Shown here: piece by piece, positions 1 through 32,503 of the stretch
How positions within the stretch are numbered: the stretch's first letter is position 1
How the letters are laid out: each line of letters starts with the position of its first letter
Source: Tissierellales bacterium
GTDB taxonomy: Bacteria; Bacillota; Clostridia; Tissierellales; Dethiosulfatibacteraceae
Reading direction: 5' to 3'
Length of the DNA stretch: 32,503 bases
Assembly (NCBI GenBank): GCA_016938195.1
Contig: JAFGVC010000113.1
Location: 1-32,503 of the forward strand
Notes under the pieces: generated by a model
What the model was told of the DNA's origin: nothing
What the model saw: the letters and a program-made list of their open reading frames with translations, nothing else
Databases searched by the model: none
Translations under genes and position numbers: made by a program

Positions 1-26
1 AAAATTGTTTGTGTTTCAAATTCCCG

Positions 27-48
27 TGGTCTTTTAAGACCATTTTTT
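27..48 (+). terminator. Rho-independent terminator of a gene left of the window
   Basis: A 7-base stem, TGGTCTT pairing with AAGACCA around a 2-base loop, is followed directly by six T on the plus strand. It would end a rightward transcript that enters from outside the window and converges on the DUF2202 gene. The rest of 49-177 is AT-rich and shows no gene. Confidence 0.6.
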
Positions 49-178
49 ATGCTGCCTTTTTTTCATACACTACTTTACACTACCTTTCATCTCAATCATC
101 GTGTCGTTAATAATGACTCAACATGATTATATCATAAATAGACCCTGACCATTAAAAAAATACGAATCATTGAATCCC

Positions 179-217
179 AAAAAAGGTTCTGTGCTCAAAA
201 TAATGAGCACAGAACCT
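179..217 (-). terminator. Rho-independent terminator of the DUF2202 gene
   Basis: A perfect 14-base inverted repeat (184-197 with 204-217, arm AGGTTCTGTGCTCA) with a 6-base loop is followed on the minus strand by a run of six T. It lies 24 bases beyond the stop codon of the DUF2202 gene and is the strongest hairpin at this end of the window. Confidence 0.85.
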
Positions 218-241
218 ATAAAAAATCATTTATTTAACGCG

Positions 242-814
242 TCATTTTACCTGTCGACCATATGCTCTTGCATTGCTACTTCTGTTGTTCGCAAACCCGT
301 TGTTACCTGTTCTACTATCTGCCTTTTCAAATGCTTTTAGGTGATTTTCGGAAGCTTTCATCAATCTTTCAAACACTGAAGCAACATCGTCAGGAAGATC
401 TTCTTCGAGAAATTTTTCATACATTTCTATATTTTTTATTTCCGCTTCCACCCCTATCGCATAAATTTCTTCTAGTGTTTCCGGTAAAACAATACGATCA
501 GCGGCGTCATTAATTGGCAATTCATATCCATAGGCTTCAAACAAAGGAACCAACGCTCTTATATGCGTTTCTTCTGCTTTAACGATATTGGAAAATGGTC
601 TAATTTGTCCGTATTCGCTCATTAATGCGTCATATTCCGCTTTAGCCATGTACTCATCTTCGATGGCATATCCAAGCATTTCTTCCAATGTCCAGCTCTC
701 GTCGTTTTCAGCTCCTGCCGCACCAAAATCATTAACTTCAGCATAAGCTACTCCTGTCAATGCTATTGAAAAAGATAGTGTTGCTACTATTAATAAACTC
801 ATTGTTTTTTTCAT
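242..814 (-). CDS. Exported DUF2202 ferritin-like protein
   Basis: The 190-residue protein starts with a classic signal peptide (MKKTMSLLIVATLSFSIALT, likely cleaved after AYA near residue 25). It continues as a DUF2202 domain: an acidic, helical sequence with repeated Glu/His positions (EEMLGYAIEDEYMAKAEY at about 42-59, EETHIRAL at about 80-87, EAEIKNIEMYEKF, ASENHLKAFE). The pattern resembles the four-helix ferritin-like fold with a possible two-metal site. The C-terminal 20 residues are Asn/Arg-rich and probably disordered. The start is supported by GGGAG eight bases upstream. The gene is monocistronic with its own strong terminator. The function of DUF2202 proteins is not established; a metal- or redox-related role outside the membrane is inference. 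Confidence 0.8.
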   Translation of the reverse strand: MKKTMSLLIVATLSFSIALTGVAYAEVNDFGAAGAENDESWTLEEMLGYAIEDEYMAKAEYDALMSEYGQIRPFSNIVKAEETHIRALVPLFEAYGYELPINDAADRIVLPETLEEIYAIGVEAEIKNIEMYEKFLEEDLPDDVASVFERLMKASENHLKAFEKADSRTGNNGFANNRSSNARAYGRQVK

Positions 815-890
815 TTTATTTTCTCCCTTGAATAATATATTTTGTTGATAATGTCATTATATGAGGGAGTTGTGTAGAACTTATGAAGAG

Positions 891-1640
891 CTATCTTAAT
901 TGTACTTCTATTGTGCTAATATCAATTTCGTTGAGCGGGTCTACTGTATGATAATACCACTTGTCTTCATCAACCTTATAGATCAGGTTCCAGTTGAGAT
1001 TATAAGTCAGTACCCTGTCGGTTCCATTCATATCTGTCATAAAAAGCTGATATCCTTCCTCAGGTCTAAGATTCATAGTGCTTCCTGACGGTCGATAATA
1101 AACATGATCTATTGGATTGGCCCATTCTTCCGGATCCAACCCCAAATCGGTATATTGATAAGGATCCCATGTACGCCCATATGAACCCATTTCATCATAA
1201 TGATTTCTAATTATTTCTGCCATTGCAGATGAAATTTCAGCAAAATTGCTTCCCAGAGAGCTTAAAGGCGCCGGCTCATCGTCAAGGTAAATTCTCCATA
1301 ATTGATTATCAATCTCCCATCTGAAGCTTGCATCCTTCTGTTGAGGAGTGGTGTTTCCCGATAAATAGCCTTCTGTTTTCAATAGATTCAATCTATCCTC
1401 ATCCGTTAAAATGCCTTCAAAGAGGTCTCCGCTTTCATTGTTTACGCTTCCAATAATTCTAAAAAGACAGGTCGCTTTGTTCAATACACCAACAGTCTTA
1501 TAATCTGCTTCTATTTTTGCTTTTTCCATTGTTTGGAGAAATCTTGGCACACCTATTGATGCTAAGATTGCTATCACAGATAATACAACAATCAACTCTA
1601 TCAATGAGAAGCCTCTATTGTTATTTTGTTTTTCAAGCAT
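891..1640 (-). CDS. Type IV prepilin-like (pseudopilin) protein
   Basis: The N-terminus carries a class III signal: short basic leader, Gly at residue 10, then FSLIELIVVLSVIAILASIG, with Phe at +1 and Glu at +5 of the mature protein. A prepilin peptidase would cut after the Gly. The remaining ~220 residues form a soluble domain rich in Trp, Tyr and Asp that I do not recognise. I chose the ATG at 1640 because AGGAG lies 10 bases before it; an in-frame ATG at 1649 has only one base of spacing. At ~249 residues it is long for a major pilin and is more like a minor pilin or a type II secretion pseudopilin. No pilus assembly genes are in the window. It follows the diguanylate cyclase gene by 35 bases and is probably cotranscribed with it. 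Confidence 0.8.
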   Translation of the reverse strand: MLEKQNNNRGFSLIELIVVLSVIAILASIGVPRFLQTMEKAKIEADYKTVGVLNKATCLFRIIGSVNNESGDLFEGILTDEDRLNLLKTEGYLSGNTTPQQKDASFRWEIDNQLWRIYLDDEPAPLSSLGSNFAEISSAMAEIIRNHYDEMGSYGRTWDPYQYTDLGLDPEEWANPIDHVYYRPSGSTMNLRPEEGYQLFMTDMNGTDRVLTYNLNWNLIYKVDEDKWYYHTVDPLNEIDISTIEVQLR

Positions 1641-1675
1641 CCTTTTCATTCTCCTTTTAAATGTTTAGCACTAAC

Positions 1676-3445
1676 TCATCCCATCACAATTCTGTTTTTT
1701 CCTGTTCTCTTGGCTTCATACATTGCATCATCAGCCCTTTTAATCAATTCCTTGATTGATTCGCCCTTTTTCCATTCAACGACGCCGCCACTAATTGTTA
1801 TATCGCTGTCCACACTCAATGCCATAGAAGCTATTTTTTTTCTGATTCTTTCAGCAACATCAAAAGCTGTTTGTTTACTTGTTTGAGGCAATATCACTAA
1901 AAATTCTTCTCCTCCGTAACGACCTACGGCATCTGTTGTTCGAACAGTACCTAGCATAAAATCAGCCACCTTTCTCAATGTTTCATCTCCTACGAGATGT
2001 CCATAGCTATCATTGATTTTTTTGAAATCATCCATGTCAAAAAGAATAATGGACAAAGGCTCTTGTTCAAGTTTTATCTCTGCCTTAAGCCGTTCAAAAA
2101 TGTGTTGATGATTATATGTCTCAGTCATTCCATCCGTGATAGTAAGTCTACGGACCTTGTCATCAATTATTTTTCTCTCCCTAATCATTTGATTAGCCGA
2201 CTCCGCCAATACAATCATTTCATTAAAATGGACCTCAGCTAGATTTATTTCATTGTGATCCTTTGCAGCGCTTCGGAAAAATTCATTAAATTTATCCGTT
2301 GTATAAGCGATTTTTTTCGACATGTATTGAAACGCTACTATCAGAAGCAAGAGCATCATGCCAATGAAGAAAACAACCCTCACAATTTGTTTTTCGATTT
2401 TCTTTTCAAACTCGACCTTCATCTGTTCAAGCCCCATTGAAAGCGTATCTAAATACAAAGTGCTACCCAAAATCCATCCCCAATCCTCATAGTTTCGTAC
2501 AAAGGTCATCGTTTCACGATTCATACTCGTGCCGTCCAAGCCGAACCAGCTATGATGTAAATAACTGCCATTAGGATATTCCGAAATAGCTTTAAATTCC
2601 TCCTCATAGATTGAAATACCATTATTATCCTTTAAATCAACAATACTATGTCCAATCAAGTCCGGATAATTTCCATTTGCTAATTCAATGCCTTCATGAC
2701 TCACCACAAAGATATATTGCTCATTATTGATTCCAAAGTGAACATTATTGACTTCATTCAATACATCCACCTTTAAATCTCTTTCAACATCATCTATATA
2801 TTCTCCCGTGCCGATATACCAATTCAAGGGCTCAAAAAACTTGACAAATGAGATTTTCTCGTAAATTAATCCATCCTCTTTACCCGGTTTTTTCCAATAA
2901 TCTGTCACAAAACCTTCTCCGTTTTCACTCACGATATTGATTTCATCACGAATAACATAATTTCCTTTTTCATCCTGTAAGTCCAATACGTTTTGTCCTT
3001 CAAACTCAGGAAAAGGAGGATAAAGCTGCTCAATACCATCCATCGATACAATAAAATAATATCCGCGCCCGTCATTAAACGAAATAGGTCGTAAAGCATC
3101 TTTAATTCTCTTTTCTATTTCTTCATTGCTCACATTTCCATTATTAGAGCTATAAATATGCTCCGCTATAGCAATAGCCTCATTAGTTCTTTGCCTAATA
3201 TCATGCTTCAACAAAGATTCCGCACTTTCTCTACGCCTCATTGCATATTCATAAATAAGATTAACTTGAGATTCCATTATTTGTTTATTGCTCGAAATAT
3301 AGAGTTCTTCCCTCTCTTTAAGCTGTAGCTCAAACATATCTACCATATCGAATATCCAAAGGGATCCGATGGTGAGAGCTGTTAAGATAATCAAAACAGT
3401 AGCCAATAAAGTGGCTACTTTTATAACGCTAAATTGTCTTTTCAC
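1676..3445 (-). CDS. Membrane diguanylate cyclase with double Cache sensor
   Basis: The protein makes the second messenger cyclic di-GMP from two GTP. It has a first membrane helix at about 8-30, an extracytoplasmic region with two Cache-type modules (about 120-220, motif GRGYYFIVSMDG; about 240-330, motif EQYIFVVSHEG), a second helix at about 355-372, then a GGDEF domain. The active site is GGEEF at 511-515, the metal-binding Asp is at about 470 (LFDMDDFKKIND), and the inhibitory I-site RxxD (RTTD, 502-505) lies exactly five residues before it. It is therefore predicted active and product-inhibited. The start is GTG with GGGAG seven bases upstream. The ligand is unknown; Cache domains often bind small carboxylates or amino acids, which would fit the neighbourhood but is inference. 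Confidence 0.9.
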   Translation of the reverse strand: MKRQFSVIKVATLLATVLIILTALTIGSLWIFDMVDMFELQLKEREELYISSNKQIMESQVNLIYEYAMRRRESAESLLKHDIRQRTNEAIAIAEHIYSSNNGNVSNEEIEKRIKDALRPISFNDGRGYYFIVSMDGIEQLYPPFPEFEGQNVLDLQDEKGNYVIRDEINIVSENGEGFVTDYWKKPGKEDGLIYEKISFVKFFEPLNWYIGTGEYIDDVERDLKVDVLNEVNNVHFGINNEQYIFVVSHEGIELANGNYPDLIGHSIVDLKDNNGISIYEEEFKAISEYPNGSYLHHSWFGLDGTSMNRETMTFVRNYEDWGWILGSTLYLDTLSMGLEQMKVEFEKKIEKQIVRVVFFIGMMLLLLIVAFQYMSKKIAYTTDKFNEFFRSAAKDHNEINLAEVHFNEMIVLAESANQMIRERKIIDDKVRRLTITDGMTETYNHQHIFERLKAEIKLEQEPLSIILFDMDDFKKINDSYGHLVGDETLRKVADFMLGTVRTTDAVGRYGGEEFLVILPQTSKQTAFDVAERIRKKIASMALSVDSDITISGGVVEWKKGESIKELIKRADDAMYEAKRTGKNRIVMG

Positions 3446-3540
3446 TCGTCATCTCCCTCTCAGAATAAGCTCATATTTTTTTAGTTATGGTTTATATATA
3501 CCCTAATTTTAAAAAAATATACATATTAAAACTTTCTTCA

Positions 3541-3572
3541 AAAAAAGAGGGCTTCTTTTCAGAAGCCCTCTT
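3541..3572 (-). terminator. Rho-independent terminator of the ggt operon
   Basis: A perfect 12-base stem (3545-3556 with 3561-3572, arm AAGAGGGCTTCT) with a TTTC loop is followed on the minus strand by T residues. It sits six bases past the stop of the glutamate-synthase-like gene and separates it from the diguanylate cyclase gene. Confidence 0.85.
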
Positions 3573-3577
3573 ACTGA

Positions 3578-5131
3578 TTACAAATCTTTTAATGCCTGCT
3601 TCAGCCTTGCAGACGAATCTTTCAAGCCTGTCACACTAGCAGCTAAATCCGTTAAAGGGATGAGGTCATCACGATTAATGTGCTCAACTGCAAATTTTCT
3701 GTTCAATGCCATCAGCTGCTGCAATCCCGTCGAAACTCTCTGAATATAAGAGTAAAGTCCAATAGCACCCGTAGACATCGAATTTACTTTACTGCCATAA
3801 AAAACACGAAGTTTTTTTATTTCTTCGAAAACATCTTCAACCGTGTTTCCAAATCTATCCAATTCTTTAGGTGTTTTTCCGGCTTTTATTAAATCGCCAA
3901 TTTGCTTGCCCGTCATCGCAGCCGCCATTGCAGCTCTTCCAATGCCAATCAAATTAATGTATGGCGCCCCTAAGGCCAGTCCTTTAAAAACATGGTCTTC
4001 CATCGAAAATCCACCGGTAATAGCTACTTGAGGCAATTCATAACCTTTCTCCTCCATCTTATGTAGAATGTCATATACTCTGCTCTCAAGTTCTACTGTA
4101 GGCAAACCCCACTCATCCATCATTCTGACAGGACTGTTGCCTGTCCCGCCTCCGGCTCCGTCAAAGGTAACGAGATCGACGCCTGAGCGAGAAGCTATTT
4201 TAAGAATCATAACCAAGTCCTCTACATCATAAGGTCCGGTTTTAAAACAAACACGTTGAGCTCCCATTTTCTTAAGTGCTTGTACACGTTCAGTCAAAAT
4301 TTCCATATCCCACATTGGAAGTTTCCCTATTTTTTCAAAAACCTGCCCAATGCCCTTTTTATAATTTTCTGCAATTTGCATGTCCGAAGGATCAGGATAA
4401 ATAAGATAACCCATCCTTTGAAATCTCAAGGCTTCCTCTAAATTTTTAACTCTTCCCATCCCCTGAATGCCCTTGGCGGCTTGTCCAAACTTTAATTCAA
4501 CAGATTTTACACCTAATGATTGAATAGCATATTCCAAAACGCCCAAATTTTCATCGTCTACATTAGCCTGAACGATAATATCTCCAAATCCTATATCATA
4601 TTCTCTAAAAGCCTGAACCATTTCTGCCAAAAGTGGAGAATGCATCACTCTGCCATCCTTTAAAAGAAGACCTTGATCTTTTCCGACAACATCCTCTCCA
4701 ATTACGACGGCAACACCAGCCAAAGCTGCACCGGCATAATAATCACGCCAATTTAACTTTGCCATAGCCGGCAAAATAATGGGAGCCTTCATTTTAATCA
4801 TGTTTGACTTCCCTAAAGCCGATGAGATGTTAACCTTTGGAAATGTTGCTTCATCTGAATCCTTTTGACAGCCCCATGCACCAAAAACTCTACCATTAAT
4901 GTTTAAGTGAGAAAAATCAAGAGGATAGTCCTTTTCTGATGCGAATTGATTAATGTCCGATTGATAGGGATAAATCGCTTCCGGGCCTCGGACAGCCGAC
5001 AAACCAATTTCACAACTACCGGTACAATTTGACGTACAAACCGAGCACATTCCCGAAAAGGGTGATGAATGGTCAGGTGTCCTTAATTTTGTATGCGTCA
5101 GAGCACTTCCTAAAGCTTTGCTATAAGACAT
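3578..5131 (-). CDS. FMN-binding glutamate-synthase-like protein with N-terminal 4-Cys cluster
   Basis: The 517-residue protein matches the FMN/synthase domain of glutamate synthase (GltB-type TIM barrel), as in stand-alone archaeal-type proteins. It has the glycine-rich phosphate-binding stretch FDGAGGGTGNSP, TGPYDVEDL and a late barrel motif ITGGFSMEDHVFKGLALGA. It lacks the N-terminal glutaminase domain of full GltB. The N-terminus instead has four cysteines at 29, 32, 36 and 40 (CxxCxxxCxxxC), which suggests a small iron-sulfur cluster. GGAGG six bases before the ATG supports the start. It follows the gamma-glutamyltransferase gene by 38 bases, so they form one operon. Amino transfer or a related FMN-dependent oxidation of an amino-acid-derived substrate is likely; the reaction is not proven. 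Confidence 0.8.
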   Translation of the reverse strand: MSYSKALGSALTHTKLRTPDHSSPFSGMCSVCTSNCTGSCEIGLSAVRGPEAIYPYQSDINQFASEKDYPLDFSHLNINGRVFGAWGCQKDSDEATFPKVNISSALGKSNMIKMKAPIILPAMAKLNWRDYYAGAALAGVAVVIGEDVVGKDQGLLLKDGRVMHSPLLAEMVQAFREYDIGFGDIIVQANVDDENLGVLEYAIQSLGVKSVELKFGQAAKGIQGMGRVKNLEEALRFQRMGYLIYPDPSDMQIAENYKKGIGQVFEKIGKLPMWDMEILTERVQALKKMGAQRVCFKTGPYDVEDLVMILKIASRSGVDLVTFDGAGGGTGNSPVRMMDEWGLPTVELESRVYDILHKMEEKGYELPQVAITGGFSMEDHVFKGLALGAPYINLIGIGRAAMAAAMTGKQIGDLIKAGKTPKELDRFGNTVEDVFEEIKKLRVFYGSKVNSMSTGAIGLYSYIQRVSTGLQQLMALNRKFAVEHINRDDLIPLTDLAASVTGLKDSSARLKQALKDL

Positions 5132-5169
5132 ATTTAACCTCCGCGAAAAAATATTGGATCAGACTTTAA

Positions 5170-6780
5170 TCAATAACAGGCTACAGAACCGTCTGTCCGA
5201 GATTCTGTCCCTCCATATAATACCTTGCCATCCGCAATAATCATCTCTCCCCTTCCAAAAATTCCCCCTGAATTAGCAATCGACATTTCATGCCCTAAAG
5301 CTTCAAGAGCATTTACCAGATAAGAAGGAAAAGAGGGTTCTACCACAAATTTCTTCCCTTCCATCCATTGCCATCTAGGCGCATCCAGTGCCATCTGGGG
5401 ATTGAGATTGAAATCGATTAGATTCATAGCTACTTGAAGATGTCCTTGTGGCTGCATGTAACCACCCATTACACCAAAAGGTCCTACTGCTTCGTTATTT
5501 TTCATAATAAATCCAGGAATAATGGTATGATAGGTTTTTTTCCCGCCCTTTAAATAATTATAGTCTTCAGGATTTAGCGAAAAATCAGCCCCTCTATTTT
5601 GTAATCCTATACCGGTTCCTTCTACGACAATTCCTGACCCAAATCCCATATAGTTGCTCTGAATAAACGAAACCATATTACCCTCGCTGTCCGCCGTACA
5701 TAAGTAAACTGTACCCCCTGAAGGTGGAATACCCGCTTGATGATCTTTGGCAGCCTCTGTCATTTCAAGTCTTCTCATATCTGCAAAGGCATCGCTTAAC
5801 AAATCACGAGAAGTATAATCCATATATTTAGGATCCGTCACGTATTTTTTTCCATCTGCAAAAGCAATTTTAATGGCTTCAAATTGTCTATGAAACGTCT
5901 GCACATCATCTCTAGATTTAAAGTCAAATTTTTTAAGAAGATTCAGTGCCATTAACGCTACTATTCCCTGACCATTAGGGGGTATTTCACAAATGTCATA
6001 TCCCTTATAATTAACACTGATAGGTTCAACCCATTCTGCATGATAGTTAGCCAAATCTTCTTTCTTCAGAAATCCACCAAACTTACGTGAACATGCATCT
6101 ATGCGGTCGGCCAATGCTCCTCGATAAAAACTTTCGGCATTTGTGCGGCCTATTTCTTCTAATGCTTTTGCATGATTGGGCAATTTAACAATATCCCCTA
6201 CTTTGGGCACGACTCCATTAGGAATGAATGTTTTATACCATTCATCAAATGAGGAATCATTGCACTCTGCTTTAAAACGATTATATCCCTTTTCCCAATT
6301 CAAGCCTAAGGTTGGAGTTAAAGGGTAGCCTTCAGAGGCATATCTTATTGCCGGTTCCAAAACAACACTCAAAGGAAGTTTTCCAAATCTTTCAGAAAGT
6401 GCAGCCCAAGCTCCCGGTGCCCCCGGAACAGTCACAGGCGTCCACCCAAATTTCGGCATACTTTCATAGCCTTTCTGTTTAACCGCTTCTGCTGTTAAAT
6501 CTTTAGGCGCATTCCCACTCCCATTTAGCCCATATAATTTTCGGTCTTCTTTAATCCAAACAAGCGCAAAAGCATCGCCTCCAATACCGTTTGAAGTAGG
6601 TTCCACAACTGTCAAACAAGCTGCTGTCGCTATAGCTGCATCTACAGCATTGCCACCTTTTTTCAACATATCCAGACCCGCATTGGCAGCTAAAGGTTGA
6701 GATGTCGCCACCATTCCATTGATTGCGATATGTGTATTTCTGTTTGACGCGTAGGGTTGATAATTACAATTAAATTTCAT
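5170..6780 (-). CDS. Gamma-glutamyltransferase family protein, cytoplasmic (YwrD-like)
   Basis: This is an Ntn-hydrolase of the gamma-glutamyltransferase family, 536 residues. Markers are MVATSQPLAANAGLDMLKKG GNAVDAAIA near the N-terminus, EPTSNGIGGD, TVPGAPGAW, and the likely autoprocessing nucleophile Thr357 in SGGTVYLCTADSEGNMVSF, followed by GLQNRGADF and the late GVMGGYMQPQGH. No signal peptide is visible, unlike secreted GGT, so it probably acts on gamma-glutamyl compounds in the cytoplasm. I start it at the ATG at 6780 because GGAGGAGG lies just upstream; a longer frame to 6813 has no such site. It is first in an operon with the glutamate-synthase-like gene and is divergent from an Lrp-type regulator. 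The natural substrate could be glutathione, a gamma-glutamyl peptide or a related amide. Confidence 0.88.
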   Translation of the reverse strand: MKFNCNYQPYASNRNTHIAINGMVATSQPLAANAGLDMLKKGGNAVDAAIATAACLTVVEPTSNGIGGDAFALVWIKEDRKLYGLNGSGNAPKDLTAEAVKQKGYESMPKFGWTPVTVPGAPGAWAALSERFGKLPLSVVLEPAIRYASEGYPLTPTLGLNWEKGYNRFKAECNDSSFDEWYKTFIPNGVVPKVGDIVKLPNHAKALEEIGRTNAESFYRGALADRIDACSRKFGGFLKKEDLANYHAEWVEPISVNYKGYDICEIPPNGQGIVALMALNLLKKFDFKSRDDVQTFHRQFEAIKIAFADGKKYVTDPKYMDYTSRDLLSDAFADMRRLEMTEAAKDHQAGIPPSGGTVYLCTADSEGNMVSFIQSNYMGFGSGIVVEGTGIGLQNRGADFSLNPEDYNYLKGGKKTYHTIIPGFIMKNNEAVGPFGVMGGYMQPQGHLQVAMNLIDFNLNPQMALDAPRWQWMEGKKFVVEPSFPSYLVNALEALGHEMSIANSGGIFGRGEMIIADGKVLYGGTESRTDGSVACY

Positions 6781-6880
6781 TCTATCCTCCTCCTGTATTA
6801 TAAAAAATATCAAATTCTTATTGCTTAATATAATTAAAGACTTTTGTTATCTATATTGATATAAATATTGAAAATTTTCC

Positions 6881-6892
6881 TAACATATGTTA
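6881..6892. promoter_or_regulatory. Candidate Lrp-type operator between ggt and lrp
   Basis: TAACATATGTTA is a perfect 12-base palindrome in the 149-base divergent gap, 37 bases before the regulator's start codon. Lrp/AsnC proteins commonly bind short AT-rich palindromes near their own promoter. The region is AT-rich, so chance is possible. Confidence 0.35.
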
Positions 6893-6929
6893 AATTATAC
6901 TTAACAAGATGTAAAAGGAGAATAACATA

Positions 6930-7388
6930 ATGGGAAATTCAATCTTAGATGATATCGACATGGAAATACTCAAAATTCTTTCTTTAAATGGAAGAGAATC
7001 TTACATTGAAATAGGAAAGAAAGTCAATCTTTCACGTGTATCGGTAAAAACAAGAATAGATGCCATGATAGAACAAGGGGTCATTGAAAGCTTTTCAGTC
7101 ATCATTAATCCCGAAAAAACAGGTCAAACCGTATCTGTTTTTCTGGACATCAAAATCGTACCTGAGTACTTATACGGCATATCAAAGGAATTGAGCAATA
7201 TGCCATTCATCACCGATATTTATCACATGACCGGAGGTTCAAAGCTTCATGTTCATGCTTTGTTTATGGATAAGGAAGAGCTTAGTTCCTTCCTAGAAAA
7301 AAAGCTTTATGCAATGAAAGGAATTGAACATGTCAACTGTGATATGATTGTTTCAAGAATCAAGTGCAGAAAAGGAATAAGACCTTAA
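6930..7388 (+). CDS. Lrp/AsnC family transcriptional regulator
   Basis: The 152-residue protein has an N-terminal helix-turn-helix (DDIDMEILKILSLNGRESYI then LSRVSVKTRIDAMIEQGVI, about 5-50) and a C-terminal RAM effector domain (about 65-148), the usual Lrp layout and length. AGGAG nine bases before the ATG supports the start. It is divergent from the ggt/glutamate-synthase-like operon and may control that operon, the lctP gene downstream, or both. An amino acid is the usual ligand of the family; which one is unknown. Confidence 0.9.
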   Translation: MGNSILDDIDMEILKILSLNGRESYIEIGKKVNLSRVSVKTRIDAMIEQGVIESFSVIINPEKTGQTVSVFLDIKIVPEYLYGISKELSNMPFITDIYHMTGGSKLHVHALFMDKEELSSFLEKKLYAMKGIEHVNCDMIVSRIKCRKGIRP

Positions 7389-7416
7389 TTTACATTATCT
7401 TTATAGCATAATTTTT

Positions 7417-7446
7417 AGGGATTCGGCCGAAATGCCGAATCTCTTT
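7417..7446 (+). terminator. Terminator after the Lrp gene
   Basis: GATTCGGC (7420-7427) pairs with GCCGAATC (7434-7441) around CGAAAT, and the stem can extend by three pairs. A short T-rich tail follows on the plus strand. It lies 30 bases after the regulator's stop. Confidence 0.65.
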
Positions 7447-7682
7447 GTTGATTCATATACAATTAAAAGATTCTTCTCAAATTTCTTAAAATATTTCATT
7501 ATAATGTTGACTATCTAGCACCCTTAAGTTATATTATAATTAACAATATGACATTATTTGACTACATTATATCTTTATTTTTCTATTTTTGTCAACAATA
7601 TATCTAACAAAACATTTCAAAAGGAAAAATAGTTTCTATACTTCTTTAGAAAAACAAATAATACTAGAAAGGACCTTTTCTT
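7447..7682 (+). other. AT-rich gap upstream of lctP
   Basis: The intergenic space before lctP holds no recognisable gene or riboswitch. It is very AT-rich. TTGACT at 7507-7512 is followed at poor spacing by TATTAT/TATAAT-like sequence at 7532-7540, so a promoter here is possible but not firm. The lctP ribosome binding site (GAAAGGA) lies about ten bases before its ATG. Confidence 0.4.
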
Positions 7683-9224
7683 ATGCAAACTATACTATCA
7701 TTTACACCTTTGCTGATTCTGTTATCCTGCCTACTGATTTTTAAATTAACCACCAGTAAATCAGGTGCACTATCCGTAATAGCCGCTATTATCATTGCCT
7801 TTTTGTTCTTTGGAATGGACATTTTCGGATTAACCGTCGCCATGAGCAAAGGAATGTCTCTGGCACTTTACGTCCTGCTGATTATTTGGTCAGCGGTATT
7901 TCTATACCATCTGGTATATGAATTTGAAGCCATAGACGTCATCAACAAAAATATCATCATTTTCATTAAAGACCCTTTTACACAATTCTTGTTGCTATCC
8001 TGGCTCTTCTCTTCAGTATTGCAAGGTATAGCCGGTTTTGGAGTTCCGGTAATTATTGTCGTTCCTATTCTCATCCATCTTGGATTCAATCCTCTGCTTT
8101 CAGTTGCAGCTGTCCTACTAGGTCACTCTTGGTCCGTCAGTTTTGGTTCAATGGGATCATCGTTTTTTGCCATTACCTTAGTTACCGGCCTAGAACAACA
8201 AATTACCGGATATGCAATGGCTATTTTTGACTTTGTGGCCATGAATATGATGGGTCTAACTGTCTGCTATATTTATGGGAAATGGGAATACGTCAAAAAA
8301 GGATTGCTTTATGTTATCCCCACATCACTTGTCATGATTAGTGTTATGTTCGCAGTACTTTCATTAAATCTTTTATCCCTAGTAGGCCTAACAACCGCGC
8401 TATCCGGTCTAGTGACCATGTATATCATCTATGCTATCAAAGAAAAACCCGGAAAACCTGATGAGTTGTATGCCGACAAGCTAACCTTGGGAAAAGCTCT
8501 TCTTCCATACACGACCATCGTTGGATTATCCTTACTCTTTCAAGCTCTAAAGCTTGGTCAATACAGTATCGCTTTCAAATATCCGGCCTTTGTTACAAAG
8601 CTGGGTTATGAAGTAGCTCAACAAGCCTCCTATGCTAAAATCAAAATTTTTGGTCACCCAGCTCCCATCATAGCGATGTCCGTCATTGCAGCTATCATTG
8701 CCTATAAACGTGCAGGCATCTGGGAAACTGAAAAATTCAAGAATGTAGTCAACAAAACAATAAACAAAAGCATCGGAACAACCATCAGCTTAGTTTTTTT
8801 AATTACCATGGCTCTGGTCATGATGGATTCCGGAATGACCACGACGCTAGCCGTAAAAGTATCCGAAATCACAGGCAGATTTTATCCGTTTTTCGCACCT
8901 TATGTAGGCGTTCTAGGAAGTTTTATCACCGGTAGCAATACAAATTCTAATGTCATATTTGGTAAATTTCAAATCTCCGTTGCAACTGCTCTGGGCGTAA
9001 ACACCTATATCATGGCAGGATTACAATCTATCTCAGGCTCAATCGGAGTTAGCTTAGGTCCTACGACAATTTTAATGGCATCCTCTGCTTCAGGATTATC
9101 CGGTCAAGAATCAGAAATATATAAAATGGTCATCAAACCTGTCCTATTAACCGCTGCAATCATGGGAGTACTCAATTATCTACTGCTTGTTGTATTCCAG
9201 TTCACACTTGGAGGTGTCCTATGA
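7683..9224 (+). CDS. LctP-family (L-lactate permease type) transporter
   Basis: The 513-residue, strongly hydrophobic protein has about 12-14 membrane segments. It carries family stretches such as the SSVLQGIAGFGVPVIIVVPIL segment near residue 115, HSWSVSFGSMGSSFF, and the late MDSGMT and TGSNTNSNVIFGKFQ region. Members import lactate, glycolate or similar 2-hydroxy acids with protons. The protein is slightly shorter than typical LctP (about 530-560). It overlaps a tiny membrane-protein gene at its stop codon. The substrate here could be lactate or another short hydroxy acid; gene context does not decide. Confidence 0.85.
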   Translation: MQTILSFTPLLILLSCLLIFKLTTSKSGALSVIAAIIIAFLFFGMDIFGLTVAMSKGMSLALYVLLIIWSAVFLYHLVYEFEAIDVINKNIIIFIKDPFTQFLLLSWLFSSVLQGIAGFGVPVIIVVPILIHLGFNPLLSVAAVLLGHSWSVSFGSMGSSFFAITLVTGLEQQITGYAMAIFDFVAMNMMGLTVCYIYGKWEYVKKGLLYVIPTSLVMISVMFAVLSLNLLSLVGLTTALSGLVTMYIIYAIKEKPGKPDELYADKLTLGKALLPYTTIVGLSLLFQALKLGQYSIAFKYPAFVTKLGYEVAQQASYAKIKIFGHPAPIIAMSVIAAIIAYKRAGIWETEKFKNVVNKTINKSIGTTISLVFLITMALVMMDSGMTTTLAVKVSEITGRFYPFFAPYVGVLGSFITGSNTNSNVIFGKFQISVATALGVNTYIMAGLQSISGSIGVSLGPTTILMASSASGLSGQESEIYKMVIKPVLLTAAIMGVLNYLLLVVFQFTLGGVL

Positions 9225-9367
9225 GCAAAAAATGGCTTGCTCTAATGTTTATTCCAATATTTCTTATACTGTATTATTCGAGCAACAGTGGCAATACAGC
9301 AATAGGTCTTGTGGGCATATTGTGGTTCATATTTATCGCCATCGCACAATTTATAGTCAAAAGGTAA
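9221..9367 (+). CDS. 48-residue membrane protein translationally coupled to lctP
   Basis: This small gene starts at the ATG of an ATGA overlap with the lctP stop and has a strong GGAGG site (9210-9214) six bases before it. The protein begins MSKKWLALMFIPIFLILYYS and ends with TAIGLVGILWFIFIAIAQFI then VKR. It thus has two hydrophobic stretches of about 14 and 20 residues, joined by a short polar SSNSGNT turn, and basic ends. Coupling, the ribosome binding site and the following terminator make it very likely real. I do not recognise a family. A role as an accessory or stabilising subunit of the permease is inference from position. Confidence 0.75.
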   Translation: MSKKWLALMFIPIFLILYYSSNSGNTAIGLVGILWFIFIAIAQFIVKR

Positions 9368-9376
9368 ATAAGCAAC

Positions 9377-9395
9377 AAAAAAAGCCCTGAGGGCT
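9377..9395 (-). terminator. Terminator of the tctCBA operon
   Basis: AGCCC (9383-9387) pairs with GGGCT (9391-9395), with six T following on the minus strand. It lies 23 bases past the tctA stop. Confidence 0.65.
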
Positions 9396-9406
9396 CAAAT
9401 TGTTTT

Positions 9407-9435
9407 AATAAAGCCAATCAGGCTTTATTTTTTTT
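9407..9435 (+). terminator. Terminator of the lctP unit, overlapping the tctA stop
   Basis: AATAAAGCC (9407-9415) pairs with GGCTTTATT (9421-9429) around AATCA and is followed by eight T on the plus strand. The hairpin includes the tctA stop codon (9418-9420), so the two convergent units have separate, interleaved terminators. Confidence 0.8.
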
Positions 9436-10926
9436 CATTTTACTGCTCTGTCTAATCGAAAAGAATACAGAGACAACTGCTATCAATATGAAAAACAGGG
9501 AAATCGGTCTTGTAAAGAACAACATCGGATTTGGATCAGTTATCAATGCTCTTCTAAGATTCACTTCTGCCATCGGTCCCAAAATGACTCCCAGAATGAT
9601 CGGCGTCAAAGGATATTTGTATTTCACGAGAAAATATCCTACAAGACCCATAATCAGCAAAATATATAAATCAGTAATTCGATTGTGCAAAACATAAGAG
9701 CCAATTAAACACAATGCCAATACAACCGGTACTAAAACATGCTTAGGTATATCCACTATTTTAACGAAAAACTTTGCGCCAAAGAACTGAATGATAATCA
9801 TAAAAAAGCTTGCTATGACAAGCGATACATATATTGCGCCAATTATTTCCGGATTATTTCTAATCAGTAACGGTCCCGGTGTAACACCATGAATCATCAG
9901 TGCTGACAAAAGTACCGCTCCTACAGCATCGCCGGGTATCCCCAGTGCAATCGTCGTAATCAGACCTCCACCAGCCGTTGAATTGTTGCCTGATTCTGAA
10001 GCAATAATCCCATCTGCAATACCTGTACCAAACTTTTCAGGATGCTTAGAGCCCTTTTTCGCCTGATCATAGGCCAAAATGTTTGAAATACTGGCTCCTG
10101 CACCGGGCACAGCTCCAATAAACGCTCCTATAAAGGAAGACCTAAATAAATTGATAGGCTGTTTCAGTACAATCATTAATGATTCAAATATATCGAGTTT
10201 AAATTTGCTGTCATAATTTTTATCAAGTTTATTTTTCTTGTCATTTATAAATGATCTCATCTCTATCTCTGTTAATAGTCTTGACATAGCAAACATACCT
10301 ATTAAAACAGTTAAGAAAGGCACTCCCGCTTTCAAAAAATAGAGCCCAAAAGTAAATCTTGATACACCAGTCATGGGGTCGATTCCAACTGTAGATAATG
10401 CAAGTCCAAACAACCCGGCTAACAATCCTTTTTCAATCGTATCTCCTGTAAGTCCTGCAATAATTGTCAAAGAAAAAAAGATTAATGAGAAAAATTCCCA
10501 TGGACCTATTTTCATTGCAAAAGCTGCTATTTGAGGAGCAATGGTTACCAAAGCCACTGTGCTAATCAATGTCCCGAAAAAAGAAGCCCAAATGCCTATG
10601 GACAGTGCCTTTCCGGGTTGACCATTTTTGACCATAGGAAATGCATCAAATGTCGTCGCAACAGAAGATGGTGTTCCGGGTATGCCCAATAAAGCCGCAC
10701 TAATCAAACCGCCGGATAATCCACCGATGGAGACGCCCATAATGGTCGCAACTCCTTGAGTCGGTTCCATTCCAAATGTAAATGGCAATGCTAAAACAAC
10801 CGCCATTGTGATCGTAAATCCAGGTATGGCGCCTGCAATAACCCCCCCTAAAACACCAATAAAAACGGTGAGTAAAACATTGAAATGTAAAATTTGTTCA
10901 AAACCGATGCTAAATAATTCAAACAT
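9418..10926 (-). CDS. tctA: Tripartite tricarboxylate transporter, large permease TctA
   Basis: The 502-residue membrane protein has the TctA signature GAIPGFTITMAVVLALPFTF near residue 30, GGISGG-type GVSIGGLSGGLISAALLGIP GTPSS near 70-92, and the second repeat GAVPGAGASISNILAYDQAKK near 275 with ESGNNSTAGG and IPGDAVGAVLL. This is the 12-helix channel subunit that moves citrate-like or other dicarboxylates with protons or sodium. I place the start at the ATG at 10926 (AGGAGG seven bases upstream) rather than the adjacent TTG at 10929. It is the last gene of tctCBA. Confidence 0.92.
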   Translation of the reverse strand: MFELFSIGFEQILHFNVLLTVFIGVLGGVIAGAIPGFTITMAVVLALPFTFGMEPTQGVATIMGVSIGGLSGGLISAALLGIPGTPSSVATTFDAFPMVKNGQPGKALSIGIWASFFGTLISTVALVTIAPQIAAFAMKIGPWEFFSLIFFSLTIIAGLTGDTIEKGLLAGLFGLALSTVGIDPMTGVSRFTFGLYFLKAGVPFLTVLIGMFAMSRLLTEIEMRSFINDKKNKLDKNYDSKFKLDIFESLMIVLKQPINLFRSSFIGAFIGAVPGAGASISNILAYDQAKKGSKHPEKFGTGIADGIIASESGNNSTAGGGLITTIALGIPGDAVGAVLLSALMIHGVTPGPLLIRNNPEIIGAIYVSLVIASFFMIIIQFFGAKFFVKIVDIPKHVLVPVVLALCLIGSYVLHNRITDLYILLIMGLVGYFLVKYKYPLTPIILGVILGPMAEVNLRRALITDPNPMLFFTRPISLFFILIAVVSVFFSIRQSSKMKKNKA

Positions 10927-10937
10927 CAAAATTCCTC

Positions 10938-11405
10938 CTATTCAAAGAATATTCCAGCCGGAAAAGTAACAGACAGATAGGATGTAAAAAAGAAATAGGC
11001 TCCTAAACTAATAAACAGCGTCATAATGATAATGACCGGAATACGTTTCTTGCTCCTGTCACTTAAAAACCATTGGGAAGTCAGTAAGTAAAAAATACTC
11101 GAAATAATAAACCCGACAAACTTCATAGAAACAACATAAATCAAAAATAATAGCAGAGTAATGATGACGAATTTATATTCTTCATAAATTTTCTTAAAAT
11201 CAATAGAAGTGTTAATTTTCTTATTGTTTTTTAAATACTTCAAAAGATAAACGACGGCCAATATAAGCATTGCAATAGCAATTAACTTAGGGAAGCCTTC
11301 TGCACCAAGTCCTCCCCTGTTAAAATTCGAAGTGAATCCATAAGAATTAACAAACATAAAAATACTTAAAATAATAAACAAAACCGATATTACTATTTCT
11401 CCCAT
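10938..11405 (-). CDS. tctB: Tripartite tricarboxylate transporter, small permease TctB
   Basis: The protein of about 155 residues has four hydrophobic segments (MGEIVISVLFIILSIFMFVN; about 35-52; about 75-95 with FVIITLLLFLIYVVSMKF; and a C-terminal IIIMTLFISLGAYFFFTSYL), the layout of TctB. The ATG at 11405 is preceded by CCAGGAGG with good spacing, so the longer reading frame to 11444 is not used. Sequence conservation in this family is low and the call rests on size, topology and position between tctC and tctA. Confidence 0.88.
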   Translation of the reverse strand: MGEIVISVLFIILSIFMFVNSYGFTSNFNRGGLGAEGFPKLIAIAMLILAVVYLLKYLKNNKKINTSIDFKKIYEEYKFVIITLLLFLIYVVSMKFVGFIISSIFYLLTSQWFLSDRSKKRIPVIIIMTLFISLGAYFFFTSYLSVTFPAGIFFE

Positions 11406-11462
11406 GATATCCTCCTGGAAAAGGGATGAGCATGAAAAATGCACATGCTCATCCTTCTGGAA

Positions 11463-12419
11463 TTATTGAAGCTGTGAAGCAATCTTTGCTGTATTTTCAT
11501 CAAGTGTCGACATATATTCGATATATTTAGTTTGATCAAGGTATAAAGTTTCAATCTGCATATTCATAAGATCTGCAATGAATTCAGGATCCTTTGCTGT
11601 GTCTGCCAAAGCTTTCCCTAGAATTGCGACGATATCATCCGGCGTACCTAATGGAGCGACAATTCCTCTTCTAACAGAGAAAACCAAATCGTATCCACTT
11701 TCTACCAATGTTGGCAATTCAGGTGTTTCAACACTTCTTTCCTCGCCACATGAAGCCAATAATTTAAGGTCTCCATTTTCCACAAACTGGACCACTGAAG
11801 CATAATCTGATACAGTAACATCAATAAATCCACCGGCAAGAGCTTTCATTCTTTCTCCGGTACCTTCATAAGGGATTAAATTGAATTCAGTACCAAGTTG
11901 CTCAGCCATACTAGCACCCCAAGCATGTGCAACGCCTTTTAATGTCATTCCAAAATTGACCTTGCCCGGATTTGCTTTAGCATAAGCATAAAACTCTTCC
12001 AAAGTATCATAAGGTGCGTCTGCATAAGCAGCAAGCCATTGAGGTGTATCCGTCATATTAGCTATAGGAATAAATGAGTCATAATTGATTTCCGTAACAC
12101 CGGCATGATGAGCAACGACTAAACCCTCATGAATTAAACCTATGTAATATCCATCTGCAGGCTTTTCAGTCAACTCCATTAAGCCTATCGTTCCACTCAC
12201 GCCCGGAATATTAACGACGGTAACCGGTTGACCAAGGTATTTCTCCGCATGTTGAGCAACAATACGCATCGCCACATCACTGCCTCCGCCCGGACTCCAC
12301 GGTACAATAAACTGAATAGGCTTAGTAGGGAAAGTAGGTTCCTCCACCTTGGGACTACAGGCAGTAAGGGCCGTAAGCGTCATTGCAAGCACTAATAAAA
12401 CAATAAGAATCTTTTTCAT
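11463..12419 (-). CDS. tctC: Tripartite tricarboxylate transporter substrate-binding lipoprotein TctC
   Basis: The 318-residue binding protein has a lipoprotein signal with lipobox LTAC (Cys21). The TctC/BugD family motif PTKPIQFIVPWSPGGGSDVAMR follows at about 30-50, then NIPGVSGTIG near 75. The later stretches GEERSVETPELPTLVESGYD and GIVAPLGTPDD are typical of the family. It captures a carboxylate outside the membrane for TctAB. GGAGGAG lies just before the ATG. It is the first gene of the operon and faces iclR across a 566-base gap. The ligand is unknown; family members bind citrate, tricarballylate, glutarate, terephthalate and other acids. Confidence 0.93.
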   Translation of the reverse strand: MKKILIVLLVLAMTLTALTACSPKVEEPTFPTKPIQFIVPWSPGGGSDVAMRIVAQHAEKYLGQPVTVVNIPGVSGTIGLMELTEKPADGYYIGLIHEGLVVAHHAGVTEINYDSFIPIANMTDTPQWLAAYADAPYDTLEEFYAYAKANPGKVNFGMTLKGVAHAWGASMAEQLGTEFNLIPYEGTGERMKALAGGFIDVTVSDYASVVQFVENGDLKLLASCGEERSVETPELPTLVESGYDLVFSVRRGIVAPLGTPDDIVAILGKALADTAKDPEFIADLMNMQIETLYLDQTKYIEYMSTLDENTAKIASQLQ

Positions 12420-12582
12420 ATTACTCCTCCATAAAATATATTTACCGCTAATCCTCTCTGAATCAAAAGATAATTAGCAAAGTAAGTCGTATTTATTTTA
12501 AGAAATTAAATGTTTAAAAAAACTCCTTAAAATCAAATGAAAATGCATTTGTTAATGTAACATTTATTAAATTGTAGGCAAT

Positions 12583-12609
12583 ATTATATTAATATAATAC
12601 ATATTGCAA
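12583..12609 (-). promoter_or_regulatory. Possible tctCBA promoter within AT-rich palindromes
   Basis: On the minus strand TTGCAA (12604-12609) is followed by TATAAT (12583-12588) with a 15-base spacer, leaving a leader of about 160 bases before tctC. The -10 lies in an 18-base perfect palindrome (12582-12599), and a further palindrome, AATGTAACATT, lies at 12554-12564 in the leader. Spacing is short of ideal and base composition is extreme, so this is tentative. Confidence 0.35.
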
Positions 12610-12678
12610 TAATTCACTTTCTTTTTTATTATCTTAATACAATTTTGCAAGAATGTAAAGTTTTTTGTATCCGTATTC

Positions 12679-12713
12679 AAAAAAATAAATGGCAGGATTT
12701 TTCACCTGCCATT
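12679..12713 (-). terminator. Orphan rho-independent terminator
   Basis: AATGGCAGG (12688-12696) pairs with CCTGCCATT (12705-12713) around an 8-base loop, followed on the minus strand by TATTTTTTT. The form is that of a good minus-strand terminator, yet no intact minus-strand gene lies upstream. The only candidate is the short open frame at 12730-12849. Confidence 0.7.
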
Positions 12714-12729
12714 CGTTGATTAATTCGCA

Positions 12730-12849
12730 TCAATCTGTTTTTGATTTAATCATCTTCAGTGACCATTTAAAATACGATAAGATAGATGCGTTAACAGTAC
12801 TGTAAAATATCCAATTGATTATGAATAAGAAAATAACCAATAAAATTGA
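12730..12849 (-). pseudogene. Remnant (or tiny) membrane-protein reading frame before the orphan terminator
   Basis: A frame open from a stop at 12850-12852 to TGA at 12730-12732 encodes 39 residues: a hydrophobic stretch (LLVIFLFIINWIFYSTV) followed by a basic tail ending MIKSKTD. It ends 17 bases before the orphan terminator stem. No ATG with a ribosome binding site is seen; a TTG at codon 5 lacks one. It looks like the C-terminal end of a lost membrane protein, but an AT-rich chance frame is possible. Confidence 0.25.
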
Positions 12850-12871
12850 TTAAATAAGAAATTTGAAAGAA

Positions 12872-12900
12872 TTGTTTATTAATAAATTCTATTGTATAAT
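12872..12900 (+). promoter_or_regulatory. Promoter of iclR
   Basis: TTGTTT (12872-12877) and a consensus TATAAT (12895-12900) are separated by 17 bases, placing the transcription start near 12907, about 80 bases before the iclR ATG. Confidence 0.6.
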
Positions 12901-12931
12901 GATTAATAGATTTCTTTATTATCCAATAATA

Positions 12932-12944
12932 GAAATGTAATTTC
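12932..12944. promoter_or_regulatory. Candidate IclR-type operator in the iclR leader
   Basis: GAAATGTAATTTC has 5-base complementary arms around three bases and lies about 25 bases after the predicted iclR start site. Aligned with the palindrome at 23248-23260, it shares 8 of 13 positions (G.AA..TA.TT.C). It fits autoregulation, but it is a weaker match than the other site. Confidence 0.35.
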
Positions 12945-12985
12945 AATACAATAAAACTGCACTGCACAAAGCGGAGGAATAATTA

Positions 12986-13729
12986 ATGTCAGAAAAAGTA
13001 TCAATCACCAAATCCATAGAAAGAGCTTTCGAAATACTTGAATGTTTTTTAGATCATAATTCGGAACTATCGATGATGGAAATAACTAATTACTGTAATT
13101 TACCTCAGAGCACCGCTCATAGACTGATAGCAACTTTAGAAAACCAACAATATTTGAAGCGAAATCCTGAGAATAAAAAGTATTATTTAGGTACAAAAAT
13201 TGTCCAATTAGGCGCAATAGGTATCAAGGGTTATCAAGCTAATTTAAGAACTATCGCGCTTCCACACATGATTAAACTGAGAGATCTCTTTAATGAAAGT
13301 GTCACACTTTTCGTGCCTTATGATAAATACAGAGTATGCATTGAAAGAGTAGAACCCGAGAGACCCCTAAAAACAGTCCTAAAAATTGGCGAAAGATTAC
13401 TTATTGACAAAGGCTCCTCAGGGAAAATTTTATTAGCCTATATGTCTGAAGAAAACCGCAAAGCGATTCTCAAGGATTATGATGACAAAATTGCAAGTAC
13501 TCTAGCAGAGGTTAAAGAACAAGGTTATGCTATCAGTATAGGTGAAAGAGATGCTTCTCTAGGAGCAATCTCAGCACCCATATTTGATGCCCACGAGGAT
13601 ATGATTATTGCCCTCTCAATTTCAGGACCTATAGACCGAATATATAATAATGAGATGGAGAGAAAAATTGAGATTGTGAAGCAAACATGTCATGATATTT
13701 CTAATGCTTTAGGATATAGAAAAAGATAA
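12986..13729 (+). CDS. IclR family transcriptional regulator
   Basis: The 247-residue protein has an N-terminal winged helix (SITKSIERAFEILECFLDHN, then LPQSTAHRLIATLENQQYLK, about 5-65) and the IclR effector-binding domain (about 80-245; IALPHMIKLRDLFNESVTLF, GSSGKILLAY, EVKEQGYAISIGERD, GAISAPIFD). Length is standard. The start has GCGGAGGA nine bases upstream. IclR proteins typically control catabolism of small organic acids and aromatics and bind the pathway substrate. It sits between tctCBA and the eight-gene catabolic operon, facing the end of that operon, and is the obvious candidate regulator for one or both. Repressor or activator mode is unknown. Confidence 0.93.
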   Translation: MSEKVSITKSIERAFEILECFLDHNSELSMMEITNYCNLPQSTAHRLIATLENQQYLKRNPENKKYYLGTKIVQLGAIGIKGYQANLRTIALPHMIKLRDLFNESVTLFVPYDKYRVCIERVEPERPLKTVLKIGERLLIDKGSSGKILLAYMSEENRKAILKDYDDKIASTLAEVKEQGYAISIGERDASLGAISAPIFDAHEDMIIALSISGPIDRIYNNEMERKIEIVKQTCHDISNALGYRKR

Positions 13730-13758
13730 GAGCCCTGATTAATGAGTTCTTATCTTTT
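13721..13758. terminator. Bidirectional terminator between iclR and the catabolic operon
   Basis: AAAAGATAAGA (13721-13731) pairs with TCTTATCTTTT (13748-13758) around a 16-base loop. The left arm contains the iclR stop codon. T-rich sequence flanks it on both strands, so it can end iclR and the convergent flavoprotein transcript (stop at 13779). Confidence 0.6.
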
Positions 13759-13778
13759 ATGAATTTATTATGATTTAA

Positions 13779-15425
13779 TCAATTTAGAGGGTTTTTCATG
13801 AAACTCACTTGCACTTGTCCTTCTATTAATTTATAAATGTAATTCCCATTATATTGCTTATCCACTACAGGATAATCTTGTCTTAAATGGGCACCTCGAC
13901 TCTCTTTTCTTAGTAACGCACCTTCGATTATCATACTGGATATAAGAAGCATATTTTTCATTTCATAGAATTTTATTAATTCACTTTTATTTGTTACTCT
14001 AGCATTTAATAGAATATGTCTCAATTGATTTATTTGACTTCTAGCTTCTAATAATTCATTTTCGTTTCTAATAATTGAAGCTTTCTCCCACATTATTTCT
14101 CTCAACTGAATCTTTAATACTTCAAGATTGTGATGCCCTTCATAATTATAAATTTTTTCCTCATTTTCAAATTGCATATCCTCATAAACACACTTTGAAA
14201 CATCATTATCCTCAATAAGCTGACTAGCTTTTTTTCCTGCTACTAATCCAAAAACAACTGCTTCAGTCAAAGCATTTCCAGAAAGCCTATTAGCTCCATG
14301 AACGCCCCAAGCAGCCTCTCCACATGCTAACAAACCATTGATCCCCGTCTGGCATGATTGATCAATTTTTATACCTCCCAGATAAAAGTGAGCAGCGGGA
14401 GCTACGGGCAACAAATCTGTATTTAGTTCAAGTTTTCTTTTTTTTAATAACTTTTCTAATTCTAAGAATTTTTCATTGATAATATCTTTAGACAAAGCCG
14501 AACAATCTACAAAAACATAGTCTGGATTTCCTTTTCCTTCTCTAATCTCAGAATATACCGCTTGAGCCATACAATCTCTAGTAGCCATATTATCAGAAGC
14601 ACTATACCTTTTCATGAACTCCTCCCCCTCAATGTTTCTTAGTACCGCCCCTTCTCCAAAAAGTGGATTAGAAATAGTTACTTTCAACGGATAATACATC
14701 ATTGTTGGGTAAAATTGAATATATTCCATATCTCTTAATTCCGCTCCAGCTTCTAGTGCTAAACAATAAGAGTCTCCAGTAATATCTCTGGTGTTATTGG
14801 TTTTTGAAAAAACATTTCCGCCGCCTCCAGCTGCCAAAATAGTAACTTTAGACTTTATTATTACAAATTCATCCTCATTCTCTTTCTTGTTTATAGCCAG
14901 TGCACCTATCACACAATTTTGTTTTTTTAAAAGCCTTATAACCATCATATTATCTAAAATATTAATCTGCTTCTCAATAACTCTTTCTAATAATGGCTGT
15001 AAAATAGCTAATCCTCTATTATGATAAGGAACTTTAGCAATATCCGTTGGAAATGACCTTGATATTGAATGTCCTGGGGGTCTTTTTGTAATATAATCTT
15101 TATCGTTTTTTTTGAATCTGACTCCATAATTAGACAACACTTCAATAACGCTTTGAGACTCAGCGCAAAAAAATCTCATCATTTCTTTATCATTAATACC
15201 CTTGCTAGATTCACTAATATCTTTTTCAAAAGCATCAATACTGTCTCCGTTTTCTTTTTTTACGCATGCCATGGCCGCTCCGGTAACAAGAGTATTACCG
15301 CTTCGCCCGGTAATGCTCTTAGACACTATAGTTACGTCAATATTCTCTTTTTTAGCTTCCAGCGCAGCAATTATTCCAGATAATCCGCCTCCAACCACTA
15401 ATACATCAGTATCAACGACTCTCAT
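13779..15425 (-). CDS. Fumarate-reductase/succinate-dehydrogenase-type flavoprotein
   Basis: The 548-residue protein has the FAD fold (VLVVGGGLSGIIAALEA, residues 9-25), the capping domain and the C-terminal helical domain of FrdA/SdhA/NadB-type enzymes. Matching landmarks include GEGAVLRN (257-264), RD at 283-284 (likely the catalytic Arg), His346 in AAHFYLGGIKID, and GEAAWGVHGANRLSGNALTE (369-388). Two departures stand out: the covalent-FAD His of the RSHT motif is missing (GRSGNT, 40-45), and the substrate-binding His of QFHPT is Tyr239 (QFYPT). FAD is therefore probably non-covalent and substrate choice altered. No iron-sulfur or membrane-anchor subunit is encoded nearby. It is the last gene of the operon. 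It likely interconverts a saturated and an unsaturated dicarboxylate; direction and substrate are unknown. Confidence 0.85.
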   Translation of the reverse strand: MRVVDTDVLVVGGGLSGIIAALEAKKENIDVTIVSKSITGRSGNTLVTGAAMACVKKENGDSIDAFEKDISESSKGINDKEMMRFFCAESQSVIEVLSNYGVRFKKNDKDYITKRPPGHSISRSFPTDIAKVPYHNRGLAILQPLLERVIEKQINILDNMMVIRLLKKQNCVIGALAINKKENEDEFVIIKSKVTILAAGGGGNVFSKTNNTRDITGDSYCLALEAGAELRDMEYIQFYPTMMYYPLKVTISNPLFGEGAVLRNIEGEEFMKRYSASDNMATRDCMAQAVYSEIREGKGNPDYVFVDCSALSKDIINEKFLELEKLLKKRKLELNTDLLPVAPAAHFYLGGIKIDQSCQTGINGLLACGEAAWGVHGANRLSGNALTEAVVFGLVAGKKASQLIEDNDVSKCVYEDMQFENEEKIYNYEGHHNLEVLKIQLREIMWEKASIIRNENELLEARSQINQLRHILLNARVTNKSELIKFYEMKNMLLISSMIIEGALLRKESRGAHLRQDYPVVDKQYNGNYIYKLIEGQVQVSFMKNPLN

Positions 15426-15443
15426 TAAAACACCCTCTAATTC

Positions 15444-16340
15444 TTATTTATATTTTTCCATCAAAACATCACTTGTTAAAAATTGGTTTTCTAACTGTCT
15501 ATACGCTGGTAGACCAATCAAATCAACAAATTCTTCAAATGAAGTAATCATCTCAGGATTCTCACGAGTTGTTCCTTTTTCCTTCAGTTGTGTTAAAATA
15601 TTGAAAATTCCTCGATACGCGCCAAATAAAGCCGTAACTGGAAAAGAGACCCTAGCAGCTCCCCACTTTTCTAGTTTTGAAACCGTTAGCATTGGAGATT
15701 TACCACCATCGGTCATATTGATACTCACAGGAGCATCTATTGATTTAATGACTCTTTCAATATCTTCCTCTCTAAAAGGTGCTTCCACAAATATTAAATC
15801 TGCTCCTGCCTTAGCATAAGCATTCCCTCGCTTTATAGCTTCTTCTATGCCATAAACTGCAATAGCATCAGTTCTAGCATTAATCACAAAATCCTTGTCG
15901 CTTCTTGAACTAACAGCCGCTTCAATCTTTAAGATAGCTTCCTCTAAAGAAATAATCTGCTTGCCATCCATATGTCCACATCTCTTTGGAAAAACTTGGT
16001 CTTCAAGATTAATTCCGGCAGCACCAGCTTTTTCAAATTCTTTTACAGTTCTAATTAGATTTAACGCATTTCCAAACCCCGTATCACCATCTGCCATAAT
16101 TGGAATATGCACTGAATCACACATATTTTTGGTATGATTAAGCATCTCAGTCATCGTTGTTAAGCCTATATCTGGAAATCCTAACAAACTAGCTGAGATA
16201 CCGTACCCTGTGGCCTGAACAGCTTTAAATCCAATTTTCTCAGCTATTTTCGCACTCAAACAATCATACACTCCTGGCATTACCAATATTTCAGGTGCAT
16301 TTATGAGTTCTTTTAAAATTGTAGTTTTTCTACTACTCAT
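15444..16340 (-). CDS. PEP mutase/isocitrate lyase family C-C lyase (PrpB or 2,3-dimethylmalate lyase like)
   Basis: The 298-residue protein belongs to the family that cleaves 2-methylisocitrate, isocitrate or 2,3-dimethylmalate by retro-aldol reaction to an alpha-keto acid plus an acid. Landmarks are MPGVYDCLSAKIAEKIGFKA (21-40), the Mg-binding MADGDTGFG (82-90), NLEDQVFPKRCGH (111-123) with catalytic Cys121 in KRCGH (usually KKCGH), and INARTDA. The length is that of PrpB and of the 2,3-dimethylmalate lyase of Eubacterium barkeri. No citrate synthase or methylcitrate dehydratase is nearby, so a methylcitrate cycle is not supported. With LeuCD-type genes in the same operon, dimethylmalate or another methylated malate is a plausible substrate. 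Confidence 0.85.
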   Translation of the reverse strand: MSSRKTTILKELINAPEILVMPGVYDCLSAKIAEKIGFKAVQATGYGISASLLGFPDIGLTTMTEMLNHTKNMCDSVHIPIMADGDTGFGNALNLIRTVKEFEKAGAAGINLEDQVFPKRCGHMDGKQIISLEEAILKIEAAVSSRSDKDFVINARTDAIAVYGIEEAIKRGNAYAKAGADLIFVEAPFREEDIERVIKSIDAPVSINMTDGGKSPMLTVSKLEKWGAARVSFPVTALFGAYRGIFNILTQLKEKGTTRENPEMITSFEEFVDLIGLPAYRQLENQFLTSDVLMEKYK

Positions 16341-16356
16341 TTTATCACCATCCTTT

Positions 16357-18258
16357 TTATGTTCTTAATTTCCTAGCTGTTAAAAATTGAAAACCAAATA
16401 TACCAAACACAAGGCCAAAACCAACAAGATCAGTCATAGTTCCTGAAAGTATCAACAATATCGCTCCCAGCATCAGTATAGGTCTCAATACCATACTCAT
16501 AGATTTAATAAAATAACCTTCTACTGCCGCACCTAAGGCAACAACACCTATTACAGAAGTGACAAATACAGGAATTATCTTTAAAATCGTACTATCCGGA
16601 GTAATTAATAAATCGGGAGAATATATAAACATAAATGGGATAATGAAACCCGCGATAGCTAACTTCATCCCCGCCCATCCTGTTTTTGCAGGATCAGCTC
16701 CAGATATACCTGCAGCAGCGTATGAACCAACAGCTACGGGTGGTGTAATAGTTGAAAGTATGCCAAAGTAGAAAACAAACATATGCGCGCCAAGTGGAGC
16801 CACTCCTAGTCGTATAAGTGCAGGAGCCGCAACCGCACTAGTTAATACATAACAGGCTGTAGTAGGAAGCCCCATACCCATAATTATAGATACAATCATT
16901 GTTAATATAAGTGTAGTAAAAAGATATCCACCACTCAATTTCAATATTGCACTAGCTAAAGCCAGTATAGCCCCAGTAAGAGAAGTAACCCCAATCACTA
17001 TTCCAATAATTGCACATGCTATAGCAACAGGAACCGCATTCAAAGCACCTTTTTTTAGCGCCTCCATCAATAATGGGATGTTGATTCTTGTTTCTTTTTT
17101 TATTAAACTTGATAAAACAGCAAGAATTATACCCCAAACCGCAGCATAAAGCGCATTATAACCACTTACAAGCATATATATTATACCTATAAGAGGAATA
17201 AACAAATGCCCTTGAGATAAAATTACGTCTTTTGTCTTAGGAAGCTCAGCTTTAGGTATACCCTCTATTCCCATTTTTGATGCTCTTAAATGAACAATAG
17301 CCCAAACACCAATATAGTATAATATGGCTGGAATTAAAGCAGCCGCTAATACTTGAACGAACGGAATAGCCAATGAATCTGAAATAATAAATGCAGCTGC
17401 TCCCATGACCGGTGGCATAATCTGACCACCCGCTGATGCGGCAGCTTCAATACCACTTGCAAAATAATCCTTGTAACCTGTTTTTATCATCAATGGAATC
17501 GTAAAACTTCCAGTGGTTACAACATTTGCAGAAGTGCTTCCACTAATGCTTCCCATCAATCCCGATGATAGTACGGATACTTTCGCAGGACCTCCTTTAG
17601 CATGTCCGGCAATAGATAAAGCTAAGTCGTTAAAAAACGATGACATACCTGTTGCAGATAAGAATGCTCCAAATAATATAAACATATAAATATAAGTTGA
17701 TGAAACCCCTAATATCTGTCCAAAAACTCCTTCTGTTGTCATGTATAAATGTTGAATGATTCTATTCAATGAAAACCCACTATGCATTAACGGACCAGGA
17801 ACATAACGACCTAAAAATGCATACAAAATAAATATCGCTGATAATAAAGGTAATGCATATCCAATGGTTCTCCTAGCAGCTTCAACTATCAATATAATTG
17901 TAATTACGCCGAATATAATATCCGTTTGGATATACAGCCCACCCGTTAGGGCGAGCTGTCTAAATCTAATAATTATATTTCCGATAGAAGCAAAGGAGAG
18001 CGCAATTAAGATCCAATCAAAAATACTCGGTTTATTTTGTGGCGATTTTGATGATGCAGGATATATAATAAAAATCAATGTCAACACAAATATTAAGTGA
18101 ATACTTCGCTGCTGAATAGGCCCTAGAGCTCTAAATGCTGCTGTGTAAAGATGAAAGACTGACATCACTATAGCAATAACTGCTACCATTGATTTAACTG
18201 TTCCTGACAATTGTCTCTTTTTTGATTTTTTCTTGATATCTTCTATATCTTCGCTCAA
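16357..18258 (-). CDS. TRAP transporter fused permease (DctQM-type, TAXI-associated)
   Basis: The 633-residue membrane protein joins the small 4-helix and large 12-helix TRAP subunits in one chain, as is usual for TAXI systems. Key stretches are GPGLMHSGFSLNRIIQHLYM-like (the actual text is VPGPLMHSGFSLNRIIQHLY), GLMGSISGSTSANVVTTGSF, GIEAAASAGGQIMPPVMGAA and MGMGLPTTACYVLTSAVAAP. These are conserved in the 4TM/12TM family. The start is TTG at 18258, with GGAGG seven bases before it. It follows the TAXI binding protein by 34 bases that contain a small hairpin. Transport is driven by an ion gradient rather than ATP. Together the pair should import the substrate of the downstream enzymes. Confidence 0.93.
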   Translation of the reverse strand: MSEDIEDIKKKSKKRQLSGTVKSMVAVIAIVMSVFHLYTAAFRALGPIQQRSIHLIFVLTLIFIIYPASSKSPQNKPSIFDWILIALSFASIGNIIIRFRQLALTGGLYIQTDIIFGVITIILIVEAARRTIGYALPLLSAIFILYAFLGRYVPGPLMHSGFSLNRIIQHLYMTTEGVFGQILGVSSTYIYMFILFGAFLSATGMSSFFNDLALSIAGHAKGGPAKVSVLSSGLMGSISGSTSANVVTTGSFTIPLMIKTGYKDYFASGIEAAASAGGQIMPPVMGAAAFIISDSLAIPFVQVLAAALIPAILYYIGVWAIVHLRASKMGIEGIPKAELPKTKDVILSQGHLFIPLIGIIYMLVSGYNALYAAVWGIILAVLSSLIKKETRINIPLLMEALKKGALNAVPVAIACAIIGIVIGVTSLTGAILALASAILKLSGGYLFTTLILTMIVSIIMGMGLPTTACYVLTSAVAAPALIRLGVAPLGAHMFVFYFGILSTITPPVAVGSYAAAGISGADPAKTGWAGMKLAIAGFIIPFMFIYSPDLLITPDSTILKIIPVFVTSVIGVVALGAAVEGYFIKSMSMVLRPILMLGAILLILSGTMTDLVGFGLVFGIFGFQFLTARKLRT

Positions 18259-18273
18259 TTCAATTCCTCCATT

Positions 18274-18288
18274 CGTTCTAAAAGAACG
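18274..18288 (-). other. Intercistronic hairpin between TAXI and TRAP permease genes
   Basis: CGTTCT and AGAACG form a perfect 6-base stem with an AAA loop in the 34-base gap, five bases past the TAXI stop and just before the permease ribosome binding site. No T-run follows, so it is not a terminator. It may stabilise the upstream mRNA 3' end or dampen translation of the permease. Confidence 0.4.
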
Positions 18289-18292
18289 TTCA

Positions 18293-19303
18293 TTAATCTA
18301 AAATGCCAACTTCCTTGAAATATTTCTCTGCACCTGGGTGTAAAGGTACCGCCATACCACTTCTAGCTGTTTCTGGTCTGGTTTGAGTGAAATAGTTATG
18401 AAATGTTTGCAAATACTCTAAGTCTTCGAATATTGCTTTAGTAATTTCATAAACTGTATCCTCAGATAATTCACTTGATGCAATAAATAACGAAGACCCA
18501 GCAATTGTAGATAATTCTTCATCTTGATTCTTATAGGTTGCAGCAGGTATAACACTAGCGCCAAACTCAGGATTATCTTTAGTCAATAATTCTATTTTAT
18601 CAGAAGTAATTGGTAAAAGTTTAATTTTATCTGTAAGCATCAATTCAGCTATTTGAGCGCTTCCAATTCCTGTTGCATATATATGGCAATCTACTCCTCC
18701 TGTTTTTAACCCTTCTGTAGCTTCTGCTCTTGTACCATATACAGCTGTATAGTCTTCCGGAGAAATCCCATGAGCTGCTAAAATTTGATTGGTGTTAACT
18801 TCAATACCTCCACCGATAGGTCCAACAGCAATCTTTTTGCCTCTCAAATCTTCAACTGTATTTATTCCAGCGTCATTTCTTACAAGTATATGAAACTCAT
18901 TAAAATATATAGCTGTGATTCCTCTCATATTCTCAATTGGTCTTCCTTCAAATCCACCAAAACCCTCATACGCTTCTCTTAGTGTGGCAGATTGAACCAA
19001 TGCCAATTCGACTTCTCCCTGTCCAATAAAATTACAATTCTCTGCTGACCCTCCAGTTGCCTGAGCACTAGCATTAACATTTTCTATCTTTTCATTAATC
19101 ATCTGTGCTAATGCACTTGCCAAAGGAAAAAAGTTTCCTCCCATACTAGCAGAACCAATTCTTAAAAATTGTTTTTCTACCTTTGGTTCAATTGATTCAT
19201 TTCCGCTTGTTGATGGCTGTGGTTGTGAACAACCTGTAATAATAACACTTAATAAAGAAACCAGCATTATTACAACAACTAATCTTTTTGCTATTTTTCT
19301 CAT
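18293..19303 (-). CDS. TAXI family TRAP transporter substrate-binding lipoprotein
   Basis: The 336-residue protein has a lipoprotein signal with lipobox ITGC (Cys25) and a low-complexity linker. It then matches the TAXI solute-binding family: LRIGSASMGGNFFPLASALAQ, ASAQATGGSAENCNFIGQGE, LVQSATLREAYEG, DLRGKKIAVGPIGGGIEVNT, and a late HPGAEKYFKEVGI. It binds the substrate outside the membrane and hands it to the fused permease encoded just downstream. GGAGG precedes the ATG. TAXI ligands are poorly known (glutamate and 2-oxoglutarate have been reported), so the ligand here is best inferred from the operon: a branched C5-C6 di- or tricarboxylate. Confidence 0.93.
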   Translation of the reverse strand: MRKIAKRLVVVIMLVSLLSVIITGCSQPQPSTSGNESIEPKVEKQFLRIGSASMGGNFFPLASALAQMINEKIENVNASAQATGGSAENCNFIGQGEVELALVQSATLREAYEGFGGFEGRPIENMRGITAIYFNEFHILVRNDAGINTVEDLRGKKIAVGPIGGGIEVNTNQILAAHGISPEDYTAVYGTRAEATEGLKTGGVDCHIYATGIGSAQIAELMLTDKIKLLPITSDKIELLTKDNPEFGASVIPAATYKNQDEELSTIAGSSLFIASSELSEDTVYEITKAIFEDLEYLQTFHNYFTQTRPETARSGMAVPLHPGAEKYFKEVGILD

Positions 19304-19338
19304 TTGAATCCTCCATTTTTTTTTTAGCTAACAAGTAC

Positions 19339-19836
19339 CTAAATTCTAAATTGACCTTCATCCTTCAAGTACTTGACAAGTCCACCTTTGTTTAAAATAT
19401 CAATCATAATTGTAGGCATATTATTAAGAATTATAAAGTCATTAGTTTCTTTAAAGCTCAATATGCCTTGAACTAAATCTATATTAATCTCTTGATCATT
19501 ATTTAATAAATTTGTATTTGCAATTATAACGGGTAGTCCAATATTGATTGCGTTTCTATAAAAGATGCGCGCAAAAGATTTTGCTACAACTGCTTTGACC
19601 CCTGCATATGATAAAGCTAATGGTGCTTGCTCTCGTGACGAACCACATCCAAAATTTTCGCCTGCAATGATTATTTTAGACTTGATTACTTCCAACAAGC
19701 TACTGTCTAAATCTTCAAAAACGTGTGAAGCCAATTCATTCATGTCTAATGTCTTTGTATATTTACCAGCGATTATTAAATCCGTATTAATATCATTGCC
19801 ATTAACAAACTTATAAGTTTTACCTTTAATTATCAC
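19339..19836 (-). CDS. LeuD-type dehydratase small subunit
   Basis: The 165-residue protein is the swivel-domain subunit of the isopropylmalate isomerase/homoaconitase/2,3-dimethylmalate dehydratase group. It has NDINTDLIIAGKYTKTLDMNE near the N-terminus and the substrate-specificity loop GENFGCGSSREQAPLAL (59-75). The start is GTG at 19836 with GAGGAG eight bases before it; only five bases separate it from the large-subunit gene, so the two are cotranslated. No leuA or leuB lies nearby and the operon is catabolic, so leucine synthesis is unlikely. DmdB of the nicotinate-fermenting Eubacterium barkeri is a good functional model. Confidence 0.9.
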   Translation of the reverse strand: MIIKGKTYKFVNGNDINTDLIIAGKYTKTLDMNELASHVFEDLDSSLLEVIKSKIIIAGENFGCGSSREQAPLALSYAGVKAVVAKSFARIFYRNAINIGLPVIIANTNLLNNDQEINIDLVQGILSFKETNDFIILNNMPTIMIDILNKGGLVKYLKDEGQFRI

Positions 19837-19841
19837 CTCTT

Positions 19842-21050
19842 TTACTCCTCCAATCTCGGATCAATCAATTTTCCATGCAATGCGCTCCATGCAGCGGTCG
19901 CAGGAGAACAAAGATATATTTCCGCTTCTTTGTTTCCCATTCTTCCTAGAAAATTTCTATTTGAAGTCGATAATACTTTTTCTCCATCTGCAGGAATCCC
20001 TCCCAATGTACCTACGCAAGGCCCGCAACCCGGTGTCAAAATTATAGCGCCCGACTGCAACAAAATATTTAACACCCCATTTTCCGATATTTTTTCAAGA
20101 ATTTTTTTTGACGCCGGAGCAATTCGCATTCTAACATTTTTAGGGATTTTTTTTCCTTTAAGTATCTTTGCAACTACTTCTAAATCTTCTAACCTACCAT
20201 TGGTACAGCTACCTATAAAAACCTGATCAATTGGAATGCCAATATATTCAGAAACCGGATAAACATTGTCAACATAATGTGGAACTGCTATCATAGGCTC
20301 AATCTTTGAAAGATTAATTTCTATCATCTTTTCATATTTTGCATTATCATCCGGAACAATGTCAAAAGTCTGAAAAATACCTGCTTTAGCTCCCATTTCA
20401 ATAGACATATTCGCTATAGTAAGTTTTTCATCCATTCTAAGTTGAGTATCCTTGTCAACACAAAACTCTAAAACTTTGTAAGATGCACCATTAGCTCCGA
20501 TAAGTCTACTTAAATACAAAATTAAGTCTTTTGCAAATACCCCTTCATTAAAATTTCCTTTAATATTAATTAGAATTGAATCTGGTACCTTCATCCATGT
20601 TTTCCCTGTTAACATCACTCCGGCTAAATCTGTTGCACCTACCCCTGATGAAAAAGAACCCCAAGCGCCATAAGTACAGGTATGTGAATCTGCTCCCAAG
20701 ACAATGCTTCCTGTTTTAACATGATTATTCTCATAAATTAACTGATGACAAATCCCTTCACCTTCATCATATAGAATAATTTCTTGCTCATATGCAAAAT
20801 CTCTAATATTTTTATGTAAATTTGCTATTTTGTTATTGGGACAAGGTGTCGCATGATCAATAACTATTGCCATTTTTTTAGCGTCAAAAACATGTATACC
20901 ATTCATCTCTTTAAATGCTTTTATTGCTATAGGCGCTGTAGTATCACTAGCCATTATAAAATCAACCTCTACAATGACAATGTTTCCTGGTTTTACTATA
21001 CCCGCAACACAATGAGAATTGATGATTTTTTCTACAACCGTATACGTCAT
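19842..21050 (-). CDS. LeuC-type (aconitase family) dehydratase large subunit
   Basis: The 402-residue protein carries the three [4Fe-4S] ligands of the aconitase family, Cys282 in FIGSCTNGR and Cys342/Cys345 in TPGCGPCVG, plus GADSHTCTYGAWGSFSSGVG (119-138) and DHATPCPN (65-72). It pairs with the small subunit just downstream to add or remove water on a malate-type 2-hydroxy acid and its cis-unsaturated partner. Members act on isopropylmalate, homoaconitate, citraconate/citramalate or dimethylmaleate. The length and split-subunit form fit the last three. The ATG has AGGAG nine bases upstream. Context with CoA-transferase and lyase genes argues for a degradative hydratase. Confidence 0.92.
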   Translation of the reverse strand: MTYTVVEKIINSHCVAGIVKPGNIVIVEVDFIMASDTTAPIAIKAFKEMNGIHVFDAKKMAIVIDHATPCPNNKIANLHKNIRDFAYEQEIILYDEGEGICHQLIYENNHVKTGSIVLGADSHTCTYGAWGSFSSGVGATDLAGVMLTGKTWMKVPDSILINIKGNFNEGVFAKDLILYLSRLIGANGASYKVLEFCVDKDTQLRMDEKLTIANMSIEMGAKAGIFQTFDIVPDDNAKYEKMIEINLSKIEPMIAVPHYVDNVYPVSEYIGIPIDQVFIGSCTNGRLEDLEVVAKILKGKKIPKNVRMRIAPASKKILEKISENGVLNILLQSGAIILTPGCGPCVGTLGGIPADGEKVLSTSNRNFLGRMGNKEAEIYLCSPATAAWSALHGKLIDPRLEE

Positions 21051-21066
21051 CGATGCACTCTCCTTT

Positions 21067-22017
21067 TTAACTACTTGAATTATTATTAATTTGACCTATA
21101 GGCTTTTCCTTAACCAAATCTGATACTTTGCCTGCAACCAAAATGTAGCTATCCGTATCATGATTAACCATTTTTTTTACATAAGCTCCCAACTTAATGG
21201 CTTGATCTAAATTTACCCCTGTCTCTATTCCCATCTCATGAAGCATATGTACTAAATCTTCAGATGAAAGATTACCCGACGCTCCAGGTGCGTACGGACA
21301 GCCTCCTAATCCAGCGAAAGCAGCATCATAATGTGTTATACCTGCACTCATTCCGGCAACCACATTAGCTAAGGCCATCCCTCTTGTATTGTGGAAATGC
21401 AGAAACCATTTAATATTTGAATATCTGTTTGTCAATATCTGACTTCTTTCATATACTTGCTTAGGATTAGCTACCCCCGTTGTATCTGATAAAGATATTT
21501 CATGAATACCTATACGCATAAATGATTCAACAAGTTCTGCAATACGATCTAAAGATATAGGGCCTTCAAAAGGACACCCAAAGGCAGTAGAAATTGCGCC
21601 TGAAACACTCATATTATATTTATCAGCCAACTCAACACATGCTTGAAAATCATTAATGGTTTCATAAGGTTTTTTATTGAAATTAGTCATATTGTGAGAT
21701 TCACTAGCCGAAACCGTCAATTTCACTTTATTCACGCCACAACTTGCCGCTCGCTCTATTCCCCTTAGATTAGTGACAAGTGCTCGGTATTGCACATCAT
21801 CTTTTCGTTTTATGTGCTTGGCGATTTCATCTGTGTCTGACATTTGAGGAACCGCTTTCGGATGAACAAACGAACCAATTTCTATGACTTGATAACCTGA
21901 TTCTGTTGCTTGGTTAATGCAAAATATCTTATCTTCTAAGCTAATGACACCTTTTTCGTTTTGAAATCCATCTCTTGGTCCCACTTCGCAAATCGTTATT
22001 TTCCCCGGAAAAAACAT
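21067..22017 (-). CDS. HMG-CoA lyase family enzyme
   Basis: The 316-residue TIM-barrel enzyme has the family motifs EVGPRDGFQNEK (11-22, catalytic Arg15/Asp16), IGSFVHPKAVPQMSD, the metal-binding HFHN (207-210) and the signature GLGGCPYAPGASGN with catalytic Cys240. The classic reaction splits 3-hydroxy-3-methylglutaryl-CoA to acetyl-CoA and acetoacetate. The operon offers no leucine-degradation partners (no methylcrotonyl-CoA carboxylase), so the real substrate may be a homologous tertiary-hydroxy acyl-CoA such as citramalyl-CoA, which would give acetyl-CoA and pyruvate. It follows the CoA-transferase gene by 12 bases. The fold and chemistry are secure; the substrate is inference. Confidence 0.9.
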   Translation of the reverse strand: MFFPGKITICEVGPRDGFQNEKGVISLEDKIFCINQATESGYQVIEIGSFVHPKAVPQMSDTDEIAKHIKRKDDVQYRALVTNLRGIERAASCGVNKVKLTVSASESHNMTNFNKKPYETINDFQACVELADKYNMSVSGAISTAFGCPFEGPISLDRIAELVESFMRIGIHEISLSDTTGVANPKQVYERSQILTNRYSNIKWFLHFHNTRGMALANVVAGMSAGITHYDAAFAGLGGCPYAPGASGNLSSEDLVHMLHEMGIETGVNLDQAIKLGAYVKKMVNHDTDSYILVAGKVSDLVKEKPIGQINNNSSS

Positions 22018-22029
22018 CTAATGACCACC

Positions 22030-23214
22030 TTATATGATATTTTTTGATTTTAATAGCTTTAAATATTCATCATCTAGTTCCAAAAGCCCCTTGTAAATAT
22101 CATCATTATGTTCTCCAAGCTCAGGACCTGCCCATTTAACCTCACCAGGAGTTTCCGAAAATACAGGTGTAATACCAGGCATTTTTACTCCTCCAAGTTT
22201 ATCACATTGTACCTCAATAATATTGTTTCTAAATTGATAGTGTTCATCACTAAAAATATCTTGTATGCTATACACCAGATTAACTGGTACCCCTTCATCA
22301 TCTGCAATTTTTTTCATTTCGGAAAAATTCATATTCTTAACCCACGTTCTCACTATCTCATCAATATAATCATCATTCTTTAGTCTTGCTTCATTTTTTG
22401 AATACTTATCCAATAAATCTCTTCGTTTCATAGCATTTGTGAGGTATTCAAATGTCTTATCAGTGCTACAAACTAAAACAACCCATTTACCGTCTTTTGT
22501 TTGATAAGTCCCTCCGGGACTAGAAGTGCCACTCAATGTTGGTTTCCTTTCTCTTATATTACCATTCAAGCTATAATCGGCTACCAAAATTTCTTGCATT
22601 CTAAAAATTCCTTCATATAAACTGACATCCACCTCTTGACCTTTTCCACTTATTATGTCTCTATGATATAATGCCATCATAGCTGCCATTGCAGCGTATA
22701 AACCCGCAATATAGTCCGCTAATGAAAAAGAAGGACTAACAGGAGGTTTGTCAGGATGGCCTGTAATATAAGTCATCCCTGAAAAAGCAGTTGCCGGCGT
22801 TCCAAAACCCGCCTTATGACTATATGGACCAGTCTGACCATATCCCGTAACTCTCACAACCACAATTTTAGGATTTACTTTTTTCAGTGTCTCCATACTC
22901 AAGCCCCATTTGTCCAAAGTCCCAGTTTTAAAATTCTCTATCAATACATCACTCTTAGCAACTAAATCTAACAATATCTTTTTGCCCTCATCAAAATGAA
23001 GGTCTAGGGTAATACATTTTTTGTTTCTTCCCATAGCTGCCCATCTAACACCCTGACCTTTGTGATAAGGACCTAATCCTCTAAACGGATCTCCTTTTTG
23101 TGGCATTTCAATTTTTATAACTTCGGCTCCAAAATCAGCCATCAATCCAGCTGCAAATGGAGCGGCAATAACCGTTGAAATATCTAATACTCTAACACCC
23201 ATCAAAGCACTCAT
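22030..23214 (-). CDS. Class III (CaiB/BaiF) CoA-transferase
   Basis: The ~394-residue protein is a family III CoA-transferase: GVRVLDISTVIAAPFAAGLM ADFGAEVIKIE at the N-terminus, DLHFDEGKKILLDLVAKSDV LIENFKTG near 71-98, YGQTGPYSHKAGFGT near 125-139, and the likely catalytic Asp167 in FSLADYIAGLYAAM. It moves CoA from a donor such as succinyl- or acetyl-CoA to a carboxylic acid. I start it at the ATG at 23214, which has AAGGAG six bases upstream; an in-frame ATG at 23229 overlaps that site. It is the first gene of the eight-gene operon and probably activates the hydroxy acid that the HMG-CoA-lyase-like enzyme then cleaves. Confidence 0.92.
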   Translation of the reverse strand: MSALMGVRVLDISTVIAAPFAAGLMADFGAEVIKIEMPQKGDPFRGLGPYHKGQGVRWAAMGRNKKCITLDLHFDEGKKILLDLVAKSDVLIENFKTGTLDKWGLSMETLKKVNPKIVVVRVTGYGQTGPYSHKAGFGTPATAFSGMTYITGHPDKPPVSPSFSLADYIAGLYAAMAAMMALYHRDIISGKGQEVDVSLYEGIFRMQEILVADYSLNGNIRERKPTLSGTSSPGGTYQTKDGKWVVLVCSTDKTFEYLTNAMKRRDLLDKYSKNEARLKNDDYIDEIVRTWVKNMNFSEMKKIADDEGVPVNLVYSIQDIFSDEHYQFRNNIIEVQCDKLGGVKMPGITPVFSETPGEVKWAGPELGEHNDDIYKGLLELDDEYLKLLKSKNII

Positions 23215-23246
23215 TAAAATCTCCTTCACGATATATTTCCGTTCTA

Positions 23247-23261
23247 TGGAAGTTACTTCCT
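23247..23261. promoter_or_regulatory. IclR-box-like operator at the catabolic operon start
   Basis: TGGAAGTTACTTCCT contains a perfect 6-1-6 palindrome (GGAAGT/ACTTCC) lying about 10 bases downstream of the -10 element. It closely resembles the E. coli IclR box, TGGAAATNATTTCCA. A repressor bound here would block transcription at its start. The regulator encoded at 12986-13729 is the likely binder. Confidence 0.55.
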
Positions 23262-23271
23262 TTATACGGAT

Positions 23272-23300
23272 ATTATAGCATACTAAAAGTAGGATGACAA
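23272..23300 (-). promoter_or_regulatory. Sigma-A-type promoter of the catabolic operon
   Basis: On the minus strand TTGTCA (23295-23300) and a consensus TATAAT (23272-23277) are separated by exactly 17 bases. The predicted start near 23265 leaves a leader of about 50 bases before the CoA-transferase ATG. Confidence 0.8.
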
Positions 23301-23311
23301 CGTTTTTTTAT

Positions 23312-23355
23312 CAAAAAATGAAAATTCCGTCTTGATTTTCATCTTAACGGAATTT
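23312..23355 (-). terminator. Probable terminator of the fetAB pair
   Basis: AAATTCCGT (23322-23330) pairs with ACGGAATTT (23347-23355); on the minus strand the stem is followed by TCATTTTTT. It lies about 40 bases past the permease stop. A second, competing inverted repeat (TGAAAAT/ATTTTCA) overlaps it. Confidence 0.5.
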
Positions 23356-23397
23356 AAGCTACTCGATTAGCATATTTAATAAGTAAGATTTAAACTA

Positions 23398-24177
23398 TCA
23401 TTCTATCAGCTGATCAGCCTCATTAAAATAACTTCGATACCCTAACTGTAGCATTATCATGACGCTCAGTGCGACCGCTCCTAAAATGCCAAGCATAATA
23501 GCAATCTGATAAGTCACAGCTGTGTTAGGAGATGTGCCGGACAATATTTGCCCAGTCATCATTCCCGGTAAAAAAACAATACCCATGCCAATCATCGAAT
23601 TTATCGTCGGCATAATAGCCGCGTCAAAAGTTTGATTCAGAATTTCTCTTGTCGCTCTCTTCGGCGTCGCTCCTAAAATCAAAGCTTCCTCAACCCAGCT
23701 TTTTTGGACCGTCATCCCTTCTTGTAGTGACTTGACCCCTAACGAAACACCTGTCATGGAATTGCCAATCAACATGCCGGCAATAGGAATAAAATACTGT
23801 GGATCATACCAGGGACTGATTCTAACTACAATCATCAAAAAATATAACAGGCAAGACAGCGTACCAGTAACCATCGAAAAAGCGATTATTTTTTTTAATT
23901 TATCAGACAATTTGCCCTTGAATTTATTGATTACCGTATGAACTGCAAAGCCTTCCATCACCACTATTATAAGAATCGTCACCACAGGATGAGGATTTTC
24001 GAACACATAGGCCAACAAATATCCGGTGATAATCAACTGCAAAGTCATTCTAACAGAAGAAATAGCTATCTCTTTTTCTCGATTTATACCTCTTCTTCTT
24101 ACAATAATTAACACCATTATAATAAAAATGTATGAAAGTAATACTTGAACCAATCCCAAATCAATTATCCCGTTCAT
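23398..24177 (-). CDS. fetB: FetB/UPF0014-type ABC permease
   Basis: The ~259-residue membrane protein matches the YbbM/FetB family: IVRRRGINREKEIAISSVRM TLQLIITGYLL near the N-terminus, IPIAGMLIGNSMTGVSLGVK SL in the middle, and the coupling region EEALILGATPKRATREILNQ followed by MIGMGIVFLPGMMTGQILSG. About six or seven helices are visible. The E. coli pair FetAB is linked to iron export and oxidative-stress resistance; related plant proteins were linked to aluminium tolerance. I start it at the ATG at 24177 (AGGAG eight bases upstream); the GTG at 24186 sits too close to that site. It overlaps the ATPase gene by 17 bases, so translation is coupled. Confidence 0.88.
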   Translation of the reverse strand: MNGIIDLGLVQVLLSYIFIIMVLIIVRRRGINREKEIAISSVRMTLQLIITGYLLAYVFENPHPVVTILIIVVMEGFAVHTVINKFKGKLSDKLKKIIAFSMVTGTLSCLLYFLMIVVRISPWYDPQYFIPIAGMLIGNSMTGVSLGVKSLQEGMTVQKSWVEEALILGATPKRATREILNQTFDAAIMPTINSMIGMGIVFLPGMMTGQILSGTSPNTAVTYQIAIMLGILGAVALSVMIMLQLGYRSYFNEADQLIE

Positions 24178-24811
24178 TTTTAACACTCCTAAGTACTTTG
24201 CCCTCGGATATTTCGAGTATCACATCCGCATATTTTTCTGCAATTCGTTTCGAATGCGTTACCATGACAATGGACTGCCCCTGTTTTTCAACATGCATTG
24301 ATAGCATTCTTATGATTAAATCTTCCGTATCATCATCCAACGATGAAGAAGGTTCATCAAAGAGATAAACCTCCGGTTCAAGTAAAAGCAATCGTCCTAG
24401 AGCCAATCTTTGTTTTTCGCCTCCCGATAAATTGATAACGCCATCATCAAGTTTTTTATTAAGTTGAATGCGACTAAGCATATCATCCAAAGCATCATCA
24501 TCCGGCTTAATTTTATCTTGAAATTCAAAGGCAATAGCAAGATTGTCACGCACAGTTCCAGGGAAAACAACAGGATTTTGAGACAGCATCATCACCTTTC
24601 TTCGGAGCTGCACGGATTCTATTTTAGCAAGAGACTCACCCATAAAAAAAATCTGTCCCTTTGTAGGTGAAATCATCTTATTTAACATCCGCAAAAGTGT
24701 CGTTTTTCCACCGCCGCTAGGTCCTAAGAGGATGGTCACTCCTTTGTTGATTGTCAATTCATCTATTTCGATGATATCCCTGTATCGAACATCTGAAAAC
24801 CTGAAAATCAT
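24161..24811 (-). CDS. fetA: FetA-type ABC transporter ATPase
   Basis: The 216-residue ATPase has Walker A GPSGGGKT (30-37), Q-loop SQNP (77-80), signature LSGGEKQ (128-134), Walker B LFDEP with Asp152/Glu153, and the switch His in VTHS. It is a minimal ABC domain of the YbbL/FetA kind and pairs with the overlapping UPF0014 permease gene downstream. AGGAGG precedes the ATG. Metal (iron) export is the family-based expectation; nothing in the window tests it. Confidence 0.88.
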   Translation of the reverse strand: MIFRFSDVRYRDIIEIDELTINKGVTILLGPSGGGKTTLLRMLNKMISPTKGQIFFMGESLAKIESVQLRRKVMMLSQNPVVFPGTVRDNLAIAFEFQDKIKPDDDALDDMLSRIQLNKKLDDGVINLSGGEKQRLALGRLLLLEPEVYLFDEPSSSLDDDTEDLIIRMLSMHVEKQGQSIVMVTHSKRIAEKYADVILEISEGKVLRSVKNERDN

Positions 24812-24895
24812 AAAGCCTCCTTCAAGCCATAGAATGTTAAAGCTAATATAATTATAATGCCTTCAAGCGATTCTTACAAGGAAGATAGCCTCTTC

Positions 24896-27800
24896 CTAAT
24901 TCTCTTTTCTAAAATATACTTCTGGTAAAAAAATTTTGATCTCATGTTCCGTGTTTTCCTTACTCCAATATACAATGTTTGCAATTATTGCCTTGAACGG
25001 AAAATAATTCCTATTCTTATAGTAAGTTATTCTGTCAATGAAATGCCTTGAAAATTTTAAAACTTGCTTTCCTTTATTGGTACAACATCCATCTTCACAT
25101 ACAGCTAATAGTTGTCCTGTATATAATTCACTGATATCCTTTTGATAAAACTGGAAATGGTCTAGCCAAACATCTTTATGAGATAATTGAAAAATTAACT
25201 CAGTTGGAGGTTGATAGGACTTGTCTGTTCTTAATCTTGTAATATTTTCAGTCTGAATTCCCTCTAAATAGCTTCCATTATAATGTATGCTTAATTTATT
25301 TTTAGCTCTTGTCATTGCAACATATAACTGCCTATAATCTTCGTCTGTCACTAGATTCACGCCCTCAAGAAGCAGAAATACATGATCAAATTCTCTTCCT
25401 TTAGACTTGTGAATTGTTGATACACTTATAACGTCATGATCCTCATTATAGAAATCCTCTAATTTTGATTCCCTGATAAAGATTCTAAAATCCGATTTGT
25501 ACCTCATCTTCGGATTGATTGCAACAAATTCATCTAATATCCTTAAGCACAGCAATCTATTTGTGCTATTCGGAAAATATACGTCTAGCATTCTTTTAAC
25601 CTTATTTATGCATTCATCATGAATAATCACTTCGTTCACATCTGATTCAATCATTGTCAGCATAAACCTAATTTCCAGTAAATTAGTAAGATTAAACCCA
25701 TCATTAGATTGGATAAGTTTAGCCTTCATACCATTTTTTCTCAACAGCCCTGCAACCTGCAAAGCTTCATCATTGGTGCAAGTTAACACGCTAACTGTGC
25801 CAGATAAATTTTCAGACAACAAGTCATCAACCAATGGGGTAATGATATGTTCACTACTATAACAAGCCACCTTAATCAATCCTATTTCTGATTGCACAGC
25901 ATGTATTTGAGTTTTTTTAATTCTGTTTGAAATCATTAAGGCAAATTTATTCGTAAAATCAACCAAGTTTTTCTTACTTCTATAATTATCAATAAGCTCA
26001 TAAATCATTAAATGTTTGGCCTCAGCTAAGGTCATCATGAATTTTGAATTAGAACCTCTGAACTGATAAATATTCTGATCATCATCACCGACGGCGATTA
26101 CTCTCATATTCTCGTTATATTCCATCAATGCCTGAACAAGTTGAAATTCATTAATATCCATGTCTTGAGCTTCGTCTATAACTAAAACAGCCTTTGTCAA
26201 TCTGTTCATATCAACATCTTTCTCTTTGATTCTTCTAATAGTCTCACTAATGACCTCACCTGATTTTTCCAAGCTTCCAATCTTTCCCAACAAATCAAAG
26301 CAATAAGAATGAAACGTTTTAATCTCAATATAATGAGCTGCATTACCAATCAATTGAATTAATCTTTTTTTGAATTCCGATGCAGAAGCTCTTGAAAAAG
26401 TAACCATCAACATTTGTTCATGCTTCACATCTTCCATCAGCAGCAAGGAGGCTAGTTTATGTACAAGTATTCTTGTTTTACCACTTCCCGGACCAGCAGC
26501 CACAACAATTGACTTCGAATTATTGTCCTTAATAATGCTTAGCTGTGACGGAGATAACTCAGCAAAAATCTGATTGAATTTAGCGGGGGTAATATTTCTT
26601 TTTATTTCTCCTTGTCTACTTCCTTTAAAATATTTATTCAAAAAAGAAGTGTAATTGAGTTGAAAATAATCATCAACAAACCGAAGTGCATCTTTATAGT
26701 CTTCAATCATCTTCCTGGCATATTCCCCAACAATATGGATTTGCTCAACTTTGTTTTCATAAAACTGTTCTAATTTTTTATAATCATCCTTTTTATATCG
26801 CCTTTTATTGTCCTTCTCTAATCTTTCAATCGTCATCGCATTATAAACGACCAAAAACCCTCCCTCGATTTTTAGAGATTCAATCCTTGATAAATAAAAA
26901 AGTGCATCCTCTATTTCATTGAAACTCGTTTCAGATTTGTATAAAGAGAGTCTATTTTCAAACTCAAGCTTTAACTCTAAAACTGAAAACTCAACTAATT
27001 TGCATTCAGATGACAACTGATCGTTTTCATTTTTATTATTTTCTTTTTCATTTTTTTCAAAAAGATATCTTACAATAAATTCAGCCAATTCTTGACGCTT
27101 AACCATTTTTTCTTCTAGCTCTTTCTTGGATAAATAACTTTCTATTGCAATATGATTCTTAGAGGATGCTCGCTCTTTTTTTCTTATCCAATGCTTAATT
27201 GTCCATATATTCAAGATGGTCTTTAACTTCTTAAGTCCAAAATCCTCATCACATAATTTAGACGCTTGCTCATTTATTTCTTTCAAGTTGTATATTTTAG
27301 CCTCATCACTCAGTGTATCAATCAAAATTCGTTCTAAATTTCTATAAGATTCTAATGTTGTTAAGGAATGATTAATGTTATCCCTTCTATTAATAAAAGC
27401 ACTCAAATCCTTAGCGTCTGCAAGTATTTGTTCTTCCCTTAGTATATTAATAATGTGTATTACTTCTTCTTTTACTATGCCTAAATAATCTGAAATATAA
27501 TCAACTCTTGATTCTGCCGTTTCATCAGTAAAATAACTTCTGCTCTTTGATGAAAAAAGCTTTTTGATAATCCTCACCGCATTTTCTTTTTGATTTTCTT
27601 GAAATTTTGGAGAATTATTTATCTTTTCAATCGCTTCCTGTGCATTTTTAACCAAGATGCTGTTGGCAAAAATTCGAGGCATATTTTGACCTCTCTTAAT
27701 GTATCCGGATTGTTCAAGCGCGGAAATAGCCGTTTTAACCCTAGTTTCTATTTCTGATATGCCGTCATTCCAACCGGCTCTCCTTGCAATTTCTAGAGCT

Positions 27801-29713
27801 GATTGAGAAACCTGATTTCTGAATTGCGTTATCTCTTTGATAGCCTTCCATATTTGTTGAATCTCCTGTATATTGAGTTTGTTCTGGTTTAGTAATATGA
27901 AATGTTTATTTAAATCCTCATCATTAAATAATATATAACAGCTTGCAGAAATCGATTCATCTCGCCCTGCTCTGCCTGCTTCCTGCACATAATTTTCTAA
28001 AGAATCCGAGATGTCATAATGTATAACTACCCCTACATCTTTCTTATCCACACCCATACCAAAAGCTGAAGTCGCAACCATAATATCGATTTCCCCTCTT
28101 ATAAAGGCATCTTGATTTTCTGTTTTTTCCCTAATATCCATCTTTCCGTGATAGGGCTTCGCGAAAAATCCATCGAAATTCAATCTATCGGCTAATTCCT
28201 TTGCTCTCTTGGTTCGTGATACATACACAATAGTAGGACAGTTCTTTTCTTCAAGAATAAATCGCAAAGCACTGTACTTCTCTTCCTCGCTTTCTTTCAA
28301 AAAAACACAAAAGCTCAAGTTACTTCTAGCCACCCCTGATTTAAAAACTTCTAAATCAATGGAAAGATTTTCCTTAAAATATTCTTTAATATCAGCGATA
28401 ACATTTTGCTTAGCCGTTGCCGTAAAACAAGAAACAGGAATTTTCTCAGGTAGGTTTTTCTTCTTTTGATAATTATTGATAAAATCACCGATATATAAAT
28501 AATCTACTCTAAAATCTTGCCCCCAAGCTGAAAAGCAATGTGCTTCATCGATTACAAAACGAACAACATTTCTACCCAATAGCAAATGTTCAATCGTTCG
28601 TGAGCGCAGCGATTCCGGTGAAATATATATTAGCGAAGCTGAACCGTCCTGTACACGCTCAAAAGATTTTGCTCTTTCTATTGGATCTAGAAGACCATTG
28701 ATTGTGACAGCTTCAGTAATTCCAACTGATTCCAAATTATCTACTTGATCTTTCATAAGCGATTGTAATGGGGAAATAACAACTGTTAGACCTTTCACAT
28801 TTTGACCCGACATAAGCGCAGGTAATTGAAATGTGATAGACTTACCTCCACCTGTTGGAAAAATAGCTAATAAAGATTTGTCTTTAACTGCCGCGTTCAC
28901 AGCTTTTTCTTGCAAGGGTTCTCCGGCATAGCTTCTAAAACCGGAATATCCAAAAAACCGCTCTAACCCCTTATGTATATCCAGAGCTTCGTTGCAATAT
29001 TCGCAGCCTTCTATACATGGTTTATTCCTTAAGAGATGCATGGCTCGTTCAACATACGGCATATTTTTTACAACCCATGGAGGGGTTATCGAATCTCTAC
29101 TATTAGCATTTATTATAGCCAATGCATATGCCAATTCAACGGGGGCTTCTTCTATCAATATACTAATTGGTGCATGAAAGCATATTTTTTTCCGGAATCT
29201 TTTTCTTATAATTGTTTCAAGTTCAATATCACGTGTTTGAAATAATTCCAAATAATTGAAAAAACCTTTAAAAAAAGACTGATTATATAGCAACGCGTAA
29301 AAGATGTTACGCAAATCTTCATCTAATCCAATAAAGGCCATTTCCTCGTCATGAAATAAACACTTGGCATTCAGAGCATCATTTAAAGGATTGTTTCTTT
29401 GGTCGCTTTGTAGTTTGTCATCCTTGACAAGTGCGTGATAAGGCTTCGAAGGGAATAATAGCGGTGATAAAAATAACGTGTCAACAATATGGTCTTCTCT
29501 GATTTTCGCTTTCTTGATAAAATCTCCGATATACTTTAAATCATGCATCAAAATATTGTGGCCACCAATAAAATCGGAATCCTTCAAAAAGTTGACAAAA
29601 TCTGAATTTGAAGATGAGTGAAAAGTATCCCCATTAAGCTTGGCGCCTCCTAAATCTAGGATTCTACCACTTTTGGGTTCAACTTCAGTATCAATAAATG
29701 TAATCTTTCTCAT
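24896..29713 (-). CDS. Exonuclease-RecQ-UvrD triple fusion helicase
   Basis: This 1605-residue protein carries two different helicase engines. Residues 1-125 resemble a DEDD 3'-5' exonuclease (FIDTE with Asp8/Glu10, GHNILMHDLKYI with Asp58, NNPLNDA with Asp112), although the usual catalytic His of DEDDh enzymes appears to be Asn107. Residues ~265-610 are an SF2 RecQ helicase: Walker A FPTGGGKS (285-292), DEAH (389-392) with the RecQ aromatic loop CFSAWGQDFR, and QEAGRAGRD (577-585). A CxxxCxxC cluster (233-240) precedes it; the RecQ zinc cysteines after motif VI are missing. A helical middle follows. Residues ~1050-1480 are an SF1 UvrD/Rep-type helicase: GPGSGKT (1074-1080), VIDEAQD, GDDDQNIYQFRG, VSTIHKSKGREFDHV and YVAMTRAK (1464-1471). 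Residues ~1500-1605 form an unassigned C-terminal domain. The gene stands alone, with a weak GGGG-type ribosome site. A DNA repair or fork-processing role is likely. Confidence 0.9.
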   Translation of the reverse strand: MRKITFIDTEVEPKSGRILDLGGAKLNGDTFHSSSNSDFVNFLKDSDFIGGHNILMHDLKYIGDFIKKAKIREDHIVDTLFLSPLLFPSKPYHALVKDDKLQSDQRNNPLNDALNAKCLFHDEEMAFIGLDEDLRNIFYALLYNQSFFKGFFNYLELFQTRDIELETIIRKRFRKKICFHAPISILIEEAPVELAYALAIINANSRDSITPPWVVKNMPYVERAMHLLRNKPCIEGCEYCNEALDIHKGLERFFGYSGFRSYAGEPLQEKAVNAAVKDKSLLAIFPTGGGKSITFQLPALMSGQNVKGLTVVISPLQSLMKDQVDNLESVGITEAVTINGLLDPIERAKSFERVQDGSASLIYISPESLRSRTIEHLLLGRNVVRFVIDEAHCFSAWGQDFRVDYLYIGDFINNYQKKKNLPEKIPVSCFTATAKQNVIADIKEYFKENLSIDLEVFKSGVARSNLSFCVFLKESEEEKYSALRFILEEKNCPTIVYVSRTKRAKELADRLNFDGFFAKPYHGKMDIREKTENQDAFIRGEIDIMVATSAFGMGVDKKDVGVVIHYDISDSLENYVQEAGRAGRDESISASCYILFNDEDLNKHFILLNQNKLNIQEIQQIWKAIKEITQFRNQVSQSALEIARRAGWNDGISEIETRVKTAISALEQSGYIKRGQNMPRIFANSILVKNAQEAIEKINNSPKFQENQKENAVRIIKKLFSSKSRSYFTDETAESRVDYISDYLGIVKEEVIHIINILREEQILADAKDLSAFINRRDNINHSLTTLESYRNLERILIDTLSDEAKIYNLKEINEQASKLCDEDFGLKKLKTILNIWTIKHWIRKKERASSKNHIAIESYLSKKELEEKMVKRQELAEFIVRYLFEKNEKENNKNENDQLSSECKLVEFSVLELKLEFENRLSLYKSETSFNEIEDALFYLSRIESLKIEGGFLVVYNAMTIERLEKDNKRRYKKDDYKKLEQFYENKVEQIHIVGEYARKMIEDYKDALRFVDDYFQLNYTSFLNKYFKGSRQGEIKRNITPAKFNQIFAELSPSQLSIIKDNNSKSIVVAAGPGSGKTRILVHKLASLLLMEDVKHEQMLMVTFSRASASEFKKRLIQLIGNAAHYIEIKTFHSYCFDLLGKIGSLEKSGEVISETIRRIKEKDVDMNRLTKAVLVIDEAQDMDINEFQLVQALMEYNENMRVIAVGDDDQNIYQFRGSNSKFMMTLAEAKHLMIYELIDNYRSKKNLVDFTNKFALMISNRIKKTQIHAVQSEIGLIKVACYSSEHIITPLVDDLLSENLSGTVSVLTCTNDEALQVAGLLRKNGMKAKLIQSNDGFNLTNLLEIRFMLTMIESDVNEVIIHDECINKVKRMLDVYFPNSTNRLLCLRILDEFVAINPKMRYKSDFRIFIRESKLEDFYNEDHDVISVSTIHKSKGREFDHVFLLLEGVNLVTDEDYRQLYVAMTRAKNKLSIHYNGSYLEGIQTENITRLRTDKSYQPPTELIFQLSHKDVWLDHFQFYQKDISELYTGQLLAVCEDGCCTNKGKQVLKFSRHFIDRITYYKNRNYFPFKAIIANIVYWSKENTEHEIKIFLPEVYFRKEN

Positions 29714-29742
29714 AATATTACCCCAATTAAAAAACAGCCCAA

Positions 29743-29758
29743 ATATTCCAAGGAATAT
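29743..29758. promoter_or_regulatory. Inverted repeat upstream of the helicase fusion
   Basis: ATATTCC and GGAATAT flank two A, forming a 16-base inverted repeat 30 bases before the helicase gene start. It could be an operator. It has no T-run directly after it, so it is not a clear terminator of the preceding gene. The rest of the 29714-29876 gap shows only AT-rich sequence, including a TATAAT-like element on the minus strand near 29804-29809. Confidence 0.35.
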
Positions 29759-29876
29759 GCAGACCGTTTCTTTTTACACTCCCCCGAACCGTTATTAGAT
29801 TTATTATAATACTAATTCGTTATTCAATCAAGTCAGGTTGAGGGATTGTGTTCTGTAATTGTATAAATATTTAAAA

Positions 29877-31205
29877 TTACAATTGACTGAGTATATTCTC
29901 AGAGGCATGCGCCAAAAGATTGTTAGCCGGGAAAAATGATTGATACGGCTGAGAGGCATAACTAATCTGAGCCAATTGATCGATAGTGATGCCATACTGG
30001 ATTGCCATAGTGATTTGATCCACCTTATCGGTTACCGGTTCACCACTGATTACCTGTCCTCCAATAAGTTTTTTGCTTTTTTTATCAACAATCAGCTTGA
30101 CCTCAATATCTTTGGAAAAGGGCATAATTGGAAAAGCTGTCGTCATTTTTGCCCTGCCAATGGCATAATCATACCCACAAATTTTAGCTGAATTCTCCGT
30201 CAGACCCGTTCCACCCACAAAGTAATCAACAACTTTTGTCGCTGCTCCATTATAAAAACCAGCATATCTTCTTTTTTCACCTAGCATGTTTTTAGCCAAC
30301 AACCGTCCCATAGGGACAGCATTGGTAGCTAATTTACCTAAAATAATCCCTCCTGTGATTGCACTTACGTACTCGCAACAATCTCCTACGGCGTATACAT
30401 TCTTTATATTCGTATGCATGTATTCGTCAATCATAATCCCTGTCTTTCCCATATACAAGGGTGAATCCTTAAGAAAATCAATCGAAGGCTTCATGCCGAC
30501 TGCAAACACTACCAATGGCTTCGATGAGAATGAAATGGTATTTCCATTTTCAAACAATACTTTTTCCACATGGCCTTCTCCCTCTAATTTTGTTACCTTA
30601 TGGTTCAAATACAGCTCAATCCCCGATGCTTCTAATTTTTTTTGAGCTTGCTCAATCATATCTTCATCCATCATATTCGGTAAAATTGTCTGAAACATAT
30701 CAACCAAATACGTTTTAACACCTTTATAATTTAAAGCCTGAGCTAATTCAATTCCTATCGCACCAGCTCCTACGACCACAGCTTCATTTAATCCTGTCTC
30801 TACCGTTTCTATGACCTTTTTCAAATCCTTTTCGGTCTTGAACGTCATAACGCCTTCTAATTGATTCCCTTCAATAGGAGGAAGGATAGGCTCTGCACCT
30901 GTCGCTATTATCAGCTCCTCATATTGATAAAGCCCACCTTGATTGGTCGTTACAATCTGTTTATCAAAATCCACATGAGTGACATAATCCCGAATCAGGG
31001 TTGTTCCCATTTCCGTGACAATTTCATCTTTTTTAAAGGTTTTATCGAGATCAAGGATGCCTTCAATCGCATATGGCATCGCGCAATAAATCATCGAATG
31101 ATCTTCCGGACGAATAATCGCAACGTCTTTCTTTCTTTTTAAATCTTTTGATATTGTGATGGCAGCAGGTCCACCACCTATGATAATAACCTCGTACATT
31201 TTCAT
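29877..31205 (-). CDS. Class III pyridine-nucleotide-disulfide oxidoreductase (NADH oxidase/CoA-disulfide reductase like)
   Basis: The 442-residue flavoprotein has an N-terminal FAD motif (VIIIGGGPAAITISKDL), a single conserved redox Cys41 in IYCAMPYAIEG where CoA-disulfide reductases and NADH oxidases have theirs, the NAD-binding VVVGAGAIGIELAQAL near 165, and the second FAD motif NVYAVGDCCE. The C-terminal dimerisation domain is present (KLIGGQVISGE, QITMAIQYG). I start it at 31205, where AGGAG lies 12 bases upstream; the longer frame to 31241 has no ribosome site. It reduces a disulfide, persulfide, oxygen or peroxide using NAD(P)H; which one cannot be told. It follows the MFS gene by 51 bases. 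Confidence 0.85.
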   Translation of the reverse strand: MKMYEVIIIGGGPAAITISKDLKRKKDVAIIRPEDHSMIYCAMPYAIEGILDLDKTFKKDEIVTEMGTTLIRDYVTHVDFDKQIVTTNQGGLYQYEELIIATGAEPILPPIEGNQLEGVMTFKTEKDLKKVIETVETGLNEAVVVGAGAIGIELAQALNYKGVKTYLVDMFQTILPNMMDEDMIEQAQKKLEASGIELYLNHKVTKLEGEGHVEKVLFENGNTISFSSKPLVVFAVGMKPSIDFLKDSPLYMGKTGIMIDEYMHTNIKNVYAVGDCCEYVSAITGGIILGKLATNAVPMGRLLAKNMLGEKRRYAGFYNGAATKVVDYFVGGTGLTENSAKICGYDYAIGRAKMTTAFPIMPFSKDIEVKLIVDKKSKKLIGGQVISGEPVTDKVDQITMAIQYGITIDQLAQISYASQPYQSFFPANNLLAHASENILSQL

Positions 31206-31256
31206 CTTTCTTTTTTTCTCCTTTATTTTTATTATATTCATAAATAGTATGACAAA

Positions 31257-32480
31257 TTAAGTTTGTTTTTTTAACAGAAAAGCCGCAGCAAGCATTACTA
31301 AAGTAACCATAATAAACGTGAAAGTATATCCAAAGAACTCAATAAAAGTTCCTCCTAAAACCGGTAATATTACAGACCCAATATTCAAGGAACCTCTGAT
31401 GCCAAGATACTCTGTCCTATGCTCAGGAGGAGAGATATCTAATAAATAAGGTTCAAAGCCTATCCGCCTACCGCTTTGTATAAAACCCATCAATAAAAAG
31501 ACAATCGTAAAAGCATCCGGTCCCATTCGCGCTAATATAAATGCCACTAAAGGAACACTACTTCCTATAAAAATACATGTTTTCACAATCAATCGCGAAT
31601 CATAACGCCTTGCGATATAAGTCCAAATCAAGTTAGAAAAAATAGTGCCTGCAATTTGAAAAAGAAGAAATTTCCCAATATAACGACTATCTACTCCTAA
31701 ACGATCGATTGCAAAAATCATATAGAAAGGCAATATCATCACACTAAAACTTGCCATATTCTCAACAAGAATGAATCTTCTGAAGGTTTTGTCATTATTG
31801 AGATAAAAAGGAACTTTCTTCAAATAATCTTTAAAGCCTAATAAATTCTCTTTAGAAACTGCCTGCTTAGGTTCTTTGATACTATAAAACCCCAAAGAAG
31901 CAATGAAGAGCCCAATAGCTCCAATCATAAGGGTCATGCTGTAATTAAGAGGGAAGCTGAAATTTGAAAAAGAGAAAATACGACTGATTATCAACCCCCC
32001 ACCAAAAGCCGCGATACTAGAAAAAAACTGCTTAACGACATAAAGATGAGTGCGTTCTTTTGAAGGCAGCATCTTTCCCATAATATCCGCATACACTATG
32101 CCAGCAAAGCCTCCACTGACTGAAAAAACGAAAACCAAAAAGAAGAAGCTAATAATTACGATCGAAGGATTACTCAATCCAAAATAATATGTAAATATAG
32201 CCATGCCTAAAAAAGCCAAAGCTCTTAGATAAATACCCATTAACAAAAACTTTTTTTTATAGGAGTACCTCTTCAGATAATGACTAAAAACAAGATTAAA
32301 TATAAGAGGAGCGCTTAGCATAATAGAGTAAAGCAATCCAAATATGATTTTAGACTCGGAAAGGGTTGAAACAAGAGCCGGGAACACAGTGTTGTAATCT
32401 AACATAGACATAGTCAAAGCCAAAAAAACGCCGTGCCAAATAAATGCGATATAGATATTTTTATAGCCTTGTTGAGTCAT
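31257..32480 (-). CDS. Major facilitator superfamily transporter
   Basis: The 407-residue protein has about 12 membrane segments in two halves with a central soluble loop (about 205-230, KEPKQAVSKENLLGFKDYLK). It shows MFS features in the first half (SGGFAGIVYADIMGKMLPSK ERTHLY) and in the second half (GFIQSGRRIGFEPYLLDISP PEHRTEYLGI). The last phrase is common in clostridial MFS proteins of unknown substrate. I start it at the ATG at 32480, which has CAGGAGGG 12 bases before it; the frame continues to a TTG at 32501 that overlaps the ribosome site. The gene is complete, just inside the window edge, and is probably cotranscribed with the oxidoreductase gene. Substrate unknown. Confidence 0.85.
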   Translation of the reverse strand: MTQQGYKNIYIAFIWHGVFLALTMSMLDYNTVFPALVSTLSESKIIFGLLYSIMLSAPLIFNLVFSHYLKRYSYKKKFLLMGIYLRALAFLGMAIFTYYFGLSNPSIVIISFFFLVFVFSVSGGFAGIVYADIMGKMLPSKERTHLYVVKQFFSSIAAFGGGLIISRIFSFSNFSFPLNYSMTLMIGAIGLFIASLGFYSIKEPKQAVSKENLLGFKDYLKKVPFYLNNDKTFRRFILVENMASFSVMILPFYMIFAIDRLGVDSRYIGKFLLFQIAGTIFSNLIWTYIARRYDSRLIVKTCIFIGSSVPLVAFILARMGPDAFTIVFLLMGFIQSGRRIGFEPYLLDISPPEHRTEYLGIRGSLNIGSVILPVLGGTFIEFFGYTFTFIMVTLVMLAAAFLLKKQT

Positions 32481-32503
32481 TTTTTGACGCCCTCCTGCCA
32501 ATT

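Follow-up and report, generated by a model that had tools for sequence, protein, structure and literature searches.

A small two-helix membrane protein encoded directly after a divergent branch of LctP-family permeases: a candidate accessory subunit

Introduction

LctP transporters are treated as single-protein permeases. In a window of 32,503 nucleotides from a Tissierellales bacterium (contig JAFGVC010000113.1, analysed over this whole stretch), the stop codon of an LctP-family gene is overlapped by a second frame of only 48 codons. The first-pass annotation of this DNA proposed that the frame encodes a hidden membrane protein, perhaps a transporter subunit or a regulator. Is the frame a gene, and if so, what might its product do beside a permease?

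Precedents exist outside the LctP family. In TRAP and tripartite tricarboxylate (TctAB) transporters, the large subunit is paired with a small membrane protein, Q or TctB, which has four helices. SSS symporters, which belong to a transporter superfamily other than LctP, have small partners as well. In E. coli, CstA requires YbdD (65 aa) to take up pyruvate, and the available part of PMC5847655, which describes this, gives yjcH-actP and mctB-mctC as pairs of a similar kind. In the open-access PMC subset that we searched, which is not proof of absence from print, no small partner of LctP was found; L-lactate permease appears only in a proteomics table in the accessible portion of PMC7440758.

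The short frame and its product

The frame runs from 9221 to 9367 on the plus strand, and its predicted product is MSKKWLALMFIPIFLILYYSSNSGNTAIGLVGILWFIFIAIAQFIVKR. Its ATG begins at 9221 and the permease stop TGA occupies 9222–9224, giving an ATGA overlap. A GGAGG ribosome-binding site (9210–9214, plus strand) lies within the last codons of the permease gene, six bases before the ATG, and GGAGG precedes the small-gene start likewise in L004, L005, L006 and L023 (L numbers denote loci and G numbers genomes). The 48-codon frame, the overlap and the GGAGG site are thus all present in the sequence as first described. The "immediate terminator" of that description is roughly right: a terminator-like hairpin with a T-run does exist (9407–9429, plus strand), but it lies 40 bases past the small-gene stop. 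A second hairpin, at 9382–9396, has its T-run on the minus strand and would serve the convergent tctA gene.

AlphaFold2 (AF2), given seven aligned sequences, predicts helices at residues 3–8, 10–23 and 26–45 with a pLDDT of 88.6, a helical hairpin that agrees with the two hydrophobic segments noted at first pass. Both ends of the protein carry Lys/Arg and are, for that reason, probably cytoplasmic. No Pfam family at cut-off matched the window protein or 23 relatives, and no NCBIfam model at cut-off matched it or 20 relatives, in searches whose HMMER filters hide very weak matches. Even among the below-cut-off Pfam matches of the window protein and 23 relatives, we found none to DUF485, DUF997, DUF4212, DUF3311, the YbdD family, DctQ or TctB, which we take to be the Pfam names for small transporter partners. 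A sequence search of the PDB with the small family gave a best match at E 0.071, and a structure search with the small-protein model alone gave SemiSWEET as best match at E 0.5.

A homologous small frame lies just 3′ of 9/9 closest permeases (window counted). The ATGA overlap is seen in five of them, and in the others the frame starts 4, 6, 14 or 160 nt past the permease stop. Eight genomes of the same family, that of the window among them, include four with this permease, and each of these carries the small frame in ATGA overlap. Further close copies occur in UBA6096 (ATGA overlap), AS06 (6 nt after the stop) and AS08 (4 nt), and two more genomes contribute L185 and L184, with spacings of 14 and 160 nt. 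For the small gene, the 10 pairs formed by five close sequences show substitutions of 164:120:294 at codon positions 1:2:3; for the permease, five close sequences differ by 1060:447:3018. In L004–L005, the sole pair with unsaturated synonymous sites, the small gene has a dN/dS of 0.16 and the permease one of 0.04. By these sequence measures, the small frame behaves as a translated gene under purifying selection, freer than the permease. The first-pass annotation had named two findings that would tell against it, loss of the frame after LctP orthologues and an excess of non-synonymous change; the frame proved to be conserved, and the bias runs the opposite way, toward third positions.

A family of two-helix membrane proteins

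Related small proteins are 46–84 aa long, with two helices, and come from hosts in the Bacillota, Actinomycetota and Alphaproteobacteria. To assess homology, we used a set of 19,369 six-frame ORFs that excludes L031–L037 and L228–L243, which had been fetched through small-profile matches, and L002. When each member was left out of the profile in turn, 24/26 still scored E<1e-4, among them the window copy (7.4e-11); the weakest were L183 (5e-4) and L184 (0.11). A profile of 13 distant members, containing no window-type sequence, was run on the same ORFs (14,444 in an earlier run) and detected L004, L005, L006 and L185 (2e-6 to 9e-4) as well as four members of a third group (1e-8 to 4e-5), with the first ORF outside the family at E 0.46. 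This profile scored the window copy (0.085), L025 (0.24) and L023 (1.3) weakly and did not list L026 or L184. In the reverse direction, a profile of nine window-type proteins gave distant members at E 0.0039–0.16, with unrelated ORFs intermixed from E 0.031, among the matches listed. Profile–profile comparison of the window-type and distant groups scored 31.4 (probability 91.5%), whereas 180 column shuffles reached no more than 22.9. Matches of the third group had a probability of 93.5% with the distant group and of only 20% with the window-type group.

Two sequences stand at the edge of the family. Recovery of L030 (1.1e-4) required the profile to include its plasmid relatives. L029, from the Thermomicrobiota, is not counted as a member by homology, since it was not found at E<=5–10 by profiles built without it; it is placed by position and hydrophobicity alone. 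Taken together, sequence, conservation, selection and the AF2 model argue that the small gene is real, under selection and probably translated, and that its product belongs to a two-helix membrane protein family that carries no name as yet.

The small gene follows one branch of LctP

The window permease (7683–9224, plus strand, 513 aa) matches Pfam PF02652, the LctP family, with 221.2 bits over residues 1–500 (gathering cut-off 27). Against the NCBIfam lctP model TIGR00795 it scores 220.8 bits, under the cut-off of 341.15, and it sits outside the canonical LctP clade in both trees that we built. Hence the first-pass label "lactate-type" is doubtful. The second LctP of the window genome falls in the canonical clade, without a small gene.

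To see how far the association extends, we sampled LctP loci in the order, the class and the phylum, and added others from named contigs. ORFs with identical permease ends were counted once, which reduced 183 ORFs to 175; near-copies persist among these (e.g. L175/L176, L177/L178 and L173/L174). One permease search contributed, among the matches listed, 30 loci and 93 more that were fetched. The survey leaves out about two dozen further canonical LctPs and weaker matches (below about 227 bits). A related-locus search of the named contigs found no relative with the window permease alone and 9 loci with alignment A2; viral contigs searched with A2 gave no locus.

A small-protein match just 3′ on the same strand was found for 28/175 LctP ORFs, using the 26-member profile (L029 and L030 excluded from training). 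The count rises to 30/175 when both are included in training. The proportion depends on similarity to the window permease group: 9/9 at >=600 profile bits, 2/3 at 400–600, 14/21 at 250–400 and 3/12 at 185–250, while the profile search found a small gene after 0/130 ORFs below 185 bits. All 28 positives fall in one divergent LctP branch with support 100/100. In the first permease tree, 30/45 branch rows have the small gene (L029 and L030 counted); in the second, to which five plasmid records were added and from which L187, L177 and L176 were dropped, the figure is 31/45. No small gene follows any of the canonical rows (9 hand-picked rows in the first tree, 11 in the second). The distribution is therefore wider than the first-pass annotation guessed, covering several bacterial phyla, but confined to one LctP branch in this sample. 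A first coarse scan, which accepted any hydrophobic two-segment frame, was too loose (27/173 versus 7/173 in a reverse-strand control) and was replaced by the profile counts; it had also overlooked L180, L184 and L185, which were recovered by inspecting downstream frames.

Each tree has 45 branch permeases, of which 14–15 have no detected partner, and a profile search of both strands at these loci gave no copy (best L008, E 0.32), wider flanks being used for L071, L168, L181, L182 and L187. These absences suggest that the small protein is dispensable in some lineages. The presence/absence label requires nine changes on either tree, compared to about 18 with shuffled labels; one early gain and several losses would fit this pattern, if events occurred in that order. 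Several partnerless permeases of the branch (L028, L168 and L182) have unusually long branches in the second tree, as if constraint changed on partner loss; L029 and L183, labelled as having it, are also long-branched there. At L028, a soluble 62-aa frame (4623–4811) replaces the small membrane gene in the same ATGA overlap, behind a permease of 42% identity, and a pyruvate carboxylase gene comes after it.

Plasmids provided a further test, in which records were selected for their resemblance to branch permeases. In tblastn searches, L030 and L173 of the branch matched 85 and 199 plasmid records, and five records were examined. The top three, from Qingshengfaniella alkalisoli, Rubrobacter radiotolerans and Paracoccus alcaliphilus (two Alphaproteobacteria and one Rubrobacter), have permeases that fall in the divergent branch in the second tree and are annotated "L-lactate permease". 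Each is followed, after 10–23 nt, by a gene for a 64–67 aa protein annotated "hypothetical protein", so that the small protein, described as hidden at first pass, is only partly so: its longer relatives are already annotated. Among the 702 ORFs of the five records, the three small genes rank first with profiles free of close relatives. In the order just given, E values are 5.2e-6, 3.8e-4 and 1.3e-4 with the 13-member profile and 7.2e-6, 0.064 (the weakest case) and 1.4e-6 with the 26-member profile. The other two records, from Tepidibacter aestuarii and Bacteroides finegoldii, served as controls; their permeases belong to the canonical clade, with no small gene after either, and that of T. aestuarii adjoins a lactate racemase gene. 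Searches of the plasmids by tblastn with the window peptide (E<=1) and with the L167 permease (1e-30) gave no match.

Copies away from LctP

We searched 398 genomes with 26 small proteins and found 22 places at E<1e-10, of which 21 adjoin LctP. Since 18 of the 22 had been in the training set and another two are near-copies of these, this search mainly points to an absence of strong solitary copies. It was not exhaustive, as the G621 copy (L184, a training member) is unlisted. Copies in G678 lie at two contig ends, so LctP adjacency cannot be judged there. When 391 genomes of the class were searched with four window-type sequences, no member except the window was found; seven other rows at E<0.01 are weak (17–22 bits) and lie within longer frames. 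Two loci are worth recording for themselves. L240 (G753), the one of the 22 places that does not adjoin LctP, has a small-family match with no recognisable start and no LctP within about 4 kb on either side, apparently a decayed relic. At L239, the second copy in G680, the branch LctP is split into two ORFs about 1.5 kb apart, and the small gene after them is open.

Predicted fold of the permease

We modelled the L025 permease together with its small protein by reading through the in-frame TGA between them, using a 42-row alignment from which near-copies (L174, L175 and L177) were excluded and small-only rows, misplaced by MAFFT, were removed. The permease part is confident. It matches ArsB (10tp) with Z 23.9 over 401 residues, the DASS member NaS1 with Z 20.4, and the TRAP M chain of SiaQM (7qha_B) with Z 18.9 over 405 residues. 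The window permease and its branch are therefore predicted, from this homologue, to have the ArsB/DASS/TRAP-M elevator fold, which is a fold match and not proof of mechanism. A sequence search of the PDB with the permease gave no related chain at E<0.1. The small part of the model has block means of 47–74, with residues 514–520 under 50, and no interface is readable; among the matches listed, those covering it (rows 46–48 and 50) have Z 4.3–4.7.

What the small protein may do

Since the small proteins follow a single LctP branch in different phyla, "transporter subunits or regulators", the role suggested at first pass, appears to be the best-supported class. We favor the reading in which the LctP-type transporter of this branch has two components, the permease and, as its dedicated accessory subunit, the small protein, with a probability of roughly two in three. 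Translational coupling would ensure that the small protein is made alongside the permease. The hairpin would then pack on the permease, most likely on its static scaffold part, and this packing would stabilise or complete the permease, as Q does for TRAP; YbdD, likewise, is needed by CstA. That the hairpin is scaffold-like and required is a more tentative proposal, to which we give somewhat less than an even chance.

The likeness to known systems is partial in each case. The LctP branch shares its predicted fold with the M subunit of TRAP QM, but the window family has two helices and no DctQ or TctB profile match, unlike Q and TctB. Canonical LctPs (LldP, GlcA and LutP type) belong to the same Pfam Lactate_perm family, yet form a separate clade with the small gene after none of the rows examined. 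In CstA-YbdD, as here, a small protein is encoded right beside a carboxylate transporter (PMC5847655, available part), but the transporter family differs, and the small proteins scanned have no YbdD-family Pfam match. The same can be said of SSS partners (yjcH-actP, mctB-mctC and DUF3311 beside MctP), where a small protein lies beside a monocarboxylate transporter (PMC5847655 and PMC9100948, available parts); again, the small proteins of the window family lack a profile match.

The main alternative is that the small protein regulates the permease, as an inhibitor, activator or stabiliser like AcrZ, MgtS or MgtU, and is not a structural subunit. Similar-sized small membrane proteins do modulate or stabilise transporters, as described in the available part of PMC10710835, and the lack of a partner in some branch members suggests that it is not always needed. 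On the other hand, the window-type gene is coupled at the permease stop, and co-production of this kind would suit a subunit better than a regulator expressed on its own; we consider a regulator unlikely, at perhaps one chance in several. Still less probable is a membrane protein whose function, for instance toxin-like or stress-linked, has nothing to do with the permease and which merely rides in its operon. Hydrophobic mini-proteins are common, but a passenger would hardly be expected to track one LctP branch in three phyla despite differing neighbours, and 0/22 of the strong whole-genome matches (18/22 of them training members) is an intact copy that demonstrably lies away from LctP. Finally, an untranslated frame, whether an artefact of hydrophobic-biased sequence or a conserved RNA, is scarcely credible: chance two-segment frames do occur, as the coarse scan and its control illustrate, but the third-position bias, the low dN/dS of the one usable pair, the ribosome-binding sites and protein-level homology despite varied spacing from the permease all speak against it.

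If the small protein is indeed a subunit, a permease of this branch expressed alone may be inactive or unstable, and the substrate given in annotations may be wrong for the branch. An elevator fold with a two-helix accessory would also offer a minimal model in which to study the role of TRAP Q-type subunits.

Neighbouring genes and possible substrates

We read the flanks, of varying length, at 25 loci with the small gene (22 plus the three plasmids). The linkage between LctP and the small gene persists where the surrounding genes differ. A GGT-like hydrolase lies near the pair in 10/25 loci: the window, L022, L024, L193, L194, L195, L208 and the three plasmid records. It thus accompanies the permease and small gene across phyla (window, L193–L195, L208 and L244–L246, for instance), and several of these enzymes fall under the NCBIfam GGT cut-off. 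In the window, the GGT-like Ntn hydrolase gene (5170–6813, minus strand) scores 520 bits to PF01019 and 343 bits to TIGR00066, under the cut-off of 358. HpxW is itself a GGT-family enzyme, and we tried it as the identity of the window enzyme. This identity is not supported: the window enzyme scores 724 bits against 2nlz ("cephalosporin acylase") and only 121 bits against 5hft, presumably HpxW. An Lrp/AsnC-type regulator gene (6930–7388, plus strand) lies upstream of the window permease, and relatives are found near the permease in L022, L193 and L195.

At each of L204–L207, the permease and small gene have two or three 2-oxoacid oxidoreductase cluster genes nearby. In L207, the sole one scanned, the NCBIfam model for oxalate oxidoreductase matches the alpha subunit with 834 bits (cut-off 500), which makes the permease at these loci a candidate oxalate transporter. 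The neighbours at L199 are a carbamate kinase, an FdrA-like protein (416.9 bits, under the cut-off of 433) and an allantoate amidohydrolase. AllFGH (FdrA and its partners) makes oxamate, and the oxamate amidohydrolase HpxW releases oxalate and ammonium, according to the available parts of PMC11326118 and PMC5270733, respectively. With GGT-like hydrolases, an oxalate oxidoreductase and oxamate-pathway genes nearby, the branch might move small acids or amides of the C2 type (oxalate or oxamate, for example) and not lactate, a weaker inference than that of a partner protein, and weaker still for the window itself, whose GGT-like enzyme is closest to 2nlz. The broadest proposal, which we hold only tentatively and would not bet on at even odds, is that the window protein is a founding member of a family of two-helix subunits, minimal counterparts of the TRAP Q subunit, which make the whole LctP branch two-component elevator transporters carrying oxalate, oxamate or related C2 acids and not lactate.

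Between the Lrp/AsnC-type gene and the permease, the minus strand of the window carries a 12-of-12 match to a sigma-70-type promoter (7566–7595); no minus-strand frame of at least 40 codons starts between this promoter-like match and the GGT-like gene.

Follow-up and report, generated by a model that had tools for sequence, protein, structure and literature searches.

In animals, a single WRN chain carries a 3'-5' exonuclease module of the DnaQ fold followed by a RecQ core, and its two activities cooperate while moving 3'-5', as a coordinated machine (PMC1435914). DinG of Bacillota likewise joins an exonuclease to an SF2 helicase, and RecBCD/AddAB bring two helicase motors, or motor relics, and a nuclease to DNA ends. 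A UvrD or RecQ motor has been recruited to defense in Gabija GajB, the RT-associated defense helicase and DpdF, and a RecQ-type helicase belongs to PsyrTA (RqlHI), a defense/toxin pair. A single protein sharing features with all of these systems is encoded in the window, i.e., the whole 32,503-nucleotide stretch of Tissierellales DNA analyzed. An SF2 motor, an SF1 motor and a nuclease in one conserved chain are an unusual arrangement, which is laid out as follows.

24896-29713, minus strand: whole gene, exonuclease-RecQ-UvrD fusion of 1605 aa, with ATG start and stop codon at 24896-24898.
29330-29713, minus strand: DnaQ/DEDD exonuclease-like module, residues 1-128, from the AlphaFold2 model, Foldseek, DinG/PolC profile matches and conservation.
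29393-29395, minus strand: Asn107 codon; in DEDDh enzymes the general-base His occupies this position, and 76/76 relatives have Asn.
28967-29329, minus strand: helical region with C178, C233, C237 and C240, residues 129-249, likely a single metal site, from conservation and the AlphaFold2 model.
27824-28966, minus strand: RecQ-type SF2 helicase core, residues 250-630, from TIGR00614, PDB RecQ 1oyw and motifs.
26576-27823, minus strand: conserved linker without a Pfam domain, residues 631-1046, predicted helical/winged-helix-like, lacking the RecQ zinc cysteines.
25256-26575, minus strand: UvrD-type SF1 helicase, residues 1047-1486, from PF00580 (107.7 bits), PF13361 (61.7 bits) and motifs.
24899-25255, minus strand: C-terminal extension with no known domain, residues 1487-1605, the least conserved part.

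The open reading frame runs from ATG to stop over 1605 codons with zero internal stops, and its modules follow each other, from N to C terminus, as DnaQ-like exonuclease, four-Cys cluster, RecQ SF2 core, 415-residue linker and UvrD SF1 motor. Pfam recognizes DEAD (residues 266-438), Helicase_C (479-584), UvrD-helicase (from 1054) and UvrD_C (to about 1479), with no match in residues 1-250, 612-1046 or 1480-1605. A scan of GTDB genomes yielded at least 494 stretches encoding relatives. Of 73 complete homologous loci, drawn from several phyla, 71 have the same layout at 1600 to 1641 aa; the best 80 of the at least 494 loci comprise 71 full fusions, 7 cut by contig ends only and 2 interrupted, with no other domain layout among them. 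That an assembly error or frameshift joined two or three separate genes can practically be dismissed, since dozens of independently produced assemblies, some of them from isolates, contain homologues of the same layout. The first-pass annotation, which had described one protein with exonuclease, RecQ and UvrD modules, had named exactly this artifact as a danger and had called for a genome survey of the domain order, was right in detail in its modular reading, and the surveyed layout is fixed. The fusion is real and widespread in unrelated bacteria. That it forms a widespread, horizontally moving family was not part of that annotation.

The N terminus had been called exonuclease-like from its acidic residues, with Asn107 in place of the DEDDh His and with structure prediction of residues 1-125 as the suggested check; prediction, alignment and conservation all bear this out. 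An AlphaFold2 model of residues 1-250, built with 37 relatives, reached a mean pLDDT of 88.8 and a pTM of 0.86, and its order of strands and helices is that of a DnaQ-type exonuclease. The best solved match by Foldseek was S. aureus DinG (8zef; E 2.4e-4, probability 1.0), and exonuclease domains of polymerases ranked next. A sequence search of the PDB with the N-terminal profile gave no significant match. The profile does match proteins of 940 to 977 and 1422 to 1543 residues in unrelated Bacillota genomes; three of these, which we take from their sequences to be one DinG and two PolC proteins, are matched on their exonuclease domains.

The module thus has the RNase-H-like DnaQ fold and the four catalytic acids of DEDDh enzymes, D8, E10, D58 and D112, each invariant in 76/76 sequences, and lacks the ExoIII His. 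An alignment with DinG sets that His opposite Asn107, which is itself invariant (76/76), so that the substitution is a trait of the family and not a mutation of one copy. H93 was considered as a substitute catalytic His and is not favored, because DinG and PolC, which keep the ExoIII His, also carry a His here. A DEDD-type fold is supported by the model; for activity, the kept acids argue for metal-dependent chemistry and the missing His argues against it. Loss of the His usually cripples DEDDh enzymes. With Asn at the general-base position in all 76 relatives, the chance comes close to even that the module is a catalytically dead clamp for the 3' end or single-stranded DNA, which would make the protein a double helicase without nuclease activity; against this, the four acids are invariant across phyla, where acids kept for the fold only would be expected to drift. 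The dead-clamp reading concerns one module only and fits a role in defense or repair alike. The invariant Asn107 could also show how far DEDD exonucleases depend on their fifth residue.

Ahead of the helicase lies the separate CxxxCxxC pointed out in the first-pass annotation, as C233-x3-C237-x2-C240; C178 is conserved to the same degree and joins it. Each of these four cysteines is kept in at least 75 of the 76 relatives, and C178, C237 and C240 are missing together from a distant member in Aliarcobacter, a joint loss that suggests that the four form one putative metal site. The core that follows scores 281.8 bits against TIGR00614 (cutoff, 219.8), and its closest solved structures are bacterial RecQ proteins (PDB 1oyw, E 3.4e-53). 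RecQ motifs I to VI and the aromatic-rich loop are all present, including TGGGKS (287-292), DEAH (389-392), TAT (431-433) and QEAGRAGRD (577-585). The core falls short of the full-length RecQ equivalog TIGR01389 (315 bits, with 640 required). The RecQ zinc cysteines, reported missing at first reading, are indeed absent after the core: C592 is the sole Cys between residues 586 and 820, and Pfam finds neither a zinc module there nor an HRDC domain in the fusion.

Residues 600-1050 are among the best-conserved parts of the protein (mean column identity, 80% in 38 sequences). The linker model is of low confidence and mostly helical, with winged-helix-like pieces. Its fold search returned no match under E 0.001, its profile had no significant match in a PDB sequence search, and for an RQC winged helix there is accordingly a low-confidence resemblance without a significant fold match. 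The UvrD-type motor shows SF1A motifs I, Ia, II, III, IV, V and VI, among them AGPGSGKT (1073-1080), DEAQD (1180-1184), GDDDQ (1209-1213), NYRS (1243-1246) and VAMTRAK (1465-1471), and does not reach the full-length UvrD/PcrA/Rep equivalog (101 bits versus 1144 for uvrD). The claim of complete Walker and helicase motifs in both engines thus stands, all classical motifs being found, intact and near invariant in 76 relatives, and it is a fair inference from these motifs that both motors would be active.

Members of the family are found in Bacteroidota, Bacillota, Desulfobacterota-type bacteria and Fibrobacter and, from plasmid records, in Campylobacterota. Within these groups the gene is sporadic: the linker profile occurs in 16 of 398 Bacillota genomes (about 4%), and the fusion occurs in 6 of 150 Flavobacterium species (4%) and in 7 of 197 Chryseobacterium relatives. 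Full-length copies from Sphingobacterium, Cyclobacteriaceae and Chitinophagaceae share 93 to 94% identity, and identity between a Fibrobacter and a Tannerellaceae copy is 86%. A quick tree, whose long branches make its deep joins untrustworthy, groups the sequences mostly by phylum with a few interphylum placements. Decay is also seen, with copies interrupted in G176, in L094 and in the second copy of G403 and partly deleted in G155, G267, G364 and G425. In the window's own family the genomic position varies: G001 and G004 share one gene context, unlike that of the window, and the permease flanking the window's gene sits on other contigs in these two genomes. The fusion is a patchy accessory gene that moves between families and phyla without fixed neighbors. 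In six Flavobacterium species (L042, L045, L046, L050, L053 and L058), it is located at or close to the same M13-type peptidase gene, beside which the inserted genes differ from species to species; this locus looks like an insertion hotspot.

Such mobility might mean that the gene is cargo serving mobile elements, by maintaining plasmids or integrative elements or by attacking competing elements, and not host defense. The plasmid copies of Bacteroides finegoldii and Aliarcobacter cibarius lie beside partition genes, the few viral-contig copies adjoin site-specific recombinases, and integrases recur among the neighbors. Nevertheless, we consider this reading improbable: the fusion occurs in just 3 of 72,556 plasmid records and in 0 of 50,697 phage records, and most copies are chromosomal.

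The main rival to defense is accessory DNA repair, in which the fusion would be a cellular repair or recombination helicase-nuclease, a bacterial analogue of WRN acquired by some lineages and able to replace the canonical RecQ. It retains weight because in four genomes of the window's family, the window's own and three sister genomes (G000, G001, G004 and G007), no RecQ other than the fusion was found; canonical RecQ was found in this family only in G002, which has both, and in G005. The exonuclease-then-RecQ order of WRN and the high purifying conservation also fit. However, neither the fusion nor a canonical RecQ was found in G003 and G006, both incomplete genomes, and a repair enzyme sits poorly with the lack of a fixed locus, presence in a few percent of species, decayed copies and recurrent adjacency to complete defense systems. 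We regard this explanation as unlikely, if clearly less so than mobile cargo.

No partner is conserved across the family, and a conserved operon partner was accordingly rejected; partners rotate. Those found include PsyrTA, Olokun, Shango, type IV restriction, AbiE, methyltransferases, HNH, Schlafen-type helicases, a macrodomain and ADP-ribosylglycohydrolase. In Bacillota, PsyrT (E 1.8e-294) and PsyrA (9.6e-114) start 152 bp downstream of one fusion (L158), OloA (2.6e-117) lies 32 bp from another with Shango SngC (4.8e-254) on its other side (L157), type II methyltransferases lie 77 bp from a third (L160), and an AbiLi/AriA-like ATPase is near a fourth (L166). The genome with the fusion set between the Olokun-like OloA and the Shango-like SngC (L157:6519-18417) also holds a second, disrupted copy (L167) and a fragment. 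Within the window's family, an apparent six-gene operon (L154, 83-12754) runs through a methyltransferase, a PLD-helicase resembling type IV restriction enzymes, DUF2779, NERD-UvrD_C and an ADP-ribosylglycohydrolase, whose stop directly adjoins the fusion, and is possibly a larger undescribed system.

Bacteroidota copies neighbor AbiEii, AbiEi, HNH, SLFN-g3 helicase, ResIII-DUF3427 and integrase genes. Among 121 nearest-neighbor genes, mostly from Bacteroidota loci, PADLOC and Pfam found recurrent AbiEi/AbiEii, integrases, N6 methylases, HNH nucleases, SLFN-g3, ResIII helicases and ADP-ribosylglycohydrolases. As a matched control, 121 genes were taken from these contigs at a distance of 30 kb or more; they showed housekeeping families and isolated, scattered defense matches, and among the families listed, no PADLOC family was common to two control genes and no mobile or defense Pfam family recurred. 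PADLOC families numbered 173 in the neighbors versus 83 in the controls, a crude comparison that indicates an association rather than a measured enrichment factor, since the control rests on the top 25 families listed, PADLOC includes generic models and some neighbors share descent. The defense signal is stronger in the Bacillota relatives than in the Bacteroidota set, and since many loci have no defense gene nearby, the association is frequent and not universal.

ADP-ribosylglycohydrolase genes lie near the fusion in five loci (L154:6891-7937, L155:5091-7633, L070 [ORF 7268-8080], L095:5864-7842 and L104:3246-4163), hinting at a link with ADP-ribose removal. One of these, L155, also has a macrodomain and a vWA-like protein nearby, and large proteins of 645, 713 and 1474 aa without a Pfam match are encoded beside its fusion (974-5024 and 13841-18262).

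In the window, the neighbors are metabolic, with no defense gene; one ABC ATPase matches mad3/AriA, which was discounted as generic ATPase similarity. The first-pass annotation had considered phage defense possible with nothing next to the gene to support it, which holds for the window and fails for the family, whose members adjoin complete known defense systems; the survey of neighbors that it had proposed found PsyrTA, OloA and SngC beside relatives. Positions 13779-23229 of the window hold a likely catabolic cluster of flavoprotein, isocitrate-lyase/PEP-mutase-like lyase, TAXI-TRAP transporter, aconitase-type large and small subunit, HMG-CoA-lyase-like and CoA-transferase genes, which in our reading resembles the dimethylmaleate end of nicotinate fermentation.

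Because it is sporadic in unrelated bacteria and often beside antivirus genes, the fusion is a probable defense or DNA-conflict enzyme. UvrD and RecQ family motors move 3'-5', and by analogy both motors of the fusion would run in this direction. A DNA-end and gap processor would be the most economical model. In it, opening of the gapped, forked or 3'-tailed intermediates that phage replication typically produces would fall to the RecQ motor, with the duplex held by the linker; the UvrD motor would remove bound proteins or sustain movement of the complex, and the exposed 3' end would be gripped, degraded or trimmed by the exonuclease module. If both motors sat on one strand, one would lead and the other would follow it; placed on opposite template strands at a fork, they would move apart, and the action on both sides of a fork suggested in the first-pass annotation is possible. 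The architecture raises the question of how one DNA accommodates two motors with the same predicted polarity. Taken with this model, mobility and neighbors favor use against phage or other invading DNA, and we consider it rather probable that the fusion, a member of a horizontally transferred family, processes DNA on its own and is employed in this way. More tentatively, and with somewhat less than an even chance, it may be an undescribed single-gene antiphage system in which two unlike 3'-5' motors and a DEDD-Asn exonuclease would attack intermediates of phage replication or recombination, in some cases coupled to enzymes that remove ADP-ribose. If the link to defense is true, a few percent of genomes in the sampled groups carry an unlisted system.

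How does the fusion compare with the systems already known? Membership in PsyrTA, Dpd, Gabija or the PADLOC single-gene systems was rejected, as the best 25 matches to PADLOC models cover single modules only and none is full length. The PsyrT match spans only residues 267-634, leaving the exonuclease and UvrD modules as extras, and no PsyrA partner is among the neighbors in the window; GajB, the RT-associated helicase and DpdF each match one motor only, and their partner genes are absent here. In RecBCD/AddAB the motors belong to SF1, the nuclease is a PD-(D/E)XK enzyme and the subunits are separate, whereas the fusion unites SF1, SF2 and DEDD modules in one chain. DinG, the closest N-terminal match in fold and by profile, has an XPD/Rad3-like helicase, the catalytic His and no SF1 motor. 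With WRN the fusion shares the exonuclease N-terminal to RecQ, but WRN has no UvrD motor, and the fusion has no detected RecQ zinc module or HRDC and does not end in the zinc/RQC/HRDC arrangement without a second motor; its Asn also stands where DEDD enzymes have His or Tyr. NCBI records label it "RecQ family ATP-dependent DNA helicase," an annotation that hides the fusion. The parts are known, and their combination as a conserved family, described in no paper found in the literature searched (which lay outside subscription journals and most preprints), has a fair chance of being a distinct defense system.
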